From IMG/VR virus record IMGVR_UViG_3300024354_000013, positions 1-64,000 of that record: a stretch of 64,000 nucleotides of DNA; one strand, written 5' to 3'. The position numbers were made by a program, and so were the translations under genes. Shown here in pieces: positions 1 through 64,000 of the stretch. Below the pieces are notes generated by a model that worked only from the letters and a program-made list of their open reading frames with translations, did no database searches and had not been told where the DNA came from. Every line of letters starts with the position of its first letter. Within the stretch, counting starts at the first letter, position 1. Source of the stretch: a virus.

Positions 1-70
1 TATTGAGTTTCCTTACAACAAAGAGTCTGAAATATTTAATGTAGATGCTGTAATTAACTCCTTAAAATAA
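1..70 (+). CDS. 3' end of an unidentified gene (partial)
   Basis: The frame that closes with TAA at 68-70 is open back to the window edge and encodes about 22 C-terminal residues ending in INSLK. It is followed 6 bases later by the sulfotransferase start, as in a rightward operon. Too little is visible to name a function. Confidence 0.5.
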   Translation, partial: IEFPYNKESEIFNVDAVINSLK

Positions 71-76
71 ACCAAC

Positions 77-898
77 ATGGAAAAGATATTCTATCAAAGC
101 TCATTGCCTAGAGCAGGAAGTACATTATTACAAAACATACTAGCTCAAAATCCTGATATATACGCTACACCTACAAGTGGTGTGTTAGAACTTATATTTG
201 GTGCACGTGCTAACTATACAAACTCAGCAGAGTTTAAAGCTCAAGATCCTGAGTTAATGAAAACAGGATGGCAAGCATTTGCTAAAGCTGGAATGGATGC
301 ATTCTACAATGCTGTTACAGATAAAAAATATGTGATAGATAAGTCTCGTGGATGGGGTATTCACTATGATTTCTTACAGTTTGTACAAGGTGGTGAACCT
401 AAAATCATTTGCATGGTTAGAGACCTACGTGATGTATTTGCTTCTATGGAGAACAACTTCAGAAAGCATCCTGAGAAGCAATCAGACATTTTGGATTGGT
501 CTAAAGGTCAAGGTACTACTGTACCAAAGCGTATTGATATCTGGTCACAGAATCCTCCTGTAGGACTAGCTATTGAAAGACTAGCTGAGATATTTAGACT
601 AGGTATTAATACTAAAATATTATTCATTAAATTTGAAGACCTATGTCTCTATCCAGAAACAGAGATGACAAGGATATATCAATACCTTGGTATACCACAC
701 TACCACCATGATTTTGATAACATTGAGCAAATTACTAAGGAGGATGATGAAGTGTATGGAGCATTTGGTGATCATGTCATTAGAACAAAGCTAGAGCCTG
801 TTCCTTCTAGAGCAAAAGCATTGTTAGGGAAAGATGTAGTTGATTGGATATACAACAACTACAAATGGTTTTATGACTATTTTAGATATTCAAAATGA
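77..898 (+). CDS. PAPS-dependent sulfotransferase
   Basis: This 273-residue protein has both cofactor-binding signatures of the sulfotransferase family. The 5'-phosphosulfate loop is LPRAGSTLL near residues 10-18, and the 3'-phosphate motif is MVRDLRDVFASM near residues 113-124. Such enzymes move sulfate from PAPS to a hydroxyl on a sugar, peptide or lipid. The length is normal for a soluble bacterial-type sulfotransferase and no signal peptide is seen. Its stop overlaps the start of an APS kinase, the enzyme that makes PAPS, so donor synthesis and use are probably co-expressed. The acceptor is unknown; nearby glycosyltransferases suggest a phage glycan or glycoprotein, which is inference. 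Confidence 0.85.
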   Translation: MEKIFYQSSLPRAGSTLLQNILAQNPDIYATPTSGVLELIFGARANYTNSAEFKAQDPELMKTGWQAFAKAGMDAFYNAVTDKKYVIDKSRGWGIHYDFLQFVQGGEPKIICMVRDLRDVFASMENNFRKHPEKQSDILDWSKGQGTTVPKRIDIWSQNPPVGLAIERLAEIFRLGINTKILFIKFEDLCLYPETEMTRIYQYLGIPHYHHDFDNIEQITKEDDEVYGAFGDHVIRTKLEPVPSRAKALLGKDVVDWIYNNYKWFYDYFRYSK

Positions 899-1338
899 TT
901 ATAGTGTTATTTGGACAGCCTAATTGTGGAAAGTCCACATTGGCTGATGCGCTTATAAAGGAAAGGTTTACTATTGTAAACATTGATGGAGACAAGCTCA
1001 GAGAGATATTTGTGAACAAAGATTACAGCAGAGAGGGGAGAATCAAGAATCTGAACAGGGCTAGTGATATTGCTACGTTCATGAGCACTATTGGGGATGA
1101 CATCATCCTATCTCTCGTATATCCATATAAGGAAGCTAGAGACTACCTCAACAGCTTGTGTGACTCTGTCTATTGGGTTTATTTGACATATGATGAGCCT
1201 AGAGGCAGGGAATCATTTCATGTAAAGGATTTTGAAGAGCCTGGAGATGATGAACGTGTTCTTCGTCTGAACACTTCTACAACATCCATAGAGGACTGTA
1301 TAACTAAAATAATGACACATGCAAAACTTCTTGGCTAG
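895..1338 (+). CDS. cysC: Adenylylsulfate (APS) kinase
   Basis: The P-loop GQPNCGKST lies at the N-terminus, followed by the APS kinase hallmarks IDGDKLRE, YSREGRIKNLNRASDIA and SLVYPYKEARDYL, and a C-terminal VKDFEEP that matches the family's substrate-lid region. The enzyme phosphorylates APS with ATP to give PAPS, the donor for sulfotransferases. At 147 residues it is slightly shorter than the usual 180-200. It overlaps the sulfotransferase stop by 4 bases and the next gene by 20 bases. A generic phosphotransferase is possible, but the motif series and the neighbour favour APS kinase. Confidence 0.8.
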   Translation: MIIVLFGQPNCGKSTLADALIKERFTIVNIDGDKLREIFVNKDYSREGRIKNLNRASDIATFMSTIGDDIILSLVYPYKEARDYLNSLCDSVYWVYLTYDEPRGRESFHVKDFEEPGDDERVLRLNTSTTSIEDCITKIMTHAKLLG

Positions 1339-1717
1339 ATCAGCAGGACCCACTTCTTCCAATGACAAGAAATATTCTATGTTTATAGGAAGATGGCAAC
1401 CCTGGCACGCTGGACACAGATGGTTAATTGACCAGAGACTCAATGAAGGAAAGAATGTCCTCCTCTGTATAAGAGATGTAGAACCAGATGAGAAGAATCC
1501 TTGGACCGCACATCAAGTGATGTTAAACTTATTCGATGAACTTAAAGACTTGGTTGAATCAGGAAGAGTTAGGGTTATTACTATACCTGATATTGAATCT
1601 ATTAATATTGGTAGGGGTGTTGGTTATGATGTCATAGAACACGTACCCCCTCAGGAGATACATGACATATCTGCTACAAAAATCCGTGAGCAAATGAAAG
1701 TAGAAGGTAAGCTATGA
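1319..1717 (+). CDS. Small HxGH nucleotidyltransferase (adenylyltransferase-like)
   Basis: The 132-residue protein carries the nucleotidyltransferase signature GRWQPWHAGH, an NPWTA segment resembling NadM-type enzymes, and ISATKIRE, equivalent to the ISSTxxR motif. These enzymes join ATP (or CTP) to a phosphate-bearing substrate. Placed between APS kinase and a DUF2061 protein, it might supply APS as a minimal ATP sulfurylase-like activity. That role is inferred from context only; NMN adenylyltransferase or a sugar-phosphate nucleotidyltransferase are alternatives. An internal ATG at 1379 begins directly at the HxGH strand and would remove the overlap with the upstream gene, so the start is uncertain. 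Confidence 0.7.
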   Translation: MQNFLARSAGPTSSNDKKYSMFIGRWQPWHAGHRWLIDQRLNEGKNVLLCIRDVEPDEKNPWTAHQVMLNLFDELKDLVESGRVRVITIPDIESINIGRGVGYDVIEHVPPQEIHDISATKIREQMKVEGKL

Positions 1718-1926
1718 CTGTAAGCAAGAAAAGACATATAGCCAAAACAATCAGCTACAGGATTGTCAGCACACTCATTGGGTTTGGTATTATGTGGCTA
1801 GTGACAGGAAGTGTGAAAATAGGAGCTGCATTTGGTGTAGCTGAGCTAGTGTACAAGCCTATACAATATTACCTACATGAGCGTATTTGGTATAAATGGA
1901 TTAGATATGGACTGAAGAAAGACTAA
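1714..1926 (+). CDS. DUF2061-like small membrane protein
   Basis: This 70-residue basic protein has two membrane segments (about 17-33 and 36-50) and the DUF2061 pattern KTISYRIVST...GFGIMW...AELVYKPIQYYLHERIW. I recall members of this family near sulfate-activation genes in bacteria, and here one overlaps the nucleotidyltransferase stop by 4 bases in the same cassette. Its molecular role is unknown. The 3' end overlaps the convergent epimerase gene by 26 bases. Confidence 0.75.
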   Translation: MTVSKKRHIAKTISYRIVSTLIGFGIMWLVTGSVKIGAAFGVAELVYKPIQYYLHERIWYKWIRYGLKKD

Positions 1927-2716
1927 GCATTGCTTTGTATTCTTCTAGCCCTTTCTCCAAATTGTATTTAGCTTCCCAACCAGGCATAAACAAATCAGCC
2001 TTGGTAAACATCTGATAGTTGTCAGGCATTTCAAACTTGAACTTGTATTTGAATGGTATATCCATTATCTCTAGAACATTCTCAAACGTTCTGGGCTCTC
2101 CTGTTCCTACATCAAACCATCCTCCTTTGAATTCATTGTAATGCTGCCAGGCATACAAATTTGCATCTACAACATCCTTTATATACACAAAGTCTCTCAC
2201 AGGTTGTCCTGGAAAGAGCATCACTTCTTCTCCAAGCTGATGTTTCTTATAAGATTGATGAGCAATAGAAGCCATGTTTCCTTTGTGCATTTCTCCTGGT
2301 CCATACACATTGAAATAACGTAGGGCCACTCCCTTGCTCTTTATTACAAACTCCTCTCCCAGAAACTTACTCCATGCATAGAGTGTTTCAGGACTTCCCT
2401 TTGTTCCATATATAGCAGCTGATGAACTATATATAATGGGAATGCCTCTGTGCTGACACCAGCTAGCAATGATGTTAGTGGAATGTACATTGAGCATAAG
2501 CATCTCATTGATGTCCTTGTTCTGTGTATCTGAACAAGCACCTACATGAAACACCACTTCTGGGTTCATGTCTACAAGATATTCTATAAGTCTATCCTGC
2601 CATCTGGCTCTATCAAATATCCATTTCTCAAGACCCTTTACAGTGTGCCCCTGTCTTTCAAGTTCTGTCTGTAAAGCTTTGCCAATAAATCCGTTGTTAC
2701 CTGTTACGCAGACCAT
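1901..2716 (-). CDS. hldD: HldD-like ADP-heptose 6-epimerase (NAD-dependent SDR)
   Basis: An extended-SDR epimerase with the NAD-binding GNNGFIGKAL at the N-terminus, SSSAAIYG, and the catalytic YAWSK. The segment RYFNVYGPGEMHKGNMAS followed by PVRDFVYIKDV matches ADP-L-glycero-D-manno-heptose 6-epimerase closely. That enzyme flips C6'' of ADP-D,D-heptose. I chose the ATG at 2716 (271 residues) because the Rossmann strand starts there; a start at 2764 would add residues outside the fold and overlap the methyltransferase more. HldE2- and HldE1-like genes lie at 7.2-8.3 kb. A related NDP-sugar epimerase is the main alternative. Confidence 0.78.
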   Translation of the reverse strand: MVCVTGNNGFIGKALQTELERQGHTVKGLEKWIFDRARWQDRLIEYLVDMNPEVVFHVGACSDTQNKDINEMLMLNVHSTNIIASWCQHRGIPIIYSSSAAIYGTKGSPETLYAWSKFLGEEFVIKSKGVALRYFNVYGPGEMHKGNMASIAHQSYKKHQLGEEVMLFPGQPVRDFVYIKDVVDANLYAWQHYNEFKGGWFDVGTGEPRTFENVLEIMDIPFKYKFKFEMPDNYQMFTKADLFMPGWEAKYNLEKGLEEYKAMLSLSSVHI

Positions 2717-3357
2717 ATGTGTATTATTATTTCTGTATAATATGCTAGGAATTCTTCTGACCAAACTCCTGCTGTGATGTCCACACCATCCAAGGAATAC
2801 ACCTTGAAATTTACATCATGTAAATATTCATCTCTAAACTTCTTGAATTTTTGTTTCAGAAGAAGATTGCTCAAATGCCATTCTCCAGCTATCTTCTTCA
2901 TATTGCTCAGTATCCATGGTTTGTTTTCTAGGGTGAATATGTCATACTCCCCACCCTCACAATCCATCTTAAGGAAGTCTATCCTACCAATATTGTAATC
3001 TTCAATCACCTGCTTAAAGGTGGTGCAATACGTAGATTCCCCCTGATCATCAAAGACAAACTCACCATCAAACTTACCTACATGTCCTGATATAGCTTTG
3101 TTGATACATGTAACAGGAGCGTGTCTTGTATTATACACCAGTGTCTTAAACTCTGAATAACTAGGCTCAAAACAGAACACGTGCTTTGGATGCTTATCTA
3201 GGATGGAATAGGTGAATATACCTATACTTGCTCCAATATCAAACACCACATCACCCTCTTCTACGGTGAAGCATTTCTCATATATCCTATCTACAAATGT
3301 TTCTCTCTTTACTGTCTCTATAAATATGGCGTCTGATGTTCCCCAATTAAATTCCAT
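2704..3357 (-). CDS. FkbM-family SAM-dependent methyltransferase
   Basis: A 217-residue class I methyltransferase with the SAM-binding motif VVFDIGASIGIFT, followed by FCFEPS and the FkbM-type DFLKMDCEGGEYDI. FkbM enzymes O-methylate sugar hydroxyls in natural products and surface glycans. It is sandwiched between the epimerase and the giant glycosyltransferase fusion, overlapping the latter's 3' end by 40 bases, so it is probably co-translated and acts on the same glycan. The substrate is unknown. Confidence 0.85.
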   Translation of the reverse strand: MEFNWGTSDAIFIETVKRETFVDRIYEKCFTVEEGDVVFDIGASIGIFTYSILDKHPKHVFCFEPSYSEFKTLVYNTRHAPVTCINKAISGHVGKFDGEFVFDDQGESTYCTTFKQVIEDYNIGRIDFLKMDCEGGEYDIFTLENKPWILSNMKKIAGEWHLSNLLLKQKFKKFRDEYLHDVNFKVYSLDGVDITAGVWSEEFLAYYTEIIIHIWSA

Positions 3358-6300
3358 GATTGTATTTTTTTAATTACGTCTTCAGATTTAATAGATGTCT
3401 GACATTCCCATTGTCTGTCTGTTCCTTTATGCACAGGACACCAGTTCCAATCTCCTGCATCAAATCTGTATTCAGCTTTGTTCCAGCATCCATGACATAC
3501 ATTCTCATTAGTAATTCTAATACAGCTAAACTCATGGTCAGCAGCTGTAAAGTTACTAATCATTACCACTTGTTTATTCAGAGCCCAAGCTAACCAGCTT
3601 AGCCCACTGGATAGTCCTATAAAGAACTCACTGTGATGGATAACATTCATGGTGTTCTCCATAGATGTATCTTCAAGCTGTTCACAATTGTCAAAAGGAT
3701 TCTTCTCCTTGGACACATTAACTATCTTATATCCATTCTCATGTAAGAAGTTGATGGTGAGCTGCCAGTCTTCCTTCTGCCAAAACTTACATCCAGCCGT
3801 TGAATTAGTGGCTATTGTAACATATCTACCATATGAATTGTTACCAGGTGTAAAGGCTAAACGTGGTCTAATCTCTTGAAAATCAAGACCTAAGATGTTG
3901 GTTGCTGTCTGTTGGAGGGGAATAGTATTACACAAAGCTGGCTCCTTATTACCATCATAGAACCAACCCACACTGTACATACCAAGGATGTTACCTACAC
4001 CTGTTCCTGGTTCTACAAACTCAAGCTCTGGATAGACACTCTCAAATAGGAAGTTCTTAAATGTGCTCACTGTTACATGGCAATTGTGCTTCCTCTTGAA
4101 CTCAAGTACATATGGCATCCATGCAATTGTGTCTCCTAGTGATTTGCTATCCATAGCTATATAGACACGCTGGCCCTCATAATTGAGTGTATACTCATAG
4201 TATATACTTTCATCCTTCCACACCTTGATGGTCCATTTGGTAAACCATCTCCTGTTGAGCTTCACCCAGTGATTCACCTTTATCTTGTTCTCATAGTGAC
4301 ACACACCCTGCTCATCATAAAATCTGACAGTGAAGGTGCTTTTGGAATTACCTGTTATCTCTAGGAATGGCTCGTGTATAAATGTGTGGGTGATATTAAT
4401 CAGTTCTTTGTCAGGCTGTATGGGTCTATTCATCACCTCCTGATACAGATCAATATGCTTCTGTGCGAAATCAAGCTTCTGTCCTTCAGGAATATCGTAG
4501 CTCACATCTGTATCTAACAGCTGGGTGAGCTGTTCTTTCATCTTTTCAGGCTTCAGATCTGTAATATACTGAGTGAACATGTCTCCATACTGAGGAAGAT
4601 TTCTTGCCAGGATTGGCAGTCCATATCCTATAGCTTCTCTAATCACCAGTGGATTGCATTCAAATGTACTGTTAAACAGGAACACATCTGCAGCTGCCAT
4701 AAACCTACCCACATCATCACGCTCTCCCCATACATGTACATTAGGTGGTATGTCCTTCATAATGGGTTCCCAGTAGTGCTGGAAGTTACCAGCCTGATTA
4801 CCTACAAAGTGGAATTGTACATCTGGCATTTGTCTAGCCAGCTCTACAGCTTCTCCTTGGTTCTTACCAGCAGTCCATAGTCCTACATTAAGCACATGTT
4901 TACCAGGTCCTAGATCTATGGGCTCAGATTCTTTCTTCACGATAGGAAACTCAATCACCTCCTTTCTAGAAGGCATATTAGCAAACGTCTTTAGATGGTG
5001 TGGTGTACAGAACGCATATGCATCTGGATGATAGCGCTTCTCTAAGTCTGGCTTGAACACAATGTTGTGACATGTTTCAATCATCCTCCAGGTTCTATTT
5101 GGACTGTACAGCGCTTGTCTCACCTCTTCTGGCCAGTTGTTCCAGCCATCTTCCACCATCTCATCCACATGCACTATATCTACAGCATGTCTTTTGATGA
5201 TATCAATCACCTCCATCTTATTCTCTCCCAAGGTGTAGAAGTGGTGGGCTATTTCCTTTATCTGATTCTTCTGGACAACAAAGTGATCACTGTGGTTGGA
5301 ATACTCCACAACAATAATCTTAGATTTGGAATAGGCCAACAGATCTGCTATTCTCTCTAAAAGGAAGGCAGGCATTCCACCTGTCGATAGATGTGGTGCC
5401 AGGAATAATATCTTAAGCTGATTCTTCTGGCGCTCTAACATTCTGTACATAGTGACAGCATCCTTTTCTCCGTGATAGAATAGTAACTGGTCTACATCTG
5501 CAGGCACAGCTACAAAATGTGCTAGGTGCTGCTTCTTAGTTCTGAATGTGACATTATTCACTGTGTTCAAGGATCCATTCATGTATATGTATGGTAGTCC
5601 ATCTAATGCCTTGTACTTCCACAGAAGCACGTTAGCTATAGTTTCCTCATGATAGGGAGCATAGTATTGTGGATTCTGTAACACCTTGGGATGGTTACAC
5701 ATCCACCACCAACTGTCAAGGAATTCTTGACAGTATTCACCAGCTACAAAATATCCTGTTTGTCTGTATTTATCTCTGATGTATTGATCTACACCAAACA
5801 GCTCACAAGCTGGATGTTCAAGAGTAGTGGATAGGTCATCTCTACTATCAGCCCCACCTCTTCCATTGCTGATCATCCATTCATATATTCCCTCTGTAAA
5901 ATACGGATAGGCACTCTTCACTGGGAAATAGTCAAATATTCTGTCTACATACTTGGTAGCCACACTATCACTATCCACATAGGCCACTGTTTTAGCATGC
6001 TTTAACGCTTCTTTAACAATTAGTGGGCGCTGGATGAGGATGTTGTAAATGTCTGGATTAGCTCTGTCTATATACTTCTGCTGAGGAAGATCCTTGGTTT
6101 TACAATCCCAACGGAATGTAGCAGCTCCCTTTATATCCACATCTGAGTTGAGCATATAAACCATAACAGGTAGACTGCTAAAGGTTCTAAGAGAATCTAC
6201 GCACGCCTGCACAGTGTCCTTATAGCTCTCTGTAGCATATAAGACATATGCTTTTTCCCATCTAATGTCCTGATTTACATAGTATCCATACCACTGGTTG

Positions 6301-6770
6301 TCATATAGCTTCTCCAGTCCTGGGTAACGCTCTAGCATCACCTCTGGTGTTAGATCTGCCTGGTGGTGGGTTTCATACTCATTTCCATACTCTGCTCCAT
6401 CCTGAGCCATCATATAGGGCACAGCTACAAGAAACCTCTTGTCCATCAGGTCAAAGTCTGTAAGCAGGTTTTTAGCTGTGCCTGAGGGTAGGTGTTCTAG
6501 AATATCCCCTAAGATGATAAAGTCATAGGGTCTAACATCAAAGGTGACAATATCCCCTACATAAACATTATCATATTTAGCTCTCAGATTGAACTGATCT
6601 ACATATGGAGCCCATATCTCTACAGCATCCATCCTATATCCTAAATTCCTTAGCAAATCAGAATATGTTCCCTGTCCAGGACCTACATCTAGAATGCGTG
6701 TTGATAGGGGAATATTGTCTATAAACCACTGCTTTATTTCAGGCTTGAAGTAGGTGTAACTGTTTGGCAT
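3318..6770 (-). CDS. Four-module fusion: methyltransferase, GT-A, GT4, O-heptosyltransferase
   Basis: This is the longest protein of the window (1150 residues from the ATG at 6770). Module 1 (about 1-180) is a SAM methyltransferase with ILDVGPGQGTYSDLL. Module 2 (about 185-440) looks like a GT-A transferase with AYVDSDS as DxD. Module 3 (about 455-790) is GT4-like with FLAPHLSTGGMP and ECNPLVIREAIGYGLP. After a beta-rich linker, module 4 (about 890-1150) is GT9-like and carries the cysteine cluster CHGCWN...GDWNWCPVHKGT...WEC, characteristic of iron-binding autotransporter O-heptosyltransferases (TibC/BAHT), which glycosylate proteins with heptose from ADP-heptose. A consensus promoter (6791-6822) lies just upstream of this start. 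Confidence 0.85.
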   Translation of the reverse strand: MPNSYTYFKPEIKQWFIDNIPLSTRILDVGPGQGTYSDLLRNLGYRMDAVEIWAPYVDQFNLRAKYDNVYVGDIVTFDVRPYDFIILGDILEHLPSGTAKNLLTDFDLMDKRFLVAVPYMMAQDGAEYGNEYETHHQADLTPEVMLERYPGLEKLYDNQWYGYYVNQDIRWEKAYVLYATESYKDTVQACVDSLRTFSSLPVMVYMLNSDVDIKGAATFRWDCKTKDLPQQKYIDRANPDIYNILIQRPLIVKEALKHAKTVAYVDSDSVATKYVDRIFDYFPVKSAYPYFTEGIYEWMISNGRGGADSRDDLSTTLEHPACELFGVDQYIRDKYRQTGYFVAGEYCQEFLDSWWWMCNHPKVLQNPQYYAPYHEETIANVLLWKYKALDGLPYIYMNGSLNTVNNVTFRTKKQHLAHFVAVPADVDQLLFYHGEKDAVTMYRMLERQKNQLKILFLAPHLSTGGMPAFLLERIADLLAYSKSKIIVVEYSNHSDHFVVQKNQIKEIAHHFYTLGENKMEVIDIIKRHAVDIVHVDEMVEDGWNNWPEEVRQALYSPNRTWRMIETCHNIVFKPDLEKRYHPDAYAFCTPHHLKTFANMPSRKEVIEFPIVKKESEPIDLGPGKHVLNVGLWTAGKNQGEAVELARQMPDVQFHFVGNQAGNFQHYWEPIMKDIPPNVHVWGERDDVGRFMAAADVFLFNSTFECNPLVIREAIGYGLPILARNLPQYGDMFTQYITDLKPEKMKEQLTQLLDTDVSYDIPEGQKLDFAQKHIDLYQEVMNRPIQPDKELINITHTFIHEPFLEITGNSKSTFTVRFYDEQGVCHYENKIKVNHWVKLNRRWFTKWTIKVWKDESIYYEYTLNYEGQRVYIAMDSKSLGDTIAWMPYVLEFKRKHNCHVTVSTFKNFLFESVYPELEFVEPGTGVGNILGMYSVGWFYDGNKEPALCNTIPLQQTATNILGLDFQEIRPRLAFTPGNNSYGRYVTIATNSTAGCKFWQKEDWQLTINFLHENGYKIVNVSKEKNPFDNCEQLEDTSMENTMNVIHHSEFFIGLSSGLSWLAWALNKQVVMISNFTAADHEFSCIRITNENVCHGCWNKAEYRFDAGDWNWCPVHKGTDRQWECQTSIKSEDVIKKIQSWNLIGEHQTPYL

Positions 6771-6790
6771 AACTGATTGGCTTTCTGTTA

Positions 6791-6822
6791 CAAAGATAGA
6801 AAAAAGATTTGGTAGTTTCAAA
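6791..6822 (-). promoter_or_regulatory. Bacteroidota-type promoter for the leftward glycan operon
   Basis: On the minus strand TTTG (6822-6819), a 20-base spacer and TATCTTTG (6798-6791) match the TTTG/TAnnTTTG consensus exactly. The site overlaps the rightward promoter at 6808-6839, so polymerases would compete for the same DNA. The inferred transcription start is about 15 bases before the ATG at 6770. Confidence 0.8.
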
Positions 6823-6839
6823 TAAATTACATAGATTTG
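6808..6839 (+). promoter_or_regulatory. Bacteroidota-type promoter for the cupin-heptose operon
   Basis: TTTG (6808-6811), a 20-base spacer and TAGATTTG (6832-6839) match the consensus exactly. The inferred transcript starts near 6844, about 30 bases before the cupin ATG at 6876. An in-frame ATG at 6837 lies inside the promoter and is unlikely to be translated. Confidence 0.8.
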
Positions 6840-6875
6840 CCCCACAAGTGGAGTGTATCCACTTTATGCTATATT

Positions 6876-7223
6876 ATGCACGAACTACATAAAGTTGAGA
6901 AGGGTTGGGGTCACGAACTCTGGATCCATAACTCCCCAGAATACTGCGGAAAACTGCTGGTTTTCAAGGCTGGCAAGAAGTTCTCAATGCACTTCCACAA
7001 GATAAAGCAGGAGAGCTGGTATGTAAGCAAAGGGTCCTTCCAATATACATGGGTGGACATGTCTACAGGCACCCTCTATACAGACTATCTGAAGGAAGGA
7101 GATGCTCTAACCATTATGCCCTACCACCCTCACCAGCTGGAAGCTCTAGAAGATGGCATCATATTTGAGGTGAGTACACAACACTTTGATGAAGATAGCT
7201 ACAGACTATGGAAGGGGGACTAA
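6876..7223 (+). CDS. Cupin sugar-phosphate isomerase-like protein
   Basis: A single-domain cupin of 115 residues. It begins KVEKGWGHELW, the usual opening of type II phosphomannose isomerase-like cupins, and has metal-site motifs FSMHFHKIKQESWYV and, later, YHPHQLEA. Such proteins isomerise sugars or bind sugar phosphates. It overlaps the HldE2-like gene by 16 bases. The window has no recognisable GmhA, so this cupin could supply the heptose-7-phosphate isomerase step; that is inference. The start at 6876 is chosen because the promoter ends at 6839. Confidence 0.72.
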   Translation: MHELHKVEKGWGHELWIHNSPEYCGKLLVFKAGKKFSMHFHKIKQESWYVSKGSFQYTWVDMSTGTLYTDYLKEGDALTIMPYHPHQLEALEDGIIFEVSTQHFDEDSYRLWKGD

Positions 7224-7618
7224 GGGTATGGGTGAATGGAGCATTTGATGTCCTGCATATAGGGCATATTCAACTCCTTAAAAGAGCTAAAGAGTTTGGT
7301 AGTGTGAGAGTGGGTGTTGATAGTGACGCACGTGTTGCAGAATTAAAAGGTGATAGTAGACCATTTAACAAGCTGTCTGACAGAATAGATTTCCTGAAGA
7401 GCATTAGGTATGTGGATGAGATAGTATCATATGATTCTGAGGAAGAGCTCACCAACCAAATCAAACTTTATGAACCAGACATCATGGTGATAGGATCTGA
7501 CTACATGGGAAAAAGAATAGTGGGGGCTGAATATATAACACAGATAGTATTCTTTGACAGAATAGAACATAAATCAACTACATCAATATTAGGGTATGAA
7601 GCTGGTGGTAATAGGTGA
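7208..7618 (+). CDS. HldE2-like heptose 1-phosphate adenylyltransferase
   Basis: A 136-residue nucleotidyltransferase with NGAFDVLHIGH (HxGH), VGVDSDARV, LKGDSRPFNKLSDR and IGSDYMGKRIVG, ending HKSTTSIL. LKGDSRP and the DY..K..VG segment are typical of the RfaE2/HldE C-terminal domain, which makes ADP-D-glycero-beta-D-manno-heptose from heptose 1-phosphate and ATP. The kinase gene follows with a 23-base overlap, so the two halves of bacterial HldE are split and reversed in order here. A glycerol-3-phosphate cytidylyltransferase is less likely but related. Confidence 0.8.
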   Translation: MEGGLRVWVNGAFDVLHIGHIQLLKRAKEFGSVRVGVDSDARVAELKGDSRPFNKLSDRIDFLKSIRYVDEIVSYDSEEELTNQIKLYEPDIMVIGSDYMGKRIVGAEYITQIVFFDRIEHKSTTSILGYEAGGNR

Positions 7619-8336
7619 TGTCTGCAAGGATGTCTTCATCTATGGAGACTGTAAACGCTTAAGTCCAGAAGCACCTGTACCTGTATTTAATCCAGTGGAA
7701 ACAATAGAGAACTCAGGAATGGCTGGTAACGTGGTAGCCAATCTAAGTGCTATCAACCCCAACCTGCAGATAAATTTCCATCACAACTTTGAGAACATTA
7801 CCAAAACCAGGTATGTAGATAAGAAGACCAATCACCTTTTCCTAAGAGTGGACGATGAGCCAAAGGTGAATAGAATATTCCTCACAGCTCAGCTTATTGA
7901 GGATGTAGAAACTGCAGATGCTGTGATTGTGAGTGACTATGACAAGGGATATCTAACAGAAGATGACCTGCAATATATAGCTGTTAAAGCTAAGTGGTCC
8001 ATCTTAGACAGCAAGAAGCATTTAAAACCACACACCATATCAAACTATTCATTCATCAAACTGAATGAATCTGAATACAATAAAAACAAACAGTCTCTAA
8101 TTTACATGAGAGACAAAGTGATAGTGACACTTAGTTCCAAAGGAGCAATGCATAAAGATGTTACATACAGCTCCCCAAGTCCAAAAGAAACTATAGATGT
8201 AAGTGGTGCAGGAGATACGTTCGTTGCAGCATTTACAATTAAATACTTGGAAACCAAAGACATATCTACGTCTATTGAATATGCCAATCTTATGTCATCT
8301 ATTGTGGTGGGTAAGAGAGGTGTTGTAACCCCATAA
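7596..8336 (+). CDS. HldE1-like heptose 7-phosphate kinase (PfkB family)
   Basis: This 246-residue ribokinase-fold protein starts IGDVCKDVFIYGDCKRLSPEAPVPV, and SPEAPVPV is a hallmark of the HldE kinase domain. GMAGNVVANL follows, and the catalytic PfkB signature DVSGAGDTFVAAF sits near residue 200. The reaction is phosphorylation of D-glycero-D-manno-heptose 7-phosphate at O1. It is shorter than the usual 310-residue domain. A hairpin terminator lies just downstream. No heptose bisphosphate phosphatase (GmhB) is visible in the window. Confidence 0.8.
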   Translation: MKLVVIGDVCKDVFIYGDCKRLSPEAPVPVFNPVETIENSGMAGNVVANLSAINPNLQINFHHNFENITKTRYVDKKTNHLFLRVDDEPKVNRIFLTAQLIEDVETADAVIVSDYDKGYLTEDDLQYIAVKAKWSILDSKKHLKPHTISNYSFIKLNESEYNKNKQSLIYMRDKVIVTLSSKGAMHKDVTYSSPSPKETIDVSGAGDTFVAAFTIKYLETKDISTSIEYANLMSSIVVGKRGVVTP

Positions 8337-8351
8337 ATAATTTCTAACTAC

Positions 8352-8395
8352 ATAGCACACTATTCCTGTTCGGAGGGAAGGGTGTGCTATTTTCC
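8352..8395 (+). terminator. Hairpin terminator after the heptose kinase
   Basis: ATAGCACAC (8352-8360) pairs with GTGTGCTAT (8382-8390), with further pairing inside (TTCC with GGAA), and a short T tract follows. It separates the sugar operon from the lysis cassette. Confidence 0.7.
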
Positions 8396-8408
8396 ATTAT
8401 GTAATGAA

Positions 8409-8696
8409 ATGAAAGAGAACGAGTCTGTAACAGCAATCAAATCTTGGGTGTTCCCAGGTCTCATCACAGTGCTAGCAGCCATTATTTGGAGTGATGTACA
8501 AGAGATCAAGTCTGATGTAAAGGCCCTAATGGCCCAGTCAAACATTGATAAAACTAGGATTGATAACCTAGAACGAATAATATACCAACAAAACGATCCC
8601 ATAAAAACCTTCTATCCAGGTTCAGAAAGAACCTTGGCAATATTGCCAAACAACAATTTTGAATTTAAAAAGAAGGAAAATGAAAAAGTTCTTTAG
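8409..8696 (+). CDS. Small membrane protein with coiled coil
   Basis: The 95-residue product has one membrane segment (about 12-28, WVFPGLITVLAAIIW) followed by a helical stretch with heptad character. It opens the lysis cassette and may be a holin or antiholin partner, but nothing identifies it. The start at 8409 is preferred because an upstream in-frame ATG lies in the terminator stem. Confidence 0.6.
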   Translation: MKENESVTAIKSWVFPGLITVLAAIIWSDVQEIKSDVKALMAQSNIDKTRIDNLERIIYQQNDPIKTFYPGSERTLAILPNNNFEFKKKENEKVL

Positions 8697-8934
8697 TGAC
8701 TTATTCAATGATGACAACAAGATTAATGAAAAAAGCTTCATTGGTTTTCTTGCATTTGTAATGATGACAGTGTTTGCTGTGTCAGACATCGTTACAGGAT
8801 CTCTTGGTAAGGATCTGGTTATTAATGACTTCATTTTTAACGCGTTCCTCTACCTCACTCTTGGATGTTTTGGTATAGCATCCATAGACAAATACATTAA
8901 CAAAAAAGGTGATAGTGATGAACAAGCTTCTTAG
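8680..8934 (+). CDS. Holin-like membrane protein
   Basis: The 84-residue protein has a charged N-terminus (MKKFFSDLF), two hydrophobic segments (about 22-42 and 52-70) and a charged tail. Size, topology and location three genes before the endolysin fit a two-helix holin that permeabilises the inner membrane. The start at 8680 follows AGAAGGAAA. No family motif proves holin function. Confidence 0.55.
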   Translation: MKKFFSDLFNDDNKINEKSFIGFLAFVMMTVFAVSDIVTGSLGKDLVINDFIFNAFLYLTLGCFGIASIDKYINKKGDSDEQAS

Positions 8935-9511
8935 TGTAATTATCGTAGTGCTTATAGGCTTTTTAGTATTCAAAGGAAATGGATGTGGAGGGGATGTCCC
9001 CAAAGCTGACACAGTGGTGGTGCATGACACATCATGGCAAGTGCATGATAGCCTCATCATTAAGAAGATGAAGGTGAAAGAAGTGATTCATGACACACTG
9101 CCTCCTGAGTATATAGCTGATACAAACTACCCAAAGCTGAAGGCACAATACGAAGAATTGGCTAAAGCTTTCCTGGCTAAGAAGATATACGCTGATACAC
9201 TAAAACTTGACACTCTAGGATATATAGCTGTAGCTGACACTGTACAGAAGAATGAACTTCAGAATAGATCGTATGACTACAAATATAAAATCCCAACAAT
9301 CACCAACACTGTCACCATAACAAAACAAGACCCACCTAAAGGTGCTTTATATGTAGGAGGCGGTGTGTCTGGAGAGAAAACCAATGGAATAAATTCTGTA
9401 AGAGGAGGGTTGCTTTACAAAACCAAGAAGAACACCATGTTTGGTGTACATACTGGCTTTGCAAACAACCAGCTGGTTTATGGAATAGACGCTTATTGGA
9501 AACTTAAATAA
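8918..9511 (+). CDS. Membrane-anchored periplasmic protein (DUF6808-like)
   Basis: This 197-residue protein starts with an N-terminal membrane anchor (LLSVIIVVLIGFLVF) followed by Cys-Gly-Gly and repeated valine/aspartate strands such as VVVHDTSWQVHDSL. The C-terminal part is glycine-rich and may form a small beta-barrel or sandwich (YVGGGVSG, GGLLYKTKKN). Proteins of this look occur in Bacteroidota phages near lysis genes. A role in envelope disruption is possible but unproved. Confidence 0.6.
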   Translation: MNKLLSVIIVVLIGFLVFKGNGCGGDVPKADTVVVHDTSWQVHDSLIIKKMKVKEVIHDTLPPEYIADTNYPKLKAQYEELAKAFLAKKIYADTLKLDTLGYIAVADTVQKNELQNRSYDYKYKIPTITNTVTITKQDPPKGALYVGGGVSGEKTNGINSVRGGLLYKTKKNTMFGVHTGFANNQLVYGIDAYWKLK

Positions 9512-9518
9512 ACTATAA

Positions 9519-9647
9519 ATGGAAAAATTGATTGAGCTCTTAAAGAGTCTGTTCAGCAAGGGTGGCCTTGTTGAGAAGGTTAAAACCATCAAACAATTAG
9601 ACAAAGAAGTTAAGAAAATAATCCCTGCTAAAAAAAAGAAGAAATGA
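9519..9647 (+). CDS. Small basic protein of 42 residues
   Basis: The frame encodes an amphipathic lysine-rich peptide ending PAKKKKK, and its TGA overlaps the endolysin ATG in an ATGA junction. That tight coupling supports translation. Function is unknown. Confidence 0.55.
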   Translation: MEKLIELLKSLFSKGGLVEKVKTIKQLDKEVKKIIPAKKKKK

Positions 9648-10243
9648 ACCTAGAGAAACTGAAAGGACATATACCAGATGATGTGATTGCACAAATCCCT
9701 GAGGTGGGAGAGAAGTTTCAAATCAATTCTCCTCTCAGACTAGCCCATTTCCTTGCACAGTGTGGACATGAGAGTGGTGGGTTTAAATTCAAATCAGAGA
9801 ACCTCAACTACTCAGCTGAAATCCTCAGAAAGGTGTTCCCTAAATACTTCCCAGACATTGTTGTAGCTAAGCAATACGAGCGTAAGCCAGAAGCTATTGC
9901 TAGCAGAGTGTACGGAGGGCGTATGGGTAATGGTCCTGAGGCTTCAAAAGAGGGGTTCAAGTACAAGGGTCGTGGCTTCATCCAACTCACAGGGAAGCAG
10001 AACTACACTGCATTTGATGCTACAGTGCCTGAAGATATACTAGCTAATCCAGACTTGGTAGCCACTAAATACCCCCTACTTTCAGCAGCCTGGTTCTGGA
10101 ATAGCAGGAAGCTGAACAGCATAGCTGATCAGGGAGCAACGGATGAAGTGGTTACCAAGATTACCAAGCTGGTAAACGGTGGCACCATAGGACTAGCAGA
10201 TAGGATTAAACACTTCAAAGAATATCATAAACTGTTAGGATAA
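9644..10243 (+). CDS. GH19 family endolysin
   Basis: This 199-residue muralytic enzyme shows the glycoside hydrolase 19 signatures. CGHESGGFK carries the proposed catalytic Glu near residue 43, followed by YSAEIL..FPKYF, and the signature KYKGRGFIQLTGKQNY near residues 106-121. GH19 phage enzymes cleave peptidoglycan glycan strands. There is no signal peptide, so export would need a holin, and the holin-like gene lies upstream. The length matches a catalytic domain with no binding domain. Confidence 0.9.
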   Translation: MNLEKLKGHIPDDVIAQIPEVGEKFQINSPLRLAHFLAQCGHESGGFKFKSENLNYSAEILRKVFPKYFPDIVVAKQYERKPEAIASRVYGGRMGNGPEASKEGFKYKGRGFIQLTGKQNYTAFDATVPEDILANPDLVATKYPLLSAAWFWNSRKLNSIADQGATDEVVTKITKLVNGGTIGLADRIKHFKEYHKLLG

Positions 10244-10626
10244 TGGCAAACGCTCAACCTAAACCCAAACCTAAAAGATCTAGGAGATCTGGACTTAAGA
10301 AAGCCAAGCTTATTAAGAAAAACATTGATGTGATCTATAATTTATGGACACAGATGAACGCTCAACAGCTTACAATCATCATCATTATTATAGGGTTGTT
10401 TATAAGCAGTTGTGCTAATGTTAAATATGTTTATGTTGACCCCAAAGACTCAGTGGTGAGAAGACAGAGAGTAGTATATGACAACTATATAGCACCTAGT
10501 CCTTTTTATGATCCGTTCTTTAGGCCCTATTTCTGGGGACCTAGACAGATTATAATTGTACCTAGAAACCAGCCCCAAAGACCAGGATTTGGTCCATTGC
10601 CCCCAACACCTAAACCCCGTAGATAA
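10243..10626 (+). CDS. Proline-rich lipoprotein, candidate outer-membrane spanin
   Basis: From the ATG at 10354, the product begins MNAQQLTIIIIIIGLFISSC, a signal peptide with lipobox ISSC, followed by a proline- and arginine-rich region ending PPTPKPRR. Lipoproteins of this kind next to an endolysin are typical o-spanins. The full frame from 10243 adds 37 basic residues, which would place charges far before the hydrophobic segment, so the true start may be 10354 (90 residues). Confidence 0.6.
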   Translation: MANAQPKPKPKRSRRSGLKKAKLIKKNIDVIYNLWTQMNAQQLTIIIIIIGLFISSCANVKYVYVDPKDSVVRRQRVVYDNYIAPSPFYDPFFRPYFWGPRQIIIVPRNQPQRPGFGPLPPTPKPRR

Positions 10627-10627
10627 A

Positions 10628-10933
10628 ATGGCTACATCGAAAAAAGGAGTGAGCGTATCAGCCAATCCTCTTCCAATATCCTTTAAAGACTTTGCAAAGA
10701 ATCCTGTAGTGGGCACCCTGTTTCTGGTGCTCATTGCTATTTCCTACCTGTATATAGACATTCGTTCTACATTCCAAGATCAAGCTAGAAAGCAAGATGC
10801 TCGCATTGAGAAGGTGGAAGGAAGACTAGACCTTGTACAGGATGCCCTAAGAAGAAGTGACAGTGCTAAGGCTGTAACAAGTACACAGCTTAGGACCCTT
10901 CAAGAACTAGGAGCCATCAAAAAAGTTAACTGA
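10628..10933 (+). CDS. Membrane-anchored coiled-coil protein, candidate inner spanin
   Basis: This 101-residue protein has one membrane segment (about 29-45, VGTLFLVLIAISYLYI) and then a long charged coiled-coil helix. That is the topology of an i-spanin. The ATG at 10628 follows the lipoprotein stop by 2 bases, and its stop overlaps the next lipoprotein start. Pairing with the upstream or downstream lipoprotein is inferred from position. Confidence 0.6.
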   Translation: MATSKKGVSVSANPLPISFKDFAKNPVVGTLFLVLIAISYLYIDIRSTFQDQARKQDARIEKVEGRLDLVQDALRRSDSAKAVTSTQLRTLQELGAIKKVN

Positions 10934-11265
10934 TGAAACAACTTTTACCCATAATCCTTATAGTTTTCTATTCTTGCCAATCTGGTAATGCTCAAAAGGT
11001 AGACCCTACACTTGGTGAAGATAGAGAGTTTGAGGAGTTTATGAAACAAGTGAATTATAATCAAGCAGTTGCAGCAAAAATACAAGCTGAAGCTGCCAAA
11101 AGCCAAACCAAACTAGTAGAACAAACAGTATCCAAAATTGTCACCCTCAAAACTGAGGTGACAACATTAAAAACAGAACTCAACGATGTTAAACAAAAGC
11201 TTGATAGCGTTACTGCTGACACTGGGAACACTTACAGGGTGGTCCCAATCGACCACTTACCCTAA
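10933..11265 (+). CDS. Coiled-coil lipoprotein
   Basis: A signal peptide with lipobox FYSC (Cys15) is followed by a helical coiled-coil region rich in Lys, Glu, Ala and Thr. It could be a second spanin component or an outer-membrane lipoprotein active in lysis. Its 3' end overlaps the next gene by 80 bases in another frame, an overlap reminiscent of nested spanin genes. Confidence 0.6.
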   Translation: MKQLLPIILIVFYSCQSGNAQKVDPTLGEDREFEEFMKQVNYNQAVAAKIQAEAAKSQTKLVEQTVSKIVTLKTEVTTLKTELNDVKQKLDSVTADTGNTYRVVPIDHLP

Positions 11266-11587
11266 AACCAAAAGGATAGGACAGGACTCTGTCGTAATAA
11301 TAACCATCAAGCAAGCTGACCAAATTAATGATACATTCCGTCTTTACAAAGACAGCATAGCATTAACCATAGACAGCATAATAAAACAGAAAAAACTATT
11401 AGACAGCCTCAGGTTGGAACATTACAACCTAAAGAACGCTCCAAATGAATACAAATGGAAGTATGAGGCCAATAGGGAGATCTACTTCAAAAGAGAAGAG
11501 TCTATAAAGAGGGATGAGAAATACCATTTCCTTCAGAAGATAATGCTTGTAGGTCTTGTTGTATTCTTATTCTCTCAATTAAAATAA
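11186..11587 (+). CDS. Secreted helical protein with C-terminal membrane anchor
   Basis: This 133-residue protein starts with a signal-like segment (SLIALLLTLGTLTGWSQS), continues with charged helical sequence and ends in a hydrophobic segment (IMLVGLVVFLFSQL). Exported at both ends, it might bridge the periplasm or be a membrane-inserted lysis accessory. It begins inside the preceding lipoprotein gene. Function not recognised. Confidence 0.55.
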   Translation: MLNKSLIALLLTLGTLTGWSQSTTYPKTKRIGQDSVVIITIKQADQINDTFRLYKDSIALTIDSIIKQKKLLDSLRLEHYNLKNAPNEYKWKYEANREIYFKREESIKRDEKYHFLQKIMLVGLVVFLFSQLK

Positions 11588-11592
11588 ACCAC

Positions 11593-11724
11593 ATGGCAAA
11601 AGCAAAAACCAGCAAAGGAGAAGCTACAAAGATCTCCTTTGGCAAAAGAAAGAAGGGCAAAGCTCAGAAAACTCAGGGTCCTAAAGACAAACCAGTGAGC
11701 AAGTATAGGGGGCAAGGAAGATGA
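11593..11724 (+). CDS. Lysine-rich small protein (43 residues)
   Basis: It opens MAKAKTSKGEATKISFGKR and ends KYRGQGR; nearly a third of residues are basic. The start resembles those of the lysine-rich proteins encoded at 15.3-17.7 kb. Its stop and the next ATG form an ATGA junction, which supports expression. Confidence 0.5.
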   Translation: MAKAKTSKGEATKISFGKRKKGKAQKTQGPKDKPVSKYRGQGR

Positions 11725-11864
11725 AAAAGATCCTATCCCTAATAGTGTTAGGTTGGGTAACCGTGGCATTATTCATACAGCTTACATTCGTAACACTGTC
11801 TTTCACAAACCCTGATAAGGCTACACAGCTGGCTAGAAGAATGATGAACACCATCTCTAACTAA
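11721..11864 (+). CDS. Small membrane protein (47 residues)
   Basis: One strong membrane segment (about 4-28) and a short polar tail. It starts in an ATGA overlap with the upstream small gene and is followed at once by a terminator, so it closes the lysis operon. Function unknown. Confidence 0.5.
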   Translation: MKKILSLIVLGWVTVALFIQLTFVTLSFTNPDKATQLARRMMNTISN

Positions 11865-11882
11865 GTTAGTTAGAGTCGTTTT
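11855..11882 (+). terminator. Terminator of the lysis operon
   Basis: CTCTAACT (11855-11862) and AGTTAGAG (11868-11875) form an 8-pair hairpin with a 5-base loop, followed by TCGTTTT. The stem overlaps the last codons of the small membrane protein. Confidence 0.7.
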
Positions 11883-11915
11883 AATCAATCTTGTTATTGT
11901 AATTTGTTGAGGCTC

Positions 11916-11946
11916 ATTGTTTTTTGTTATAAACACCATATTTTTG
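11916..11946 (+). promoter_or_regulatory. Promoter of the Thr-rich protein operon
   Basis: ATTG (11916-11919), a 19-base spacer and TATTTTTG (11939-11946). The gene's ATG at 11954 lies only 8 bases after the -7 element, so the message would be leaderless or nearly so. Confidence 0.65.
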
Positions 11947-11953
11947 TATACTT

Positions 11954-12601
11954 ATGGCCATACCATCCCGTCAGATAGGCTGGGGCACACAGGACAACCT
12001 GCTGTGGCAGATTGCAAAGCAACTGGAGGGAGCCTCTTGTCAGCTCTGTACGTTGAATGATAACATAGCCACTATTACAGGCACCTCTGGTACAAGTGGG
12101 ACTAGTGGTGTTAGCGGATCTAATGGTACATCAGGTACCAGTGGGCTTTCTAGTTTTAAATACGGATCTTTCTATAGCACTGTGGATCAATCACTTGCAA
12201 AGGATGCTATAGGACCTTTTACATTTAACAACACAGACCTAAGTAATGGTGTTAGTGTGGTTTCTAGTTCAAGAATTACACTGGCTAACGCTGGTAAATA
12301 CAACATCCAGTTTAGTGCACAGTTTCATCACATAGGTGGTGGAGGATCTGGGGAAACAGTGAACATATGGCTTGCTAAAAACGGCTCAGATATAGCTGAC
12401 TCAAACACAAGACTCACTATCACCTCTAGTACTAAGTATAGTGTGGCAGCCTGGAACTTCTTTGTAGATGCTTCAGGAGGAGACTATTATGAAATCATCT
12501 GGTCTACAGATAATGCCAATATAAAAATAGAACATGAGGCTGCTGGTGTGCATCCTGCTATACCATCAATAATTTTAACAGTCAATCAAATAGGAATATA
12601 A
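11954..12601 (+). CDS. Putative virion appendage protein with GTSG repeats
   Basis: The 215-residue protein has three parts. An N-terminal module (1-36) has MAIPSRQIGWGT...LLWQIAKQLEG and ends CQLC. A low-complexity region of GTSG-type repeats (about 42-70) follows. The C-terminal domain (about 72-215) is beta-rich and resembles C1q/TNF-like jelly rolls seen in phage tail fibres and capsid decorations (ANAGKYNIQFSAQF, VNIWLAKNGSDI). It is probably a surface-exposed structural protein. The N-terminal module is repeated in the next gene. Ser/Thr in the linker could be glycosylated, which is inference. Confidence 0.6.
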   Translation: MAIPSRQIGWGTQDNLLWQIAKQLEGASCQLCTLNDNIATITGTSGTSGTSGVSGSNGTSGTSGLSSFKYGSFYSTVDQSLAKDAIGPFTFNNTDLSNGVSVVSSSRITLANAGKYNIQFSAQFHHIGGGGSGETVNIWLAKNGSDIADSNTRLTITSSTKYSVAAWNFFVDASGGDYYEIIWSTDNANIKIEHEAAGVHPAIPSIILTVNQIGI

Positions 12602-12602
12602 C

Positions 12603-12752
12603 ATGGCAATACCATCAAGGGGCATAGGTTGGGGTACAACGGAGAACTTGTTGTGGCAAATTAGCAAACAGCTGGAAGGAATATCTTGCCAGCTTTGTGA
12701 TTTGAATAACAATTTCACTACCACCACAACCACCACCACATCACCAGTGTAA
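12603..12752 (+). CDS. 49-residue paralogue of the appendage N-terminus with poly-Thr tail
   Basis: The protein begins MAIPSRGIGWGTTENLLWQI, closely matching the first 36 residues of the preceding gene including CQLC. It then ends in a threonine run and SPV instead of the GTSG linker and jelly-roll domain. It may be an alternative, shorter decoration using the same docking module. A terminator follows directly. Confidence 0.65.
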   Translation: MAIPSRGIGWGTTENLLWQISKQLEGISCQLCDLNNNFTTTTTTTTSPV

Positions 12753-12756
12753 TATT

Positions 12757-12799
12757 TTGCGCAAAGTACCTAAAACAGGTACCGTTCGCAAATTTTTTA
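12757..12799 (+). terminator. Rho-independent terminator
   Basis: GTACCT and AGGTAC form the hairpin core around AAAAC, extended outward by TTGCG pairing with CGCAA. A T6 tract follows at 12793-12798. It ends the short operon started at 11954. Confidence 0.85.
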
Positions 12800-12817
12800 T
12801 AACCAACAAAACTACAT

Positions 12818-13834
12818 ATGAAGGATTTAAAGTATGTTTGTGTTCAGCCTGACGACACCTATTACACATGGCAGGTGCATTTATGGTTGGAGAGCCTTAG
12901 AAAAAGAAACGAATCTGACAAGGCTATTGTTCTTATATTCATTCCTAATTACAGAGAAAAGAATCCAAAATGGCAACAGGTGATTGACCTGTATCCAGAA
13001 GCTGAGTTTCATTTCTACAAGGATGAACATGATGTGAGTCAATTGTTAGGAATCTACATTCCTGTATTAAGACCTTATACTCTCTGGAGACACTGGAAAG
13101 AGCATCCAGAACTAAGTGATAAGGCAATATTCTACTGTGACTCAGACATCCTCTTTACAGAGAAGTTTGATGTTCAAAAGTACATAGATGACGATGTTTG
13201 CTATCTCTCTGAAACTACAAGCTACATAAGCGCTGCATATTTTGACAGCAAGGTGAAGGATGTCCTTCCTGAGAAGCTGGAAGAATACAAGACAAGAGAT
13301 ATTCTTGCAGAAATTGGTAGTGTGATTGGCATAAGTAGGGAGGAAGCAGAAGCTAAGAACAATGACTCTGGTGGAGCTCAATACCTCCTTAAGAATGTAG
13401 ACTCTAAGTTCTGGAACAAGGTGATGAATGACTGCATCCTCATTAGGAGTTATCTACAGAAAGTGAACAAAGAATATTTTGAGAACGAAAACAAAGGATT
13501 CCAAAGCTGGTGTGCTGATATGTGGGCTGTGCTGTGGAACCTGTGGGTGAGAGAAAAAGAAGTGAAGGTGATTGAAGAAATGGGATTCAGCTGGGCCCCA
13601 GATCCTGTCACTAAGCTTGAAACACACCCCATCCTTCATAATGCAGGAATTGTAAGCACATCTATGGATGGTTACAATTGCTTCTATAAAGGTAAATACC
13701 ACCAAGGAACAGATCCTTCAAAGGATGAACACTTGGATGCTGTACTAAATGATGAGAAATCAAAGACAAGGTGCACATGGTATTACACAAACGAATTAAA
13801 AAATCTTTTTAACAAATATAACCTAAACTATTAA
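12818..13834 (+). CDS. GT-A glycosyltransferase, possibly protein O-linked
   Basis: This 338-residue protein has a nucleotide-sugar transferase fold with the DxD motif FYCDSDILF near residue 110 and a second conserved patch SWCADMWAVLWNLW near residue 230. The pattern resembles peptidyl-serine galactosyltransferase or hydroxyproline arabinosyltransferase relatives, though that is a recalled similarity and not a search result. It sits between genes for three proteins with Thr-rich tails, so those are attractive acceptors. It is cytoplasmic, with no signal peptide. Confidence 0.72.
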   Translation: MKDLKYVCVQPDDTYYTWQVHLWLESLRKRNESDKAIVLIFIPNYREKNPKWQQVIDLYPEAEFHFYKDEHDVSQLLGIYIPVLRPYTLWRHWKEHPELSDKAIFYCDSDILFTEKFDVQKYIDDDVCYLSETTSYISAAYFDSKVKDVLPEKLEEYKTRDILAEIGSVIGISREEAEAKNNDSGGAQYLLKNVDSKFWNKVMNDCILIRSYLQKVNKEYFENENKGFQSWCADMWAVLWNLWVREKEVKVIEEMGFSWAPDPVTKLETHPILHNAGIVSTSMDGYNCFYKGKYHQGTDPSKDEHLDAVLNDEKSKTRCTWYYTNELKNLFNKYNLNY

Positions 13835-13851
13835 CCATTAAATTTTTTACA

Positions 13852-14067
13852 ATGGGAGGCATTAATTCTCGTCCTTTAAAAGCTTATGTCCGCTTCGATG
13901 GAAGTGGCAGAATAGTTGCAGGTAGTCTCATTCTCAGAAGAAAGAAGCCCAAGGTAGGTAAGTGGGTGGAAATTCCAGCTTATGAGTGCTGCAATCCAAC
14001 AACTACTTCAACAACAACTGTAGCACCAACTACAACAACAACTACAACAACTGAGGGTCCTCGTTAA
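13852..14067 (+). CDS. Thr-rich tailed small protein, copy A
   Basis: Residues 8-47 form a compact basic beta-rich domain (KAYVRFDGSGRIVAGSLI... KVGKWVEI) ending in Cys-Cys. The last 23 residues are almost all Thr, Ser, Val, Ala and Pro, a mucin-like tail. It is about 60 percent identical to the next gene across the folded part. A probable exported or virion protein, with the tail a plausible O-glycosylation substrate for the adjacent glycosyltransferase. Confidence 0.65.
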   Translation: MGGINSRPLKAYVRFDGSGRIVAGSLILRRKKPKVGKWVEIPAYECCNPTTTSTTTVAPTTTTTTTTEGPR

Positions 14068-14078
14068 AATTATAAAAA

Positions 14079-14285
14079 ATGGCAAATCAAAGTAAACTGA
14101 AAGCGTATGTACGTTTTGATGGTACAGGACGCGTTATTGCTGGTAGTTTAATCTTACAGAGATTCAAACCAAAGGTGGGTAATTGGGTGGAGATTGCAGC
14201 TAATGAATGCTGTAATTATACAACCACTACCACTACAACTGTTGCTCCAACTACTACAACTACAACCACAGCACCAATTGAATAA
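14079..14285 (+). CDS. Thr-rich tailed small protein, copy B
   Basis: A tandem paralogue of the preceding gene: KAYVRFDGTGRVIAGSLIL is nearly the same, Cys-Cys is kept, and the tail again runs through TTTTTTT and APTTTT. The two genes are 11 bases apart. Retention of the tail in both copies despite divergence elsewhere suggests that threonine content is selected. Confidence 0.65.
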   Translation: MANQSKLKAYVRFDGTGRVIAGSLILQRFKPKVGNWVEIAANECCNYTTTTTTTVAPTTTTTTTAPIE

Positions 14286-14287
14286 TT

Positions 14288-14701
14288 ATGGCAAAATCAT
14301 TATTTCCTTCTGACATGCTGAAGAGTGGTGGAGGAGAAATGTCTCTAGAAACTATAGCTGGGAAGCTTACATACTTTCATGAGCAGCTACATCTTTTACA
14401 CTGGCAGACAAGTTCATATGCAGAACACCAAGCTCTTGGTGGATTGTACGATTATGTACACGATTTTAAGGATGGGGTGATTGAGAAACTTATGGGCTAC
14501 ATGGGCAAGCGTCCCAAAGCACCAAAGATGGAACCTCTGTCTGACTCAGCAAGTGCTAGTCTGGTGGTCAGCGAGCTTATGAGTTTCGCCTCAAGCCTTA
14601 AAAGCTATGCTGAGAGCAATGGGTATCATGACATTTCAAACCTAGCTGATTCCCTCAGTGGTGAGGCTGCAAAGACCAAATATCTCCTAACCCTATCCTA
14701 A
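14288..14701 (+). CDS. Dps/ferritin-like protein (DUF5856-like)
   Basis: The 137-residue all-helical protein contains YFHEQLHLLHWQTSSYAEHQALGGLYD, the helix pattern of Dps-like ferritin folds with His, Glu and Asp residues suited to a metal site. Phage members may bind iron or DNA. It lies 3 bases after a Thr-rich gene and overlaps the next gene by one base. Confidence 0.65.
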   Translation: MAKSLFPSDMLKSGGGEMSLETIAGKLTYFHEQLHLLHWQTSSYAEHQALGGLYDYVHDFKDGVIEKLMGYMGKRPKAPKMEPLSDSASASLVVSELMSFASSLKSYAESNGYHDISNLADSLSGEAAKTKYLLTLS

Positions 14702-14988
14702 TGATCGTAAGCAAACGATTCTTCCCTCCTGTGATGAACGACAATGAGCAAGCTTATTTTGCTCATCTAGAGGGAGTGATAAGTTCCGTGGATGAATTAA
14801 GCACCCTTGAGATAACCAAGAACCCCCACTCTTATCACTTTAGGTTGGTACCCAGTGTACCGATGTATAACCAAATGCTGTTAGAAGAGATATTAAAACT
14901 ACATAATGTGTTCCAAATCAAGCTCAAGCTATCCAAGAGCATCAAGAGTTCAGCAACCATAGCATTCGAGATAAGTTTGGAAAATTAA
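14701..14988 (+). CDS. Hypothetical protein of 95 residues
   Basis: A mixed alpha/beta protein with no motif I recognise. It is translationally coupled to the Dps-like gene (stop-start overlap), and a promoter for the next operon overlaps its last codons. Confidence 0.55.
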   Translation: MIVSKRFFPPVMNDNEQAYFAHLEGVISSVDELSTLEITKNPHSYHFRLVPSVPMYNQMLLEEILKLHNVFQIKLKLSKSIKSSATIAFEISLEN

Positions 14989-15007
14989 TAACATGTACAT
15001 ATATTTG
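14976..15007 (+). promoter_or_regulatory. Promoter of the lysine-rich protein array
   Basis: TTTG (14976-14979), a 20-base spacer and TATATTTG (15000-15007) match the Bacteroidota consensus exactly. The expected start near 15012 gives a leader of about 20 bases before the ATG at 15032. An ATG at 14993 lies within the spacer and is discounted. Confidence 0.82.
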
Positions 15008-15031
15008 TACCAACCAAAAAAAATAAATAAT

Positions 15032-15268
15032 ATGGCAACTTACGATCCTAGTAAACGTTACACCTGGACTCCTAATGATAAGTTTGAATTCACAGGAGCA
15101 GAATTTGGTCTCATTCTGAACGCATTTCGTGCTGTTCTGAACACAGAAGAAGCTGCAAAGATTCTTCTAGCTAATGAAGCTAACCAAGTGGTAGAGCGTG
15201 CTCTTGCAGCAGCTGTTGAAGCTGATGTTGTTAAAGAAGCAGAAGAGATTAAGCAAAGCGGTTTGTGA
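15032..15268 (+). CDS. Small helical protein, first gene of the array operon
   Basis: The 78-residue protein starts MATYDPSKRYTWTPNDKFEFTGAEFG and continues with alanine- and glutamate-rich helices. It is acidic, unlike the basic proteins downstream. Similar short proteins occur in Bacteroidota phages near structural genes, but no function is known to me. Confidence 0.6.
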   Translation: MATYDPSKRYTWTPNDKFEFTGAEFGLILNAFRAVLNTEEAAKILLANEANQVVERALAAAVEADVVKEAEEIKQSGL

Positions 15269-15345
15269 GACTCTGTGGCATCCATATAATAGAACTAGAT
15301 AGGGACGGTTTATGTCCTAAATGTTTAGAAGAAAAAAACACTTAA
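15265..15345 (+). CDS. Possible 26-residue zinc-knuckle peptide
   Basis: A GTG-initiated frame overlaps the previous stop (GTGA) and encodes LCGIH then DGLCPKCLEEK, so it has a C-x2-H and C-x2-C pattern that could bind zinc. It fills the gap to the next gene exactly. Short length keeps confidence low. Confidence 0.35.
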   Translation: MRLCGIHIIELDRDGLCPKCLEEKNT

Positions 15346-15346
15346 A

Positions 15347-15772
15347 ATGGCGAAGATTAAAAAGTATCAGATTGGTGGTAAAGCAAAAGCTAAACCAGAT
15401 TCAGTGGAGAGCGAGATGTTTCCTGGGAAGAAAATCCCAAGATCTCAATCCAACTATGCCACTGGTAGAATAGCTAAGATGGCTGAGGCTGGTAAACCTA
15501 AGGTGGTGGCTATTAAGAAAGCAGCTGTTCCAAAGAAGAAACTTGGAGGTAAGCTTGCTAAACAAGCTGCTACAGCAATTGCTATGAAGAAGAAAGGCAT
15601 AAAGCCTAAAATGGATAAGGCTAAAGGTGGTAAAGAGATGATTAAGCGTGCTGACGGAAGCTATTCACAACGTGGTTTGTGGGATAATATTCGTGCCAAC
15701 AAAGGAAGTGGAAAGAAGCCAACTTCAGCAATGCTCAAACAAGAACGTAAAATAAAAGCTAAAGGTAAATAA
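15347..15772 (+). CDS. Lysine-rich protein 1 (MAKIKKYQ tag)
   Basis: A 141-residue, strongly basic protein beginning MAKIKKYQIGGKAKAKPD, with a middle part rich in Ala, Lys and Gly that recalls histone H1-like bacterial tails. It has a conserved-looking C-terminal segment (ADGSYSQRGLWDNIRANKG). Likely to bind nucleic acid or to be an internal virion protein, inferred from composition. It starts the array of five similar genes. Confidence 0.65.
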   Translation: MAKIKKYQIGGKAKAKPDSVESEMFPGKKIPRSQSNYATGRIAKMAEAGKPKVVAIKKAAVPKKKLGGKLAKQAATAIAMKKKGIKPKMDKAKGGKEMIKRADGSYSQRGLWDNIRANKGSGKKPTSAMLKQERKIKAKGK

Positions 15773-15773
15773 C

Positions 15774-16130
15774 ATGGCAAAAATGAAGAAAGCCCAAGCT
15801 GGCTTAAAAGCTTCTACAAAGCGTGTAGGTCCTGTTGATCCTTCAGGAGCATGGACAAAGGTGCAGGAAATGAACCTTCCTCCACGTAATGTAAAGACCA
15901 AGGTGAGTCTTACAAAGGACAAAGAACAAGGAGCTACATCTATGGCCAAGGGTGGTAAGTGGATTCAGAAGGCTATTAAGAAGCCTGGAGCTCTACGTAA
16001 GTCACTTGGTGCTAAACCTGGTAAACCCATCCCTGCTGGTAAGCTTGCAAAAGCTGCTAAGGCTAAGGGTAAACTTGGTCAGCGTGCTAGATTAGCAATG
16101 ACTCTCAAGAAAATGAGCAAAAAGAAATAA
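15774..16130 (+). CDS. Lysine-rich protein 2 (MAKMKKAQAG tag)
   Basis: 118 residues starting MAKMKKAQAGLKAS, with GGKWIQKAIKKPGALRKSLG in the centre and an alanine/lysine-rich end. Very basic. Same tag and composition as its neighbours. The stop overlaps the start of the next gene by one base. Confidence 0.65.
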   Translation: MAKMKKAQAGLKASTKRVGPVDPSGAWTKVQEMNLPPRNVKTKVSLTKDKEQGATSMAKGGKWIQKAIKKPGALRKSLGAKPGKPIPAGKLAKAAKAKGKLGQRARLAMTLKKMSKKK

Positions 16131-16612
16131 TGCCAACTATCAAGAAACTCTTGAAGGTTGCTCCTAGAATGCGCAACACACTTCCTCAGAATGTAACAAA
16201 GGGGAATGGTGTAAAGAACCCACAGAAGGCATCTGCTTACGTGGGAAAGGGTGTGTTGAAGAATGGTGATACAATTGCAGCTGTCAAGGGGGCTATTACA
16301 CCCGTACCCAACGGACCATTGATTAAGAAGAAGGGTCCATATGCTGGATCTACACTTAAGAAGGGTGGAAAGGTGACTGTGATGGCTGGTGGTGAGAAGC
16401 ATGTTGTATATAAGAAGACCAGTCCAACAGGTGTTGGTAAGGGAAAGAAAGGAAACATCATGGTGAATCATCCTACAAAGGATAAGGGTAAATGGGACAC
16501 CATAGATCTCACAAAAATAGGAAGAGCCAAGACTGTCAAACAGGGTGTAGCTGCTACCAAGAAATGGCACAGAGACAATCCTGATTATAAATACAAAGGC
16601 AAAAAGAAATAA
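16130..16612 (+). CDS. Lysine-rich protein 3
   Basis: 160 residues beginning MPTIKKLLKVAPRMRN, a variant of the family tag. Two glycine-rich beta-like segments (NGDTIAAVKGAITPVPNG; GGKVTVMAGGEKHVVYKK) suggest a small folded core, and a basic WHRDNPDYKYKGKKK closes it. Function unknown; operon position suggests the same process as the other array proteins. Confidence 0.6.
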   Translation: MPTIKKLLKVAPRMRNTLPQNVTKGNGVKNPQKASAYVGKGVLKNGDTIAAVKGAITPVPNGPLIKKKGPYAGSTLKKGGKVTVMAGGEKHVVYKKTSPTGVGKGKKGNIMVNHPTKDKGKWDTIDLTKIGRAKTVKQGVAATKKWHRDNPDYKYKGKKK

Positions 16613-16614
16613 CC

Positions 16615-17073
16615 ATGGCTAGGATTAAAAAAGCACAGAAAGGAGATACTCTCAGAGCATCTGTTGCCACATTCAAAAGCAGAATTGGAGACACCGCTGC
16701 TGTAAAGAAGAAAGCAGATTCTCTTGGACTCTCCACTGACAAGGTGAGGAGTGCTCTTAAGGCTAGAATAGCTGCTAAGAAGCAACGTTCTGGTGGTAAG
16801 ACACCAGCTTGGCAAAGAAAGGAAGGAAAGAATCCTTCAGGTGGTTTGAATGCAAAAGGTGTAGCGAGCTACAGAGCTGCTAATCCTGGATCTAAGCTTA
16901 AGACTGCTGTTACAACCAAACCATCTAAACTAAAACCTGGAAGCAAAGCTGCTAACAGACGTAAGAGTTTCTGTGCTAGAATGTCTGGTATGAAGAAAAG
17001 ACTGACATCTGCCAAAACTGCTAATGATCCAAACAGCAGAATTAATAAGTCTCTTCGTAAATGGAATTGCTAA
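16615..17073 (+). CDS. Lysine-rich protein 4 (DUF6321-like)
   Basis: After the tag MARIKKAQKGD the 152-residue protein contains TPAWQRKEGKNPSGGLNAKG, SFCARMSGMKKRLTSAK and NDPNSRINKSLRKWNC, which match the DUF6321 domain found in phages and some large viruses. The cysteine-containing C-terminus is well ordered compared with the basic linkers. Function unknown; packaging or DNA condensation is a guess from charge. Confidence 0.7.
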   Translation: MARIKKAQKGDTLRASVATFKSRIGDTAAVKKKADSLGLSTDKVRSALKARIAAKKQRSGGKTPAWQRKEGKNPSGGLNAKGVASYRAANPGSKLKTAVTTKPSKLKPGSKAANRRKSFCARMSGMKKRLTSAKTANDPNSRINKSLRKWNC

Positions 17074-17094
17074 CATTTAAAAACTTAAATAACA

Positions 17095-17592
17095 ATGGCA
17101 AAAATTAAGAAATATCAAGACGGTGGTAAGTCCTCCCTTGGTATGAAATCTGTTAAAGCTGGATATGATAAGAATCCTGGTGTAACAAGGGCAGACATTA
17201 TTGTAGCTGCTAAGAAGGAAGCTAAATCAGGAGCAAAGGTTAAGAAGGCTCAAGCTGGTAGCAAAGTGGCTCTTCGTACAGCTCAATTGAGAAGACTAGG
17301 CAGACTTTCTGCTAAGAACCCAGCTAAGGCAGAACAAGTGGGATCTAAGATGGTAGAGAAAGCTACACGCGTATCACGTGGTAAAGACTACTTGAAGAAG
17401 AACATCAGCAGTCTTATGCCTGAATCACGCAAGGGTAGCAAGGTGAAGAAAGCACGTAACGGAGCTACACTATCTCCTTCTAAAAAGAGTGTTTCTTCTG
17501 AGCTCGGTAGCTATAAGCGTGTAGCTGGAAAGAACCTTTCTAAGATGAAGATGGGTGGTTCTATGAAAAAATGCAGAGGAGGTTGCTATTAA
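17095..17592 (+). CDS. Lysine-rich protein 5 with repeated KVKKAQAG motifs
   Basis: 165 residues opening MAKIKKYQDGGKSSLG. The tag recurs internally as AKVKKAQAGSK and SKVKKARNGAT, and the end is KKCRGGCY. Recurrence of the motif inside one chain suggests that it is a binding or processing element, not merely a start-site artefact. Confidence 0.65.
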   Translation: MAKIKKYQDGGKSSLGMKSVKAGYDKNPGVTRADIIVAAKKEAKSGAKVKKAQAGSKVALRTAQLRRLGRLSAKNPAKAEQVGSKMVEKATRVSRGKDYLKKNISSLMPESRKGSKVKKARNGATLSPSKKSVSSELGSYKRVAGKNLSKMKMGGSMKKCRGGCY

Positions 17593-17593
17593 T

Positions 17594-17734
17594 ATGAAAG
17601 CAGGAAAACCAAAGAAGGCCCCAAAGGTGCCACCACCTAAGCCTATCAATGCCAATTATATGAAAGAGGCTGATACCAAACTTAGGAGGTCCAGTAAAAT
17701 GTGGCCCATGAAATCAAAACGTCTATCTAAATAG
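17594..17734 (+). CDS. Small basic proline-rich protein (46 residues)
   Basis: A basic peptide beginning MKAGKPKKAPKVPPPKP, starting 1 base after the preceding stop region and followed by the array terminator. Coupled position and charge support it as the last gene of the operon. Confidence 0.55.
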   Translation: MKAGKPKKAPKVPPPKPINANYMKEADTKLRRSSKMWPMKSKRLSK

Positions 17735-17763
17735 TTATTGTTTCATAGTGTTGTTTGTTTAAT

Positions 17764-17797
17764 AAAAGCCTCTTTTATCAAGAGGCTTTTTTATTTT
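17764..17797 (+). terminator. Terminator of the lysine-rich array
   Basis: AAAAGCCTCTT (17764-17774) pairs with AAGAGGCTTTT (17780-17790) around a 5-base loop, with T-rich sequence after it. A textbook rho-independent terminator. Confidence 0.9.
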
Positions 17798-17803
17798 CAT
17801 CAT

Positions 17804-18436
17804 ATGGTAAAACTAACATGTATATGTCCTGTGTGGAAAAGACCACAGAGAACTATCAGAGCCATAGAGTCTGTTGTAGCCCAGAAGTTTGATGGTTGGG
17901 AGGCGCTGTTTATTGGAGACAAATGCCCAGAGTTTCAAAAGAATATTGACGAGGGTGTATTTAAGAAATACGAAGAACAGGTGGCAGCTACAGGCAATCA
18001 CATCCTCTTCCATAATATGGATGAACATTTTGGTGGATGGGGACATGGAGCACGCAAATATGGTATTGACATAGCTCAAGGAGAATATGTATGCTTCCTA
18101 GACAACGATGATGTCCTATTACCAAATCATTTTGAGAACTATTACAGCTTTATGCAAGAGAATCCAGACATTCACGCAGGCTATTTTAATGCACGTACAG
18201 AGCCCTGGAAAAAGAACAGAACATCTTGTCTATCTAGAGGAGGCATTGGAAATGCAGAACTTATGATAAGAACAGATGTGCTCAGGAAAAACTATAGGCT
18301 AGATCCAGAATATGAACACGACTGGAGACTGGTGGATAGGATGTTAAACTACGGATATAAGTTTAAGAAGAGCAAAGCTGCTCCTACATACATCATCATG
18401 AGTGTTCCTAACTACCGAGAAACCACTATTGACTAA
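17804..18436 (+). CDS. Family 2 glycosyltransferase
   Basis: 210 residues with the GT2 opening KLTCICPVWKRPQRTIRAIESV, the acidic metal site CFLDNDDVLLPNHF, and EHDWRLVDRM later. The start at 17804 is chosen because upstream codons lie in the terminator hairpin. It transfers a sugar from a nucleotide donor; donor and acceptor are unknown. The stop overlaps the next glycosyltransferase start. Confidence 0.82.
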   Translation: MVKLTCICPVWKRPQRTIRAIESVVAQKFDGWEALFIGDKCPEFQKNIDEGVFKKYEEQVAATGNHILFHNMDEHFGGWGHGARKYGIDIAQGEYVCFLDNDDVLLPNHFENYYSFMQENPDIHAGYFNARTEPWKKNRTSCLSRGGIGNAELMIRTDVLRKNYRLDPEYEHDWRLVDRMLNYGYKFKKSKAAPTYIIMSVPNYRETTID

Positions 18437-19116
18437 TGATTACAGTGATTATTCCTGCTTACAAGGCAACCAAATACATAGATGAATGTCTTGCATCCCT
18501 GCAAGGGGCTGAGATATTAGTGGGAATAGATAATTGTAAAGAAACTTTTGACCATTTAGTGGGTAGAACAGACATAAAATCGTTCTATTTTGCACAAAAT
18601 GTGGGACCGTTTGTTGTTAAAAACACATTAATAGACGAAGCTTCTAATGATAAAATCCTGTTCTTTGATTCTGATGATGTGCTTGCAGAGGGTGTGCTAG
18701 ACAGAATAGAACAGGCGCTCAATATTGTAGACTATATAAAGCTCAATTACATCAACTTTACACACAATATAAATCCTAAAGGACATGTAATGAATGATGC
18801 TGTAATAGCCATCAATCGTCCTGTGTTTAATGAGTTGAATGGATTCCAACCATGGAGATGTGGAGCTGATACAGAGCTAGCTAAGCGCCTTGAGTTCAAT
18901 AAGAAGAAACATATAGTGCTAGATGATGTAACGTATTACAGAAGACTGCATGATAACAATCTCACTCTTAGGAAGGAAACAGGACATGGTTCTGTCATAA
19001 GACAGAAATATGTTCAATACATTGCTGCACACGAAAGATCTAAACAGTGGGAAAACCCAACACATAAACACACACAAGGATATGTTACTTATACAACAAC
19101 CCATAGAGGAGCTTAA
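18436..19116 (+). CDS. Family 2 glycosyltransferase
   Basis: 226 residues with MITVIIPAYKATKYIDECL, the DxD-type ILFFDSDDVLAEGV near residue 80, and FQPWRCGADTELAKRLE as the acceptor-side motif. It is coupled to the upstream GT2 gene by a 1-base overlap, and the beta-propeller gene starts inside its 3' end. Probably both transferases extend one glycan. Confidence 0.82.
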   Translation: MITVIIPAYKATKYIDECLASLQGAEILVGIDNCKETFDHLVGRTDIKSFYFAQNVGPFVVKNTLIDEASNDKILFFDSDDVLAEGVLDRIEQALNIVDYIKLNYINFTHNINPKGHVMNDAVIAINRPVFNELNGFQPWRCGADTELAKRLEFNKKKHIVLDDVTYYRRLHDNNLTLRKETGHGSVIRQKYVQYIAAHERSKQWENPTHKHTQGYVTYTTTHRGA

Positions 19117-19948
19117 AATAGCTCCTGAAGTGACAGTAGGAAATAGAAAGAGATATTCTACAGCCACAGCTGTAGCATGGATAAATGATAACAAACTTGT
19201 ATCAGCTGCCTTTAATAGCAGGAATATATATCTAATAGAGCTGAAAGACGATGGTACATCGCAGATATTGGATGTTATAAAAGCCCCATACAATCCAGAC
19301 TTGATGGATTATAAAAATGGTATGATAGTCACATCAGACTATCCTTATTCAGATCAACATGGACATGCGTCCATATTTGATGTTGTAGATGATAAGATAG
19401 TGTACAGGAAGAGCATTACACTTCCTAACACCAAGTCTCATGGCTGTGAGATAGTGGATGATAACACTGTCATCATCACTAGTAACAGTGACCACAATAA
19501 AGGCTGCCTGTTTGTAGACATCAATAAGGGGATAGTTAAAAGCACCCTAACAAACATGGACCACTATCCAAAAGATGCCTATATAAAGGATGACAGACTC
19601 TTAGTGATATGTGCAAAGAGTCTTCCCCAGATAGGACAAACCACCGTGATTGGTGAGTCTGTGCTCTACCTATTTGACCTATCTACATTAAGTAGAATTA
19701 GTGAGGTGAGATTTCATGGACAGACTGACTCTCTCACCATGGATGGAAATGATGTGTTCATAACCATCCAAGGAGATGATACAGTGGCACATTGCACACT
19801 GATGGATGATGTATTGTCTTATTTTGGTAGAACTGGTGGATTCAACTTCCCACACGGTATAGATGCCCTAAATGGTAAAGTGGCTGTCACAAACTATGGA
19901 GACAACACTATTAGGATATATAACAAGGAAGAACTAAAGACCAATTAA
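19082..19948 (+). CDS. Beta-propeller protein (YVTN/SMP-30-like)
   Basis: This 288-residue protein is made of repeated four-stranded blades, seen as repeating segments such as KLVSAAFNSRNIYLIEL, GMIVTSDYPYSDQHGHASIFDV and KVAVTNYGDNTIRIYN. No enzyme motif is clear. Within a glycosyltransferase cluster it could bind or sense glycan, or act as a lactonase-like fold; neither is shown. The start at 19082 leaves a 35-base overlap with the upstream gene. Its 3' end overlaps the convergent gene by 15 bases. Confidence 0.65.
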   Translation: MLLIQQPIEELKIAPEVTVGNRKRYSTATAVAWINDNKLVSAAFNSRNIYLIELKDDGTSQILDVIKAPYNPDLMDYKNGMIVTSDYPYSDQHGHASIFDVVDDKIVYRKSITLPNTKSHGCEIVDDNTVIITSNSDHNKGCLFVDINKGIVKSTLTNMDHYPKDAYIKDDRLLVICAKSLPQIGQTTVIGESVLYLFDLSTLSRISEVRFHGQTDSLTMDGNDVFITIQGDDTVAHCTLMDDVLSYFGRTGGFNFPHGIDALNGKVAVTNYGDNTIRIYNKEELKTN

Positions 19949-20587
19949 TGTCTTATAAGAGGATGCTGATGTAGCATTTTTCATGTAATACATAAACTCT
20001 TCACTAGCCTTAGCTTCCTCTATAGAGAATTCCCATGGGTAGTGTCTGGCCACATATGGAAATGTTGTAGACCCTCCACCTATAAAATACCCACCTAGCC
20101 TATATAGAGCAAACGTGGTATCTATTTGCACCTCAAGCGCCACATCTTCTTTAACAGGAGATTTCTGCCACCTGTCTCTTTCATACAAATGCAGACGGTT
20201 ATAATAGGGAGACTTGCTCTCCACCCTCTGCCAATCTAATCCTAACCCCACCTTATTCAATTCTAGGCTGTTCAATCTATCCTGCAGATAGAGAAGTGTG
20301 TCATTGGGTGTCTCTTCTAACCCCATGTCTGGGTCTGTAACAACATATGGACAGTCTTTAAACTGCCCCACTACACCCGCTAACCAGGGAGCAGCTACCC
20401 CTACATTATTATTTAACCTCATTATTGTACAGGGGTTGGTTGCATACCATTCTAGAAGAGGGGGATAGGTGGAGGCATTATCCACAATAATCACATCCCC
20501 CACCCCGTCATATTCTTTTATTCTCTCCACCATAGCCTTAGGCCATGTGAGCAGATTTCTGTTATTTATTATAACTGGAATGTTCAT
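19934..20587 (-). CDS. Family 2-like glycosyltransferase
   Basis: 217 residues with a GT-A opening MNIPVIINNRNLLTWPKAM, IIVDNASTYPPLLEWY, the NNNVGVAAPWL motif and the DxD-like VVTDPDMGLEE. The last part (GGYFIGGGSTTFP) is typical of rhamnosyl- or galactosyl-type GT2 relatives. It is the last gene of a leftward glycan cluster and overlaps the upstream methyltransferase by 4 bases. Confidence 0.75.
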   Translation of the reverse strand: MNIPVIINNRNLLTWPKAMVERIKEYDGVGDVIIVDNASTYPPLLEWYATNPCTIMRLNNNVGVAAPWLAGVVGQFKDCPYVVTDPDMGLEETPNDTLLYLQDRLNSLELNKVGLGLDWQRVESKSPYYNRLHLYERDRWQKSPVKEDVALEVQIDTTFALYRLGGYFIGGGSTTFPYVARHYPWEFSIEEAKASEEFMYYMKNATSASSYKTLIGL

Positions 20588-21120
20588 CTCTTTTGTATGA
20601 TAAGAAGTTTAGCATCGTTTACAAGGGTCATAAAGTGATCACGTCCATCTAACCACTCAGTGATCCTCTTGATAGTATCTTGTCTATTGGCATGTCCAGC
20701 GTGTAAATCTTCAATAAAATAATATCCTCCTACTCTCAGATCTTCCCATAGTATTTTGAACGAAGCTACAATGTGATCACCCACATGACTTCCATCATCA
20801 ATAATAAAATGGGGTGCTCCACTTTTATCTATAACTCCTTTCATAAACTGTTTGTCTGACTGGTCTCCTATGTATATATTGAATCCAGACACATGGTTGT
20901 GCACATTAGGATCAATATCCACAGCATGTATGTCCAGTTCAGGATTGTATTCTCTCCACATTCTGAGAGAGTCCCCATGCCATATTCCTATTTCTAGGAG
21001 TATATATCTTCCTGTCTCAGGAATGTACATATCATACACCTGTGTATATCCATGCTTCTCGTAGTGTTCTGTACCCTTGTCAGTTTTATTACGATTGGCA
21101 ATTTCTGTAAGTCTTCTCAT
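20584..21120 (-). CDS. Class I SAM-dependent methyltransferase (macrocin-type)
   Basis: 178 residues beginning IANRNKTDKGTEHYEKHGYTQVY, with LEIGIWHGDSLRMW as the SAM loop, VDIDPNV at strand 2 and HFIIDDGSHVGDH. This series resembles demethylmacrocin O-methyltransferases that methylate sugar hydroxyls. Its place between two glycosyltransferase genes supports a sugar substrate. Confidence 0.75.
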   Translation of the reverse strand: MRRLTEIANRNKTDKGTEHYEKHGYTQVYDMYIPETGRYILLEIGIWHGDSLRMWREYNPELDIHAVDIDPNVHNHVSGFNIYIGDQSDKQFMKGVIDKSGAPHFIIDDGSHVGDHIVASFKILWEDLRVGGYYFIEDLHAGHANRQDTIKRITEWLDGRDHFMTLVNDAKLLIIQKR

Positions 21121-21124
21121 AAAA

Positions 21125-21691
21125 TTAGTTGTGTACGAATAACACTTTATTAATTTTCACAATGGGCTCGTCAGGGAACATCTCTCTGAACTTATTCACA
21201 AACCACCCATCAGCATCATATCTAACACCCAGCTCAATCTGCTGAGCTAAGTCTCTACGCGTGGCAAATGCTCCCATGTCAATTCTCCCATTGGCAGGCT
21301 CACATTGAAAATATGCATAGTCATAATGGGAATGCACCATATCCCAATAAATCATTCCTGGATTATTATTAGACGCAAGGGCTATTTCTTTTATGAAGTT
21401 GGGAGTGTAATAGTTGTCATCTCCCGTCATTACAACATACTGGGCACTGCTCTGTTGCTTTCCATACTCCCTTGGTGTATGGCCAAAGTTGTTATAACGT
21501 ATGTTCATCTTTGACCACATGATTCTCTTGTCCATTAAGCTTTGTACAAGCTGTACATTCTCTACATCCTCTGGATTGTCAATAACAACGTGTGCCACCC
21601 AGTCTGGATGGGTTTGTGCTAATAGAGACAACAACATGCTTTTTAAGGGAACAATGCGATTATATGTTGGAATTATGAAGTCTACTAACAT
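21125..21691 (-). CDS. Family 2 glycosyltransferase
   Basis: 188 residues with VDFIIPTYNRIVPLKSMLLSLLAQTH and the metal site YVVMTGDDNYYTPNF. It is compact, lacking extensions of larger GT2 enzymes. The 5' end overlaps the upstream glycosyltransferase by 32 bases. Donor and acceptor unknown. Confidence 0.78.
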   Translation of the reverse strand: MLVDFIIPTYNRIVPLKSMLLSLLAQTHPDWVAHVVIDNPEDVENVQLVQSLMDKRIMWSKMNIRYNNFGHTPREYGKQQSSAQYVVMTGDDNYYTPNFIKEIALASNNNPGMIYWDMVHSHYDYAYFQCEPANGRIDMGAFATRRDLAQQIELGVRYDADGWFVNKFREMFPDEPIVKINKVLFVHN

Positions 21692-22421
21692 AGTCTTTCA
21701 GCATTTGTGTGTAGTCGTGATTCCAATGAGGCTTAAGCTCTATTTCTCCTGTAGGTATTTTACCCTGCGCTCTTAAGTTTTCTACGTGTAAACTATGTCT
21801 TTGTATGACATTGGGTTTGCCAGGAACATCGTGTCCTTGTCCAGACATGTGATATCCTCTGCCTCCCCACATATAAAACCAACTAGCTTCTTCTTTAGGA
21901 GGAGATGCAAAGAGTCTTCCACCATGAGCATGTAAACGTTCTATGAATGTCATATCATATCCAGCATTCTCAATAGGATGGCCACCTATGGCTTCCCATG
22001 CAGACTTCCTAAATACAATACCAGAATTCCCTATCCATGTAATATCTGTTATTCTATCACCATTAAAGAACACTCCTGGGTTCCAATGCATGATGTTCAC
22101 ATCATCTGTGAAATATTTAGCTACATTCTGTAAATGCCAAGGAACAGCAACATCATCATCATCCCACTGGCATATAATATCTCCTTTACAGATGTCTGTA
22201 GCGTAGTTTTCTTTGTCACCAATGGTGCTAAAGGTGTAATCCAGGTTGTATATTCTCACCTGTGGATGATTATATCTCAGCTTCTGCAGAGGATAGTCAT
22301 TCACTATAACTAGCTCACACCTGTCTGCAGGGTAGTCCTGCTTGAGGAAAGAATGTAAACTCTCCTCAAGCGTATCCACCCTACCATAAGTGATCATTTT
22401 ACATGATATTAGTGGCAGCAT
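21660..22421 (-). CDS. Family 2 glycosyltransferase
   Basis: 253 residues beginning LPLISCKMITYGRVDTLEESL, with ICQWDDDDVAVPWHLQ as the acidic metal-binding site and WIGNSGIVFRKSAWEAIGG. The start at 22421 keeps the first beta strand; an internal ATG at 22397 would truncate it. First gene of the leftward glycan cluster. Confidence 0.8.
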   Translation of the reverse strand: MLPLISCKMITYGRVDTLEESLHSFLKQDYPADRCELVIVNDYPLQKLRYNHPQVRIYNLDYTFSTIGDKENYATDICKGDIICQWDDDDVAVPWHLQNVAKYFTDDVNIMHWNPGVFFNGDRITDITWIGNSGIVFRKSAWEAIGGHPIENAGYDMTFIERLHAHGGRLFASPPKEEASWFYMWGGRGYHMSGQGHDVPGKPNVIQRHSLHVENLRAQGKIPTGEIELKPHWNHDYTQMLKDYVSRLHNSNI

Positions 22422-22701
22422 AAAAACGTTCTACATCTTCTGATTCTAAATAGATTTCACTCTGAAAGGTGTTTCTCTGACGTTTAACACCCTTCACCTT
22501 ATTGTTTCTAGGATCTACGTCAGGTACTTCCTGACTTCTTTCATGTAAATCATCTAACAAGACTAACAGTCTTCCATCCTCAATACCCACAGTGCGAATC
22601 ACCTTGTTCATGTTAAAGCTGTCTCTAAATACATTGTACACAGGATTGTCTGGTGTACCGCTCTTAAGCTCCTTACGAGTGTAAAAGAATTGATTTTTCA
22701 T
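22399..22701 (-). CDS. Hypothetical protein of 100 residues
   Basis: A charged mixed protein with no recognised motif. Its start overlaps the metalloprotease-like gene by 4 bases and its end overlaps the glycosyltransferase by 23 bases. Confidence 0.55.
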   Translation of the reverse strand: MKNQFFYTRKELKSGTPDNPVYNVFRDSFNMNKVIRTVGIEDGRLLVLLDDLHERSQEVPDVDPRNNKVKGVKRQRNTFQSEIYLESEDVERFYAATNIM

Positions 22702-23129
22702 TTGAGTTTGTTATAAAATTGATTTGTTAAATACTGCATTTGATAGGCGTAGGTTTCCTCTGTATGCTCATTTAATGGCACACCTGCCCAATCCATAATA
22801 TTGAGCGTTGCATGAAACAACTCATGACTATTTATGCTTATGTCATCAGCTGTTGGAAGCCATATAATGGGAGCTTTTCCATCCACAATACCGAATGTAA
22901 TGCCCCTGCAATCAAGGTCACCACCCACCACTGTACTATCTAGGTTTTCTCTAATATACTTAGCAGCATACCCTGTATCTTTTGTAATGATAACTTTTAC
23001 ATCCATGTCAAATGTTCCTCCAGGGATGGTGAACTTGCATGATCTGTAGAAATCTTCATCATTAAGATATACAATAACAGCTATTGCAAACAGCAGTGAT
23101 AAACCTGCTATAATTAAGTTAGTTTTCAT
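22698..23129 (-). CDS. Membrane-anchored zincin-like metallopeptidase
   Basis: 143 residues. An N-terminal anchor (LIIAGLSLLFAIAVIVYL) is followed by a small domain with NSHELFHATLN, an HExxH motif near residue 105, and EETYAYQMQYL downstream, where a Glu could be the third zinc ligand. This arrangement fits a minimal zinc metallopeptidase facing the periplasm. Possible targets are envelope or virion proteins, which is speculation. The fold around HExxH is short, so an inactive relative cannot be excluded. Confidence 0.6.
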   Translation of the reverse strand: MKTNLIIAGLSLLFAIAVIVYLNDEDFYRSCKFTIPGGTFDMDVKVIITKDTGYAAKYIRENLDSTVVGGDLDCRGITFGIVDGKAPIIWLPTADDISINSHELFHATLNIMDWAGVPLNEHTEETYAYQMQYLTNQFYNKLK

Positions 23130-23520
23130 ACTTTTTCAGTAGTTTTTGACGAGTATTGTTGATTATTTCATACTTATACATATCTTTTTCCACCTGATCA
23201 TGCTCTTCTAATGTCAAAAGTACGATGTTTTCCTCATCTAACATAGCTTGAGGATATTTTTCTTTTGGGAGAATGTGATGAAAGAATATTGTTAGAGGTT
23301 CTTTGCCTAACCACTTGCCACTGATTTCCGAATAGTGTGCTTTTTTTGACCAAATTTGTAAAAAAAACTCTTGTAACTCGGAGATTTGTCGAATTACCCT
23401 CTCAGATTTGTCCAGTTTTTTGTACAATTTACTGGACGTTTTTGGTAATGGTTTTCTAGGCTTGTGTCTAAAACAATGAGACCCTTCACATTTTGCTCCA
23501 CACGTGGGGCATATGTTCAT
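23119..23520 (-). CDS. HNH-like zinc-binding protein
   Basis: 133 residues. The N-terminus has CPTCGAKCEGSHCFRH, a zinc-knuckle pattern; the C-terminus has TIFFHHILPKEKYP then EENIVLLTLEEHDQVEKD, the His-His and Asn/His spacing of HNH or NinG-like nucleases. It may be a structure-specific recombination nuclease or homing-type HNH enzyme. Confidence 0.6.
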   Translation of the reverse strand: MNICPTCGAKCEGSHCFRHKPRKPLPKTSSKLYKKLDKSERVIRQISELQEFFLQIWSKKAHYSEISGKWLGKEPLTIFFHHILPKEKYPQAMLDEENIVLLTLEEHDQVEKDMYKYEIINNTRQKLLKKYEN

Positions 23521-23744
23521 TTTACACGGTTGTAGGTTTTAAACTTGCTCTTAGCATTGTACATGTCAATCAAGAAGTTGAGATTGTCTTTCCAATCTTT
23601 GTATGCTTTCTTTTTGCGCTTGTCCATCTTCTTACCCTCTTCAAACTGTTTTTCTATTTCTTCATGCAGTTCAGGAAGACTGAGGTATTGTTTATTGAAC
23701 AGCTTTAGTTCATCTTCTTCGATGTTGAGTATAAGCTTTGCCAT
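23517..23744 (-). CDS. Hypothetical charged helical protein
   Basis: 75 residues, rich in Lys and Glu, predicted largely helical. It overlaps the HNH-like gene by 4 bases and lies just after the dUTPase gene. Not recognised. Confidence 0.5.
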   Translation of the reverse strand: MAKLILNIEEDELKLFNKQYLSLPELHEEIEKQFEEGKKMDKRKKKAYKDWKDNLNFLIDMYNAKSKFKTYNRVK

Positions 23745-23748
23745 AGCA

Positions 23749-24198
23749 TTATTTTAAACCTGTTGATCCGAACCCACCAGTACCACGAGTTGTGTCAGAG
23801 AGTTCATCTGTTTCTATGAATTCAGCATCTTGAACCTCCTCAAAATAGATTTGAGCACATCTATCACCTATACCAAAAGGAAAGGGACCATCTGTCATCT
23901 CTCCTAAACACCTGAATACAGCTTTCCATTCTCCTCTATAATCAGCATCAATGATGCCTATAGAATTAGCCAGCACCCAGTTTGTTTTGGAAATTCCACT
24001 ACGGGGAACAACTACTCCTCTGTATCCTCTAGGGATTTCTGTGGCAAATCCCAGTCCTACGGTCATTTTGTTAGGACGTTCCACTTCTATGCTTGCTGCG
24101 TATACATCAAAGCAAGCAGCATCCAAGCTACCCTTTGTAGGTAGCTTGGCGTGCCCATTAAGTTTCTTATACTTGATCTTCAACTTCTTGCTTGGCAT
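23749..24198 (-). CDS. dut: dUTPase (trimeric)
   Basis: 149 residues with all five trimeric dUTPase motifs: AACFDVYA, PRSGIS, the uracil pocket GIIDADYRGEW, RCAQIYF and the P-loop-like C-terminal RGTGGFGSTG. It hydrolyses dUTP to dUMP, limiting uracil in phage DNA and feeding dTMP synthesis. It overlaps recA by 32 bases and shares the operon with ribonucleotide reductase. Confidence 0.95.
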   Translation of the reverse strand: MPSKKLKIKYKKLNGHAKLPTKGSLDAACFDVYAASIEVERPNKMTVGLGFATEIPRGYRGVVVPRSGISKTNWVLANSIGIIDADYRGEWKAVFRCLGEMTDGPFPFGIGDRCAQIYFEEVQDAEFIETDELSDTTRGTGGFGSTGLK

Positions 24199-25201
24199 TG
24201 TCTGTTTCCTTTATTTTGTTAAGAATTGCTGTTTTGATTTCCTCATAGAATTCAGCATTGTCTACAAGCATTGTCTTAAACTCATCCAGGTCATACTTAG
24301 TGTCATTGAATGTCATGGTTTTGCCATACTTTCTGCCTATTTCATATTCATTCATAAGCTCAAGCACCTCTCCCACTCTGTCAATTCCCTCACCATAAAC
24401 AATCTCAAATGTCGCCATTCTATATGGAGGAGTCATCTTGTTCTTAGTGGCTTTCACTTTTGTAAGATTACCATAAGTGACATCTCCTTCTTTTGCTAGA
24501 GATCTGCTCACCTCTACACGAACATCAGAATAAAACTTCAGCGCATGTCCTCCTTGTGTAGTGGTGGGATTACCAAACATCACACCAATCTTTTCTCTAT
24601 ACTGACTAATAACAATCACACAAACATTGTTGTTTGCTGCAGCAGTTTTGAGTTTTGGATAGGCATTGCTATTTAGTCTAGCCTTGTGACCAAGGGTGCT
24701 ATCACCCACATCACCATCTAATTGCTTCTTTGGAATCAAACTGCTGTCTGAATCTATAATCACTAGATCCACCTCTTTTGTGTTGATCATCTCCATAGCA
24801 ATGTTAAAACCCTCCTCACCGCAGCTTGGTTGAGCAATCAACATCTTGGTAGTGTCTACACCCAGGGCCTGGAAATAATTCTTATCAACAGCATGCTCGC
24901 CATCTATATAAAGAACAGTGCCTCCCTTTCTTTGACATTCTGCAGCAGCATGTCCACAAATGGTAGACTTACCTGTACCTTCCCATCCCATCAGTTCATA
25001 TAGTTTTCCCTTCACAAATCCTCCCACACCAAGTGTAATGTAATCAAAGCCAATGGATCCTGTACTAATTACATCATAATCACCATTTGTTTTGCTGTCA
25101 AGTGCAAGCACAGTGCCCACACCATACGTCTTGTTTAATTTGTCTAATGCTTCTTGAAATCTGCTTTTTGCTTCAGAACTTTCTTGTTTCGATTTTGCCA
25201 T
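24167..25201 (-). CDS. recA: RecA-family recombinase
   Basis: 344 residues with the Walker A GWEGTGKST at 72-80, DGEHAVDKNYFQALGVD, Walker B DLVIIDSDSSLIP, and the L2-side TTTQGGHALKFYSDVRVEV. It is shaped like bacterial RecA, not T4 UvsX, and would perform strand exchange and recombination-dependent replication. An N20-spaced promoter lies 22 bases upstream. The C-terminal tail is acidic, as in bacterial RecA. Confidence 0.93.
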   Translation of the reverse strand: MAKSKQESSEAKSRFQEALDKLNKTYGVGTVLALDSKTNGDYDVISTGSIGFDYITLGVGGFVKGKLYELMGWEGTGKSTICGHAAAECQRKGGTVLYIDGEHAVDKNYFQALGVDTTKMLIAQPSCGEEGFNIAMEMINTKEVDLVIIDSDSSLIPKKQLDGDVGDSTLGHKARLNSNAYPKLKTAAANNNVCVIVISQYREKIGVMFGNPTTTQGGHALKFYSDVRVEVSRSLAKEGDVTYGNLTKVKATKNKMTPPYRMATFEIVYGEGIDRVGEVLELMNEYEIGRKYGKTMTFNDTKYDLDEFKTMLVDNAEFYEEIKTAILNKIKETDNAKQEVEDQV

Positions 25202-25222
25202 AAATGTGTTGTTTATTGTCTA

Positions 25223-25254
25223 CAAATATACTATTTTTTGCTGGTATTTCCAAC
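25223..25254 (-). promoter_or_regulatory. Promoter of recA-dut operon
   Basis: On the minus strand GTTG (25254-25251), a 20-base spacer and TATATTTG (25230-25223). The -7 element is perfect and the -33 differs from TTTG by one base. It begins immediately after the terminator of the ribonucleotide reductase operon. Confidence 0.75.
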
Positions 25255-25263
25255 AGTTTTTTA

Positions 25264-25298
25264 CAAAAAAAAGCCCCAGTGTAGACACACCAGGGCGC
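25264..25298 (-). terminator. Terminator after the DUF5522-like gene
   Basis: Read leftward, GCCC...GTGT...ACAC...GGGC forms a hairpin followed by T8 (25272-25265). It separates the ribonucleotide reductase unit from recA. Confidence 0.85.
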
Positions 25299-25316
25299 TT
25301 ATTATTAACCGTAAAA

Positions 25317-25523
25317 CTAAGGTTTTTGATCCTTATCAATCTTTTTATTTCCTTTCTTATACTTGGGGTCAAAGGGGCAGTGTCTGCAAGATTTGCCACA
25401 GCAGAAACCTCGTTCAATATGAAATTTCTCTGTGAACACAACCTTGTCATTCTCAAGGTAGTAGTGTATACCAGCCCTAGGCGATTTCACAAGCACCTCC
25501 TGCACATGCTGCAATTTGACCAA
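25317..25523 (-). CDS. DUF5522-like Cys-rich small protein
   Basis: 68 residues with HYYLENDKVVFTEKFHIERGFCCGKSCRHCPFDPKYKKG. The CCGKSCRHCP cluster is the mark of a small protein family common in Bacteroidota genomes. It probably binds a metal. It starts within the last 47 bases of the reductase gene, so expression is likely coupled. Confidence 0.75.
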   Translation of the reverse strand: MVKLQHVQEVLVKSPRAGIHYYLENDKVVFTEKFHIERGFCCGKSCRHCPFDPKYKKGNKKIDKDQKP

Positions 25524-27327
25524 ATTCTACAGTGTCATCTAGTTCTGTCACCTTAGTGAGATCTACATTTTTAAGTGAGGACAGTCTAGTGTCATACTCT
25601 GTCCTCTCTATGTCCTCAAAGGGGGCTTGTTTGTAACTTCCTCCCCAGAAGGGTAGTACAGAGAGTCCATTGTAATATTCTTTGTTAGTCCACATCCATT
25701 CACCTACAACAGGCCATTCTTCTGGCTTGATAGAAATTGTAGCGCTCACATTGTGTGTATTCTCTCCTGTGTTATGTCCTGCCTTGATCCATTGTGTAGC
25801 AAACTTCTTAACACGCTCTAGTGTGTCTAGAGGGCTTTCAGTTCTAAATATAGATCCTTCTGGGGCTTTAACAGGAATTCTTACACACACTGTGTCATGA
25901 GGACGCAGTACATCATCTTCTACAAGTTCTGGATGATTTACCATCAAATAGGATGCAACATCCTCATTCTTGCCAAATCTCATTGTTCTCAAATAATATG
26001 GAGCATGCCATGCATGAATGCCACTAGCTGTACCTAACACAAGACTTGTTGTTCCTGAAGGCTTAATACATGTTACACGTGCTGCCTCATTGATTCCAAT
26101 CTTCTCACTAATAACAGCGTTGGTTAGTTTGGCTACATGTGCTGCTGCTTCCAAGCTATATTTCAAGATTTCTCCTGATCCAATACCTGTCATTCCTATA
26201 CCTAACAATGCATCCTTCTGAGTAGTTTTAGACCAAATAGGTCTGAGATAGTGGAAGTCTGTAAATCCAGCCTGCAGTGTTCCCAAGAAGGCTGCTGCTG
26301 TAACACGGTCATTCAGGTCTTCCTGATTAACCACATCACTTACGTTCACCTCACATAGGTTACAGAACTGGTATGGTCTAAGAGCAATCTCACAACATGG
26401 ATTGGTTCCCCAGTCTAAATTGTTGGTCCAATAGATTCCAGGCTCACCAGATCCAGAAGCTTCAATCCTCTTCCAGAGGGCATCAAATTCTTCTTTGCCT
26501 ACAGAACCTCTCAACAGTACAGCTGAGTTATTAGCTCTACCACGCTGTTCATTGGTTTCCCACCAGTTACCATATTTACATGTAATCATCTCCTCATCAT
26601 CATGACTGAATAGAGATATCATGGCTGATCTACGAATACCACCAGCTAGAACACTGTTAGCAATGTGACAGAGGATATCATGACATTCTAGAGGACTCAA
26701 TTGTTCTCCTTCCTGTTTCCTGTCTAAGACTGCCTGCACATGCGCCAGACATATCTTAAGAGGCTCAGGACCAGGAGCTTTACCACCAGCTGTCACTAGT
26801 CTAGCACCTTTCTTACGAATGGCTCTAAAGTCAAACTTAGGCATAAATCCTTCCTCTAGATAGGCTTTCATGAGCACCTTCACAGCGTCTGCCCAGCCCA
26901 TAATGCTATCCTCGATGAGATAGTTACGGAGTTTTCCAGGCTTTGTAATAGCTGGAAGCTTTGCAACGTGTTGTTTCTGAACACTATAGCCCACACCTGT
27001 ACCACCTAGAAGCAAAAACATAGTTTCGCTGAAGCTATGGATGCTATCTATAGGTAGGTAGCAACAGTTGTAAATACGAGAGTTGTTCACTTCAGCTGCT
27101 GGTCCAGCAAACTGTAGAGCTCTCATAGAGGGAAGCACCTTCTTTTTCCTTATAAATGTGGCTGTTTCTACAATTTGACTTTCTAGTTTGGGATATTTCT
27201 TGATCATCATTTGCTCATATCTATCCACAATCTCATCCCAGGTTTCTCTTCTTTTGAGCTCTGGAATATACTTTGCATACTTACTAAATACCGTGAGCTT
27301 GCTCAACGCGTCCAATCCTAAATCCAT
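25477..27327 (-). CDS. nrdJ: Class II (B12-dependent) ribonucleotide reductase
   Basis: 616 residues. FLLLGGTGVGYS, NPCCEIALRPYQFCNLCEVN (active-site Cys and Asn/Glu), and CIKPSGTTSLVLGTASGIHAWHAPYYLR match adenosylcobalamin-dependent reductases. The C-terminal CAGGACEIA supplies the redox Cys pair. No separate small subunit is visible. It reduces ribonucleotides to deoxyribonucleotides and would use host B12. It is shorter than the 740-residue Lactobacillus enzyme. No intein is seen. Confidence 0.9.
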   Translation of the reverse strand: MDLGLDALSKLTVFSKYAKYIPELKRRETWDEIVDRYEQMMIKKYPKLESQIVETATFIRKKKVLPSMRALQFAGPAAEVNNSRIYNCCYLPIDSIHSFSETMFLLLGGTGVGYSVQKQHVAKLPAITKPGKLRNYLIEDSIMGWADAVKVLMKAYLEEGFMPKFDFRAIRKKGARLVTAGGKAPGPEPLKICLAHVQAVLDRKQEGEQLSPLECHDILCHIANSVLAGGIRRSAMISLFSHDDEEMITCKYGNWWETNEQRGRANNSAVLLRGSVGKEEFDALWKRIEASGSGEPGIYWTNNLDWGTNPCCEIALRPYQFCNLCEVNVSDVVNQEDLNDRVTAAAFLGTLQAGFTDFHYLRPIWSKTTQKDALLGIGMTGIGSGEILKYSLEAAAHVAKLTNAVISEKIGINEAARVTCIKPSGTTSLVLGTASGIHAWHAPYYLRTMRFGKNEDVASYLMVNHPELVEDDVLRPHDTVCVRIPVKAPEGSIFRTESPLDTLERVKKFATQWIKAGHNTGENTHNVSATISIKPEEWPVVGEWMWTNKEYYNGLSVLPFWGGSYKQAPFEDIERTEYDTRLSSLKNVDLTKVTELDDTVEFGQIAACAGGACEIA

Positions 27328-27349
27328 AAAGTTTTGTAATTTTTAAGTG

Positions 27350-27384
27350 AAAAATAAGGGATGGCAAATTTAATTTACCATCCC
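27350..27384 (-). terminator. Hairpin terminator nested with a promoter
   Basis: GGGATGG (27358-27364) pairs with CCATCCC (27378-27384), extended by AAATT/AATTT, and a T-rich run follows in the leftward direction. The -7 element of the reductase promoter is inside the hairpin. Confidence 0.8.
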
Positions 27385-27396
27385 CTAAATTCCAAG
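27365..27396 (-). promoter_or_regulatory. Promoter of the ribonucleotide reductase gene
   Basis: Minus-strand CTTG (27396-27393), a 20-base spacer and TAAATTTG (27372-27365). The -7 element forms one side of the terminator stem, so the same bases end one transcript and start the next. Confidence 0.65.
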
Positions 27397-27410
27397 AGAA
27401 TTTGAAAATT

Positions 27411-27662
27411 CTAACTAACTAATTTCCTTATTTTCATTCCCAAATCTTCATCATTAATGCTGGTGCTAACCAATTTGGTTATCTCCTGATGTTGAGACAT
27501 GAGCTTCTCTAAATAGAGGGTGGCATCCATGAGCTCCTCTTGAAGGTGTTTAAGGTAGTTGTCTTTATTATTCTCTTGAAGAGTGGTACCATACTTGTTA
27601 TAACCTACGTTAGAACGTTCTGTATACTTATTCACCACCTGTTGAACTATCTTGTCCTTCAT
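27411..27662 (-). CDS. MazG-like nucleotide pyrophosphohydrolase
   Basis: 83 residues with GYNKYGTTL and YLKHLQEELMDATLYLEKL, the EExxDA helix pattern of small phage MazG-like proteins. These hydrolyse (d)NTPs or related alarmones. The protein is a single short helical domain. Confidence 0.65.
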   Translation of the reverse strand: MKDKIVQQVVNKYTERSNVGYNKYGTTLQENNKDNYLKHLQEELMDATLYLEKLMSQHQEITKLVSTSINDEDLGMKIRKLVS

Positions 27663-28029
27663 GTAATGTTATGTTTAACTTTTCATTCAATATTTGAAAG
27701 GAACGTTCAACAGCTTGTCTCTCAGCTTCCTTTCTAGAAGAATAGCTATCTACACTTTTCACATTGTTTACATCCCATGACCACCACCCATTGGTATGTA
27801 CAACATTGATTATCACACCGTTATCATCAAACACATCAAACAACACCCTAGCATTGACATCAATCAGATTTATCAAGTTATCATCAGGAAGCCCATGCTT
27901 GTACATAGTTTCTTTAAATTCAGCAGGCACCTCACTATTCTTGAAAGATTGAATCATCTTGTCTATGTACCATTCTCTTACAGCTTGTGCAGCATGTGGA
28001 TGGTTTTTTAATAATTCACTGGTTATCAT
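27628..28029 (-). CDS. Hypothetical protein of 133 residues
   Basis: No recognised motif. The ATG at 28029 forms an ATGA overlap with the preceding stop and is preferred to the ATG at 28041. It ends inside the MazG-like gene start region. Confidence 0.55.
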   Translation of the reverse strand: MITSELLKNHPHAAQAVREWYIDKMIQSFKNSEVPAEFKETMYKHGLPDDNLINLIDVNARVLFDVFDDNGVIINVVHTNGWWSWDVNNVKSVDSYSSRKEAERQAVERSFQILNEKLNITLHEGQDSSTGGE

Positions 28030-28229
28030 ATTGTTGCGCATTTAAGTTCATCAAATTTAAGTTGCCACCAGTCACGCTCAAAGCTGTGTTCAATAGGTTC
28101 ATCCCTACCATTTTTCTTAGCCTCCTGATATAGAACATCGTGCATATAGCTCACCATCTCAGCAAAATCTGTGGCTTTCTCTATACCAAACATATCAATC
28201 ATCTTGTTTAGTAATTCATGATTGTACAT
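28026..28229 (-). CDS. Hypothetical protein of 67 residues
   Basis: Helical, acidic, with MVSYMHDVLYQEAKK and ERDWWQLKFDEL. It is coupled to both neighbours by overlaps. Not recognised. Confidence 0.5.
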   Translation of the reverse strand: MYNHELLNKMIDMFGIEKATDFAEMVSYMHDVLYQEAKKNGRDEPIEHSFERDWWQLKFDELKCATI

Positions 28230-28773
28230 ACTCTTTAAGTTTTTGAATGTTTAAAATCTCGTTTTCTTCTTCAAACCCATGCCAAACCTCCTGATCATCA
28301 GAAAATTCCACACCAAGCTTTTCCTCCCAGAATTTGATAAGATCTTCTGTTCTATTGAACACGCGATACTGCAGAGATATTTCATCTCTATGCAAGCCGT
28401 TCTTCTTTATCTTAATCACCTTAGGAAAGAGAGCCTGGAATGCAGGAGAAGTTTTAGAATATTTTCCCCTTCTTACCAGATCAAAATCTTTGGAAAACTT
28501 GGCATCCAATTGATACACCACTACAACATATCCCTCCTCATAATCATAGTCATCAATCAGATCTTTGGTTCGTTCATATTCACTGTCTAGAAACTCTCTG
28601 AACTTATCTAGGTCTTTAGGCTGGAAGAGCAGATAGATGCAGTTGTCATACTGCACCTCTCTGCTACCATCCTTGACATAACCATTGATAAATCCATTTT
28701 CTCTCAAGGCATCCTTAGGAATCTTGAGAGTTGGCACCATAAAAATACTAGTTATTGTCCTTTTTATTTCCAT
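28216..28773 (-). CDS. Hypothetical protein of 185 residues
   Basis: A mixed alpha/beta protein with no catalytic motif I can place. It overlaps the PD-(D/E)XK nuclease gene by 10 bases at its start, so it could work with that nuclease in DNA processing. Confidence 0.55.
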   Translation of the reverse strand: MEIKRTITSIFMVPTLKIPKDALRENGFINGYVKDGSREVQYDNCIYLLFQPKDLDKFREFLDSEYERTKDLIDDYDYEEGYVVVVYQLDAKFSKDFDLVRRGKYSKTSPAFQALFPKVIKIKKNGLHRDEISLQYRVFNRTEDLIKFWEEKLGVEFSDDQEVWHGFEEENEILNIQKLKEYVQS

Positions 28774-29816
28774 CCCATAATGTTTACTAATCCATTGGCA
28801 ATACTGTTCTCTCTAGATATGTTCCATGTGTTGTTCTCCATGGCCCATTTTAAGTCTGCAATAAGTGAGCCAACACCCTTATATTCTCTATTCTTATAGG
28901 TGAAGCCATTATATGCATTTAAAAGATCCTCCATAGAAAGCGTATAGATGAGTGGATTGTAATAGTTGGTGCTGTCACATACAATGAACCTAATAGGATT
29001 GATTTCATAATCTCCCATATCATTCTCATTCTTGAAATGAACAGCTGCTTTCCAATACAAATAAGCCTGAATATATGCTCTGCGATAGAGATAGTATTCC
29101 TCCAGGAAGTTCTCTACAGACCATGTACACTTCAGATCATACACTTGGATGGTTTTCTCATCATGATCTATAATCATCTTATCCATCATGCTTTTGAACT
29201 GATGACCATCTATCTCATATCCCTCCACCTGCAGCTGATTGTGCACTGTATACCTACTACTACTTACCAGATTCACCACATCCTTGGTAACAGGATTGTT
29301 ACGTAGCTCTTCTACAATCTTCTCAGCGTTGCTTACATCTTCTGCAGTGACCACTGTTAGGTTCATGCTTCTCACCTTACGGATTTCATTATAGAAGATT
29401 TCTGCATCACTGCCTACAAATTTGCTGATTACAGCATCATATTTAATCTTAAACCCAGATTCTGTATATGCATCCTTAGATATGTCCTCAAAGCTCCTTG
29501 TCACGTTCCCATTATCATCTGTAGCTTCCTTGGTGAATCTATACAGCGCCTCTACAAACGCTAGCATGAGCCCTGTAGGAGCAGATGCACAAGATGACAT
29601 ATAAAACCTTCCATCAAACTCTTCTGGCTCTAATAAGAGCGTTTCTACAATCCTGCCAATAGTGGCAGCCTGGGTGTCCTTATCCTCAACCTCTTCACCC
29701 AGTATATACTTTCGGTAATACTTCTTTCTGTCCATGCTGAATTCCTTCAAGCTGGACGAGCTATCAAGCATGTTTGCACGATAGACTGCTTCTGTTTTTG
29801 CTGTTCCTGTTATCAT
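28764..29816 (-). CDS. PD-(D/E)XK nuclease (RecB/exonuclease-like)
   Basis: 350 residues. The nuclease core is MMDKMIIDHDEKTIQVYDLKC, giving D...DxK, followed by YRRAYIQAYLY, the QxxxY-type helix of RecB-family exonucleases. An N-terminal GRIVETLLLEPEEF matches phage exonuclease VIII-like proteins. Likely role is end resection for recombination together with RecA, or degradation of host DNA. Confidence 0.75.
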   Translation of the reverse strand: MITGTAKTEAVYRANMLDSSSSLKEFSMDRKKYYRKYILGEEVEDKDTQAATIGRIVETLLLEPEEFDGRFYMSSCASAPTGLMLAFVEALYRFTKEATDDNGNVTRSFEDISKDAYTESGFKIKYDAVISKFVGSDAEIFYNEIRKVRSMNLTVVTAEDVSNAEKIVEELRNNPVTKDVVNLVSSSRYTVHNQLQVEGYEIDGHQFKSMMDKMIIDHDEKTIQVYDLKCTWSVENFLEEYYLYRRAYIQAYLYWKAAVHFKNENDMGDYEINPIRFIVCDSTNYYNPLIYTLSMEDLLNAYNGFTYKNREYKGVGSLIADLKWAMENNTWNISRENSIANGLVNIMGWK

Positions 29817-30037
29817 ATTGCTGTTGGTTTTAACGGTTCACCTGCTGATGGATTTCCATATACACGCAGGTCATTTTGATCTACTGTTCTAAGTTCTCCT
29901 GTGTTGTAGAAGCGTACAATAAACTGGGGATTGGAATGGATGCTACCCACAATCATGAATAGCGCCACTCCATATCCTAAGTCTTTCACATCTACATCAA
30001 AGGGATTTAGAATTTCATGTACAGTTTGTACAATCAT
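29813..30037 (-). CDS. Hypothetical protein of 74 residues
   Basis: Beta-rich with no recognised motif. Overlaps the nuclease start and the upstream gene stop by 4 bases each, showing tight operon packing. Confidence 0.5.
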   Translation of the reverse strand: MIVQTVHEILNPFDVDVKDLGYGVALFMIVGSIHSNPQFIVRFYNTGELRTVDQNDLRVYGNPSAGEPLKPTAI

Positions 30038-30276
30038 TTCTTTGTCTGTTTAAATGCTTCAATAATAGAATTGTACATAGCTCTCACTTCACGAGGCACT
30101 CTTGCGAAGAACCATCTTACCTCTGGAGCATATTCATTGCCTCTAGGATCTACACCCTGAGGATCAATAAGCCAGAAATAATGACGCTCTCCCTTGGATT
30201 CTATGTATCCCTCATGCCACACCTCCACAAAGGAGGCTTCTTTGTTAATCACTATCTGATTTACTTCTTCTGACAT
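30034..30276 (-). CDS. Hypothetical protein of 80 residues
   Basis: Contains SFVEVWHEGYIESKGERHYFWLIDP and PEVRWFFARVPREVRAMY, with many aromatic residues and likely a small beta-sheet fold. Not recognised. Its start overlaps the HNH gene by 16 bases. Confidence 0.5.
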   Translation of the reverse strand: MSEEVNQIVINKEASFVEVWHEGYIESKGERHYFWLIDPQGVDPRGNEYAPEVRWFFARVPREVRAMYNSIIEAFKQTKK

Positions 30277-30665
30277 TCTTTTTCCAATTTAGTTTTGTGA
30301 TCATGACATTTCTCACATAACACCTGCAAATTGTCCTTCTCACAGAACAGACGCTCCACAAATCCTGGGAGGTCTTGTGCAGAATTAAGACTTCCTGCTG
30401 GGCGAATATGATCCACGTTAATCTTCTTTTCCTGGAACCACTTACCACAGCTAGCACACTCATACTCATACTTCTGTCTCTTATTAGGGCCTTTGTATGG
30501 TCTACGAGCTTCTAGCTTAGCCTGTAATATGGGTTTCCAAAATCTGCTCTTCTGCCTCAAAGCACTGCGAATAAAGGACCAAAAGGCGCTTTCAGTCATA
30601 GTGCCAGCATTCCTAGGTTTAGCCACCTTGGGCTTCCTGGATGCTCGTTTCTTCTTGATTATCAT
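30261..30665 (-). CDS. HNH endonuclease
   Basis: 134 residues. CASCGKWF and CEKCHDHKT form the zinc-binding pair; VDHIRPAGS and DNLQVLCEKCH give the HNH active site. The N-terminus is a basic DNA-binding arm. It may be a homing or packaging-linked HNH nuclease; free-standing location in the replication operon does not decide. A perfect promoter sits just upstream. Confidence 0.85.
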   Translation of the reverse strand: MIIKKKRASRKPKVAKPRNAGTMTESAFWSFIRSALRQKSRFWKPILQAKLEARRPYKGPNKRQKYEYECASCGKWFQEKKINVDHIRPAGSLNSAQDLPGFVERLFCEKDNLQVLCEKCHDHKTKLEKECQKK

Positions 30666-30678
30666 ATAGTTATAAAAT

Positions 30679-30717
30679 GGGGACGTAACAAATTTAAGAA
30701 AAAAATGTTACATCCCC
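30679..30717 (-). terminator. rIIB terminator hairpin containing the next promoter
   Basis: GGGGACGTAACA (30679-30690) and TGTTACATCCCC (30706-30717) pair over 12 positions with one G-T-type mismatch. In the leftward direction an ATTTTATAA run follows. The stem and loop hold the -7 element of the HNH promoter. Confidence 0.75.
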
Positions 30718-30720
30718 AAA
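30689..30720 (-). promoter_or_regulatory. Promoter of the HNH-nuclease operon
   Basis: Minus-strand TTTG (30720-30717), a 20-base spacer and TAAATTTG (30696-30689), a full consensus match. The inferred start near 30684 gives a short leader to the ATG at 30665. Confidence 0.8.
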
Positions 30721-30724
30721 TTTA

Positions 30725-32263
30725 TTAATCAACAATCATCTGCACCCTAGAGCTGATTTCATCTCTCATGTGGTCAAGAGACTGAACAATATTCTCAATC
30801 TCCACAGTGGAAATGTGAGGAATGTTGAACTCATGCTTCTTAGACTCAGCTACAAAACCATCCTTGGCCTTCTCTGACAAGCTCTCAAGCTCACGAATAG
30901 CGTAGCTATCATCTAGTTGAAGAGTATCAAAATCTAGGTCATGTAGGATTTCTGTAGCTTCCTCTCTAGGAACAGTCATGATTGGGAGATATTCCCAGCA
31001 CCTGCCCTTAGATTCACCAATACCAACCACCTTCATAGGATTGATTAATACAAGCACAGATTGATCACCACAGCCTACATAATGAATCTCGTCAGATGTG
31101 AAATGCAAACCTTCTGCACCACAATCATCTGTGTTCCATCTACACTTACCTGGATCCATGTTTACAGGCTTACCAACACGAATATCAAATGTGCGTGTAT
31201 GAGCATCTGTAAATCTATTCTCTGCCCTATTAGGTAAATCTAGATAGAGATCTGTCAAACCTCCAATCTTCTCACCATACTCACTGTCATTATAATCATA
31301 ACGATCACCATCACCATCACACGTACCACATGCTGTATACTCATTCTCCTCCTCATCCCACATTTCACCAGTACCATCACAGTCTTCACATGTTACAACT
31401 TTATTAAGGTCTTTGTTATCCACTATTCTATACTCACCATCCTTGAGAAACACTGTATATTCATTTGGACTCTTCTTCCATACAGCTTTCACCTTGTTGT
31501 AAGCATTACTCACGAATTGTACAAGCTCAGTACTACCGTGGAGCGTTACTACGTTCCTCAGTGCAACAAAGAATCCTTGCTTGGTGATCTTAAAGCTATT
31601 CTTCTTGAGGAAGTTGTATAACTTGTCAGCCACCTCAGCACGAGGATTCAGACAGCACCACATAAAGAAGCGCTTCAGAGACTGATATTCCTCGTCAATA
31701 GACAAAGACCAACGATTTCCATTGTGTCTGTTCACTATACGAAGGAACTCCTCAACAAGAAGTTGTGGAAGTGTGCGGTTGATACCATACAGATAAACAC
31801 TATTCCCCTTCACCTCAAAATCATTCAGCTCAGCCAGTAGTTTAATACCAGCCTGTAGCGCTCTAACTCTCTCAGCTTCATGCTCTTGTTTCTTTCTCTC
31901 TGTAACCACCTCTTGAACAGCCATAATGTCTATAATCTCATATTCATCTATAGCACTACGAACATCCTCAAAATCCTGTGTTGTAGCATTTGGCTTAGAT
32001 AGGATGGACCCATCGTTAAGCACCACAGTGAGCACATTATTCACAAGCTTTACATTCTTGTAGGACTTTGTAGCTACACCTCCTGTGTTGGTGTTCACAG
32101 TCCAATTGTATGTCTTTTCTGCAGCAGGTAATGTCGCAGATGTTGCAGATGTTGCTTGAAACAATTCTTTTCTTAGGAGCTCATTCTTTATTCTTTGCTC
32201 CTCCACCTGTAATTCATCAAGTTCTCTTTGTTTTTTTGATTTGAACCAGTTTAATGTAAACAT
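30725..32263 (-). CDS. rIIB-like protein with DnaJ-type zinc finger
   Basis: 512 residues. It follows the rIIA-like gene, as in T4-type phages, and shares the long rIIB-like layout: LKNVKLVNN-type N-terminal strand region, LYNFLKKNSFKITKQGFFVALRNVV in the middle and a C-terminal WEYLPIMTVPREEA block. Between them is CEDCDGTGEMWDEEENEYTA followed by CGTCDGDGD, two CxxCxGxG units that should bind zinc. rII proteins counter host exclusion systems and affect lysis; the exact role here is inferred from homologues. Confidence 0.7.
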   Translation of the reverse strand: MFTLNWFKSKKQRELDELQVEEQRIKNELLRKELFQATSATSATLPAAEKTYNWTVNTNTGGVATKSYKNVKLVNNVLTVVLNDGSILSKPNATTQDFEDVRSAIDEYEIIDIMAVQEVVTERKKQEHEAERVRALQAGIKLLAELNDFEVKGNSVYLYGINRTLPQLLVEEFLRIVNRHNGNRWSLSIDEEYQSLKRFFMWCCLNPRAEVADKLYNFLKKNSFKITKQGFFVALRNVVTLHGSTELVQFVSNAYNKVKAVWKKSPNEYTVFLKDGEYRIVDNKDLNKVVTCEDCDGTGEMWDEEENEYTACGTCDGDGDRYDYNDSEYGEKIGGLTDLYLDLPNRAENRFTDAHTRTFDIRVGKPVNMDPGKCRWNTDDCGAEGLHFTSDEIHYVGCGDQSVLVLINPMKVVGIGESKGRCWEYLPIMTVPREEATEILHDLDFDTLQLDDSYAIRELESLSEKAKDGFVAESKKHEFNIPHISTVEIENIVQSLDHMRDEISSRVQMIVD

Positions 32264-32281
32264 GTTGTTTGTTTTTGAATT

Positions 32282-34582
32282 TTATAATATTTCGTTTAAT
32301 ACTTCCTCACTAATAGGTGTTTCTATTTCCACCTCATCGTTGAGCTTGATTTGATAATATTTCAGATCCACCCTATGCTTGTGATATTTGAATAGATCTA
32401 CGAGAGCCTGTGTTATTTTCTGAGTTTTATCATTAGTGTAAACACTCATGGCGTCTAGAATTGGATGGAGGAACAAAAGCTTTTCGCACACAGCCTTCAC
32501 CTGCTTATACGTGTCATGTATCTCAGGATCAAACTGATTCACCTCTGTAGCATGCGCTGCAATAGCATCTCTAGCTTCATCACTCATGATGTCTCTATAG
32601 TTTTTTCTAAAATAACTCTCCAGTATTTCCACCTTATTAAACAGATCTGTAGATACGTATTGCAGGTGTTGTCTATTACTGAACACAGCTCTATATTCAT
32701 CTCTGAGCTTGTCAATCATACAGCTAGAAGCTATACGTTGGAACATTTTATTCTTCCCTTCCATAAATTTACTAAAAGACATTAGGTTATGTAATTTCAA
32801 GCTAGTCACTATTTTGAGCTCACGGTCACTGAATATAGCCAGCTCAACATTGTGGTTTCTACTAGGTTTAAACCATTCATCCATTTTGTTAGCATCTTCC
32901 TGCTTACCATACAAAAGAACAAACTTGTTCTGGTGGAACTTAGCTAGGTCATATATCTTGCTCACCCACTTACAGTTTTTACCATCAGACCAACGCTCTA
33001 GCGCTTCAGCCTGTTTACACACAATCTCACCCTTGAGCTTTATTCTACGAACACCAGGCGTACCACTTGCATTAACACTCACCTTCACCTTCTTTCTAGA
33101 ATCAATGAAGGATTGAGGAATGTCTATTGTGTCAAGACTGATAAATGTACTTGTTAAGCTCTTAACAACCAATTGGAAGTCTTTAATCAATTGTCTCCAT
33201 TGTTCCTTTGGATAGTCACGAAGCTGTAGGATGTTATAATAGTTGTCATAAGCACCATCTTTACCACGCAGCTTGAAGTTTTTCACCTTCTTAAATATGT
33301 AAGCCTCTTCATGTGTATGAGATTGTGAGCTCTTGACATAGTCTTTCTTTAACTGACTAAGTTTCTCTGATTCATATACATACACTTTATCCTTCAGACG
33401 TCTTACAGATGTTATTTGGTAATAACTCTTGGCATCACGAACCATCTTTCTGTTTACAACAAACTTGCCCTCATATTCTCCAAGAATATACTCCTGCAGC
33501 TTTGCAATGCGAGAAGGTTTTAGTAATGTAGTTCCCTTAAAGTTGGGCTCGTTCATTTTAATTGTAGCAAACTGAGACAAAGGATTGATGTCCCACTTGT
33601 TAGTGTTAAACATCAAATACCTATTGTTGCTATCAAAATACTCTACAATCTTTCTAACATTATCTGTTTCTTTAACACTCTCGTTATATTTCTCCACAAA
33701 ATAATCAGCAGCTTGAGAAAGACGTTTGAGAATGATAGCCTTGGCCTCCTGTGTATATCTAATAGATTCTCTGTTTGGTGTTGGAAATATACCATCTGTC
33801 AAACTAAATCTAAGACCAACAGGAAGCATTATATAATCAATACCAAGCTTCTTAAAATCCATGGGATAGTAGACATTATCCAAACAGATGTGTAGATTGT
33901 TGTCTTTAGCTAGTTCAGAGAATTGAAAATACTGATGACGGACAATTGTAAAATCATTACTAATCCCTTCTACATCAAAATATACATTCTCGAAATAAGC
34001 TAGCTGCTCGTTGATTTTATGATTGAAATCATACTTATCACGCCAGCTAATTGGAACAATCACCTTAACACCATTAGGCTGATCTGTAGGAGCTTCATAT
34101 AAGAGGTCAATTGTATTGACATCTTCTCCTTCATACATCATGTATTTGCGTTCCATTCCATCCTTACGAGCGATAAAATAGAAGCTAGATGTATATGCTA
34201 GCGGGGCTTTAAATCCTAGCCCCATCATGCCTAGTTCTGTAGTGCTATTACGCTTTGTACTCTTACCATATTTACTGATGATATTCTTTACGTCCTCAGC
34301 ATCTAGTCCTGTACCAAAATCCTCTACAGAGAATTCATATGAGTTGTCTTTTGTAGCACGCAGGCTGACAATAATAGGTTTGTCAGTTTGTGCTCTTCTG
34401 TGACTGTCCAGCGCATTAGAGGCACACTCACGAATAGTGGAACCAATTGCGTCTGAATACAAGTTCTTGCTCAGCATTTGCATAAGCACCTGTGCTGAGT
34501 CCAGGTCTAAGGACATGCCTATAGACTCTGTGGATTCACCGTCCTGATGAATCAATGCTTCTTTCTGTTTTTCTAATATCAT
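32282..34582 (-). CDS. rIIA-like GHKL ATPase
   Basis: 766 residues with an N-terminal GHKL ATPase: the N box IRECASNALDSHRRA, G1 VEDFGTGLD, and G2 MGLGFKAPLAY within the first 130 residues. The remainder is long and mostly helical, as in T4 rIIA (725 residues). It is encoded 18 bases upstream of the rIIB-like gene. Its likely partners are the rIIB-like protein and the membrane. Confidence 0.82.
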   Translation of the reverse strand: MILEKQKEALIHQDGESTESIGMSLDLDSAQVLMQMLSKNLYSDAIGSTIRECASNALDSHRRAQTDKPIIVSLRATKDNSYEFSVEDFGTGLDAEDVKNIISKYGKSTKRNSTTELGMMGLGFKAPLAYTSSFYFIARKDGMERKYMMYEGEDVNTIDLLYEAPTDQPNGVKVIVPISWRDKYDFNHKINEQLAYFENVYFDVEGISNDFTIVRHQYFQFSELAKDNNLHICLDNVYYPMDFKKLGIDYIMLPVGLRFSLTDGIFPTPNRESIRYTQEAKAIILKRLSQAADYFVEKYNESVKETDNVRKIVEYFDSNNRYLMFNTNKWDINPLSQFATIKMNEPNFKGTTLLKPSRIAKLQEYILGEYEGKFVVNRKMVRDAKSYYQITSVRRLKDKVYVYESEKLSQLKKDYVKSSQSHTHEEAYIFKKVKNFKLRGKDGAYDNYYNILQLRDYPKEQWRQLIKDFQLVVKSLTSTFISLDTIDIPQSFIDSRKKVKVSVNASGTPGVRRIKLKGEIVCKQAEALERWSDGKNCKWVSKIYDLAKFHQNKFVLLYGKQEDANKMDEWFKPSRNHNVELAIFSDRELKIVTSLKLHNLMSFSKFMEGKNKMFQRIASSCMIDKLRDEYRAVFSNRQHLQYVSTDLFNKVEILESYFRKNYRDIMSDEARDAIAAHATEVNQFDPEIHDTYKQVKAVCEKLLFLHPILDAMSVYTNDKTQKITQALVDLFKYHKHRVDLKYYQIKLNDEVEIETPISEEVLNEIL

Positions 34583-34584
34583 AA

Positions 34585-34896
34585 TTATGCCTTTTTAACC
34601 AACCAAATGTTTCTGTAATTTAGATCTACGTATTTTTCCACTGTGTAATTATCTGATGCGTTGTATTCTTTTCTGGTCCATGTGCGTGCGTGACCACCCC
34701 AATTAGTGTTGTATGTTATTTCTTTCATAGCCACTACACATTTCACCGATTTGTAATAGGTTTTACCTTGTTGACCATGAACAGGCTGCACCTTCTTTGG
34801 TTCTACGGGTCTAATCACCTTAGCTCTGGCAATAGTTCCCTGTACAGAGTAGAGGAACTCATCCCCCATCTGTAATTGTGTTACATCAATTTCCAT
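34585..34896 (-). CDS. Hypothetical protein of 103 residues
   Basis: A beta-rich basic protein beginning MEIDVTQLQMGDEFLYSVQG. No motif recognised. It starts the rIIA-rIIB group, lying 2 bases before rIIA. Confidence 0.5.
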   Translation of the reverse strand: MEIDVTQLQMGDEFLYSVQGTIARAKVIRPVEPKKVQPVHGQQGKTYYKSVKCVVAMKEITYNTNWGGHARTWTRKEYNASDNYTVEKYVDLNYRNIWLVKKA

Positions 34897-34906
34897 AAAT
34901 GTTTGT

Positions 34907-35626
34907 TTAGAAAGGAGGCTCTTCGTAGAGCCATTCGATTTGATAATTGTTGTTGTCTTTTACAATCTTGTTCACCTTGGTGAATACACCCTCTGTATCC
35001 CAATCTGTGTTCTTGTAAGAAGCACTGGCTGGATGACTAAGAGCAAAAGACCATGTGAAGGGTGATACATAGCGCTGATATTTGGAAGCATCTTTGCCCA
35101 GAAATATAATAGGCACACCAGCTGTATCTATTGCGTGTTCAAAGAACCAACGTGTAAATGGTTCCCAAAGAGCAATGTGTGAGCCTGCCTTGTTGATTTC
35201 TGTTGTGAGCGCTGCGTTAAACATCAGCACACCCTGGTGAGCTAGATAGCTAACGTCTGGTGTCTTGGTGAATTTAAGATTGAGCCCGTCATAGAGTTCT
35301 CTCTCAATACCACCATAAAACTGTTCCAGCGATGGCTGTAGGCTATTTGTAATAGAACAACCCATTAACAAACCATCTGCTACATATACACCATTCTTAG
35401 CTGTGTGATAGGGGCACATGCCCATCATCACCACCTTTAGATTGTCTAGCGAAGTTTCTTTGAATGCTCTGAATACATTAGAAGAAAGAGGGGCTATTTT
35501 CTTGCCCCTCTTTGATTCTCTTTTGAGAAACTCATAGATCTCATCACATTCACTACTTTCGATGAATGGCCTCATCTTAGCATGCCAGCTCTCATGAAAC
35601 TGGTCTTTGAATTTCTCCCAAATCAT
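34907..35626 (-). CDS. Uracil-DNA glycosylase-like protein, catalytic Asp replaced by Cys
   Basis: 239 residues of family 1 UDG fold. Motif A, normally GQDPYH, reads GMCPYH at residues 69-74, so the water-activating Asp is Cys71. Other family parts persist: ADGLLMGCSITNSLQPSL, LMFNAALT, IIFLGKDA and the His motif SHPASAS near residue 205. It may bind uracil or duplex DNA as a replication factor without normal excision, or use altered chemistry. Phage dUTPase in the same operon suggests the phage manages uracil. Confidence 0.75.
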   Translation of the reverse strand: MIWEKFKDQFHESWHAKMRPFIESSECDEIYEFLKRESKRGKKIAPLSSNVFRAFKETSLDNLKVVMMGMCPYHTAKNGVYVADGLLMGCSITNSLQPSLEQFYGGIERELYDGLNLKFTKTPDVSYLAHQGVLMFNAALTTEINKAGSHIALWEPFTRWFFEHAIDTAGVPIIFLGKDASKYQRYVSPFTWSFALSHPASASYKNTDWDTEGVFTKVNKIVKDNNNYQIEWLYEEPPF

Positions 35627-35627
35627 A

Positions 35628-36401
35628 TTAAAATGGCATTTCTAATTGTGTGAAAGGAATTTCTTCTACCACTGGCGTGAGAACATTAATACCAGCAGCA
35701 TTCACAAAGAAGGAATGCGCGTTGATATGATTTCTCATCCATAAGCTTGGGTGAACCTCCTTCATAGCGAATGTGGTGTGTTGATAGAGCTCCCATAAGC
35801 TGCCTGGAGCACCATAATCAAAAGATGGGTTCTCTATTTGACCCCTGATGATGTTAAGCTGTGTGCTCTCAATGATGTTTTCCTCTATGATCATTCTACC
35901 AATAAGCTCAGCTGTTGTACGCTTTGTCACTTCCATATTCTTCATAGCATCACGTTCGCTTTGAATCTTTGTGAAAGCATCACCTGCTTGCTTAATATAT
36001 TCTGTAATAGCGTTAGGTGTGAATGTTTGGATTTCTCCTCTGTGTGCTTTTCTAAATGCACCATAATCACCTGATACACAACCATTTGAACAAATAAAGA
36101 TGCGTGTACCAATAGCAAACTTCAAACTCATAGTTTTGTCATAGCTATTCTGCCAGCCAATCTGTAGCTGCATTTCGCTATCTGCTATATTCTTGATGGT
36201 ATATCTACCATTTGCTACATTACCATCTCTTGCTGCTGAATATGTTTCTTCTTCTAATTCAAAACCTGCTCCATGTATGCTCTCTAATGTCAGGTCCATA
36301 AGCTGTTGATGTGTAACAGGCTTGTAAGTTTTTGTTTCTGCAGGAAGTGCTGCGTTTAGCAGAATGTCTTTTGCTGCTAAATAGGATTTTTTTGTTTCCA
36401 T
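35628..36401 (-). CDS. DUF932-like protein with C-terminal clamp-type motif
   Basis: 257 residues with NGRYTIKNIADSEMQLQIGW and FICSNGCVSGDYGAFRKAH, the signature of DUF932 (phage/plasmid-like) proteins, which are often found near recombination genes. The last residues are TQLEMPF, fitting the QLxLxF hexapeptide bound by bacterial sliding clamps. Association with replication through the host clamp is an inference from that short motif. Confidence 0.7.
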   Translation of the reverse strand: METKKSYLAAKDILLNAALPAETKTYKPVTHQQLMDLTLESIHGAGFELEEETYSAARDGNVANGRYTIKNIADSEMQLQIGWQNSYDKTMSLKFAIGTRIFICSNGCVSGDYGAFRKAHRGEIQTFTPNAITEYIKQAGDAFTKIQSERDAMKNMEVTKRTTAELIGRMIIEENIIESTQLNIIRGQIENPSFDYGAPGSLWELYQHTTFAMKEVHPSLWMRNHINAHSFFVNAAGINVLTPVVEEIPFTQLEMPF

Positions 36402-36411
36402 GTGTTGTTGT

Positions 36412-37416
36412 TTATAAAAGTTTCTTTTCGTTTAAATACGATATAATGGCTCTTAGTCCGTGCTCTTTTGCTAGATCAGCCCAATCCTTAATGCCTTCTG
36501 TCAGATATTTTCGTGGAACATTTGCATACTCAAAGTTAAACAATTTGGTTATCATTTGACTATTCCTAACACCCACATCATCTGCATCAAAGGACAGGAT
36601 TTGCCTGTCAGAGTTGGCCTTTAGATATTCTACATTCTCATCAGAAAAGCATGCTACACCCTCATTCTGGACAGCACAGCAGCAGGGAAACACCTTTTTC
36701 ATCACCATGTAGTCCTTTTTAGACTTGTTGATGAATGCCACCCTACAATTCTTTATATCCTCCTTACCATCCATGGCTGTAATAGGCACATTATTGGGCA
36801 CCCATTTGCTTTTCTTGTCTCCAAAAGGACGATAGATCTTCCAATGACCATCATATAGATAACCAAACCTGAGTTCTGTGTCCTTTAGAGGAAAACGCTT
36901 CCTGTTGAGAAATAGCTCTTTGATTGAATACACACTGTTGGCTCTGAGATCATCTAAGCTCTGATAGTATTGGTTCCAATATTCAAGTTCTTCTTTTGTG
37001 AACTTGCGTGTCACCACCTGAATCAAAGAATAGCGCTTTCCCAGGTCTTCTGGTTGCTTATATTCCTTCTGAATGGTCTTATACTTGTCTGTAGAGGTGC
37101 CTGGTAGAAAACCTAGCCCAAAGTCTTTATCAATCAATCTGAGCACCTCATCCATATTGGATAGATTGTACAGCATTTTGACAAATGTGAAGCAATCTCC
37201 ACGCTTGCTGGTATCTGCAAAATCTATAAAGGATATTGTCCCTCTTTTATTCCCTATAACAAATGAGGGATTATTTTCGCTCCTAAATGGGGAAAAGGTG
37301 GCTTGATTGAGCTTCCAGTTTTTATCTGGCATGTAGAACCTAAATATGTCATACTCTGATATCTTGTTGAGCACAGCCTGAGGAGTGAGCCTCAACTTGA
37401 TGTCTCCTTGAATCAT
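36412..37416 (-). CDS. DnaG-like primase, zinc ligands lost
   Basis: 334 residues. The N-terminal part aligns with the CHC2 zinc domain (SPFRSENNPSFVIGNK, GDCFTFVKML), but the Cys and His ligands are absent. The TOPRIM domain has AFINKSKKDYMVMKKV and the metal-binding ILSFDADDVGVRNSQ. It would synthesise RNA primers for the DnaB-like helicase. The short length agrees with phage primases without a helicase domain. Confidence 0.75.
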   Translation of the reverse strand: MIQGDIKLRLTPQAVLNKISEYDIFRFYMPDKNWKLNQATFSPFRSENNPSFVIGNKRGTISFIDFADTSKRGDCFTFVKMLYNLSNMDEVLRLIDKDFGLGFLPGTSTDKYKTIQKEYKQPEDLGKRYSLIQVVTRKFTKEELEYWNQYYQSLDDLRANSVYSIKELFLNRKRFPLKDTELRFGYLYDGHWKIYRPFGDKKSKWVPNNVPITAMDGKEDIKNCRVAFINKSKKDYMVMKKVFPCCCAVQNEGVACFSDENVEYLKANSDRQILSFDADDVGVRNSQMITKLFNFEYANVPRKYLTEGIKDWADLAKEHGLRAIISYLNEKKLL

Positions 37417-37796
37417 TTGTAATCAATATATTGTTTTACCTCTTGAATGTCTGAATTAAGCAAAATATTTATCTTGTTCTTTATATTGAAGCGCTCATCA
37501 TTTAGATGGTATACACTTCTAGCTAGAGATACAAACTCGCCTTCAAACTTGTTTTCTTTCTCAAGGATGCGCAGCTTATCTTCTACATTCCATAGCTGTG
37601 AATTAATTCCTATTAAGTCCTCATAAAGGACAGATATAGAATCATTGGCTAAGAATGGACCTGCTACAGCCATTAGTTCCTTGATCTCTGTTTGAACCTT
37701 TGCAAGCTTGGTTTCATCTTTTATCTTGCTCCTTTTTATTTGTAGGATGCTTATTTTATCAATCAGCTCTCCTACGCTCACTGGGATTGTCAACAT
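37413..37796 (-). CDS. DUF6165-like protein
   Basis: 127 residues: IPVSVGELIDKISILQIKRSKI, LWNVEDKLR and SLARSVYHLNDERFNIKNKIN match the DUF6165 helical family often encoded near glycan genes in bacteria. Here it precedes the primase with a 4-base overlap. Function unknown. Confidence 0.65.
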   Translation of the reverse strand: MLTIPVSVGELIDKISILQIKRSKIKDETKLAKVQTEIKELMAVAGPFLANDSISVLYEDLIGINSQLWNVEDKLRILEKENKFEGEFVSLARSVYHLNDERFNIKNKINILLNSDIQEVKQYIDYK

Positions 37797-37799
37797 AAC

Positions 37800-37834
37800 A
37801 AAAATAAAGCCCCCACCAATCTTTGATGAGGGCT
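37800..37834 (-). terminator. Terminator after the SSB-like gene
   Basis: Read leftward, AGCCC(TC) pairs with the GGGGCT side around a loop with CATCAAAGATTG, followed by TTATTTTTG. The position 3' of the gene ending at 37853 fits. Confidence 0.7.
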
Positions 37835-37852
37835 ATTTGGAGGTTAAGGGAT

Positions 37853-38716
37853 TTAATAGTCATCACCATCATCAGAGAGCACAGCATCAGATGCAACCAA
37901 GTTATCATCTGGGTTATACTCCTTGATATCATGGAGAACATAGAAGTCTCTGCATCCATATTCACCTGTAACATTCACTACAAAACGCTCATGAGGTTTC
38001 AAGTCTTTCAACTTCTTAGCACGAAGGCTTGTTTGTAATGTTACATCGTTATAGTTGATAAGACGGAAGTTCTTTAATGCATAAGCTGGCAAGAATGCCT
38101 TGTTATACACACCCTGATATTCCTTGTTCTCACCATTCTTCTCTTTCATAACAACAGTGGCAAGAGCACCAATGTTTGTGCTATATGCACCATCCACTTG
38201 GCTCTTCAGCTCACTAACGTTGCCTTTCATAAGCTTCTTCCAGTCAGCCTGTAGAACAGTGGTGTCCTTCATATAGTCAAGCTTACCTAACCATGTGCGG
38301 AGGAACTCATAGAATTCTTCTTCTCCTACATATGCAACACGATAGTCACGCTTTACAAACCATTCATTCAAATCATTAGGATCTGCAGCCCAAGCTGTTC
38401 TACCAATGTTGTTGATATATTGTTTCTTGCTACCATCTCTGCTTTCGCGTTCTTTGTCTTCCAAGAAGAATGTAGCCTTGAACTTATCACCGCTTTTAAC
38501 ATCTTTAAGCCAAACGTCAATACGCAAATACGCATTGCCATCTTTACTCTTGCCAAGGTATTCTGTCACCTTGTTATCTGCAGGAAGTTCAATGTCTAAG
38601 ATTTCTTTAAATTCTTCTGGTGTAGGATTGATAGCTACCACTTCAGCTTCAAATAATCCCACCTTCTTTGGAAATTCTTTCGATTGTAATTGTTCTCTTT
38701 TGTCTCCTTGAATCAT
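37853..38716 (-). CDS. Putative single-stranded DNA-binding protein
   Basis: 287 residues. The central region looks like an OB-type beta fold (YLRIDVWLKDVKSGDKFKAT, KKQYINNIGRTAWA), and the C-terminus is acidic and ends SDDGDDY, the tail type that recruits partners in T4 gp32 and bacterial SSB. Located between primase and ATPase genes. Identification rests on tail, composition and context, not on a firm motif. Confidence 0.6.
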   Translation of the reverse strand: MIQGDKREQLQSKEFPKKVGLFEAEVVAINPTPEEFKEILDIELPADNKVTEYLGKSKDGNAYLRIDVWLKDVKSGDKFKATFFLEDKERESRDGSKKQYINNIGRTAWAADPNDLNEWFVKRDYRVAYVGEEEFYEFLRTWLGKLDYMKDTTVLQADWKKLMKGNVSELKSQVDGAYSTNIGALATVVMKEKNGENKEYQGVYNKAFLPAYALKNFRLINYNDVTLQTSLRAKKLKDLKPHERFVVNVTGEYGCRDFYVLHDIKEYNPDDNLVASDAVLSDDGDDY

Positions 38717-38750
38717 TGTTTTTCGTTTTAATTGTTAATGAATGTGTGCT

Positions 38751-39422
38751 TTAATTGTAATATTCGTCTATTGTATCTGCTACAAGCTGTAGGTTGTTTT
38801 CCACTTTGATGTCTTTAAACATACCGTCTGGACTCTTAGCAGGATATTTTCTGAATCTGTTGGTCACGAAATAATAGCTAGATGAACCATCTTTGGTCTC
38901 CTCAATATGTGTATACAAACAAATAGTGAGCAGGCCCTCTAGTCCAATCTGACTATCAATCATCTTACCAGCAGTTTTGATCTTGTAACCAATTATCTCA
39001 CCACCATCTTCCACTGTTTCTGGATGGGAGAAATAGAACACCTTTAGATCATCACGGAGATTACGAGCTGTTCTGAACAAATCAACCATGTCTCTAGCCA
39101 TAATAGTAAACTTGGTAAAACCAGTTTCTGTGGCTTTTTGCATCAGGTTGAAGCCCATAATGTAATTACTGTCCTCGATGATGATGTTCTTAACATGCGG
39201 AGCATCTTTTGAAAGTGTGCGCAATCTCTGAGAAATCAGGTTTGCGTCATCAATTTCATCATAGTTTCTGTTCTCTCTGTTGTACAATTTGTCTGCGCCT
39301 TTGAATGGAAGTTCCTTCTTTGCTACGTTGATAATGTACGTTTCTTTTGGATTTAGGTGCTTGATAGAGGTGGATTTACCTGTACCAGTGGGACCCACAA
39401 TTGCGATGAGTTTACTTGACAT
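38751..39422 (-). CDS. P-loop ATPase, Sak4-like
   Basis: 223 residues with Walker A GPTGTGKST at about 9-17 and Walker B NIIIEDSNYI, plus FYFSHPETV. The compact RecA-like core resembles phage Sak4 single-strand annealing ATPases. It lies beside the SSB-like gene, its usual partner in recombination modules. Confidence 0.7.
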   Translation of the reverse strand: MSSKLIAIVGPTGTGKSTSIKHLNPKETYIINVAKKELPFKGADKLYNRENRNYDEIDDANLISQRLRTLSKDAPHVKNIIIEDSNYIMGFNLMQKATETGFTKFTIMARDMVDLFRTARNLRDDLKVFYFSHPETVEDGGEIIGYKIKTAGKMIDSQIGLEGLLTICLYTHIEETKDGSSSYYFVTNRFRKYPAKSPDGMFKDIKVENNLQLVADTIDEYYN

Positions 39423-39452
39423 GTGCTTTAAGTTTATGTATGTAGTTTAGAG

Positions 39453-39644
39453 CTATAAAGGTAGGTCAATTTCTTCACTTCTCAAAATTTCTGAGTATTT
39501 ATTTGGTACACCATTTTTCATACTTTCAAACTTCTCTTCTATCCATAACAAACTATAAGAACCTGTGACATAATCACCATCTTTGAGTAGTCTATACCAG
39601 GGTTCTTTACCAATTTCTGTTACTTTTTCAATTTCTAGTTTCAT
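39453..39644 (-). CDS. Hypothetical protein of 63 residues
   Basis: A small mixed protein with the segment WYRLLKDGDYVTGSYS. Its start overlaps the helicase stop by 4 bases. Not recognised. Confidence 0.5.
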   Translation of the reverse strand: MKLEIEKVTEIGKEPWYRLLKDGDYVTGSYSLLWIEEKFESMKNGVPNKYSEILRSEEIDLPL

Positions 39645-40717
39645 ACGTATTTAATTTTTGTTTTGTCAAAGAATTCTAATGCTTTCTTAAGCCATTTCCT
39701 TTCTACATCCTCTGTTGTGCAGATGATATATATCTTGGCTTTCTTGTCAGGATTGTCATATTCCATAGCCATGCACCTGTTTATCTTTTGAGCCAGGTTT
39801 TCTGCATTACTATCGAAATAGTTGATAATCACCTTGTTAAGAGGTTTATATGTTACCCCCGTGTTACCTATTTTCACTACAGCCATATGATTACCATGGC
39901 CTGCAGCAAACTTCTCAAATGTGTCTTTCTCTCCTTTCTTGCTATGATAGGAAGGAATGCCTAGCTGGTCAGCTATTTTTGTGACACCACAGAACACCAG
40001 AATGCGTTCATCTTTGAAATTCTGTAATATTCTCTTTGTACATTCACGTTTGGCTAAGCTGTTTTGGATTATTCTCATCCTTGCTAGCCTGAGAAACATG
40101 GTGGTTTTACCCTCACGCTCAGCGTTGCCTATAGCCCATGTGTAAGCATCAAAGCGCCTCTTCTCTGTACATATCTTGCCTTTGAAGTTTTGCTTTATCT
40201 TATCATCCAGGGGAATCATTCTCACAACTATCTCATAATCAACAATAACACCTTCCTTGATAGCCTGTTCAATTGAATAGTCTGCAATGACACACAAATC
40301 TAGGTGTTCACAGAGTGTGTCCTCTGTCCATCTAGATAGTGTACCTGTCAGGCCTAATACAACATCATTGCGTTTCAATAGGTCCTTGGTTGCAAATAAT
40401 TGATTATCAGACAGTAAGTGGATTTCATCTATCACCACCATGTCATAAGCATTGTCCTTATACTTATGCAGAGATATGTGTGTAGTGTATGTGACACCAC
40501 TGTCATCATATCCACGTTTCTCAAAGTCTGTTTGCCAAGCTGCTTTGATCTTTGTGTCTGGGTAGGCAATAAGAATGCTCTTTGGTTTAGTTTTCTCAAG
40601 GATGTTGATGGTGGTAAATATCTTACCAAATCTGGGACACAGATTAAGTATCCCAAACTTGCCAGCATTTATCCATATATCAGCAAACTCCTTTTGTCGT
40701 TTGTCTCTTAGAGTCAT
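39641..40717 (-). CDS. SF2 helicase
   Basis: 358 residues with motif I CPRFGKIFTT, the DEIH box MVVIDEIHLL, motif III LTGTLSRW and motif VI QKINRCMA. The P-loop has GKI where GKT or GKS is expected; the hydroxyl normally contacts magnesium, so activity may be altered. Related phage enzymes (UvsW-like) remodel forks and R-loops. Confidence 0.8.
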   Translation of the reverse strand: MTLRDKRQKEFADIWINAGKFGILNLCPRFGKIFTTINILEKTKPKSILIAYPDTKIKAAWQTDFEKRGYDDSGVTYTTHISLHKYKDNAYDMVVIDEIHLLSDNQLFATKDLLKRNDVVLGLTGTLSRWTEDTLCEHLDLCVIADYSIEQAIKEGVIVDYEIVVRMIPLDDKIKQNFKGKICTEKRRFDAYTWAIGNAEREGKTTMFLRLARMRIIQNSLAKRECTKRILQNFKDERILVFCGVTKIADQLGIPSYHSKKGEKDTFEKFAAGHGNHMAVVKIGNTGVTYKPLNKVIINYFDSNAENLAQKINRCMAMEYDNPDKKAKIYIICTTEDVERKWLKKALEFFDKTKIKYV

Positions 40718-40959
40718 AATAGTTTTATAAGTTGTCCGTTTCTATCTAACAAATGCACAACATCAAATTTGGTGTCATATTCCTCAATGATGCCTTGTAG
40801 TATATCATGAGGATTACGCCACATTTGCACAAACGTAAGCAGCTCCTGTGCTCCTAACAAACGTCCATGCTTATTTGGGTCATGCTTCTCCCTATACTTC
40901 TCATATATTAGTATAGTAGGATTTGTCATCCTCACTGTTAGATAGTCTTTCTTTGTCAT
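40714..40959 (-). CDS. Hypothetical protein of 81 residues
   Basis: Helical with IYEKYREKHDPNKHGRLL. It couples to the SF2 helicase (4-base overlap) and overlaps the upstream gene by 59 bases. Function unknown. Confidence 0.5.
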   Translation of the reverse strand: MTKKDYLTVRMTNPTILIYEKYREKHDPNKHGRLLGAQELLTFVQMWRNPHDILQGIIEEYDTKFDVVHLLDRNGQLIKLL

Positions 40960-41119
40960 GTGTAAATATTGACACGCTCCAGAAAAGCCACTCCAGGTTG
41001 ATCACTGTGTATCTATCTAAAGGATCAGGACTTCTCAGGATTGTTATTGTGGGTAATAATACAATTTGCCAGTAGGGTTCTTTCTCACTTGGAAAAGTGG
41101 AGAATAATTTCACGTTCAT
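40901..41119 (-). CDS. Hypothetical protein of 72 residues
   Basis: Aromatic-rich with YWQIVLLPTITILRS and VINLEWLFWSVSIF. It begins in an ATGA overlap with the DnaB-like helicase stop. Overlap with the downstream gene is long, so either may be misassigned. Confidence 0.45.
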   Translation of the reverse strand: MNVKLFSTFPSEKEPYWQIVLLPTITILRSPDPLDRYTVINLEWLFWSVSIFTHDKERLSNSEDDKSYYTNI

Positions 41120-42183
41120 AGTTGGTTATTTAAAAAATAGGATTTGTTAATCACTGCCTCATAATCAGCGTCTGTCATTACATTGCGTTTAGGCAGTTCT
41201 TTGAACATACCGATCTGGCCCATAAAACCAAGACCAATGCGCACATCATCTTCACCATAGGAATTCTTTATCAACCTAAGGTTTCTAAAATACTTAGCAC
41301 CATATTGGTCCTTCAGCTTATTCAGGTCATAACCACTTGGGTCAGCCACCTTATAGCGCATAGGATCAAACAGGGCTAATACAACATCAGCATCATTCTG
41401 TGTCTGTGAACTCTCAGCAAAATCTTCTAGCTGAGGCTCAACATCACCATTCTTAATCCTGATGGGATTGCTAATATCACGATTGAACTGACTCACCACC
41501 ACTGGCGTATATCCATAGAAGTCACGAGCATATCTGAGCTCATCACTCATCTTATCAATAGCCTGCTTCTTAGTGGTTTGGTCCTTCGTAGTCTTTAGTA
41601 GACCAATGTGGTCAATAATCACAAGTGTTATCTCATTCTCATGATTGGGGAAATAGCGCTTGTTATATTCATCCACCTGTTCTATCTTACCATGTTGTAG
41701 AGCGTGAGCTTTGAGCTCCTTGGCTATACCCACAGCATTCTCTGGACCATCAATGATTGTAATGATGTCATCCATTCTGCCAATATAATCCTCATACATC
41801 ATGAACAAATCATGCTCATCCTTGGTCATCTTCTCATTCCAGCCCAATAGCTTGCTTACAGGGATGATGATGCCCTGGTCGATGAATATCTTCCTGCTCA
41901 CCCATTTAGCCAGCTTATAGGTCCTAGAACGCTCCATAGAGCGATATATGATGCGTAGCTTCACTCCTGGATCAGTTTGGCTGATATACCAGTCAAATGG
42001 ATTGAGAACAAAGGCATCATCAATAAAGCTAGTCTTACCAGAGCCTGTTAAACCACCCACCAGGAAGTATATGCTCTTACGAATGCCAATATATCTATTT
42101 AGCCTATTAAAACCCATGGGTATACCGTTATTCCTCCCTGCTAGGCCAAGCTCCACTTCTTGTTTAAGTAGTTCAAAACTCAT
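41116..42183 (-). CDS. DnaB-like replicative helicase
   Basis: 355 residues comprising mainly the RecA-like motor. Walker A is LVGGLTGSGKTSF at about 37-49; Walker B is ITLVIIDHIGLL; VVVSQFNRD matches DnaB motif H3. The N-terminal interaction domain of DnaB is reduced or missing. It unwinds the fork with the nearby primase and polymerase. Confidence 0.85.
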   Translation of the reverse strand: MSFELLKQEVELGLAGRNNGIPMGFNRLNRYIGIRKSIYFLVGGLTGSGKTSFIDDAFVLNPFDWYISQTDPGVKLRIIYRSMERSRTYKLAKWVSRKIFIDQGIIIPVSKLLGWNEKMTKDEHDLFMMYEDYIGRMDDIITIIDGPENAVGIAKELKAHALQHGKIEQVDEYNKRYFPNHENEITLVIIDHIGLLKTTKDQTTKKQAIDKMSDELRYARDFYGYTPVVVSQFNRDISNPIRIKNGDVEPQLEDFAESSQTQNDADVVLALFDPMRYKVADPSGYDLNKLKDQYGAKYFRNLRLIKNSYGEDDVRIGLGFMGQIGMFKELPKRNVMTDADYEAVINKSYFLNNQL

Positions 42184-42359
42184 GATTCTTTTATTAGTTC
42201 TTCTATACTGTTATGACATAACTCACGCTCATGTTCTGGGCTACCACCCTCTTCTATCTCATCCAAACAGAGCTGATAATAACTGAGAATATCTGGCTTC
42301 ATTTTAGGATGGGTTGCAATCTGTTCTTTAATATATTGTAATAATTGTTCATGTGTCAT
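42180..42359 (-). CDS. Hypothetical acidic protein of 59 residues
   Basis: The frame links two genes by ATGA overlaps at both ends. It encodes a helical peptide with QYIKEQIATHPKMKPDI. No function recognised, but the perfect fit in the operon supports it. Confidence 0.6.
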   Translation of the reverse strand: MTHEQLLQYIKEQIATHPKMKPDILSYYQLCLDEIEEGGSPEHERELCHNSIEELIKES

Positions 42360-42985
42360 ACGTCTGTTCCTCCTACGGGTTTATCAGTTTCTTCAACTTT
42401 TCCACCCTCTTTAATTAGTTCAATAAATGGTTCAAAGCTTCGTTGGTTCAAATAAGTGAAGGAGTTCTGCATATAACTAAGTCTGTTAGTGCCTGTCTTT
42501 ACAGAATTCTCTTTCTTTTGAGCCACCTCGAAGTTTAATGCTTCTATCAGCTGTCCAGCTGTATATTCTCCCTCTAGAAGGATTTTGTCAAATCTCAGTC
42601 TACATTCATCTCTATTCTGTTTTAAGCCTCTTGTGCCTGTAAACTTCTTTCCTTTGTGTGTAAATGTATCAGTGCCTGGATAGGCTTTCCACCACTCTTC
42701 AAATTCTGTTGTAGCAGGCTTACGCTTTATAATCTTTGTAGCCTCTTTGGTCTCCATAAACTGGAGCAGTTCTTCACCCAATGTTGTTATCTTCTCATCA
42801 GTGTTGGATATGAGTCCTTTTCTAATCAAAGTCTGATAGAGCGCAGCAATCTTCATACTCCCTTCACAGAGAGGTTGAACATCAAACTTCTGCTCTATCA
42901 GCTTCAAAAGATATATAACATCTAGGGAATAACTTTTCTTGATTAACTCTTCAAAATGGTAAGGAGTTATCTTTAAGTTGGTCAT
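42356..42985 (-). CDS. Putative helicase loader or replication initiator
   Basis: 209 residues. The first half looks like winged-helix sequence (LYQTLIRKGLISNTDEKITTLGEELL). The second half has FEEWWKAYPGTDTF and DECRLRFDKIL, a pattern common to phage replication proteins that load DnaB. Position just before the helicase gene supports loading. No catalytic motif. Confidence 0.55.
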   Translation of the reverse strand: MTNLKITPYHFEELIKKSYSLDVIYLLKLIEQKFDVQPLCEGSMKIAALYQTLIRKGLISNTDEKITTLGEELLQFMETKEATKIIKRKPATTEFEEWWKAYPGTDTFTHKGKKFTGTRGLKQNRDECRLRFDKILLEGEYTAGQLIEALNFEVAQKKENSVKTGTNRLSYMQNSFTYLNQRSFEPFIELIKEGGKVEETDKPVGGTDV

Positions 42986-43148
42986 TTGGCTGGGGTTTAT
43001 TCTCGTAAATCACTGTCACAGTTGCTGGAAGACGTGTATTCTCTTCTTCCATAATCTCTTGCATTATTCTCTGTTGCTCTTCTAACAAATATACGGAATC
43101 TTTGAGACTTTCCCGCTCAAAATCTTCAGAAATTATTGGATTGTTCAT
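42951..43148 (-). CDS. Hypothetical protein of 65 residues
   Basis: Glutamate-rich helical sequence (LLEEQQRIMQEIMEEEN) then PATVTVIYENKPQPND. The ATG at 43148 avoids overlap with the next gene. Unknown. Confidence 0.5.
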   Translation of the reverse strand: MNNPIISEDFERESLKDSVYLLEEQQRIMQEIMEEENTRLPATVTVIYENKPQPNDQLKDNSLPF

Positions 43149-43159
43149 AACAATTTTTG

Positions 43160-43294
43160 TTAGTCTTCGTGCCAAAATGTTGTTGTTGGATCATCATCTG
43201 CGTCATTATTCTCTTTCATTGTTGGAGCATGGATTATCTCATAGGCAATCCATATCCATACGATCACAAGGATCGCAATAAATAAATAAGTCAT
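43160..43294 (-). CDS. Small membrane protein of 44 residues
   Basis: One N-terminal membrane helix (YLFIAILVIVWIWIAYEII) and an acidic tail with DADDD. Fills the gap between two genes without overlap. Confidence 0.5.
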   Translation of the reverse strand: MTYLFIAILVIVWIWIAYEIIHAPTMKENNDADDDPTTTFWHED

Positions 43295-43308
43295 GGGTTG
43301 GGGGAGTT

Positions 43309-43737
43309 TTAGTCTTTTATGCGAAGGCCAAATTGCAGGTCAAACCATTGAAAGGTTTGCTCAGCTTTAGTTTTGTTGAACTTGAACACCTTCCTTAATA
43401 AAGGAATGGCATATGACTTGAATAATTCATATTGTTTGGTAGTCATGGTGTTAGTGGAATACCATTTTTCTTTCTTGGTTTCCTCCATGGTTTTACCAAT
43501 CATATTGAGTTGATATTCAACCAAATGTGTAGATACATTGGCTCTATTAATCACCACCTTAGGCTGTGGGAAGAATCTATTTCCATTCACCTCATCAATA
43601 AACTCCTGCTTGTCCCACACCTCTACATATGAATTATCATCAATGTATGTAAGTTTGATGATGTCTCCTCTCATGTAGCTGATGAAACACAGTTCACCAA
43701 TGTAATTCTTGAATCTATCTCCTTTTGCTAGTTTCAT
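43309..43737 (-). CDS. Hypothetical protein of 142 residues
   Basis: Begins MKLAKGDRFKNYIGELCFISYMRGDIIKLTYIDDN, an SH3-like strand pattern, then a helical C-terminus ending FQWFDLQFGLRIKD. Adjacent to the polymerase, overlapping its stop by 1 base. Function unknown. Confidence 0.55.
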   Translation of the reverse strand: MKLAKGDRFKNYIGELCFISYMRGDIIKLTYIDDNSYVEVWDKQEFIDEVNGNRFFPQPKVVINRANVSTHLVEYQLNMIGKTMEETKKEKWYSTNTMTTKQYELFKSYAIPLLRKVFKFNKTKAEQTFQWFDLQFGLRIKD

Positions 43738-45698
43738 TAGAATAATGTTAGTTGGTTAGGATTTACTACCACCTTGCGCTTTCTTCCTTCATAAGCAATC
43801 TTATGAATGATTTTCTCAGCGCGCTCTATGTAATATTGATAATTGATATTATCTAGAGGATGGCTTTTGTCTAAATGATTGCACACTGTACAAACCCACT
43901 CACCTGCTTCCACTTGCATAACATCTGCAGCTGTAGATTGACTGTCTGCATTCTTCACCTTGAGGAGCTTCTGTCCTGTGTTGGATACATAATACCTAAT
44001 GAGCTTGTCATAGACAGTTTTCTCACCTGTGGACCTATCTATTCCTTCATAATGGAAGTCTTTAGATGCTTTCTGTCTCAGGCAGAAATCAAATATCCTA
44101 TCACAACTCCTAATAGTACGCTCAACAGGTATATTATTAGTATAATATTGTTCAAGAGCCAACGGGATAATACGCGCTGACTTGTTCTTATGAAGCTCGA
44201 AATCTGTGAGGAAGTCTCCCTTCTTTTTAATTTCTCCATCTGTTTTTATTGCAATATAGTCATTTACCGTGGAAAATACAATCTTCTGATAATCAGTGCG
44301 TTCTAGCTCATATTGAGTGAGACTAGACCACCATTTGTTTATCTCATGCATTCTGTCTAATGTCACAGTTTTTATAAGAATTGTGACACCATCTGTGTTT
44401 GCAGAAATAACACGTATACCAGCTAATTCATATGCCTCAATAAGCATCATCAGGCTAAGCTCTCCTGTTATAGTGGTGAACATAGTGAGCTGTCTATCAT
44501 ATATCCAGGACTGCATGTCACTAGATTTGCCATACACAGAGTTTACAGCGAGCTTCAGTGCACCCACAATACCCTTAATCTTCTTATCCTTCTTAGCTAA
44601 AGGTTTGAGCTCTAGACGCTTCTCAAACATGGCTTGATAGCCTCTGAGAAATGCTGGTCCCAAATGTTGTGGATAACGCTTGTTATTGATGATGATAGCT
44701 GGATAGTAACTAGACACATCCCAGTCTATTATCTGATGATCTTCATCAGCTTCAAATATCTTAGGACTATTCTCTGTATGCAAACCACCCTTCATAAAAG
44801 AATACACATTGTTATAGAAATGTAGCTCCTCTTTGAAATCATCTTGCAAGCCCAGGCTCAGCTTCTTTATTCTCTTAAGGAATTCCTGCAGCTCTTTTGT
44901 TTGAAACTCCACATATGGAGCAATACAATTCTTTACAAGTATGTTCTTTCTAAAGAATCCTTTCTTGGGCAGTTCTTTATAATCAATGCCCTTCTCCTGA
45001 CAGTAGTATTTTTTGATCATCTCATCACCAATCTTACTGTCAGAATAATTGAGACACGGGATACCGAACTCTTGCTCGATATCCTGTCTCAACTCAATTT
45101 GATTGTTTCCTCTATATAGAGGATGATCTGTCTGTCCAATTGTTACCAAGTAAAACTGATAGGTAGCCCATACATCGTTTATACAATAACCTGTGGTGGT
45201 AACAATGTCCTCAGTGGTCATTCCTTCCTTGTTATGCACAATAGGCATCTCCTCAATGTTCTCTAAATCCATCTCAAACTCTAGCCTCTTTAAGCTAACA
45301 CGTCTATTCTTGTTGTCAAAGTGGTGTATTCTAAATAAGTCCACTTGTTTTAATGTGAGGTCTGTCTCACGATATTCTGGGAATACATCATGATTGGCAT
45401 CATCTATCACATCTGCTGCCTTCTGGTGGATTTTAGCTGTAATTTCTAGAGCAGAAAGCTCATGCCAATATTCATTGTTGCGTATCACCCATTCTACCAC
45501 TTGAGAGTCAAAGCGCAAGTTGTTGTAGCCCACCCAATAATAGTCTTTGTACTTCTCTGTGAAGTTGATGAATGCATCTAGGCTGTTCTCATCCTTATTC
45601 ACCCTGAATATTCTATAGGGCTCTTGAGGAATAAGACAAACAACCAGGAAATATTCTTTAAGCGTTTCTATGTCGTAGATAATTACGTTGTCCATCAT
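43737..45698 (-). CDS. Family B DNA polymerase with C-terminal clamp-binding motif
   Basis: 653 residues. Exonuclease motifs are YDIET (Asp9), NLRFD (60-64) and YCIND (171-175). Polymerase motif A is DVSSYYPAI (327), motif B KLAVNSVYGK (382) and motif C NTDG (434-437). Both activities look intact. The protein ends NQLTLF, matching the QLxLF peptide that binds the bacterial beta clamp, as in E. coli Pol II. No phage clamp is seen here. The start at 45698 follows the upstream stop; the longer frame adds residues inside it. Confidence 0.93.
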   Translation of the reverse strand: MMDNVIIYDIETLKEYFLVVCLIPQEPYRIFRVNKDENSLDAFINFTEKYKDYYWVGYNNLRFDSQVVEWVIRNNEYWHELSALEITAKIHQKAADVIDDANHDVFPEYRETDLTLKQVDLFRIHHFDNKNRRVSLKRLEFEMDLENIEEMPIVHNKEGMTTEDIVTTTGYCINDVWATYQFYLVTIGQTDHPLYRGNNQIELRQDIEQEFGIPCLNYSDSKIGDEMIKKYYCQEKGIDYKELPKKGFFRKNILVKNCIAPYVEFQTKELQEFLKRIKKLSLGLQDDFKEELHFYNNVYSFMKGGLHTENSPKIFEADEDHQIIDWDVSSYYPAIIINNKRYPQHLGPAFLRGYQAMFEKRLELKPLAKKDKKIKGIVGALKLAVNSVYGKSSDMQSWIYDRQLTMFTTITGELSLMMLIEAYELAGIRVISANTDGVTILIKTVTLDRMHEINKWWSSLTQYELERTDYQKIVFSTVNDYIAIKTDGEIKKKGDFLTDFELHKNKSARIIPLALEQYYTNNIPVERTIRSCDRIFDFCLRQKASKDFHYEGIDRSTGEKTVYDKLIRYYVSNTGQKLLKVKNADSQSTAADVMQVEAGEWVCTVCNHLDKSHPLDNINYQYYIERAEKIIHKIAYEGRKRKVVVNPNQLTLF

Positions 45699-45856
45699 TA
45701 ATCGTTTTCCCAATAATAATCACAGTCCTTCTTATCCTCATCATATGGAGGATTTGCAAAATATGACTGCCCATATTCATCTGCAGGAGCTGTATATCTA
45801 TAACATGTCTCTTTTAAAGGACAATCTTCTCCTTTACATTTTGCTATGTCTGTCAT
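45698..45856 (-). CDS. Small Cys-rich protein of 52 residues
   Basis: CKGEDCPLKETCYRY and KKDCDYW give four cysteines suited to a metal knuckle. It overlaps the polymerase start (TAATG) and the upstream gene stop. Such peptides are frequent in Bacteroidota phages; function unknown. Confidence 0.65.
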   Translation of the reverse strand: MTDIAKCKGEDCPLKETCYRYTAPADEYGQSYFANPPYDEDKKDCDYYWEND

Positions 45857-46095
45857 ATGTCATCATCTATATTCTCGTAATAAATTTGCCTCACTTTAGT
45901 GCCTAGCTCTTGGTCATTAGGAGTGTCATACACAATATGTGTTGGAATCAAAATGTGTGTACGATCTGTACCTCTCCTATAACATTTAATGCAGAGCTGT
46001 CCTGCTCCCTCGATATATCCCGTCCTCATATCAATGTGTGTTTCGTATTCATATGGTGTCTCTGCACCACAGAGGATACATGTATCTTTTGCCAT
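45853..46095 (-). CDS. Zinc-finger protein of 80 residues
   Basis: TCILCGAETPYEYETHIDMR and LCIKCYRRG provide two CxxC pairs, a treble-clef-like zinc site. The start at 46095 agrees with the promoter; the longer frame extends through the hairpin region upstream. Possibly a DNA- or RNA-binding regulator. Confidence 0.65.
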   Translation of the reverse strand: MAKDTCILCGAETPYEYETHIDMRTGYIEGAGQLCIKCYRRGTDRTHILIPTHIVYDTPNDQELGTKVRQIYYENIDDDI

Positions 46096-46137
46096 AATGA
46101 AAGATTTAAAATTGGTGCCCACATTGCTGTAGGCACT

Positions 46138-46169
46138 CAAATTTACTTAAATTTTCGTAAACGAACAAC
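46138..46169 (-). promoter_or_regulatory. Promoter upstream of the zinc-finger and polymerase genes
   Basis: Minus-strand GTTG (46169-46166), a 20-base spacer and TAAATTTG (46145-46138). A GTGCC/GGCAC hairpin (46115-46136) lies in the leader and may be the terminator of the upstream gene. Confidence 0.65.
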
Positions 46170-46352
46170 TTTCTTGTAATCATCTGAAGGAGAATAATAC
46201 ATCTTGTTGTTCTCTAATGTGAGCCTGTTGGTCTTCTTTCGTTTGAAGATGGCATCTATTAGTTTGTTGACATTTGGATTGTCTGAATCATCTGAATAAA
46301 CTAATGGCCTAACAGAGCTCCATGAGGAGCGGTAAACGAGGGTTGCTGGCAT
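46143..46352 (-). CDS. Hypothetical basic protein of 69 residues
   Basis: Basic sequence with NVNKLIDAIFKRKKTNRL and VVRLRKFK. No motif recognised. Its 3' end overlaps the -7 element of the next promoter. Confidence 0.5.
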   Translation of the reverse strand: MPATLVYRSSWSSVRPLVYSDDSDNPNVNKLIDAIFKRKKTNRLTLENNKMYYSPSDDYKKVVRLRKFK

Positions 46353-46371
46353 AAGTGTGTGCTTTTATTGT

Positions 46372-46674
46372 TTAGAAATAAATTCTAATGTGGTCTTTGT
46401 GCTGCTCCACCATTGCACTCATCAATCTTGGCTGCATAATAGACACCATTTCTGTCCTTTTTGTAGCATTTGTATTCTTTGTTCTACGTCTTTTAGGACC
46501 ATTCCACTCAGCCACCTTGCGTGTACGCTTAGCTAGATTGTAAAGGGTGATGCGAAATGATGATGTTTTTCTACCATACTGAGGAGCAAGTCTGTCAGCA
46601 ATAGCTGCAATTGGTTCTCCTGTACGAATAACTGTCTTTAATTCCTGTACCTGTTCTGTTGTTAACCTTGACAT
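46372..46674 (-). CDS. Helix-turn-helix-like basic protein
   Basis: 100 residues starting MSRLTTEQVQELKTVIRTGEPIAAIADRLA, a helical pattern like a small HTH, followed by KRRRTKNTN. It may be a DNA-binding regulator. Confidence in the fold is modest. Confidence 0.55.
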   Translation of the reverse strand: MSRLTTEQVQELKTVIRTGEPIAAIADRLAPQYGRKTSSFRITLYNLAKRTRKVAEWNGPKRRRTKNTNATKRTEMVSIMQPRLMSAMVEQHKDHIRIYF

Positions 46675-46704
46675 TTTTCTTTGATTTTAATTGTTAGTAA
46701 ATAA

Positions 46705-46884
46705 TTAACGAGGTCTGTCTGATCCGAGTATGTCCACCACTAGCCCTGAGCCATCTATTGTTGGCGCATATTCTTTTAGCCAAACAGGCATGGGAAGCTG
46801 TGATTTAATACCGTCTCTAATGTTGTTCCAATCATCAATGTCTTTTGCTTGTTGGAGCTTTTCCAACGCTTCTTGAAGGGTCAT
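46705..46884 (-). CDS. Hypothetical protein of 59 residues
   Basis: The frame encodes MTLQEALEKLQQAKDIDDWN and a C-terminal strand region ending GSDRPR. It fills a 220-base gap between genes on the same strand. Unknown. Confidence 0.55.
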   Translation of the reverse strand: MTLQEALEKLQQAKDIDDWNNIRDGIKSQLPMPVWLKEYAPTIDGSGLVVDILGSDRPR

Positions 46885-46894
46885 TTGCTTTGAT

Positions 46895-47071
46895 TTAATG
46901 TGAATAATCTGCCATCATGCGGTTGGCGTTTGTTATACCCTCTCTGCTTACATACAGTCTGGATATGTGCATTTCGTCAAACCACTGCTGATAGGCTGGG
47001 TCCATTTGTGTTTCTAGTCTTTCTTGTTCGATTTCTTCTAGCCTTTCAATCGTAATGTTTTCTAAAATCAT
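46895..47071 (-). CDS. Hypothetical protein of 58 residues
   Basis: From the ATG at 47071 it encodes a helical acidic peptide (TIERLEEIEQERLETQ). Codons upstream of this start belong to the neighbouring gene's other frame. Confidence 0.5.
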   Translation of the reverse strand: MILENITIERLEEIEQERLETQMDPAYQQWFDEMHISRLYVSREGITNANRMMADYSH

Positions 47072-47087
47072 ATGCTTTTTGTTTTTG

Positions 47088-47666
47088 TTAGGAATTATCG
47101 TCCGTATCAGCCTCATCAAATTCGTCATATTCATAATATTGTCCCTCCCCACCACATACAACACACACTGTGTCTGGTGTAGATCCATATCCTGTACCAT
47201 TGCAATGCTCACACATCCATGGTCCGTCATCATCTTCCTCTGTATACTCACCAGGAATGGACATGGTCACCTTGCCTGCATACAGAATTGGATTTATAGC
47301 ATCCTCATGAGCATAGTCCCATTCATCAATCTCTACATCCACCTCACCATCCCATTCTTCTAGGATGAAATTAACATCTTTGAGCTCTATGTCTCTTAAT
47401 TCGTCTGTATGCTCTCCTTCATCCCACCAGCCTATCTCATGTGGCTCAGCTATCACCTGTTCATCATAGATCAAATAAGGCTCTACAGGCGCTCCATTTT
47501 TCACAATAAACTCTTCCATGCTTTCCTGAGGAATCTTATCCAATGCCCATATCTCTGTATATTCTTTTCGTGTGCCTGGATTAATTTTAATGATGAACCA
47601 CATGCCTATTTCCAATTGTTTAGGCATATAGCTCTTAAGGACGAGCTCCACTGTTTGGTGTGTCAT
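47088..47666 (-). CDS. Acidic protein with DnaJ-type zinc finger
   Basis: 192 residues, very acidic. The C-terminus has CEHCNGTGYG and CVVCGGEGQ, two CxxCxGxG units as in the rIIB-like protein. The rest is beta-like with many Asp, Glu and Trp. Could bind unfolded protein or regulate transcription; no evidence decides. Confidence 0.6.
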   Translation of the reverse strand: MTHQTVELVLKSYMPKQLEIGMWFIIKINPGTRKEYTEIWALDKIPQESMEEFIVKNGAPVEPYLIYDEQVIAEPHEIGWWDEGEHTDELRDIELKDVNFILEEWDGEVDVEIDEWDYAHEDAINPILYAGKVTMSIPGEYTEEDDDGPWMCEHCNGTGYGSTPDTVCVVCGGEGQYYEYDEFDEADTDDNS

Positions 47667-47883
47667 CTGGCTTGTTTTTCAAGTAATTAAGAATGTCTTT
47701 TTCTTTAAATGTACGCTTTTGTGGATTGGCTGCACCCATAGGATCTTGTGTATTATCTACACGTACACACTCATACAAACCATCACCTATTTGTTTTATC
47801 ACCTTCCATGCTTGATACATAGAATTGCCATGTGTGCCCAGCTCATGTCTTTCAATGTGCTTTCTAAAGATTGTTCCCACCAT
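47635..47883 (-). CDS. Hypothetical protein of 82 residues
   Basis: Contains AWKVIKQIGDGLYECVRVDN, a small beta-sheet pattern, and ends KPDDTPNSGARP. Overlaps the next gene by 32 bases. Unknown. Confidence 0.5.
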   Translation of the reverse strand: MVGTIFRKHIERHELGTHGNSMYQAWKVIKQIGDGLYECVRVDNTQDPMGAANPQKRTFKEKDILNYLKNKPDDTPNSGARP

Positions 47884-47894
47884 ATTATTCTTTT

Positions 47895-48245
47895 TTATAA
47901 TTTGAATATGCTGCCATTAGAATCTATTTCTACCTCCACCTCAGCTCCCTGATGCCTGTCTGATACAAAGTCTATAAGGTCTCCGATAATCTGCTTATCC
48001 TTGATATGATTGTCAATTAGCAACAAATTGTATTCTTCTACCAGCTCACCAGCATCTAATGAATAGGTTTTAGCTTGGTATTTGGCAATAGGCTTATCCT
48101 TGTAATAGACAGTGATGTCATTCACAGAGAAATGGCTCAGTGATTCTCTCTGTCTTTTGTCAAATAGTGCCTTACCAATAATGATTTGTTTGGCTGCTGT
48201 ACAACCAATGGCTGTAATAGCTAATACTAATAGTAGTTTTTTCAT
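47895..48245 (-). CDS. Lipoprotein of 116 residues
   Basis: The signal peptide MKKLLLVLAITAIGC has lipobox AIGC at Cys15. The mature part is mixed with VNDITVYYKDKP. Possibly surface or periplasmic; could act in superinfection exclusion, but there is no motif. Confidence 0.6.
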   Translation of the reverse strand: MKKLLLVLAITAIGCTAAKQIIIGKALFDKRQRESLSHFSVNDITVYYKDKPIAKYQAKTYSLDAGELVEEYNLLLIDNHIKDKQIIGDLIDFVSDRHQGAEVEVEIDSNGSIFKL

Positions 48246-48496
48246 GGCTTTTCTGTTTTAGTGTATAATAATGTTTCGAATGCATCTGCAGCCTTTGGAT
48301 CTTCATCCTTGAGCATGTCTAGAGCTAGTTGATAACGTGTAAGCTCTTGTATTAGGCTGTCTTTAGCTATATCACCACCCTCAATCATACAATCAGCTTC
48401 CATCTTTCTCAATGTGATGTTCTGATTAATAACGATGTACACTATGCCTATAAATGCTATAGCTGTCAATGTACGTTCTAAAGTTTCTGATTTCAT
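48242..48496 (-). CDS. Membrane-anchored helical protein
   Basis: 84 residues, with one N-terminal membrane segment (TAIAFIGIVYIVINQNI) and a helical acidic remainder. Coupled to the lipoprotein by a 4-base overlap, so they may act together in the envelope. Confidence 0.55.
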   Translation of the reverse strand: MKSETLERTLTAIAFIGIVYIVINQNITLRKMEADCMIEGGDIAKDSLIQELTRYQLALDMLKDEDPKAADAFETLLYTKTEKP

Positions 48497-48821
48497 ATAT
48501 AATTGATTTACAATTGATTATGTGATGAATTTGCATGAATTTTACCGAAAATGTCATGCATTTACTTCCTGATTTGGCTGATTATGAGCTACAAAACTCA
48601 GCCAAATGAGCTATAATGTGACTTATATGGGACAAATACACCGCAAAATGTGCGTTTTATGACACATTATTCAACACAAACCGTGCTTGATGGTGCTTTT
48701 TGCATATAATTTCATCATAAAGTGCATTATTATACACTTTTACGTATAATTTGTTCCTCATGAATGATATTACTGCTTAAAAGTGCATTCTGTTACACTT
48801 TTACGTACTTAAAAATGTAAC
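48497..48821. other. Non-coding repeat-rich region
   Basis: No convincing gene. It holds a 10-base inverted repeat ATTTGGCTGA/TCAGCCAAAT (48572-48581, 48598-48607) and a pair of imperfect direct repeats AAGTGCATT...ACACTTTTACGTA (48720-48746 and 48780-48807), each internally palindromic (AAAGTG/CACTTT). The region may be regulatory or an origin. Confidence 0.55.
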
Positions 48822-48854
48822 AAAAAGAAGCAGCCCATATTGCAGAGCTGCTTC
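48822..48854 (-). terminator. Terminator of the 49-residue gene
   Basis: GAAGCAGC (48827-48834) and GCTGCTTC (48847-48854) form an 8-pair stem with a 12-base loop. Read leftward it ends in T5. Confidence 0.85.
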
Positions 48855-48867
48855 AGAGTTACAGCAC

Positions 48868-49017
48868 TTAGTAACCCAACCCTTCTAGAAATGCTGCATC
48901 AGCTATCACCAATATGTCTCCTTTTGAATAAGTACATTCAAAGAAGATGCGAAGCTGATTAGCTAATTTCTGGAAGTTCCTAAAATCTTTTACGTCTGTA
49001 AATTTTACGGTTTTCAT
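48868..49017 (-). CDS. Hypothetical protein of 49 residues
   Basis: MKTVKFTDVKDFRNFQKLANQ begins at 49017 and the protein ends AAFLEGLGY. A longer in-frame start would run back through a terminator hairpin, so the short form is chosen. A monocistronic unit bounded by terminators. Unknown. Confidence 0.5.
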   Translation of the reverse strand: MKTVKFTDVKDFRNFQKLANQLRIFFECTYSKGDILVIADAAFLEGLGY

Positions 49018-49090
49018 TTTGCTTTGTATTTGAAGGGTGAATAAATACTTTGTCGCATAAATATAGCAATAAATAGCCAAACCACCAAAT

Positions 49091-49122
49091 AAAAAAAAGC
49101 TCCCGTATAGACATACAGGAGC
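49091..49122 (-). terminator. Rho-independent terminator
   Basis: GCTCC (49099-49103) pairs with GGAGC (49118-49122), and the inner GTAT/ATAC extends it. A T8 run follows leftward (49098-49091). Confidence 0.85.
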
Positions 49123-49233
49123 GTTCATTAAAAATGAAATAGTCAACCAAAACAACTGTTGGGATCTGTCCCCTAGTTATTAGCTAAGACTCAATGTATC
49201 CTAGCATGAGATGTACGACCATCAACCAATATC

Positions 49234-49452
49234 CTATGAATTATTTTTAATGTATTCTGCTACCATCAGCTCCCTCATCCTACCTCTTGTCCTCCTAGGC
49301 AAATCATTATCCCTAGCAAACCTGTGTAATGTTCTTTCTGTAAGCCCTGTAGCATTACATATGTCCTTCATTGTTGGAAACCTATTTATGTCATACCAAC
49401 ATTTCTTGACAATACGCACCTTCATGTCATATATATTAAGATTCTCTTCCAT
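49234..49452 (-). CDS. Helix-turn-helix regulator
   Basis: 72 residues. FPTMKDICNATGLTERTLHRFARDNDLPRRTRG is a typical HTH with a basic extension. It may control the leftward operons. It overlaps the upstream gene by 17 bases. Confidence 0.7.
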   Translation of the reverse strand: MEENLNIYDMKVRIVKKCWYDINRFPTMKDICNATGLTERTLHRFARDNDLPRRTRGRMRELMVAEYIKNNS

Positions 49453-49594
49453 ATGTTCCCTGTTTTAATAGCCTATATCCTTCCTCTATATCAGCAGCTA
49501 ATTTAGCCACTTGTTCGTCTGTATACGTCTCAAGTTCTTCAAGCTTCCATGTTGTGTTGTCAAGGATGTAATCAATAAGTTGTTGTCTGGTCAT
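49436..49594 (-). CDS. Hypothetical protein of 52 residues
   Basis: From the ATG at 49594, MTRQQLIDYILDNTTWKLEEL is a helical acidic protein. The longer frame extends into the tRNA-like element and is not accepted. Coupled to the HTH gene. Confidence 0.55.
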   Translation of the reverse strand: MTRQQLIDYILDNTTWKLEELETYTDEQVAKLAADIEEGYRLLKQGTYGRES

Positions 49595-49624
49595 AATACA
49601 TGGTTTAAATGAATAAATAGTGTG

Positions 49625-49727
49625 TGCAGCTGGAGGGACTCGAACCCTCATTTCCTGGTATTAACCACGTAAACATGGCATCTCTCCCTTATCTTTTACA
49701 TTTCCATACATTAGAGAGCCAGCTGCA
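49625..49727 (-). tRNA. tRNA-like element with non-canonical middle
   Basis: Leftward, TGCAGCTGG and CCAGCTGCA form a 9-pair end stem (7-pair acceptor plus extension). A perfect T arm GAGGG-TTCGAGT-CCCTC abuts the 3' strand. Between them I cannot fit a normal D arm or a 5+7+5 anticodon arm: TCTC/GAGA closes a 27-base loop and GGT/ACC forms a small hairpin. No CCA is encoded. It may be a decayed tRNA, a tRNA mimic or an interrupted gene. Confidence 0.5.
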
Positions 49728-49902
49728 TAAAATGGTTGATTAATGCTATATTTATGTCCTATTTGGCCGATGTGTCCTATTATCAATTTACCCCTTATAA
49801 GTGTCTATGGGTCACACTGCATCTCTCTAACACACTGAGAATCAATTGATTACACCCACCCTACGCAACAAAACACCATTGCCCACCCATATATACAATG
49901 GG
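49728..49902. other. Non-coding spacer
   Basis: No gene or clear repeat is seen between the tRNA-like element and the terminator of the next gene. Composition is A+T-rich with a few C-runs on the plus strand. Confidence 0.5.
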
Positions 49903-49936
49903 AAAAAAGAAAGACTCCCGTGGGTGAGAGCCTTTC
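49903..49936 (-). terminator. Terminator of the 134-residue gene
   Basis: AAAGACTCCC and the GAGAGCCTTT side pair (with minor mismatches) around GTGGGT. Leftward the stem runs into a T6 tract. Confidence 0.7.
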
Positions 49937-49945
49937 TTGGTTAGT

Positions 49946-50350
49946 TTAGAACGGTGAGCTTGCAAGAGCCTTGAGAGATTCTTCTGTAAGACCAGCAGAG
50001 CTAGCCTGTGTGCGAATCTCTTGAGCAATCTCAATGTCTAACAAGCTTGCGTCAGCATGAGCCTGCTTGATTTCATCGCGTGTCTTGAACGCACTAAGAG
50101 CTGTAAGCCTGTCTGATGTCACAGGAAGACCTTTCTCATCAACAACAGGATTGCCTTTCAAATCAAGCTGTCCAATCTGCTTAATCGTAGCAATGCAATA
50201 GAATGGGAACTTAACGTCTGTTTGACTTTCCCAACCAAGAGCCTGCATTTGACGCTTGAACAAATGGATTCTGTCTCCGAGTGCTGTGTAGCCTGAGAAA
50301 TTACCGCTTGCTGTGAATGCTCCATTGTTGATGACATAATTCTTGTTCAT
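49946..50350 (-). CDS. Hypothetical protein of 134 residues
   Basis: Begins MNKNYVINNGAFTASGNFSGYTALG; its ordered sequence and strong terminator suggest an expressed monocistronic gene. No motif recognised. A conserved upstream motif (50399-50420) is shared with two other small genes. Confidence 0.6.
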   Translation of the reverse strand: MNKNYVINNGAFTASGNFSGYTALGDRIHLFKRQMQALGWESQTDVKFPFYCIATIKQIGQLDLKGNPVVDEKGLPVTSDRLTALSAFKTRDEIKQAHADASLLDIEIAQEIRTQASSAGLTEESLKALASSPF

Positions 50351-50398
50351 CTGTTTTTGTTTTTAAAGTTAATAATAAATAATAAACCTATATCCGAT

Positions 50399-50420
50399 AA
50401 AAGGTTTTGGGATGGATGAT
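50399..50420 (-). promoter_or_regulatory. Shared upstream motif, copy 1
   Basis: Plus-strand AAGGTTTTGGGATGGATGAT about 50 bases before the start at 50350. Related copies stand before the next two leftward genes. Function (promoter, operator or RNA signal) not known. Confidence 0.5.
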
Positions 50421-50423
50421 GGG

Positions 50424-50444
50424 AAAAAAGGGGAGCAATTCCCC
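50424..50444 (-). terminator. Terminator of the 104-residue gene
   Basis: GGGG (50430-50433) pairs with CCCC (50441-50444) with A-T closing inside; leftward it continues into T6. Confidence 0.75.
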
Positions 50445-50451
50445 TTTATTG

Positions 50452-50766
50452 CTAACTTACTAACTCAAGCCATTCTGCGTCTGGTTCATATTGCTCACAA
50501 CTCTTCATTGCTGGTATTGTCAACCAATCCAGCATGTCTCTTTTCCTTTGGAAGGCAGCACCAATCACCTTGAATGACCCACTAATATCTTCTCCCCACA
50601 GTGGGCTGAAGTCTTTTATATCTTTCATTTGGTCAGAGATTACAGCATAGAATGGTGTTTTCAATGAACCACTAATTAATTCAGGCAGGAAGAACATTTC
50701 TCCAAACATGTTCTGGCAAATGTTCATTGTCTTGTCAATGTGAAGAATAACTGTAACTTTAAACAT
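50452..50766 (-). CDS. Hypothetical protein of 104 residues
   Basis: Begins MFKVTVILHIDKTMNICQNM and ends in an acidic WLELVS. Not recognised. It is its own transcription unit between a shared motif and a terminator. Confidence 0.55.
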   Translation of the reverse strand: MFKVTVILHIDKTMNICQNMFGEMFFLPELISGSLKTPFYAVISDQMKDIKDFSPLWGEDISGSFKVIGAAFQRKRDMLDWLTIPAMKSCEQYEPDAEWLELVS

Positions 50767-50788
50767 AATGTATTGATTTATAGTTGTT

Positions 50789-50807
50789 TAATGGTTTTGG
50801 AATGAAT
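50789..50807 (-). promoter_or_regulatory. Shared upstream motif, copy 2
   Basis: Plus-strand AATGGTTTTGGAATGAATA about 23 bases before the start at 50766. It lacks the central GATGG of the other copies. Confidence 0.45.
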
Positions 50808-50833
50808 AAAAAAAGCACGCATTGAGCGTGCTT
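50807..50833 (-). terminator. Terminator of the 66-residue gene
   Basis: AAGCACGC (50813-50820) pairs with GCGTGCTT (50826-50833); leftward it runs into T7. The stem includes the stop codon region. Confidence 0.85.
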
Positions 50834-51032
50834 ATTCTCCGAATGCAACTAATTCATCCCACTCTTCAGGTGTCATTCCTGTTAGAATGAACTCCCTTTC
50901 ATGTGGCTTGAGGTGAGGAAATGCATCCTGCACCTTAGCACCACTTAAGTAGGAATCAATCTGTTCTTCTGTAATGTCTAGCTCCATTGTGTGTTGTTTG
51001 CCTGTCAATTGGCTTGTTGTTGTTACTAGCAT
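50832..51032 (-). CDS. Small phage protein with EREFILTGMTPEEWD motif
   Basis: 66 residues. The segment FPHLKPHEREFILTGMTPEEWDEL is recurrent in small phage proteins I have seen annotated as hypothetical. Acidic and helical. First gene left of the divergent region. Confidence 0.65.
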   Translation of the reverse strand: MLVTTTSQLTGKQHTMELDITEEQIDSYLSGAKVQDAFPHLKPHEREFILTGMTPEEWDELVAFGE

Positions 51033-51054
51033 AACGTTTAATTTTAAGGCTGTT

Positions 51055-51076
51055 AAATGGTTTTGGGATGGAATGA
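51055..51076 (-). promoter_or_regulatory. Shared upstream motif, copy 3
   Basis: Plus-strand AATGGTTTTGGGATGGAATG about 24 bases before the start at 51032. This is the most complete copy. Confidence 0.5.
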
Positions 51077-51590
51077 GGACAAGGGAAGAACTGGTCTTCC
51101 CATGATGTGTCTGCCGTTCTTAGTGGCTTAATTCTCCATAATTAATCTATTCCTTTAGAATGCAGCAATGAACTTGTGGCAGACCGTTGAACTGTTGCTG
51201 TCCTTTAGAAAAGATTTCCAGAACGTTTTACCTGGCAAAATCGCCCATTCTGTAGCAATTGATGGGGGGTAGCCCCAACATTGCAAGACAGGCTGGGGGT
51301 TTTGAAATGGAGTACCCTCCCCTCCTATACACATAATACCTAGGGGCACTTACAAGTGTAGGGGGGCTTGTCAGGATATGAGTTGACATAGGGGGGTGTT
51401 TTGTCAGGCCATAGGTTTACAAAAATAAATTTGGCTTATATGGAGGAAGGTTTGTAACTTTGGGGTGGAGGGTGGGGTGAGAGAATAAGTCTGGTCCTAT
51501 AGATAGAATGTGGTTAAATGGGTGTAAGTGGTGGATGGAATGGTCTGGGAGATGGAAAAAAGAGCATAATATAGCAATAAGCTAAAAGAT
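51077..51590. other. G-rich non-coding divergent region with direct repeats
   Basis: No credible gene. The plus strand has many G runs. TAGGGGGG followed within a few bases by TTGTCAGG occurs twice (about 51360-51376 and 51391-51411), and GGGGTGGAGGGTGGGG lies at 51462-51477. The region separates leftward replication genes from the rightward head operon, so it is a candidate origin, packaging signal or regulatory RNA. Confidence 0.5.
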
Positions 51591-51594
51591 TGTA

Positions 51595-51626
51595 TTTGAA
51601 CATGTTAGAATAACATTGTATCTTTG
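51595..51626 (+). promoter_or_regulatory. Promoter of the packaging and head operon
   Basis: TTTG (51595-51598), a 20-base spacer and TATCTTTG (51619-51626) match the Bacteroidota consensus exactly. The ATG at 51641 is 15 bases after the -7 element, so the leader is only several bases long. Confidence 0.85.
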
Positions 51627-51640
51627 TACCATTCTACATA

Positions 51641-51988
51641 ATGAGAGTGATATTACAAAAACTAAAGAAGGAAGAGAAGGACGATTATCTGTTAGCAGAG
51701 AGGTATTACACCATCCTTTCTTCTATTAATGATTTGAAGCTTACACAGAGGGAAATACAGCTTATAGCCTATGCAGCTATAAGAGGTAACATCTCTTATG
51801 CTAATATAAGGAAGGATTTTTGTGAGAAGTATGGCACCACCAATCCGTCTATAAATAACATTATTTCTAGGCTGAAGAAGATGGGCGTATTAGTGAAGGA
51901 TGGGACGAAGGTGAAGGTGAATCCTAGGATAGTATTAAACTTTGAAAATGATGTCACCCTTGAAATCAGACTTGTTCACGGACAATAA
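51641..51988 (+). CDS. Winged-helix DNA-binding protein
   Basis: 115 residues: LKLTQREIQLIAYAAIRG then NPSINNIISRLKKMGVLVKDGTKVKVNP, a winged-helix pattern with recognition helix and wing. As first gene of the late operon it could be a late regulator or small-terminase-like DNA-recognition protein. Confidence 0.65.
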   Translation: MRVILQKLKKEEKDDYLLAERYYTILSSINDLKLTQREIQLIAYAAIRGNISYANIRKDFCEKYGTTNPSINNIISRLKKMGVLVKDGTKVKVNPRIVLNFENDVTLEIRLVHGQ

Positions 51989-51992
51989 GCCA

Positions 51993-52415
51993 ATGAGTCT
52001 GTCCGTCAAGGATTGGATAATAAGAAAGCTGGCTCCTAAGATGTTGCTCAGTGAGAAGACGATTGAGGCTGTTGTCAACCACCAGTTTCAGGGAGCTAAT
52101 GAGGCGCTGAAGAATGTAAAGAGCTTGGAGATAAGTGGGTTTGGGAAATTCTTCTTCAATGAGGGGAAGGCTGTCAGGCAGATGGAGAAACATCACAGTC
52201 AGGTGGCGCTGTTCTCTAAGATGTTGGAAGACGATGCACTGACGGAACAGAAAAGGAAGTCGCTGGAGCTCAAATTACAGATTGCTAAAGATTGCATAAG
52301 AGATTTAAAACCAAGAATGTATGCTATCACAGATTTACGAGGGATGGAAGAACAACCTGTTTCCCTCAGAGGAGCTGAAGACGATTATAAAGGAGACGAG
52401 CCTTTCGAGGCTTAG
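51993..52415 (+). CDS. HU/IHF-like DNA-binding protein
   Basis: 140 residues. IEAVVNHQFQGANEALKNVKSLEISGFGKFFF matches the helical dimerisation part and the GFGxF strand of HU/IHF proteins, followed by a longer helical tail. HU/IHF relatives are common beside packaging genes of crAss-like phages. The start at 51993 follows the preceding stop by 5 bases. Confidence 0.7.
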   Translation: MSLSVKDWIIRKLAPKMLLSEKTIEAVVNHQFQGANEALKNVKSLEISGFGKFFFNEGKAVRQMEKHHSQVALFSKMLEDDALTEQKRKSLELKLQIAKDCIRDLKPRMYAITDLRGMEEQPVSLRGAEDDYKGDEPFEA

Positions 52416-52665
52416 CATTTGTAAGCAATGTGACTATCATTCATCTAACAGGTGGGGATATAAAACCCTACGTCTCGATGAGCATTGCACAAAATGTGGA
52501 TGCACCCTGTCTGCTAAAACCAAGTGTCTCTCATGTGAATGTCCTCTAAAGAAATGGACAGCTGTGGTGACACAAGAACAAGAAGAGCAAATGAAAAACG
52601 ATGGAAAACAACGAAGTAATATTGAAGAAAATTCCGTTGAAGGTGTTGATAGACATTCTTCATGA
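52321..52665 (+). CDS. Zinc-ribbon protein
   Basis: 114 residues starting with EGWKNNLFPSEELK and containing CKQCDYHS, HCTKCGCTLSAKTKCLSCECPLKKW. The cysteine pairs would bind zinc. The arrangement is a recurrent small phage protein. It starts inside the HU/IHF-like gene (95-base overlap) and overlaps the next by 65. Confidence 0.65.
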   Translation: MLSQIYEGWKNNLFPSEELKTIIKETSLSRLSICKQCDYHSSNRWGYKTLRLDEHCTKCGCTLSAKTKCLSCECPLKKWTAVVTQEQEEQMKNDGKQRSNIEENSVEGVDRHSS

Positions 52666-52855
52666 CGCTTGGAACAAGGGGGCTGACTATGTTGACATCA
52701 TGGGAACAGCCAACGAGGTGCAAGACAACATTGCTATAGCCATAAAGGAAGAATATATGAATGTCAATCCTGAGGATGAGTTTGAAATAGATGTGGAGCT
52801 GGATGAAAGGAAAGACGAAGATATGACAGACGAAGATTTAAACCAATTAATATGA
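52601..52855 (+). CDS. Hypothetical acidic protein of 84 residues
   Basis: A helical acidic protein (HDAWNKGADYVDIMGTANEVQD then a Glu/Asp-rich tail). Operon position supports it. Unknown. Confidence 0.5.
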   Translation: MENNEVILKKIPLKVLIDILHDAWNKGADYVDIMGTANEVQDNIAIAIKEEYMNVNPEDEFEIDVELDERKDEDMTDEDLNQLI

Positions 52856-53031
52856 ACCCTGTAGTGGAAGCATGGATAGTAATTGAAAAGCTGGGGGCAC
52901 TTGTTGCCACACCAGGCATTTCAGAAGATGTAAAAACACTGGCCAACGAACAGATTGCTAAGCTTATAAAGGATGTAATTACGCCTGGACTAAACAAGCT
53001 GTCTGCAAGTTCAGCTGGGATTATTGCCTAA
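52852..53031 (+). CDS. Small protein of 59 residues
   Basis: Starts in an ATGA overlap with the preceding stop and encodes a helical peptide: MNPVVEAWIVIEKLGALVAT then NEQIAKLIKDV. Fits a complete gap between genes. Unknown. Confidence 0.6.
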   Translation: MNPVVEAWIVIEKLGALVATPGISEDVKTLANEQIAKLIKDVITPGLNKLSASSAGIIA

Positions 53032-53040
53032 ATTGTAGAC

Positions 53041-53322
53041 ATGGGAAGACCCAATGATTATTACAGAGTGCTCGCACTCTTACAACAATTACATGTAAGC
53101 TACCCTAATTACAATATGGGTAGACACCTAGCCACTGCGCTAGATGAATATGGAGATGTGTGGGGACTCACTGACAGAGAGCTGTTGTTTGCTCTTGATA
53201 AATACAAGGCTGAGCTAGACATGGACGTGCCCCATACAGACGAGAGTGAAATTGATCAGATTATAAAGGAGGGGATGAATCTGGAGAACATATTAAAAGA
53301 AGAAGATGGCGAAGACTATTAA
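53041..53322 (+). CDS. Hypothetical protein of 93 residues
   Basis: Begins MGRPNDYYRVLALLQQLHVS and has HLATALDEYGDVWGLTDRELLFALDKYK, a helical pattern. Overlaps the next gene by 17 bases. Unknown. Confidence 0.6.
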   Translation: MGRPNDYYRVLALLQQLHVSYPNYNMGRHLATALDEYGDVWGLTDRELLFALDKYKAELDMDVPHTDESEIDQIIKEGMNLENILKEEDGEDY

Positions 53323-53641
53323 AAAAACTACATACGTAAATGCTGAGCTTGATTGGGCAGAACAACAGCTTTCCTCCTGGAAGGCGTATGTTGATGCCAA
53401 TCCCCTGCATGAACTTAAAGATAGGATTGAGTGGAAACCTACAGCCAAAGGAGGCATGCTTCCCATGGTGATTGCATCAATCGAAGCACAAGGTAAGTTT
53501 ATACAGGAAACAATGAAGAACTACTTGGCTCTTCTAGAGGTGGTGGAGAAACTAAGAGAGAAGGAAGAAGCTAAAGTGGAAATCAGAGGCAATGGAGAAC
53601 TAAGCTCCATGGCTGAGGACTTCCTTAAGAGCAGACGATAA
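53306..53641 (+). CDS. Possible small terminase subunit
   Basis: 111 residues, helical, with a central amphipathic region (IEAQGKFIQETMKNYLALLEVVEKL) and a basic end SMAEDFLKSRR. It directly precedes and overlaps the large terminase by 1 base, the usual TerS position. No HTH is certain, so the name rests on context. Confidence 0.45.
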   Translation: MAKTIKKTTYVNAELDWAEQQLSSWKAYVDANPLHELKDRIEWKPTAKGGMLPMVIASIEAQGKFIQETMKNYLALLEVVEKLREKEEAKVEIRGNGELSSMAEDFLKSRR

Positions 53642-55668
53642 TGGGCGAGCTTAAAAGCATAGACTACAAAGACTGGTTTATTAACCAGGGGCGTCTGCCT
53701 GACCGTGAGTCAGAGGAGTATAAACAGTTCTATGACTTTCACAAAGAGCTTTGTCTCAATGGTTGCATGATGGGCGGTGTATACATCAACCCATTTTTAT
53801 ACTGGCATCTGAACATGTGGCATACAGAGGTGGATGTTGTTGATGAGCGTGGAAGAATATATCAGAAATATGCCAATCCCCTGTTGCGTGATAACGAATG
53901 GATAGTGACAAATGAAATCGACAGGGCACAACAAGAAAAAAAGGGCTTGGTCATCCTAGGAATTAGACGTTTTGCCAAGTCTGTTTTAGAGGCTTCTTAC
54001 ATAGGGTGGGGCGCAACGTTTGACGAAAATTCCCAGAATGTGATCGCTGGGTTAAATGCCCCCGATATAAAGCTGATCACAGATAAGCTGGACAAGGGCC
54101 TCAACTTTTTGCCTGAAGCATGGAGATGGCAGAGAGTGGAGGATAATTGGAAAAACCAAGTCACCCTAGGTATCAAGACTCGTGGAGGGGAACGTATACC
54201 GTTCTCCCAAATCCTCATCCGTAACTTGGATGAAGGTAATAACGAGGAAGCTATTGCAGGTACAAAACCACGTAAACTAATTATTGATGAGATTGGTAAG
54301 GGAAATTTCCTTAGAGGTTTTCAGGCAGCTGTGCCTGGTTTCACCACACCTTATGGTTGGGGATGTTCTCCTTTGCTTACAGGTACAGGTGGTGATATGA
54401 AGAAATTCATGGATGCTAAATCCTTGATGTTTGATGCAGACAATTTTAACTTCCTAAGTTATAACAATGAGAAAGATGACACGCGCGTTCATGGGTTATT
54501 TATCTCATATAAGTATCGCATGGAGGCAAAAGAAGAAAGCACGCTCGGTGAGTTTTTGGAACAGCCTGTTGACAGTGACTTGTATAATGTTAAGATGTTG
54601 GTGAGCAATGAAGACAAAGCTCTTGAAATCACCACAAACAATTTAGAAAGACTAAAGAAGGCTGGAGACAGAGTGGCTTATTTGAAAGAGAAGATGTACT
54701 ATCCAATTGAAGTGGATGACATCTTCCTCAATGAGGACACAAACATATTTGATATAGAAGCAGCCAAACGTCAAAAGAGTAGGTTGCTTATGCAGGGGCG
54801 TACGGGCACTCCTGTTATTCTGTTTAATGACGGTGAAAAGATTTGTCACGAGTTTACGGACAAACAACCAATAACCAACTTCCCTCTAAAGAACAGTGAC
54901 TTAAAAGATGCTCCTGTTGTTATATACGAATTCCCTATCGAGAATCCTCCATACGGACTCTATGTAGCAGGGGTTGACCCATACAGACAAGGACAAGCTG
55001 CGTATTCTACATCTCTTGGTAGTGTGTACATTTATAAAAGAATGCATGATATTACAGGAGAGAAATATCAGGATATGTTCGTAGCTTCGTATTGTGCAAG
55101 ACCTGATAAGAAAGACACCTGGGAAGAACAGGCACGACTTCTCATCAAGTATTTCAATGCACGTACACTTTGTGAGAACGATGACATATCTTTCATAGAA
55201 TATATGAAAGCAAAAGGAGATGCACACTACCTAGAGAAGCAACCTGATTGGTTGAAGGAAGTGGTGCCTGGAACAACAGTGAAACGTGACTATGGTGTAC
55301 ACCGTTCTTCTGAGAAAATCAGAGACTATCTACACAACTGTCTGAAGAAGTATATGGAGGAAGTGGTGTATTCTGAGAAGGATGATGACGGAAAGATAGT
55401 GAAAGAAGTGACAGGTGTATCAAAGATATTTGATCCTGTGCTGTTGGAAGAAATCATCCAATACAACGATCAAGGTAACTTTGACCGTATTGTGGCTGCA
55501 GAACTTGCTATTGCTCAGGCTCTTAAGATGGATCCTGTGCTTGGTAAGGTGGGAGGATCCAGTGATCCTAGAGTGAGCGCGATATTCAAACCCAATAAGA
55601 AGAATGTGTTGTTCACAGAATCTCGTGGGTTATTTAATAAAAGGAAAAAAAGTAAACTTTTTACATAA
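53641..55668 (+). CDS. terL: Terminase large subunit
   Basis: 675 residues. Walker A variant ILGIRRFAKS (about 105-114), Walker B RKLIIDEIGKG (211-221) and GTGG coupling motif follow in order. The C-terminal nuclease region begins YVAGVDPYRQGQ, the first acidic motif of the RNase H-like fold. It cuts and pumps DNA into the prohead. The stop overlaps the portal start by 1 base. Confidence 0.9.
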   Translation: MGELKSIDYKDWFINQGRLPDRESEEYKQFYDFHKELCLNGCMMGGVYINPFLYWHLNMWHTEVDVVDERGRIYQKYANPLLRDNEWIVTNEIDRAQQEKKGLVILGIRRFAKSVLEASYIGWGATFDENSQNVIAGLNAPDIKLITDKLDKGLNFLPEAWRWQRVEDNWKNQVTLGIKTRGGERIPFSQILIRNLDEGNNEEAIAGTKPRKLIIDEIGKGNFLRGFQAAVPGFTTPYGWGCSPLLTGTGGDMKKFMDAKSLMFDADNFNFLSYNNEKDDTRVHGLFISYKYRMEAKEESTLGEFLEQPVDSDLYNVKMLVSNEDKALEITTNNLERLKKAGDRVAYLKEKMYYPIEVDDIFLNEDTNIFDIEAAKRQKSRLLMQGRTGTPVILFNDGEKICHEFTDKQPITNFPLKNSDLKDAPVVIYEFPIENPPYGLYVAGVDPYRQGQAAYSTSLGSVYIYKRMHDITGEKYQDMFVASYCARPDKKDTWEEQARLLIKYFNARTLCENDDISFIEYMKAKGDAHYLEKQPDWLKEVVPGTTVKRDYGVHRSSEKIRDYLHNCLKKYMEEVVYSEKDDDGKIVKEVTGVSKIFDPVLLEEIIQYNDQGNFDRIVAAELAIAQALKMDPVLGKVGGSSDPRVSAIFKPNKKNVLFTESRGLFNKRKKSKLFT

Positions 55669-58250
55669 TGGCTATCATTAGATATACCAAGGATGCTACG
55701 ATTAGATATGCCTATCTAAACATATTCCCTGATCAGTTTAAAACTGACAAAGAGAAGCAGGATGAGAGTTGGATAAAGAACACGATGGACTACTTTGCAA
55801 ACAAGTCTTATGCTGAGTATGTAAAGAACCGTGATACATTTGTCAAAAACTACGACTTGATAAAAGGTATTCTTCGTATGGAAGACTTCTATCAAGAACC
55901 ACAGGTGAAATCATTTACAGACATCATGACAGCTGACTTACAGCTTCCTGCATATGTGAAGATGTATTCCATCATGACTACACCAGTGAATGAGCTGGTT
56001 GGTGAAATCACAAAGCGTCCTGATACATTCAGGGTGAAAGCGTTTGATGATGACAGCAAAGCTGAAGAGCTGCAATTTAAAACAGACATTCTACAACAAT
56101 ACGTAATTAGTCAAGCCAAGCAAAAGATTGTTCAGCAAGCCGCAATGACTGGTCAAGAGATTGATCCAGAGGAACTAGAACAAATGACAATGGAGCAAGT
56201 GAAAGATGTGCTTGACAGTTATACATCTGTAGCTGAGAAATGGGCCAACCATGTATTGACATGTCAAAAGGCAGAGTTCAATCTAAAGGAGAAATCAGAA
56301 GATGCATTTCGTGACATGCTTATATCAGGAAGAGAATTCTATCACATATATGAAGATAATTCAAAGCTTGGATTTAACATTGAGGTGGCTAACCCAAAGA
56401 ATACATGGTTTCTCACAACGCCTGATAGAAAGTGGATTAGCGACCCTACAGGGAGAGCTCAAGGTGCTTATGCTGCTGGTACTGTTCAAGTTATGGAGCT
56501 TTCAGAGATCATTGAGAGCATTCCTGATCTCACTAAAGAGGAGATAGATCACCTGCGTTCATCTCTTCAAGACTACGGACTTATTAATGTACGTGAATCC
56601 AATCTAGGTAATCCTGATGCGATTCCTGGTATTGATTCTGTAATGTACGACACATATGATCCTCTTGTTCTTCAGACACGTATGATTATTGAATCAGAAA
56701 TGAAGGAGAACAACGATGGGCTGAAAGACTTCTTAGGACTCACATCAAATGTTTCCTCTTTTGGATACAAGTATGTTGTTGTCCGTTCTTATTGGATTAG
56801 TAAGAAGAAGATCGGTAAGGTCATTTACCTGGATGAATTGGGAAATGAGCAGTCTGTCCTGGTAGATGAGAATTACAAATCTAACACCATTCCTACACAG
56901 CAGTCTCTAGAATGGGGATGGATAAATCAGTGGTATCAAGGAACAAAGATTGGTCCAGACATCTACCACATCAAACCGTTTAATCTTCTCAACTATTGTC
57001 CCATCATTGGTACAACATTTGAGGTGAAGAACACAGAGGCTAAGAGTCTTGTAGACTTAATGAAGCCTTTCCAGGTGCTCTACAATGTTTGTATGAACCA
57101 GCTTTACAAGCTCCTTGAGAAGGAAGTGGGTAAGGTGTACTTGACATCCATCAGGCACATTCCCGTTCCCAAGGATGGTGATGCACAAGATGCACTAGAC
57201 ATCTGGGAAATGGAAGCTCGTAATCGTGGTGTTGTATTTATTGACGACAGCCCTGAGAATCTAAAGAGTCCAAGCTCATTCAATCAGTTTAGAGACATTG
57301 ATCTTACACGTACACAGGAAATACAATCTCGTTACACACTGGCTCAACAGCTCAAGAACGAATGTTGGGAACTTGTGGGAATGAGCAGACAACGTATGGG
57401 ATCTATTACATCCAGTGAATCTGCTACAGGTGTAAACACAGCTGTACAACAATCTTATTCTCAAACAGAACCATTATTTGTAGCTCACGAATATATTATG
57501 GGTCAGCTCTATCAAGCAATCATTGATGCTGCCCTATATGTAGAATCCAAGAAGCCTCAGTCTACACTAAGTTATATCACCAGTGAAGGTGAATCAGCAT
57601 TTGTTTCTGTAAATGGATCTGATCTCAAGTTTAGAGATTTGAAAGTATTCTTGACAAATCGTCCTGAAGATAAGCAAATGTTTGACGAGCTTAGAGGTCT
57701 TTCTCAGGCTATCATCCAGAATGGTGGTACATTGTATGATGTAATTGAACTTTACAGTACCAAGTCTATGAGAGCAATGAAGAAAGTGTTTAAAGACTTG
57801 AGAAACAGACAAATGGATCTACAAAATAGTGAGCTCCAGTTGAAACAGCAACAACTTGATCAACAAGCTCAGATTGCTCAGTCTCAATTGCAACAGGCTC
57901 AGTTCCAGAAGGAACAAGATATGGCTAATGAGAACTATCAGAATGAACTTGATAGAATCAATAAAAAAGAAATAGCTCTGATAAATGCTGAAGCTAAGGT
58001 GGGTCCTCTTACAGATATAGACAAGAGTGGAGCTCCTGATGTTCTGGAAATTCAGAAGATTGCAGCTGAACAGTCACGTACAGGCAGAGAATATGAAATG
58101 AAGATGGCAGACATTCAGTCTAAGAACTCTCAAAGTTTACAGAAGCTGGAAATCGAAAGAGAAAAGCTGAAGGTGGCTAGAGAGAACCAAAAGAACGATC
58201 TCGAAATAGCAAAGGTGAACGCTAGAAATCGAGCTAAAAAACCTAAATAA
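55668..58250 (+). CDS. Portal protein
   Basis: 860 residues, placed directly after TerL. The body has portal-like features (DYFANKSYAEYVKNRD, LLNYCPIIGTTFEV and a long helical region). The last 200 residues are a Gln-rich coiled coil (LQLKQQQLDQQAQIAQSQ...) as in large crAss-like portals. It forms the ring through which DNA passes. Assigned by size, order and composition. Confidence 0.78.
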   Translation: MAIIRYTKDATIRYAYLNIFPDQFKTDKEKQDESWIKNTMDYFANKSYAEYVKNRDTFVKNYDLIKGILRMEDFYQEPQVKSFTDIMTADLQLPAYVKMYSIMTTPVNELVGEITKRPDTFRVKAFDDDSKAEELQFKTDILQQYVISQAKQKIVQQAAMTGQEIDPEELEQMTMEQVKDVLDSYTSVAEKWANHVLTCQKAEFNLKEKSEDAFRDMLISGREFYHIYEDNSKLGFNIEVANPKNTWFLTTPDRKWISDPTGRAQGAYAAGTVQVMELSEIIESIPDLTKEEIDHLRSSLQDYGLINVRESNLGNPDAIPGIDSVMYDTYDPLVLQTRMIIESEMKENNDGLKDFLGLTSNVSSFGYKYVVVRSYWISKKKIGKVIYLDELGNEQSVLVDENYKSNTIPTQQSLEWGWINQWYQGTKIGPDIYHIKPFNLLNYCPIIGTTFEVKNTEAKSLVDLMKPFQVLYNVCMNQLYKLLEKEVGKVYLTSIRHIPVPKDGDAQDALDIWEMEARNRGVVFIDDSPENLKSPSSFNQFRDIDLTRTQEIQSRYTLAQQLKNECWELVGMSRQRMGSITSSESATGVNTAVQQSYSQTEPLFVAHEYIMGQLYQAIIDAALYVESKKPQSTLSYITSEGESAFVSVNGSDLKFRDLKVFLTNRPEDKQMFDELRGLSQAIIQNGGTLYDVIELYSTKSMRAMKKVFKDLRNRQMDLQNSELQLKQQQLDQQAQIAQSQLQQAQFQKEQDMANENYQNELDRINKKEIALINAEAKVGPLTDIDKSGAPDVLEIQKIAAEQSRTGREYEMKMADIQSKNSQSLQKLEIEREKLKVARENQKNDLEIAKVNARNRAKKPK

Positions 58251-58780
58251 TGTTTGATAAACTCATAGACCTAATAACTCATTGGTGGAATTTTTTGATG
58301 CCAGCAGTGATCATACCAGACTATGAGGAAGCTGTTTTGCTAAGGGCTGGTAAGTTCAAGAAGGTATTGAAACCAGGGTTCCACGTGAAACTCCCTGTTA
58401 TAGATGAAGTGATACAGCAGCATGCTGTTGTAACAACGTTGAGCCTTTCTGCCCAGTCGCTATATACAAAGGATAAACAAAACATAGTTGTTAAAGGTGT
58501 TGTCAAATATAAGATATCTGATGTCAAAGTGTTCCTCCTGGAAGTATTTGATGCTCAGGATGCCTTGGCTGATATGACCCAGTCTATCATCAAGAACATC
58601 GTCATATCCCTACCTCTAGAACAGTGTATAGATCCAGAAATAGACAATACACTTACTAAGAAGGTGAGGGTTGAAGCTAAGAAATGGGGAGTTGACATTC
58701 AACAGGTTACGCTTACAGATATAGCCCCTATCAGAAGCTTTAGACTCATAAATGACACGATTACAAACAAACTTGATTAG
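58250..58780 (+). CDS. SPFH/band 7-like protein
   Basis: 176 residues: an N-terminal hydrophobic/aromatic helix (LITHWWNFLMPAVII), then DYEEAVLLRAGKFKKVLKPGFHVKLPVIDEV, TLSLSAQSLYTKDKQNIVVKGVVKYKISD and LTKKVRVEAKKWGVDIQQVTLTDI, the SPFH core of stomatin, prohibitin and HflK. Such proteins form membrane scaffolds and regulate proteases. Between portal and scaffold genes its purpose is unclear. Confidence 0.8.
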   Translation: MFDKLIDLITHWWNFLMPAVIIPDYEEAVLLRAGKFKKVLKPGFHVKLPVIDEVIQQHAVVTTLSLSAQSLYTKDKQNIVVKGVVKYKISDVKVFLLEVFDAQDALADMTQSIIKNIVISLPLEQCIDPEIDNTLTKKVRVEAKKWGVDIQQVTLTDIAPIRSFRLINDTITNKLD

Positions 58781-58903
58781 AGTGAATTATATTAATGCTA
58801 TATTATACGGGAAAAACATTCACACAAATGCATAACTCTTTGCTATTCAATATACTCTGATTACTTTTACAAACGTATAAACCAAACTTAAAATAAACTA
58901 CAT

Positions 58904-60193
58904 ATGGCTGAGAACCTTGATACCCCGTCATTTGGCAACTTTAGTATTGAAAATACTATGGAAATGGGACCTGGAGGTGCAGAGCTTCTTAATGACTTGC
59001 TCTCTCCTGAAACTTCTACAAGCAATCCTGATCAGATTCAAGAGATTGTAAAGAACGTAGAAGATCCTGCTCCTGCTCCAAAACCTGAGGTGCCTAAAGG
59101 AAAAGAAATCGTTCCTCAACAAGATGGTAAAGAACCTTCTGCTCAGGACTTGATTTCAAACTTCCTTGGTGACAACACTGATGAAGAAGAGGAAGAAACA
59201 CAACCTGTTGATCCTCAACCAGTTAAGAAGAAAGCTGGCGAAGCAAAACCTGCTGAAGCTGCTCCTGCTGCTGAAGAGGAATCACAAGATGAGGAGACAG
59301 AACAAGTGAGTCAATTCACCGCACTTTCTCGTGACCTATTCAAACTTGGTGTCTTTTCAAAGGATGAAGATGAAGAAGATGCTGACATCTCTACACCTGA
59401 AGCTTTCCTTGAGCGCTTCCAAAATGAGAAGAAGAAAGGAGCTGTTGAAATGGTGCAGAGCTTCATTGGTCAGTTTGGGGAAGATTATCAACAAGCGTTT
59501 GATGCTATATTCGTAAAAGGCGTTAATCCAAAGGACTACTTTGGTACATATAATAACGTGACCAGCTTTGCTGAAATGGATTTGTCACAAGAGAATAATC
59601 AAGTGGCAGTGATAAAACAAGCACTAGCTGATCAGGGTTTTGAAACTGAAGACATTAACACAGAGGTTGAAAGACTCAAAAACTACGGTGATTTGGAAAG
59701 CGTTGCTACAAAGCACCATAAAGTGTTGGTTAAAAAGGAAGCTGCAAAACTCCAACAAATGGAGCAAAGAGCTGAACAAGAACTCCAACAAAAGCAAGCA
59801 ATCAAAAACCAATACATCCAGAATGTTCAGCAAGTTCTTAACGACAAGCTGAAATCTAAGGAGTTTGATGGTATACCCATCAATCCCAAGTTGGCAAACG
59901 AACTACAAGACTTCCTGCTGGTAGATAAGTATAAGACAGCAAACGGTGAGACCCTCACTGATTTCGACAAGACCATCTTGGAATTGAAGAGACCTGAGAA
60001 CCATGCAACAAAGGTGAAAGTTGCTCTCCTGCTTAAAATCTTAGAAAAAGACCCTACATTATCTACCATCCAAAGAACAGGCGTTTCAAAGAAATCAAAC
60101 GAGCTGTTTGGGGAAGTGGCTAGACAGGTTACAAAAACTAAGTCAGCAGTGGGTGGTGCACAGCCTTCTAAACAAAATTCATGGTTCTTATAA
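58904..60193 (+). CDS. Putative scaffold protein
   Basis: 429 residues. The first third is acidic and low in complexity (Glu, Asp, Pro, Ala), and the rest is helical with a long coiled coil around residues 245-310. Position immediately before the major capsid gene and composition fit a scaffolding protein that directs prohead assembly. No protease motif is seen. Confidence 0.65.
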   Translation: MAENLDTPSFGNFSIENTMEMGPGGAELLNDLLSPETSTSNPDQIQEIVKNVEDPAPAPKPEVPKGKEIVPQQDGKEPSAQDLISNFLGDNTDEEEEETQPVDPQPVKKKAGEAKPAEAAPAAEEESQDEETEQVSQFTALSRDLFKLGVFSKDEDEEDADISTPEAFLERFQNEKKKGAVEMVQSFIGQFGEDYQQAFDAIFVKGVNPKDYFGTYNNVTSFAEMDLSQENNQVAVIKQALADQGFETEDINTEVERLKNYGDLESVATKHHKVLVKKEAAKLQQMEQRAEQELQQKQAIKNQYIQNVQQVLNDKLKSKEFDGIPINPKLANELQDFLLVDKYKTANGETLTDFDKTILELKRPENHATKVKVALLLKILEKDPTLSTIQRTGVSKKSNELFGEVARQVTKTKSAVGGAQPSKQNSWFL

Positions 60194-60205
60194 ATTTTCA
60201 TAAAT

Positions 60206-60212
60206 AAAAGGA
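60206..60212 (+). promoter_or_regulatory. Shine-Dalgarno-like site of the capsid gene
   Basis: AAAAGGA lies 7 bases before the major capsid ATG. Most genes here lack such a site, so its presence fits high capsid expression. Confidence 0.5.
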
Positions 60213-60219
60213 TAACAAA

Positions 60220-61773
60220 ATGGCAATTCAAACAATCCCAGGTCTAACTGGCTTCACGTATGCTCGTGTCGCATCTATGGACAAGCGTGCTGTTGGTAAG
60301 CTAACTGACGCTAACCACCTGGAGAGCTTCCACTCAACTGAGCCTGCTGATTACGACAAGAAAATCATCAGCCTCTATACACAGAGCTCTCTTTACAGCA
60401 ACGACTTCCTAGACATGATCAACAAAAGCACGCCTTATTACATTGATAATAATAGCGATGCTTGGAAATGGCAAGTAGCTGTTCCGTACAAATTCCCTAA
60501 AATCATCGACATCCCTGCTTCCACTCTTGAGTTGAGCAAGCCTGGTATTGATGGTCAAGAGTTCCAATTGGTAATTGACACAAACGAGTTCTCTAAGAAC
60601 GCTATCGTTTCTGTTGGTTCTCGCCAATATGGTCCTCGCTTTTACGTTATTAAGGATCCAGTTCCTTGGAACATGGGCTTCCTTTATAGCTTCACTTTGG
60701 TTACAGACAATCCAACTGTAGACTTCGTTAGTCCTGTGTTCTTGCAAGTGGGCATTGAACTTGAACTAGTTGACGCTGCGATTGGTGAATTTGACCAAGA
60801 CTTGTTAGGTCTTCCTCGTTTGGGTGAGCAAATCACAATGTTTGAATCTTTGGGTTCTGCATATGGTTTTGAGCACAAAATCACTGAGTGGGCTGATGAC
60901 AAAATGATGAGAGATAGCAAAGGTAATCCTTTGGATATCTTGGTTTACGCTCCTCAAAGACGTAACCAACTTCCTTTAACTCGTAACGATGTTAAATGGG
61001 AGCCATTCATCGAGTTCTGGATGAGAAAGTCTATGCTTGAGTTGAAAGTTAAGCGTATGATTTGGTCTCGCCCAGGCACTGTTAAAACAAATGGTAGCAA
61101 GCAAGAATTGAAGCGTACATCTGCTGGTGTTTACCACAGAATGCGTAACAACGGTAACTTGGTACAATACAACCGTGGTGAATTCACTGCGAACTTGATC
61201 CGTTCTGTTTTTGGAGACTTGTTCTACAGAAGGGTGGATGTTAAAGATCGTAGAGTGAAAATGTACACCAACGAAGCTGGATTTGACGTGTTCCAACAAG
61301 CTTTGAAGAATGACGCTTTGAACAGCGGTTTGACATTCATGGCTGATAGCGGTAACCGTTATTTGCAAGGCGAAGGCCAGCACATCACTTACAACTTTGC
61401 ATTCGATGCAATGGTTACACGTGAAACTGGTCGTGTTGAGCTCATCCATTTGAAAGAATTGGATTTGCCTCAAACTAACTTAGAATTTGGTCAGAACAAG
61501 AAGAGCACTCCTGTATTCATGGTATTTGACGTGTCTCCAATGTCTGATGGTTCTATGGTTAACAACATCCGTGAAGTTCGTATGAAGGGTGCACCTTCTA
61601 TGACTTGGGGATATATTGATGGAACTCGTCACCATTTGGGATTTGCCAAATCTCAGGGTATGAGCTCTGCAAACAAATTCCCAGGATATGAAATCTGGAT
61701 GAAAGACCGTTGTGATGTCTTTATCGAAGACTTGTCTCGTACAGTTTTGATCGAAGAGATTCCACAATTCTAA
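60220..61773 (+). CDS. Major capsid protein
   Basis: 517 residues, located after the scaffold-like gene. It contains long ordered beta-rich stretches and no low-complexity regions, and its codon use is distinct (more CGT, GTT and AAC), as expected for the most abundant protein. IDIPASTLELSKPG and GRVELIHLKELDLPQ are typical of HK97-like capsid proteins in crAss-like phages by my recollection. Assignment rests on gene order, size and composition. Confidence 0.72.
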   Translation: MAIQTIPGLTGFTYARVASMDKRAVGKLTDANHLESFHSTEPADYDKKIISLYTQSSLYSNDFLDMINKSTPYYIDNNSDAWKWQVAVPYKFPKIIDIPASTLELSKPGIDGQEFQLVIDTNEFSKNAIVSVGSRQYGPRFYVIKDPVPWNMGFLYSFTLVTDNPTVDFVSPVFLQVGIELELVDAAIGEFDQDLLGLPRLGEQITMFESLGSAYGFEHKITEWADDKMMRDSKGNPLDILVYAPQRRNQLPLTRNDVKWEPFIEFWMRKSMLELKVKRMIWSRPGTVKTNGSKQELKRTSAGVYHRMRNNGNLVQYNRGEFTANLIRSVFGDLFYRRVDVKDRRVKMYTNEAGFDVFQQALKNDALNSGLTFMADSGNRYLQGEGQHITYNFAFDAMVTRETGRVELIHLKELDLPQTNLEFGQNKKSTPVFMVFDVSPMSDGSMVNNIREVRMKGAPSMTWGYIDGTRHHLGFAKSQGMSSANKFPGYEIWMKDRCDVFIEDLSRTVLIEEIPQF

Positions 61774-61780
61774 TGACCGT

Positions 61781-61936
61781 ACTAGTGATGCTACCCGTAA
61801 GATCAGCATCCTAGTCTTCATAAAATCGAGAAGAGAATGCCCCCCACACTCCCTGTGGGGGAGCTCTTCTCAAACTACAGAGTGGTTGGACTGGGGTGTC
61901 TCCCAATCGCTATCCCTTCGATGGGAATCACTCTGC
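61781..61936 (+). ncRNA. Three-hairpin structured RNA after the capsid gene
   Basis: Three stems stand in a row. Hairpin 1 is ACTAG-GATGCT with AGCATC-CTAGT (61781-61815). Hairpin 2 is GAGAAGAG with CTCTTCTC (61828-61871), plus CCCCCAC/GTGGGGG. Hairpin 3 is CAGAGTG/CACTCTG (61878-61935), enclosing TTGG/CCAA and TCCC-TTCGAT-GGGA, a T-arm-like loop. No T-run follows. May be an attenuator, an RNA-processing site or a small RNA. Confidence 0.6.
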
Positions 61937-61963
61937 GAATAAAACCAAATAAATAAACTACAT

Positions 61964-62932
61964 ATGGGTAAGTTAGGTAAAATCTCAACAATTAAGAAGG
62001 AGTATAATAACTCACAACTTCAGACAATGCAAGGTGGACTTGCTTTAAAAGGTTTAACGCGTATTCCTGGAACAGGGGTGTTTAAATATCCCTATAAGGA
62101 ATTGGATGGTAAATACAGAACAGGACTTGATACTGAAGCTGCTTACATCCGCAGAATTTCTGATCCTCTAGAAAGAGACTTGGAGATTGAGCGTGTTACA
62201 AAACTGAAAGCTAAATTGCAAGCTGCTCTTGGTGATGTTGACTTAGGTCCTCGTTCTAGTTTTTGGAACTATGGATTGTCTACATCTACACAAGATGGAA
62301 TGCATGTTCAGCCTGTTAAACTTCTGGATGGTGACAACTTCTTCGATCTTGCAATTCCTCTACAGGAACTAGCTTTTTCTTGGTTACGTGTTCATCCAAC
62401 CATCGCAAGCTCATATCAAGCTTGGGAGCGTGGTGAATATCCAGCTGACACACAGTTTTACGTAGCTGATGATGAAATTGAAAATGCTGTTCTGTTCAAG
62501 AAGAAGCAACTCATCAACAAAGCTATTGTCAAGTTTGATGGAATGACTCCTGAGAGAAAAAGAAAAGTGGCACGTTTGTTGGGCCTACCTGTAACTGATG
62601 ATACTAAAGAGGAAGCAGTTTACAACCTTGTAGACAATGTCCTCAAACAAACCGAGTTTAAAAACGGTAAGTATCAGGGGTTGAATCCTGTTGAAGTGTT
62701 CACACGCTTTGCAGATATGAAAGACAACTTACTCCATATCAAAGACTTAGTGAAACAAGCCATCACACATTCAATATACAGATCTAAGCCAAATGGTAAA
62801 ATCTATGAAGGTGAATTTGAAATAGCTAAGGACGAAGATGATTTGATTAAACAACTCTCTGATGATGACAATCAAGACTTGCTCTTGACTCTCGAAGGAA
62901 AGTTGAAAACTAAGAAATTAGCTGCAGTATGA
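61964..62932 (+). CDS. Structural protein, possible head-completion
   Basis: 322 residues, with no recognised motif. SFWNYGLSTSTQDGMHVQPVKLLDG and LAIPLQELAFSWLRVHP look like ordered structural sequence. It follows the capsid gene and is joined to the next gene by a 4-base overlap. Neck or head-stabilising functions are likely by position. Confidence 0.6.
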   Translation: MGKLGKISTIKKEYNNSQLQTMQGGLALKGLTRIPGTGVFKYPYKELDGKYRTGLDTEAAYIRRISDPLERDLEIERVTKLKAKLQAALGDVDLGPRSSFWNYGLSTSTQDGMHVQPVKLLDGDNFFDLAIPLQELAFSWLRVHPTIASSYQAWERGEYPADTQFYVADDEIENAVLFKKKQLINKAIVKFDGMTPERKRKVARLLGLPVTDDTKEEAVYNLVDNVLKQTEFKNGKYQGLNPVEVFTRFADMKDNLLHIKDLVKQAITHSIYRSKPNGKIYEGEFEIAKDEDDLIKQLSDDDNQDLLLTLEGKLKTKKLAAV

Positions 62933-63660
62933 TACCAGTAGATAGTTTATTATACAAGATAGATCAGAAACTAAATAAACTATCAACTAATGTACACCAG
63001 CAGATAAACTTAGAAGACAAGATACTAGCCCTCAATGAGGCTCAGATAAAGCTGATAAAACAAAAGGTTGATGGTTTTAGTGTGATAAGTGGAATGGGAC
63101 TTGACGCTTTTAAGAAGCGTTACGAGGACCTCCAAAGTTTGGTGATCACTTACAACCACCAACCTCTTGAGCTCAAACTCAAGAACAAGGAACTAAATCA
63201 ATGGTTTGCTAATCTGCATCTCCTAGTTCCCAAGTACATGTTCTATATTGATAGTTATGTACTGGCTGACAAAGGAGTGTGTAAGGACAGAAAGATCTGG
63301 ATAAACAGAGATTTGGCTAAACATGGTGACCTTCAGTTCATTCTGAACAACGACCATTACAGACCAAGCTTTGAATACCAAGAGACTTTCAACTTCCTTT
63401 CGACAGATGAAATAAGCATCTTCACCGATGGGACATTCACCCCAAGCAAAATCTACATGTCTTACATGAGATATCCAGTTTATATCAATAAAGAAGGATA
63501 TATAATGCTTGACGGAGAACCATCTTACAACCAAGACTGCGAACTTGAACTCTATCTAGAGGATGAATTGGTAGACTTAACAGTACAAAACCTAGCTATG
63601 TATACAGAGAACGCACCCGCTGTTCAAAGTGCACAGTTCAGGATACAGACAAACGAATAA
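62929..63660 (+). CDS. Structural protein, possible connector or adaptor
   Basis: 243 residues: helical first part, then beta-rich with TPSKIYMSYMRYPVYINKEGYIMLDG and CELELYLEDELVDLTVQNLAM. I recall this C-terminal pattern from Bacteroidota phage structural proteins. Could be a head-tail adaptor. Function not proven. Confidence 0.6.
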   Translation: MIPVDSLLYKIDQKLNKLSTNVHQQINLEDKILALNEAQIKLIKQKVDGFSVISGMGLDAFKKRYEDLQSLVITYNHQPLELKLKNKELNQWFANLHLLVPKYMFYIDSYVLADKGVCKDRKIWINRDLAKHGDLQFILNNDHYRPSFEYQETFNFLSTDEISIFTDGTFTPSKIYMSYMRYPVYINKEGYIMLDGEPSYNQDCELELYLEDELVDLTVQNLAMYTENAPAVQSAQFRIQTNE

Positions 63661-63688
63661 GTTTTTTAATCACTAAAAATAAAGCAAA

Positions 63689-64000
63689 ATGGCTGATTTT
63701 TCATTAACTACGCTCTTCGTAGTACCAGTAGGGCAAACTGCGCTCCCTAGCTCTGGATCTACGCAAGACCTAACAGCAGGTCAGGTGGGTATCTACCGTG
63801 CTGACTACTCTGTTGCCACAGCTGGTAACATTGCTGCTTCTCCTTATTTCTATATTGCGCAGGGCCGTACCAACACTTATCTGCAAGGCTCTAAGCGTTC
63901 TGATAAGATTAAAGGTTGTCCTTCAGGATCTGGTTGCAAAAGCAACGTAACTGAATGGTATAAAGTGAACGGTTGTCCTACACCATTGACTCAAATCACT
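63689..64000 (+). CDS. Structural protein, N-terminal part (cut by window end)
   Basis: The frame starts MADFSLTTLFVVPVGQTALPSSG and stays open to the end of the window (104 residues). It has paired cysteines (GCPSGSGCK, NGCPTPLT) and alternating polar/hydrophobic sequence. Probably a virion protein of the same operon. Confidence 0.6.
   Translation, partial: MADFSLTTLFVVPVGQTALPSSGSTQDLTAGQVGIYRADYSVATAGNIAASPYFYIAQGRTNTYLQGSKRSDKIKGCPSGSGCKSNVTEWYKVNGCPTPLTQIT

Follow-up and report, generated by a model that had tools for sequence, protein, structure and literature searches.

A compact phage cassette, probably for sulfate activation and sulfation, with a candidate third type of ATP sulfurylase

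The stretch of viral DNA analysed here (the window) comprises the first 64,000 nucleotides of a virus record of 110,063 bases and carries, at positions 77 to 1926, four ORFs on the + strand that overlap head to tail by 4, 20 and 4 bases. This overlapping order had been proposed in the initial annotation, and each ORF lies where it was placed; family searches also agree with the names that were given to all four genes.

77 to 898, + strand: sulfotransferase (ST), 273 amino acids, matching Pfam Sulfotransfer_3 and Sulfotransfer_1 and PHROG 27463
895 to 1338, + strand: APS kinase (KIN), 147 amino acids, a short version whose lid is reduced, above the PF01583 cut-off
1319 to 1717, + strand: HxGH adenylyltransferase (ADT), 132 amino acids, proposed from fold and genomic context to be a minimal ATP sulfurylase
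1714 to 1926, + strand: small membrane protein of the DUF2061 family, 70 amino acids (PF09834, 9.5e-18)

The record closes (record end L223) with a 174-base repeat of the start of the window, at 98.9% identity, so that the genome is probably close to complete, in circular or permuted form. Across this end junction, the gene before ST encodes a protein without a Pfam match, and further up is the end of a fibre, bearing a Peptidase_S74 chaperone. On the opposite strand, the cassette is followed by genes for an epimerase, an FkbM-type methyltransferase and a 1,175-amino-acid protein with methyltransferase and glycosyltransferase domains, such that the glycan-gene neighbourhood previously noted for this cassette is also recovered by family searches. 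Epimerase, GT9-type domain, heptose-1-phosphate-adenylyltransferase-like and PfkB-like genes are present at window positions 1901-2764, 3318-6845 and 7208-8336, and look like those of a phage ADP-heptose-type pathway. At 30725-34582, adjacent genes match the lysis inhibitor families RIIA and RIIB. The terminase (53641-55668) is 39% identical to that of the Leptolyngbya (cyanobacterial) phage Lbo-JY46, and 32% identical to the terminases of phi17:2 and phi4:1, Cellulophaga phages that we take to be crAss-like. Searches of the window for tRNA and Rfam matches yielded none.

The ST product matches Sulfotransfer_3 (5.3e-17) and Sulfotransfer_1 (4.6e-12) in Pfam, as well as PHROG 27463 (1e-42), and its relatives in Synechococcus phages are annotated as sulfotransferases. 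Close to the N-terminus is a P-R-A-G-S-T sequence, the loop for the 5'-phosphosulfate of PAPS, which is retained as PR[AS]GST in 41 of 42 viral homologues; a VRDLRDV segment is also present. With a family model above its cut-off and a PRxGST loop, ST has the characteristics of a PAPS-dependent sulfotransferase.

KIN scores 41.9 bits (1.4e-10) with Pfam APS_kinase (PF01583), for which the cut-off is 21.1, and its profile matches APS kinases in the PDB at 1.9e-19. The KIN structural model (pLDDT 92.7) has only APS kinases or PAPS synthetases as its first 28 structural matches (best Z 20.9, 2.0 Å over 145 residues), with gluconate kinases next at 17.7. The R, N and PY residues aligned with the APS site do not vary, and two further motifs are widely retained:

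913 to 936, + strand: P-loop of KIN, GQPNCGKS (G-x4-G-K-[ST] in 90 of 92 viral homologues)
985 to 1002, + strand: DGDKLR of KIN, the APS kinase phosphotransfer motif, located by alignment (DGDxxR in 90 of 92 viral homologues)

The PF01583 match, the P-loop, DGDxxR and the fold are all as expected of an APS kinase. The score with the TIGR00455 equivalog is 40.5 bits, below the cut-off of 138.7, and the lid is shortened, with RGRExFHV instead of the usual KGLYKKAR...FTGID. KIN is therefore a divergent APS kinase.

ADT passes the cut-off of a single Pfam model, CTP_transf_like (1.2e-4, 22.7 bits versus a cut-off of 21). For ADENYLYLTRANSFERASE (ADT), the nearest relatives of solved structure are NMN adenylyltransferases, followed by PPAT. 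The fold superimposes on the NMNAT structure 1f9a with a Z score of 9.8 (2.7 Å over 110 residues), in a model that is less certain past residue 100 (block means 62-78). This fold and the HxGH motif, the latter found in 92 of 92 viral members, place ADT in the HxGH nucleotidyltransferase superfamily. In the structural comparison with NadM and sulfurylase that the initial annotation had suggested, ADT is closer to NMNAT and PPAT than to Sat, whose structure 1v47 appears only at rank 48. Three motifs are conserved in ADT:

1388 to 1417, + strand: GRWQPWHAGH, with the HxGH catalytic motif (no variation at GR, H and GH across 27 diverse members)
1610 to 1627, + strand: GRGVGY loop, located where the NMN pocket would be (GR, V, G and Y do not vary among 27 diverse members)
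1667 to 1687, + strand: ISATKIR (S and R invariant in 27 members; pattern in 92 of 92 viral members)

The loop reads GRG[VI]GY in all 92 viral ADT sequences and GRDVGY in cultured phages. ISATKIR resembles both SGTxxR of Sat and ISGTxIR of NadM. After the third strand, ADT runs straight into PDIxSxNYGRGVGY and then ISATxIR, whereas in NadM a segment containing Trp, and PxYDVVYTGN, come next. This segment and the PxYDVVYTGN strand-loop, which belong to the NMN site of NadM, are absent from all 27 aligned ADT sequences, and are visible in the NadM proteins of archaeal ADT carriers. ADT is best read as a cut-down NadM-like fold in which an invariant GRxVGY loop replaces the NMN pocket.

In Sat, the QxRN and GRD loops hold sulfate and phosphosulfate, and HxxH and SGTxxR serve the pyrophosphate side (PMC3779200). 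ADT has HxGH and S[AG]TxxR as counterparts of the latter two, lacks QxRN, and has a GR[G/D] loop. The GRGVGY loop is a possible counterpart of the GRD loop of Sat, and R99 may hold sulfate. The Sat model PF01747 is not matched by ADT in a Pfam search, no CysD or CysN family is among the ADT matches, and scores with the NadM model TIGR01527 (31.5 bits for ADT of the window, 43.9 for that of the flavobacterial locus L132) miss the cut-off of 181 bits. By every family test run on its sequence, ADT is none of Sat, CysDN or NadM.

ADT might alternatively belong to the NadM group, adenylylating NMN or a related substrate in phage NAD salvage, and be adjacent to the kinase only by coincidence; its best named families are indeed NadM-type. 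Also, a NADAR gene adjoins a fused form of ADT in phage Bhz60. The NadM scores are nonetheless far under the cut-off, the Trp/PxYDVVYTGN stretch of NadM is missing and the invariant GRxVGY loop is found instead, and the surrounding genes are CysC, CysH, CysQ and sulfotransferase genes, not NAD genes. Moreover, four archaeal carriers of ADT encode a NadM of their own elsewhere in the genome. We consider a function in NAD salvage highly improbable.

Searching IMG/VR with ADT gave 562 stretches that encode it, and the best 80 of these were analysed. KIN, used alone as the query, gave 16 loci, every one of which also has ADT. Removal of duplicates left a viral set of 94 loci. In this set, which comprises the best 80 of the 562 ADT stretches and the KIN loci, KIN and ADT are on the same strand in 90 of the 90 loci with both clusters and are spaced by -60 to +30 bases in 72 of these 90, an arrangement far beyond chance; a sulfotransferase related to that of the window or to a cellular one occurs in 47 of the 94, and in about half of the loci the DNA analysed has no recognised sulfotransferase. 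The DUF2061 cluster, which also includes a few unrelated small proteins, is represented in 79 viral loci. Another cluster, c18, appears sulfotransferase-like by eye, and was left out of the 47 loci because it has no Pfam match.

Genes for a heptose-type adenylyltransferase, a PfkB kinase and an epimerase are inserted between KIN and ADT in L021, L027, L028, L034, L052 and L074, which ties the unit to glycan making. A small HAD phosphatase (~112 amino acids) is encoded exactly between KIN and ADT in L015 (481-819), L038-L042, L046, L060 and others. A conserved 77-amino-acid protein (MIDVKVRWNT...) follows ADT in L066 (2019-2252), L049 (5384-5617), L057 (5722-5955) and other viral loci.

Viral cysC genes have been interpreted as serving assimilatory sulfate reduction in the relevant passages of two earlier accounts (PMC10914622, PMC9529941). 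On that reading, APS and PAPS made by the phage could boost this host pathway, and not sulfation. APS kinase does belong to the assimilatory route, and some contigs are reported to carry viral cysC and cysH together. When Nitrospirales proteins were used as queries in single-sequence searches, however, no relatives of CysH or of sulfite-type reductases were detected among the ORFs of the viral loci, which extend over flanks of ~5 kb. A sulfotransferase is present in the 47 loci counted above, half of a set drawn from the KIN loci and the best 80 of 562 ADT stretches, and most cellular carriers of ADT are also without CysH. We find a role in host assimilation very unlikely; viral cysC probably serves sulfation, and not assimilatory sulfate reduction.

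Relatives also exist in cultured phages. A tblastn search for the kinase in cultured phages gave no matches; this link was made through ADT and PHROG 10255. A KIN-ADT fusion of ~245 amino acids, annotated as "kinase" or hypothetical, is encoded by Stenotrophomonas phages Bhz60 and DLP6, Xanthomonas phage AhaSv and Clavibacter phage 33. Two genes upstream of the fusion in Bhz60 is a protein that scores above the Sulfotransfer_4 cut-off, and its AhaSv counterpart scores just under it. The fusion adjoins a NADAR gene in Casjensviridae phages, and in Bhz60 this NADAR-type gene (L205, 4148-4591) directly precedes it.

In a scan of GTDB genomes, 69 cellular loci with ADT were found, and in most of these an APS kinase is beside or fused to ADT. 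Fusions occur in both orders, KIN-ADT in L116, L139, L149 and L160, and ADT-KIN in Omnitrophota, Planctomycetota, DPANN archaea and WWE3. CysQ-type genes adjoin ADT in Flavobacteriales, a Nanoarchaeia bin and Woesearchaeota, and several of these loci have two or three sulfotransferase genes. A 449-amino-acid gene upstream in L162 was considered as a sulfate transporter and dropped, as it has no Pfam match. In a phylogenetic tree, most viral ADT sequences form one group nested among those of Marinimicrobia and Bacteroidota, with a few separate transfers. Phage and cellular ADT proteins are 44-45% identical and have motifs in common, and conclusions on cellular ADT are carried over to the phage protein on this basis.

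Nitrospirales bins L118, L120 and L123 have genes for a sulfite/nitrite-type reductase and an APS reductase followed by ADT, with no kinase adjoining. The APS reductase passes the curated cut-off of TIGR02055 in L118, the one tested. The enzyme otherwise missing from such an operon is ATP sulfurylase. All three of these carriers also have a fused Sat-APS kinase. In the L118 and L123 genomes, a Sat-family protein of ~590 amino acids is encoded elsewhere, besides the ADT after APS reductase.

Neither Sat nor CysD is found in 36 of 47 carrier genomes, belonging to many phyla, and a Sat or CysD-like gene is present in the remaining 11; single absences are weak evidence because the carrier genomes are incomplete metagenome bins or single cells. 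One 5.7-Mb Planctomycetota bin has a CysH-like gene without Sat and without CysD. The family is rare and patchy, given that ADT occurs in 6 of 196 genomes from the order of the Flavobacteriales carrier and in 1 of 198 Nitrospirota genomes searched, and broad statistics are therefore not possible.

The 196 genomes from the order of the Flavobacteriales carrier allow a more direct comparison. Among them, ADT is encoded in 6, APS kinase in 77, CysD in 129 and Sat in none. CysD is present in 70 of the 77 genomes with APS kinase. The seven that lack it comprise all six ADT carriers plus one further genome, G200, in which the kinase match is a contig-edge fragment of 67 residues. The Fisher p value among the 77 is 3e-8, which overstates independence since the six carriers are relatives. 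Gene order at the locus is conserved between carriers and noncarriers. In relatives G105 and G119 it is SprA-GcvH-TonB-CysN-CysD-CysC-DeoC-two aldehyde dehydrogenases-CysQ-flippase, and in carrier L132 it is SprA-GcvH-TonB-CysC-ADT-DeoC-two aldehyde dehydrogenases-CysQ-flippase-sulfotransferases. (CysC, CysD, CysN, CysQ, DeoC and the aldehyde dehydrogenases were checked; SprA, TonB and flippase are readings from sequence.) A matching swap distinguishes G057 from carriers L137 and L124, in a version of the locus without the aldehyde dehydrogenases. Flanking proteins of L132 are ~64-89% identical to those of the relatives, and CysQ is 82-86% identical, but CysC is only ~51% identical. No remnants of CysD or CysN were detected in the carrier loci by tblastn. 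The conserved flanks, the divergent CysC and the lack of a CysD/CysN remnant indicate that, in these marine bacteria, CysC-ADT arrived as a unit that replaced CysC-CysD-CysN.

This replacement also bears on the possibility that KIN and ADT act on a different activated group, such that ADT would adenylylate another oxyanion or a sugar phosphate and KIN would phosphorylate the product. An analogy is the synthesis of the phosphoramidate capsule modification of Campylobacter, which uses a CysC-like kinase. The short lid of KIN and its score below the TIGR00455 cut-off could fit such a substrate, as could the glycan genes and small HAD phosphatase that are near in several viral loci. Yet cellular ADT takes the place of CysD/CysN beside CysQ and sulfotransferases, it comes after APS reductase in Nitrospirales, and the sulfotransferases in phage cassettes are of the PAPS type. 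On balance, we judge another activated group to be decidedly unlikely.

ADT might also be a non-catalytic accessory subunit or regulator of APS kinase, which could explain why it is so tightly linked, and in some cases fused, to the kinase. It is hard to reconcile this function with the retention of HxGH and S[AG]TxxR in all viral members, or with the Nitrospirales ADT, which stands without a kinase alongside. Moreover, the six Flavobacteriales carriers would then have no known source of APS. We regard an accessory function as extremely improbable.

The fourth gene of the cassette has similar associations elsewhere. A plasmid of Mesorhizobium huakuii has the gene order nodB-nodC-nodI-permease-sulfotransferase-DUF2061-cysD-cysN. 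In Chitinophagaceae and a Bacteroidia bin, DUF2061 is an N-terminal domain on APS kinase, and in other Flavobacteriales it is beside CysC or a few genes away. DUF2061 also occurs at places without sulfur genes. The small membrane protein may aid sulfate activation, either via sulfate supply or by membrane anchoring.

We propose that the cassette is a complete and compact unit for sulfate activation and sulfation, in which ADT is a third type of ATP sulfurylase, and assign this reading a probability of about 0.86. ADT would use sulfate and ATP to make APS and pyrophosphate, which is the ATP sulfurylase reaction, KIN would phosphorylate APS at the 3'-OH to form PAPS, and ST would then pass the sulfuryl group of PAPS on to an acceptor. 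The initial annotation had found no place for the adenylyltransferase in this route unless it makes APS itself. Precisely this exception is now strongly favoured by the replacement of CysD/CysN, the fusions in both orders, the tandem of APS reductase and ADT, and the separate NadM of archaeal carriers, and phage ADT is very probably the APS maker. The acceptor would most likely be a glycan from the adjoining phage glycosyltransferase, epimerase and methyltransferase genes. Because of these neighbouring genes, a sulfated phage glycan is a plausible end product.

Descriptions of ATP sulfurylase generally cover just two kinds, Sat and CysDN. We found no published description of an ATP sulfurylase of the ADT family in the open-access literature, a search in which an earlier report could be missed. 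The family may have been overlooked because databases label it as NMN adenylyltransferase or cytidyltransferase-like protein. Sulfate activation and sulfation are known processes; what would be new is the enzyme family at the first step. It is highly likely that ADT proteins (110-160 amino acids) are a third, independent ATP sulfurylase that is spread among phages, Bacteroidota, Marinimicrobia, Omnitrophota, Planctomycetota, Nitrospirota and DPANN, that has replaced CysDN in at least one lineage, and that forms with a short APS kinase a very small phage PAPS unit for sulfating the phage's own or host glycans. If so, this third ATP sulfurylase is about one third of the size of Sat, and it would fill gaps in how uncultured lineages handle sulfur where APS kinase and sulfotransferases seem to be present without a source of APS. 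Viral cysC in lakes and oceans would then signify sulfation, possibly of glycans on the surface of phage or host, and not sulfate reduction towards cysteine.

Several known systems resemble parts of the cassette. The viral cysC auxiliary genes described previously are of the same phage APS kinase family as KIN, and are read as assimilatory in the passages concerned, whereas the cassette in the window includes a sulfotransferase; the neighbouring ADT goes unmentioned in those passages on viral cysC (PMC10914622, PMC9529941). PHROG 10255, the "kinase" of Casjensviridae phages, corresponds to a KIN-ADT fusion of ~245 amino acids, but differs from the window cassette in that it is a single chain, has GRDVGY and not GRGVGY, and lies on a long tree branch. 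The nod cluster of Mesorhizobium huakuii similarly groups sulfotransferase, DUF2061 and ATP sulfurylase genes, beside nod genes, and has CysD/CysN where the phage cassette has ADT.

Among enzymes, NadM (TIGR01527) is the closest neighbour of ADT in sequence and fold, and the two have GRxQPxHxGH and TxIR motifs in common. ADT differs from it by the lack of the Trp segment and PxYDVVYTGN, the invariant GRxVGY, scores far below the cut-off and a different gene context. CysDN would share with ADT the proposed reaction, and shares the genomic slot beside CysC in Flavobacteriales. However, CysDN pairs a PP-loop protein (CysD) with a GTPase (CysN), whereas ADT is one small protein without an adjoining GTPase partner. 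Sat/Met3 (PF01747) likewise catalyses the reaction proposed for ADT, and has an HxGH-superfamily nucleotidyltransferase fold. Both have HxxH-type and S[AG]TxxR motifs, as well as GR(D/G) loops that may correspond, and both are frequently fused to APS kinase. Unlike Sat, with ~400 amino acids, ADT has 132, no PF01747 match and no QxRN, and its fold is closer to those of NMNAT and PPAT.

Follow-up and report, generated by a model that had tools for sequence, protein, structure and literature searches.

The locus raises the question of why a phage would carry genes of ADP-heptose synthesis beside a TibC-like O-heptosyltransferase (BAHT), and onto which molecule the sugar would be placed. The window analysed here, 64,000 nucleotides in length, is positions 1 to 64,000 of the IMG/VR record IMGVR_UViG_3300024354_000013. 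The source of the record (110 kb in whole) is an aquatic crAss-like phage, and an exact terminal repeat of 15–200 bases was absent when an overlap of the record ends was looked for. A sequence-only reading had proposed that the phage makes its own ADP-heptose and puts heptose on a protein, possibly its virion, with an autotransporter-type enzyme. The motifs and ORFs named there were all found at their positions when the window was re-checked. The observation is confirmed, and the interpretation is partly supported. The reading that we hold to be the probable one is that the island O-glycosylates the phage's own proline-poor collagen-like tail proteins through the TibC-like domain, with heptose probably from ADP-heptose.

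The heptose cassette contains four genes.

1901–2716, minus strand: HldD-like ADP-heptose 6-epimerase (TIGR02197; ATG start at 2716)
6837–7223, plus strand: metal-type cupin of the heptose cassette, candidate aldose–ketose isomerase (phrog_7851, Lyx_isomer)
7208–7618, plus strand: HldE2-like heptose-1-phosphate adenylyltransferase (TIGR02199, HIGH (HxGH) motif, phrog_7878)
7596–8336, plus strand: HldE1-like compact heptose-7-phosphate kinase (TIGR02198, SPEAPVPV, GAGDTF, phrog_8133)

According to the profile searches, the HldD-, HldE2- and HldE1-like proteins each match an ADP-heptose family best, and not unrelated sugar pathways; all three miss the equivalog cut-offs. The HldD-like protein scores 179.4 bits against TIGR02197 (cut-off 274.6), and the next non-heptose family reaches 42 bits. 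Its motifs HKGxMAS and YxxxK are both present, and its closest PDB match is E. coli HldD (1eq2). The HldE2-like protein scores 99.0 bits against TIGR02199 (cut-off 181.5). Glycerol-3-phosphate cytidylyltransferase was rejected for this gene, as its score of 71.2 bits is below that of HldE2. The kinase, which falls about 70 aa short of the model length, scores 125.4 bits against TIGR02198 (cut-off 345), and ribokinase is the next unrelated function at 45. The enzymes are thus similar to Gram-negative HldE1, HldE2 and HldD in family and in the key motifs. The cassette differs from the Gram-negative pathway in that HldE is split in two proteins, the scores are below the equivalog level, and a cupin is present while GmhA and GmhB are not.

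No GmhA (SIS_2) is present anywhere in the 110-kb record. The small HAD phosphatase (100 aa) that is located inside the cassette of sibling phages was not found in the record. The pathway in the record is incomplete, lacking GmhA and GmhB, as had been claimed. The proposal that the phage makes its own ADP-heptose agrees with the best-matching families but is weakened by the low scores and the two absent steps. The metal ligands H51, H53, E58 and H98 of the cupin are invariant. It matches Pfam Lyx_isomer at 23.4 bits (gathering threshold 20.8) over a span of 28 residues only; in the fold search, oxalate decarboxylase comes first, and D-lyxose and phosphomannose isomerases rank lower. Cysteine dioxygenase, the name of phrog_7851, was rejected for lack of Pfam or NCBIfam support. 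The cupin is plausibly a candidate isomerase in place of GmhA. A similar cassette is present in Prochlorococcus phage P-TIM68, where a kinase, HldE2, a cupin, a HAD phosphatase and sugar epimerases lie in one cluster; unlike the window, P-TIM68 has no BAHT match. Its 'phosphoheptose isomerase' YP_009213707 was rejected as GmhA: it is a small HAD protein with the DxDGT motif, weakly similar to the EcbF–BcbF capsule phosphatase.

Three features on the minus strand lie within the interval of the cassette.

2704–3357, minus strand: FkbM-family methyltransferase (TIGR01444, 61.4 bits, cut-off 37.7)
3318–6845, minus strand: 1175-aa four-domain glycan-assembly protein (Pfam/NCBIfam; same architecture at 22 fetched sibling loci)
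3321–4343, minus strand: BAHT (TibC-like O-heptosyltransferase) domain (TIGR04414, residue mapping to TibC, AF2, Foldseek)

The 1175-aa protein comprises a methyltransferase domain (residues ~45–121), a GT-A-like domain (~205–485, a label from reading the sequence by eye), a GT4 domain (~480–800) and the BAHT domain (~835–1175). The sequence-only reading had mentioned neither the FkbM gene nor that BAHT makes up the C-terminus of a protein with four domains. At several sibling loci the FkbM methyltransferase adjoins BAHT or is fused with it; it would probably serve in O-methylation of the glycan.

The BAHT domain scores 259.6 bits against TIGR04414 (263.9 in the genome search), and the curated cut-off is 200. 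Its AF2 model has a pLDDT of 86.9. By Foldseek it fits TibC with a TM of 0.79–0.85, the N-terminal beta domain included. The C-terminal domain therefore has the TibC fold, in line with the TibC/BAHT type named in the sequence-only reading. Identity with the LPS heptosyltransferases WaaC/WaaF was ruled out (TM 0.4–0.5 vs 0.84 for TibC). According to the residue mapping, D905 is equivalent to the catalytic Asp110 of TibC, the iron-finger residues C1117, C1120, C1136 and C1148 keep the TibC spacing, and the donor residues Thr226, Lys230 and Trp305 are all kept. These eight positions are invariant across 62 distinct phage homologues. In TibC, T226, K230 and W305 bind the phosphate and heptose.

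Two features of TibC are lost. The beta-hairpin thumb (F265/V266 in TibC), which builds the dodecamer and is needed for its active form, is a gap in the window BAHT and in 54 of the 62 homologues. Arg286 of TibC contacts adenine, and its mutation abolishes or largely diminishes activity (PMC4358343). This residue is Thr in the window BAHT and is retained in one of the 62 distinct phage homologues vs 87 of 94 bacterial ones; all thumbed bacterial BAHTs have it. As Arg286 is lost in the window and in 61 of 62 phage homologues, the donor may not be ADP-heptose. ADP-heptose would still be the probable donor. Residue 300 (TibC numbering) is Ser as in AAH of E. coli, which takes both ADP-D,D- and ADP-L,D-heptose (PMC4358343).

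On the BAHT tree, at least four separate lineages have the BAHT domain next to HldE2/HldE1: the crAss-like lineage of the window, the L176/L181 type, the T4-like L203–L229 and L187. This recurrence in unrelated phages supports the earlier claim that a TibC-type enzyme is joined to ADP-heptose-type genes. The gene order in the T4-like group is GT4–BAHT–HldE2–HldE1, with no gene between BAHT and HldE2/HldE1, and these operons are located a few genes away from terminase and portal. Heptose genes were detected in only 2 to 4 of 50 BAHT phage records, and conversely 69 of 82 heptose-cassette phage loci have no BAHT in the flank. The kinase search gave 2 loci with a single-sequence query and more than 580 with an alignment query.

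The neighbouring genes that were scanned showed no recognisable autotransporter substrate; they include glycan genes and genes of collagen-like tail proteins. The term autotransporter-type thus holds for the fold but not for the partner. One repeat protein lies in the window.

11954–12601, plus strand: collagen-like minor-tail-like protein with (GTS)n repeats (8 consecutive G-X-Y triplets; phrog_30509 'collagen like minor tail')

ORFs with (Gly-X-Ser/Thr)n lie within 10 kb of BAHT in 38 of 60 de-duplicated phage clusters, and Gly-Thr/Ser-Ser repeat ORFs in none of the 56 phage clusters with HldE1 but without BAHT; close relatives of the window are over-represented among the fetched BAHT loci, the counts are not independent, and the repeat pattern was defined only after the first examples were seen. 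Among the bacterial loci, repeats accompany thumbless BAHT in 8 of 9 cases and thumbed BAHT in 0 of 71. In the reverse search, BAHT was present in 18 of 50 contigs picked only for (GTS)4, vs 1 of 50 control contigs picked for Gly-Pro repeats. These results indicate that collagen-like repeat proteins are the likely acceptor class of thumbless BAHT, and that the virion is the likely target of glycosylation. The 11954–12601 protein is a candidate acceptor within the window. The main candidate is a 905-aa tail-fibre-like repeat protein of the same phage, at record positions 103025–105742, outside the window; collagen and tail-fibre families are matched both by this protein and by its relatives. 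In the phage repeats, Thr takes up about half of the X positions, and TibC modified Ser, not Thr. The earlier claim that a protein, possibly of the virion, is glycosylated is supported as the likely purpose.

Of the named isolates in 50,697 phage records, Microcystis phage Mel-JY01 alone has a BAHT match. A 1016-aa repeat ORF is located near its BAHT. This BAHT carries no annotation other than 'methyltransferase FkbM', and the repeat ORF is unannotated on the coding strand. Neither HldE1 nor HldE2 was detected, and the cyanobacterial host group is reported to have LPS devoid of heptose (PMC4390846). A literature search gave no paper on Mel-JY01.

The Arg286 loss, the scarcity of heptose genes among BAHT phages, and Mel-JY01 with its repeats all favour the reading that the domain glycosylates collagen-like tail proteins with another activated sugar, the heptose cassette serving another glycosyltransferase of the island or another glycan. 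We consider it unlikely, because the residues that bind phosphate and heptose are invariant and BAHT adjoins HldE2/HldE1 in several unrelated phages, directly in the T4-like group. That the repeats accompany BAHT merely through common descent, or because both lie in a hypervariable tail-fibre region, with no enzyme–substrate relation, is suggested by the skewed sampling and the late definition of the pattern. This is improbable, as distant BAHT lineages and bacteria show the association again, and it is also seen when the search starts from the repeats.

A role of the island in altering the LPS or exopolysaccharide at the host surface, which could for instance keep other phages out, is just as improbable; such a role was proposed for the glycosyltransferases and rfaE-type genes of pelagimyophages, read as LPS-type surface remodelling (PMC7029224). 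In bacteria, HldE1, HldE2 and HldD work in the synthesis of the LPS core, and most heptose cassettes have no BAHT in the flank; however, the transferase belongs to a protein-modifying family and not to the WaaC group, some BAHT operons lie near structural genes, and the Ser/Thr-rich collagen-like tail proteins occur with BAHT and not in heptose phages without it. Phage glycosyltransferases often act on DNA, and glycosylation of phage DNA was therefore considered. It is very improbable here: the relatives of BAHT are protein O-glycosyltransferases, the association is with proteins, and a scan of part of the proteome showed no recognisable gene of base hypermodification.

Four further genes are conserved in the neighbourhood of BAHT.

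77–898, plus strand: sulfotransferase (PF13469; conserved near BAHT, in 24 fetched sibling loci)
895–1338, plus strand: APS-kinase-like P-loop kinase (PF01583; beside the sulfotransferase; 26 fetched sibling loci)
1319–1717, plus strand: CTP_transf/NMNAT-like nucleotidyltransferase (adjoins the kinase; 15 fetched sibling loci)
12818–13834, plus strand: phrog_4417 protein, GT-A-like by its DSD motif read by eye (far side of the BAHT gene; 23 fetched sibling loci)

In the preferred reading, the region would serve the phage as an island of protein glycosylation. Heptose, probably from ADP-heptose, would be transferred by the thumbless TibC-like domain to Ser/Thr hydroxyls of the phage's own collagen-like (Gly-Thr/Ser-Ser)n tail proteins. 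Two other domains of this polypeptide, GT4 and GT-A-like, would then lengthen the sugar, and the methyltransferases, perhaps also the sulfotransferase, which possibly decorates the glycan, would cap it. The HldE1-, HldE2- and HldD-like enzymes would raise the ADP-heptose supply in the infected cell; the cupin may isomerise sedoheptulose-7-phosphate, and the host would supply what is missing, namely GmhB and possibly GmhA. Densely placed O-glycans would make the proline-poor collagen-like fibre stiffer and shield it. More tentatively, and with somewhat less than even confidence, we suggest that the thumbless BAHT branch, found in a few bacteria and in tailed phages of unrelated groups, is devoted to the O-glycosylation of proline-poor collagen-like (Gly-Thr/Ser-Ser)n fibres, and that several phages bring their own compact ADP-heptose pathway to this end, with the cupin replacing GmhA and the 100-aa HAD protein replacing GmhB.

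The window BAHT shares with TibC and AAH of E. coli (PMC4358343) the fold, the catalytic Asp, the Thr/Lys/Trp donor residues, the four-Cys iron finger and the N-terminal beta-strand domain. It differs in lacking the thumb and Arg286, in being phage-encoded and fused to GT4, GT-A-like and methyltransferase domains, and in having collagen-like tail proteins, not an autotransporter, nearby. Among eukaryotic viruses, the GT–GT–methyltransferase polypeptide A064R of chlorovirus PBCV-1 builds the virion glycan, and mimivirus L230 adds sugar to a viral collagen-like protein (PMC9614988); unlike the window protein, they belong to other GT families and form N-glycan or hydroxylysine linkages. The proposed system is also similar to the glycosylation of mycobacteriophage virion proteins (Freeman et al., 2023, as cited in PMC12619734). 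In the literature searched, there was no report of BAHT in phages, of its pairing with Gly-Thr-Ser repeats, or of a phage attaching heptose-based sugars to its collagen-like tail proteins. A further likeness is found in BclA of Bacillus anthracis (also cited in PMC9614988), which carries O-glycans on its collagen-like region. To our knowledge, neither the mycobacteriophage nor the BclA case involves TibC-type enzymes or a heptose cassette.

If the preferred reading is true, TibC-type protein heptosylation would extend from bacterial autotransporters to phage virions. It would explain what some of the 'LPS' sugar genes in aquatic phages do, and would point to a way of stabilising and shielding tail fibres that are collagen-like but poor in proline.

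The open reading frames (ORFs) named in the sequence-only reading are all present in the window. The features are as follows.

77–1717, sulfotransferase, APS-kinase-like and nucleotidyltransferase-like (NMNAT/CTP_transf-like) genes
1901–2716, minus strand, HldD-like protein
2704–3357, FkbM methyltransferase, among the heptose-type genes
3318–6845, minus strand, four-part protein of 1175 aa: methyltransferase, GT-A-like region, GT4 domain and C-terminal BAHT domain
6837–7223, cupin, among the heptose-type genes
7208–7618, plus strand, HldE2-like protein
7596–8336, plus strand, HldE1-like protein
11954–12601, smaller repeat protein
53641–55668, terminase
60220–61773, major head protein
103025–105742 of the record, repeat protein of 905 aa (213 Thr, 205 Ser)

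The C-terminal domain of the 1175-aa ORF had been read as a TibC-type heptosyltransferase. According to the profile search, it matches TIGR04414, the autotransporter O-heptosyltransferase (BAHT) family, at 259.6 bits (curated cut-off 200). Its AlphaFold2 model (pLDDT 86.9) has the TibC fold, with TM scores of 0.79–0.85 against TibC and only 0.4–0.5 against WaaC. Both results bear out the assignment. Using the residue roles described for TibC (PMC4358343), D110, T226, K230, W305 and Cys 339/342/358/370 are all kept in the window domain, and they are invariant in 62 distinct phage homologues.

The β-hairpin thumb through which the TibC dodecamer is built (PMC4358343) is absent from the window domain and from 54 of the 62 phage homologues. 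The BAHT tree places the thumbed bacterial enzymes in a single group with full support, and the phage enzymes and nine thumbless bacterial ones outside it. The thumb loss would fit a switch from a rigid β-helix substrate inside the ring to an extended fibre. R286, which contacts the adenine in TibC (PMC4358343), is replaced by Thr in the window domain; Arg is kept in 1/62 phage homologues and in 87/94 bacterial ones. P300 is replaced by Ser, as in AAH, which accepts both ADP-D,D- and ADP-L,D-heptose (PMC4358343). Some phage contigs have two BAHT-type ORFs (L064, 9812–11909; G063; G095).

Giant Gly-Ser/Thr-Ser repeat ORFs adjoin the operon in several linked loci, and they prompted association tests. 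The first BAHT search is biased towards close relatives, which makes the counts interdependent, and the repeat pattern was defined post hoc from the first examples. Within these limits, a repeat ORF lies within 10 kb in 38 of 60 de-duplicated BAHT clusters versus 0 of 56 clusters with HldE1 only, and within 8 kb in 35 versus 0; the HldE1-only clusters are likewise sugar islands, many surveyed contigs are fragments, and the control sets were drawn from other phage lineages. At bacterial BAHT loci, repeats accompany 8/9 thumbless and 0/71 thumbed enzymes (Fisher p 3e-10). In the reverse selection, TIGR04414 was detected in 18/50 contigs picked solely by a (GTS)4 DNA pattern versus 1/50 picked by a Gly-Pro-X pattern (p 1.4e-5), and in 13/18 versus 1/15 for contigs of at least 60 kb. 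Over 58 BAHT loci, position X averages 50% Thr, 32% Ser and about 4% Pro, and position Y 70% Ser. The second part of the 905-aa protein gives matches to Pfam Collagen and to tail-fibre PHROGs, and the protein at 11954–12601 matches 'collagen like minor tail'. A scan of 50,697 phage records gave a BAHT match in just one named isolate, Microcystis phage Mel-JY01; a 1016-aa repeat ORF lies upstream of its BAHT gene, and shorter repeat stretches lie just downstream. Because of antisense 'hypothetical' CDSs called across it, this Gly-Thr/Ser-Ser ORF (PP395634.1, L085 2–3052) has no annotation. In two Methylobacter genomes (L089 6932–9152, L090 7019–9221), a thumbless BAHT gene is directly downstream of a collagen-like gene. 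A literature search, covering few subscription papers, found no report of a phage BAHT or of its pairing with Gly-Thr-Ser repeats.

ADP-heptose families are the best matches of the HldD-, HldE2- and HldE1-like proteins, as had been proposed, and all three score below the equivalog cut-offs. In four sibling contigs (L002, L004, L005, L046), kinase, HldE2, HldD, cupin and a 100-aa HAD phosphatase are grouped next to the same BAHT gene; the window has the cassette divided over both sides of it. Neither this phosphatase nor GmhA, already noted as missing, is present in the 110-kb record. The GmhA reaction is an aldose–ketose isomerisation of a manno sugar; therefore the cupin is a plausible candidate for standing in for GmhA. 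The metal site of the cupin is complete. The protein exceeds the gathering score of the Pfam D-lyxose isomerase family, along a short segment only, and has D-lyxose and phosphomannose isomerases, and also oxalate decarboxylase, as fold neighbours. The same combination of kinase, HldE2, cupin and HAD protein occurs in cyanophage P-TIM68. There the HAD protein (YP_009213707.1, L086 12742–13080) is labelled phosphoheptose isomerase; it resembles a small HAD phosphatase rather than GmhA.

Among 50 BAHT records, an HldE2-type match is found in only 4 and an HldE1-type match in only 2. Thus, the cassette is an accessory trait among BAHT phages. Searching from the kinase instead, BAHT was found in the fetched flank of 13/82 phage loci, which scatter over well-separated parts of the BAHT tree: crAss-like L169 and L170; L176/L181/L182/L184; L187; and L203/L210/L214/L215/L224/L229. 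The last group has the order GT4-BAHT-HldE2-HldE1, with terminase and portal located a few genes away. A GT4-type ORF with a common LSTGGMP motif adjoins or is fused to BAHT in several linked lineages, which suggests that the glycan is at least a disaccharide. The sulfotransferase, APS-kinase-like and NMNAT/CTP_transf-like trio is conserved near BAHT in many sibling contigs, and may serve for sulfate activation and transfer or form a phosphoramidate-type module. A phrog_4417 protein with a DSD motif (12818–13834, GT-A-like) recurs in 23 fetched sibling loci, at a comparable position with respect to BAHT.

The window belongs to a 110-kb virus record, in which no exact terminal repeat was found. 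A glycosyltransferase gene at its far end (L084 5093–5959) is the counterpart, at 63% identity, of the gene directly preceding the sulfotransferase in L170; therefore the record is probably a permuted circle, its end joining the window start. The nearest terminase relatives are those of Leptolyngbya phage Lbo-JY46 (39%) and Cellulophaga phi17:2, both of which we take to be crAss-like, and the phage is therefore so called. RIIA- and RIIB-like genes adjoin at 30725–34582.

The sugar donor is the weakest step of the proposal, because R286 is lost and Mel-JY01, in which neither HldE1 nor HldE2 was found, has a BAHT, while LPS heptose is reported missing from cyanobacteria (PMC4390846). TibC glycosylated Ser, not Thr (PMC4358343).

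From the sequence, the most economical reading is that the BAHT domain puts an O-linked sugar on the phage's own collagen-like tail proteins. TibC is a precedent for this first-sugar step, and BclA, which carries O-glycans on Gly-X-Thr repeats, is one for such glycans. Mimivirus L230, which glucosylates a viral collagen-like protein (PMC9614988), is a precedent for the sugar on such a protein, and PBCV-1 A064R for a GT-GT-methyltransferase polypeptide building a virion glycan. The fused glycosyltransferases would then lengthen the glycan, and methyl groups, perhaps sulfate too, would cap it.

Follow-up and report, generated by a model that had tools for sequence, protein, structure and literature searches.

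Three small proteins with threonine-rich tails, and a glycosyltransferase-like gene lying among them, very probably make up a phage self-glycosylation module, in which the enzyme encoded at 12818 would O-glycosylate poly-Thr tags and virions would thereby gain a mucin-like glycan coat. Catalysis, threonine as the acceptor residue, the sugar donor, and the biological role are all things we infer, from sequence comparisons and predicted structure. An earlier note on the same DNA had proposed the tails as O-glycan acceptors of this enzyme; the proposal is supported by synteny, by a tag association that crosses phyla, by correlated presence and absence, and by a confident GT-A model.

The window analyzed here is the whole 64,000-nt stretch, positions 1 to 64,000 of an IMG/VR virus record (IMGVR_UViG_3300024354_000013) that is 110,063 bp in all; of the 46 kb lying beyond it, 40 kb was also covered. 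The phage can be classed as crAss-like because the nearest relatives of its terminase are those of Leptolyngbya phage Lbo-JY46, Cellulophaga phages phi17:2/phi4:1, and crAss-like phages. Virion genes, including those for the portal and major head proteins, are found at 53.6-63.7 kb and further on, and there is a RIIA/RIIB-like gene pair at 30725-34582. A nucleotide search of phages with the whole region gave no match.

The module and its immediate neighbors are encoded on the + strand. First comes a 215-aa protein (11954-12601) with an N-terminal “IGW” domain of ~35 aa, a collagen-like GTSGTSG linker, and a C-terminal beta domain; then a 49-aa protein (12603-12752) in which the IGW domain runs directly into a Thr tail (T8, 12717-12740). 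The glycosyltransferase gene (12818-13834) follows, and after it two paralogues with a “KAYVRFDG” domain: a 71-aa product (13852-14067) with a Thr tail at 13999-14052, ending in TTTSTTTVAPTTTTTTTTEGPR, and a 68-aa product (14079-14285) with a (T7)VAP(T7) tail at 14220-14270, ending in TTTTTTTVAPTTTTTTTAPIE. Two conserved downstream neighbors are a gene for a Dps/ferritin-like DUF5856 protein (14288-14701; PF19174, E 8.7e-14; phrog_858), syntenic in 41 of the 42 relatives described below, and one for a 95-aa protein (14701-14988), syntenic in most of them, for which Pfam and PHROG searches gave no match. Beside the module (15347-17592) is a series of paralogues that are small, very basic, and rich in Lys/Ala/Gly (MAKIKKYQ.GGK...); homologues of the one at 15347 are present in 80 of 118 relative loci.

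The glycosyltransferase-like gene at 12818, already pointed out in the earlier note, is real. Its product matches PHROG 4417 over nearly its full length (profile positions 1-290 of 293, E 1.3e-52), a family with no functional annotation (“unknown function”). A search of NCBIfam found no family, and a PDB sequence search with the glycosyltransferase profile found a chance match only. An AlphaFold2 model from 46 sequences (pLDDT 96.6, pTM 0.93) has a GT-A fold, and the solved structures matching it best are glycogenin (Z 14.6, rmsd 3.7, 230 residues aligned), LgtC (Z 14.2), Skp1 galactosyltransferase, UGGT, and GlyE (Z 13.1), all with Z of 13-14.6 over ~210-250 residues. After a core strand of the model there is a DxD motif (DSD, residues 108-110, nt 13139-13147), the combination expected of a GT-A enzyme; D108 and D110 are invariant in the 46 sequences, and in the C-terminal motif (H274-N-A-G...F289-x-K291-G), conservation reaches 90% or more at H274, G277, F289, and K291. 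No Pfam family is matched at E <= 1, GT8 included, so GT8 is named here by fold only: as modeled, the product is GT8-like in fold and is not a member of the GT8 family by sequence. A GT-A fold alone leaves the acceptor undefined, as it is common to enzymes acting on sugars and on proteins.

The Thr-rich tails reported for the 12603, 13852, and 14079 products are present in the ORFs and their translations, which are the only ones in the window above the Thr-tract threshold. The Thr/Ser linker reported for the 11954 product turns out instead to be a collagen-like GTSGTSGTSG, not of the mucin type. This product matches PHROG 30509 (“collagen like minor tail”) at E 1.6e-7, with Pfam scores for collagen-like (E 0.0066) and BclA_C (E 0.0083) both under the cut-off; by these similarities it is a probable fiber or decoration protein, and its domain layout recurs in relatives (e.g., L033). 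The N-terminal domain that it has in common with the 12603 product (MAIPSRxIGWGT..NLLWQI.KQLEG.SCQLC.LN) had not been remarked on in the earlier note; homologues of the 12603 product occupy the same place in most relatives. As for the 13852/14079 pair, thought to diverge in the folded part and keep the tails, the tails are indeed kept, although at different lengths, but the folded part shows no such divergence: the two are 77-78% identical, and relatives too show high conservation of the domain. A model of the 14079 product has a small beta structure (pLDDT ~88 over residues 11-40) and a tail without predicted structure; the KAY domain model, with pTM 0.47, is too small and uncertain for a fold search. 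Protein searches of named phages with the tail-domain and IGW-domain queries gave no match.

With the 14079 product as query, a set of 42 viral contigs (freshwater relatives) was found, with enzyme identities of 47-76%. The gene order in these is IGW-domain gene(s), enzyme, KAY-domain gene(s), Dps-like gene, and 14701 homologue. The enzyme lies between Thr-tailed genes in 41, the remaining contig being truncated; in a few relatives, one flanking gene is cut off or undetected. When contigs were seeded independently by the enzyme, a Thr tract was found within 1.5 kb of it in 75 of 76, and tracts of eight other residues in only 0-14 apiece, so that the pairing of enzyme and Thr tract cannot be put down to chance, in loci that are partly redundant and were collected by family-based queries.

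More distant homologues of the enzyme (23-50% identity) are found at 47 loci in cellular genomes, mostly in prophages of Bacillota and Bacteroidota. In 34 of these a poly-Thr ORF lies within 200 bp of the glycosyltransferase gene; the corresponding figure for any other residue is 0-1. Among the neighbors bearing tags are a major tail protein of the phi13 type (TIGR01603, E 2.7e-38) and a major capsid protein of the HK97 type (TIGR01554, E 3.1e-12). In the Bacillota relatives, then, a phage glycosyltransferase is linked to candidate acceptor regions on capsid or tail proteins encoded beside or near it, which is the general mark of phage virion glycosylation, whereas in the window phage it is small proteins that carry the tags. 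The virion location assumed in the earlier note is accordingly firm for the Bacillota relatives, whose tagged proteins are major capsid and major tail proteins; for the carriers in the window phage, we infer it from fusions to collagen- or fiber-like domains and from the tagging of capsid and tail proteins in the homologous systems.

The same pattern of enzyme and tag is found in several named phages (phiFL1A, 1706, R9.1, iLp84, VPE25, bIL285, SA2, TPWB06, and Iacchus). The C-terminal ends are TTTTTTTQASSK in phiFL1A gp50, TTTTTTTTTTHHD in 1706 orf13, TTTTTTTTTTAGK in the VPE25 tail protein, and TTTTTTTTTRHD in orf50 (a probable tail protein) of bIL285, an L. lactis IL1403 phage whose glycosyltransferase gene is orf45; in R9.1 and iLp84, Thr tags terminate both capsid and tail proteins. 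Among Bacillota phages, where two proteins from the same phage both have tails, these share end residues in 0.37 of pairs, against 0.08 in shuffled ones (0 of 5000).

Some other arrangements were seen among these homologues. In SA2 and TPWB06 (L378:4117-4930 and L379:4164-4926), the Thr tail of the tail protein stops at CCC-TAA, and the +1 frame runs into a long Thr-rich ORF; the layout reads as if +1 programmed frameshifting gave some tail subunits a long poly-Thr extension. In seven loci from Bacteroidota cellular genomes (L130, L132, L133, L134, L138, L146, and L172), the glycosyltransferase homologue makes up the N-terminal portion of a larger protein, in most cases of 480-590 aa. These proteins are encoded in operons resembling those for peptide natural products, with a C39-peptidase-type ABC transporter, a LanC-like protein, and Thr/Ser/Cys-rich GG-leader peptides, the components varying by locus; the fusions may represent a branch of the enzyme family that glycosylates peptides. 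A Chitinophaga locus (L128) has two adjoining glycosyltransferase-like genes (4057-4875 and 4977-6032), a KAY-like protein, and a Ser/Thr-rich tract.

Co-occurrence of tag and enzyme was assessed in one phi13-type tail-protein family, collected with a query lacking the tails (102 loci). Both are present in 37 loci and neither in 61; none has a tailed protein without the enzyme, and four have the enzyme without the tail. In those four, poly-Thr is on another ORF: L135, L137, and L372 have it on one adjoining the enzyme, and in L373 the capsid and connector proteins carry it. Two tail-protein loci lacking the enzyme have a poly-Thr-like ORF, one of which is a connector tail (L305). Fisher's test gives p 1.7e-15 for the first 80 loci, a statistic that ignores relatedness. 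The best tree has 13-14 state changes, at least five of them forced by starred (well-supported) branches; these branches provide just five independent pairs, of which four agree and none opposes (p 0.125), too few to give the phylogeny-corrected test much power.

In an unbiased scan for poly-(ACN), the phrog_4417 enzyme was found with just 5 of 67 poly-Thr viral stretches, many of the stretches being short, wrong-frame, or high-GC noise. Poly-Thr by itself is a weak marker of the enzyme, and not a specific one; the association is strong from enzyme to tag, and holds in both directions within the one tail-protein family. A 5-kb contig without a phrog_4417 glycosyltransferase (L231) has matched poly-Thr-AP tails on two proteins, and it may be that other glycosyltransferase families use the same poly-Thr tag.

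Among other explanations, the one that survives best, improbable as it is, takes the Thr tracts to be unmodified flexible spacers or hinges, with the glycosyltransferase acting on the host cell wall, teichoic acid, LPS, or DNA and linked to them only by late-gene position. Some contigs do have poly-Thr without a phrog_4417 glycosyltransferase, and some of the tracts are internal linkers: in many relatives they join the same docking domains to S74 chaperone or Fib_succ_major C-terminal domains or to others, such as LRR in a further protein. C-terminal tags join nothing, however, and these account for 67 of the 73 Thr tracts near the enzyme in cellular-genome loci and for 98 of the 114 in KAY proteins (the other 16 being internal). 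Thr is used exclusively, whereas spacers are normally Gly, Ser, or Pro; and in the one tail-protein family examined the tag never occurs unless the enzyme does, even where the enzyme and its tagged neighbor have a different place among the genes (L372).

A second and very unlikely explanation is that the tails are glycosylated by an O-glycosylation system of the Bacteroidota host, with the phage enzyme merely extending the glycan or having some other role. Bacteroidota possess general protein O-glycosylation, with the sequon D-S/T-A/I/L/V/M/T, and the window does have further sugar genes. However, the three window tails include no Asp-Thr/Ser sequon, nor any Asp at all; Bacillota phages have the same tag and glycosyltransferase family; and the host system modifies proteins that are exported, whereas for phage capsid and tail proteins both synthesis and assembly take place in the cytoplasm.

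One group of these sugar genes is a sugar-metabolism cluster at 77-8336, with sulfotransferase, APS-kinase-like, and nucleotidyltransferase genes followed by an ADP-heptose-type set, namely HldD-like (1901-2764), HldE domain II-like (7208-7618), and HldE domain I-like (7596-8336) genes. The cluster also has genes for an FkbM methyltransferase (2704-3357) and a 1175-aa methyltransferase+GT4+GT9 protein, heptosyltransferase-like (3318-6845). Of 118 relative loci, 37 have a homologue of the 1175-aa protein; HldE-like genes were not found near the glycosyltransferase in relatives. The cluster might supply or extend virion glycans. Further along, at 17738-22421, are more GT2-type glycosyltransferase genes (17738, 18436, 21125, and 21660), a methyltransferase gene (20584), and a beta-propeller-like one (19010), all variable in relatives.

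The Thr tracts also have internal features that bear on their origin. Their codons are mixed at random, with adjacent identical codons at a frequency of 0.346 against 0.343 expected (0.266 against 0.274 in Bacillota). Run lengths in the window's group are exactly T7 in 228 of 343 cases, with a peak at 6-7 in Bacillota, and the runs are most often separated by VAP or AAP. The tracts thus lack the identical-codon runs and broad length distributions of simple sequence repeats, and since codon order is random and run length peaked, they are constrained at the protein level and not produced by slippage. The earlier note had said that tails varying as freely as simple repeats among relatives would count against it; scrambled codons and a run length sharply centered on seven are the opposite of this. 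That the tails are functionless (ACN)n slippage products is scarcely credible: the number of units does differ among relatives' tails, but the codon mix is random, the run length peaks at 7 or 6-7, and the tails are retained across phyla, tracking the glycosyltransferase.

Self-glycosylation of the tags, the explanation preferred here, would begin with transfer of a sugar by the 12818 enzyme from a nucleotide-sugar donor straight onto threonines of the poly-Thr tag. The tags are T6-8 runs, often as TTTTTTTxAP repeats, that would either end virion-associated proteins or lie in their linkers, with CNYTTTTTTTVAPTTTTTTTAPIE as a candidate acceptor peptide of this type. In the crAss-like window phage, the tagged 12603, 13852, and 14079 products would be small dedicated carriers, for which two docking domains recur as the base; this enzyme family is accompanied in Bacillota phages by tags directly on major tail and major capsid proteins. 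The predicted outcome is a particle bearing a mucin-like brush of glycans, which would probably shield it or modulate how its surface interacts. More generally, it seems likely that a portable poly-Thr tag and a dedicated cytoplasmic O-glycosyltransferase are found across Bacteroidota and Bacillota phages; that any virion protein (capsid, tail tube, connector, or small carrier) can be tagged; and that tag and enzyme are gained and lost jointly, the result being a mucin-like coat.

The unannotated family phrog_4417 would in this way receive a proposed function. An acceptor tag for virion O-glycosylation would be readable from sequence, making glycosylated phages predictable from their genomes; the prediction covers the cultured phages VPE25, bIL285, phiFL, 1706, iLp84, and Iacchus. 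If it is true, virion self-glycosylation extends beyond mycobacteriophages to crAss-like and Bacillota phages, by way of an independent enzyme family, and a small cytoplasmic glycosyltransferase acting on any T7-tagged protein would be a useful tool for glycoengineering.

Several known systems invite comparison. The tails resemble eukaryotic mucin domains in their dense Thr/Pro tracts, with TTTTTTTxAP-like repeats as presumed O-glycan acceptors, but the resemblance is compositional only: these are phage proteins, with a different enzyme. A neighboring protein in iLp84 (L380:4620-4997) matches the Pfam “Mucin” family at E 8.5e-5, below the cut-off. The GT8-type enzymes glycogenin, LgtC, Skp1 galactosyltransferase, and GlyE (which acts on a pneumococcal serine-rich-repeat adhesin) share with the 12818 product the GT-A fold, the DxD, and a C-terminal His motif, but at ~7-13% sequence identity, and it is the 12818 enzyme that is tied to phage poly-Thr tags. 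Another comparison is with the mycobacteriophages, in which phage glycosyltransferases are described as modifying capsid and tail-tube subunits at their C-termini (Freeman et al., 2023, cited in PMC12619734 and PMC13313380). In that system, as described there for Che8 gp108-110, the likeness lies in phage-encoded glycosyltransferases that target capsid and tail C-termini. The Che8 enzymes, however, match Pfam GT2 (with a methyltransferase) and GT25 and not the phrog_4417 profile, whose HMM scores below zero on gp108-110; they are encoded far from the structural genes, and poly-Thr tails are lacking from the capsid and tail proteins of Che8. No report of poly-Thr tags or of the phrog_4417 glycosyltransferase family was found in the open-access papers searched. 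Phage virion glycosylation is already known, from mycobacteriophages and with unrelated enzymes; the pairing of phrog_4417 with poly-Thr appears to be new.
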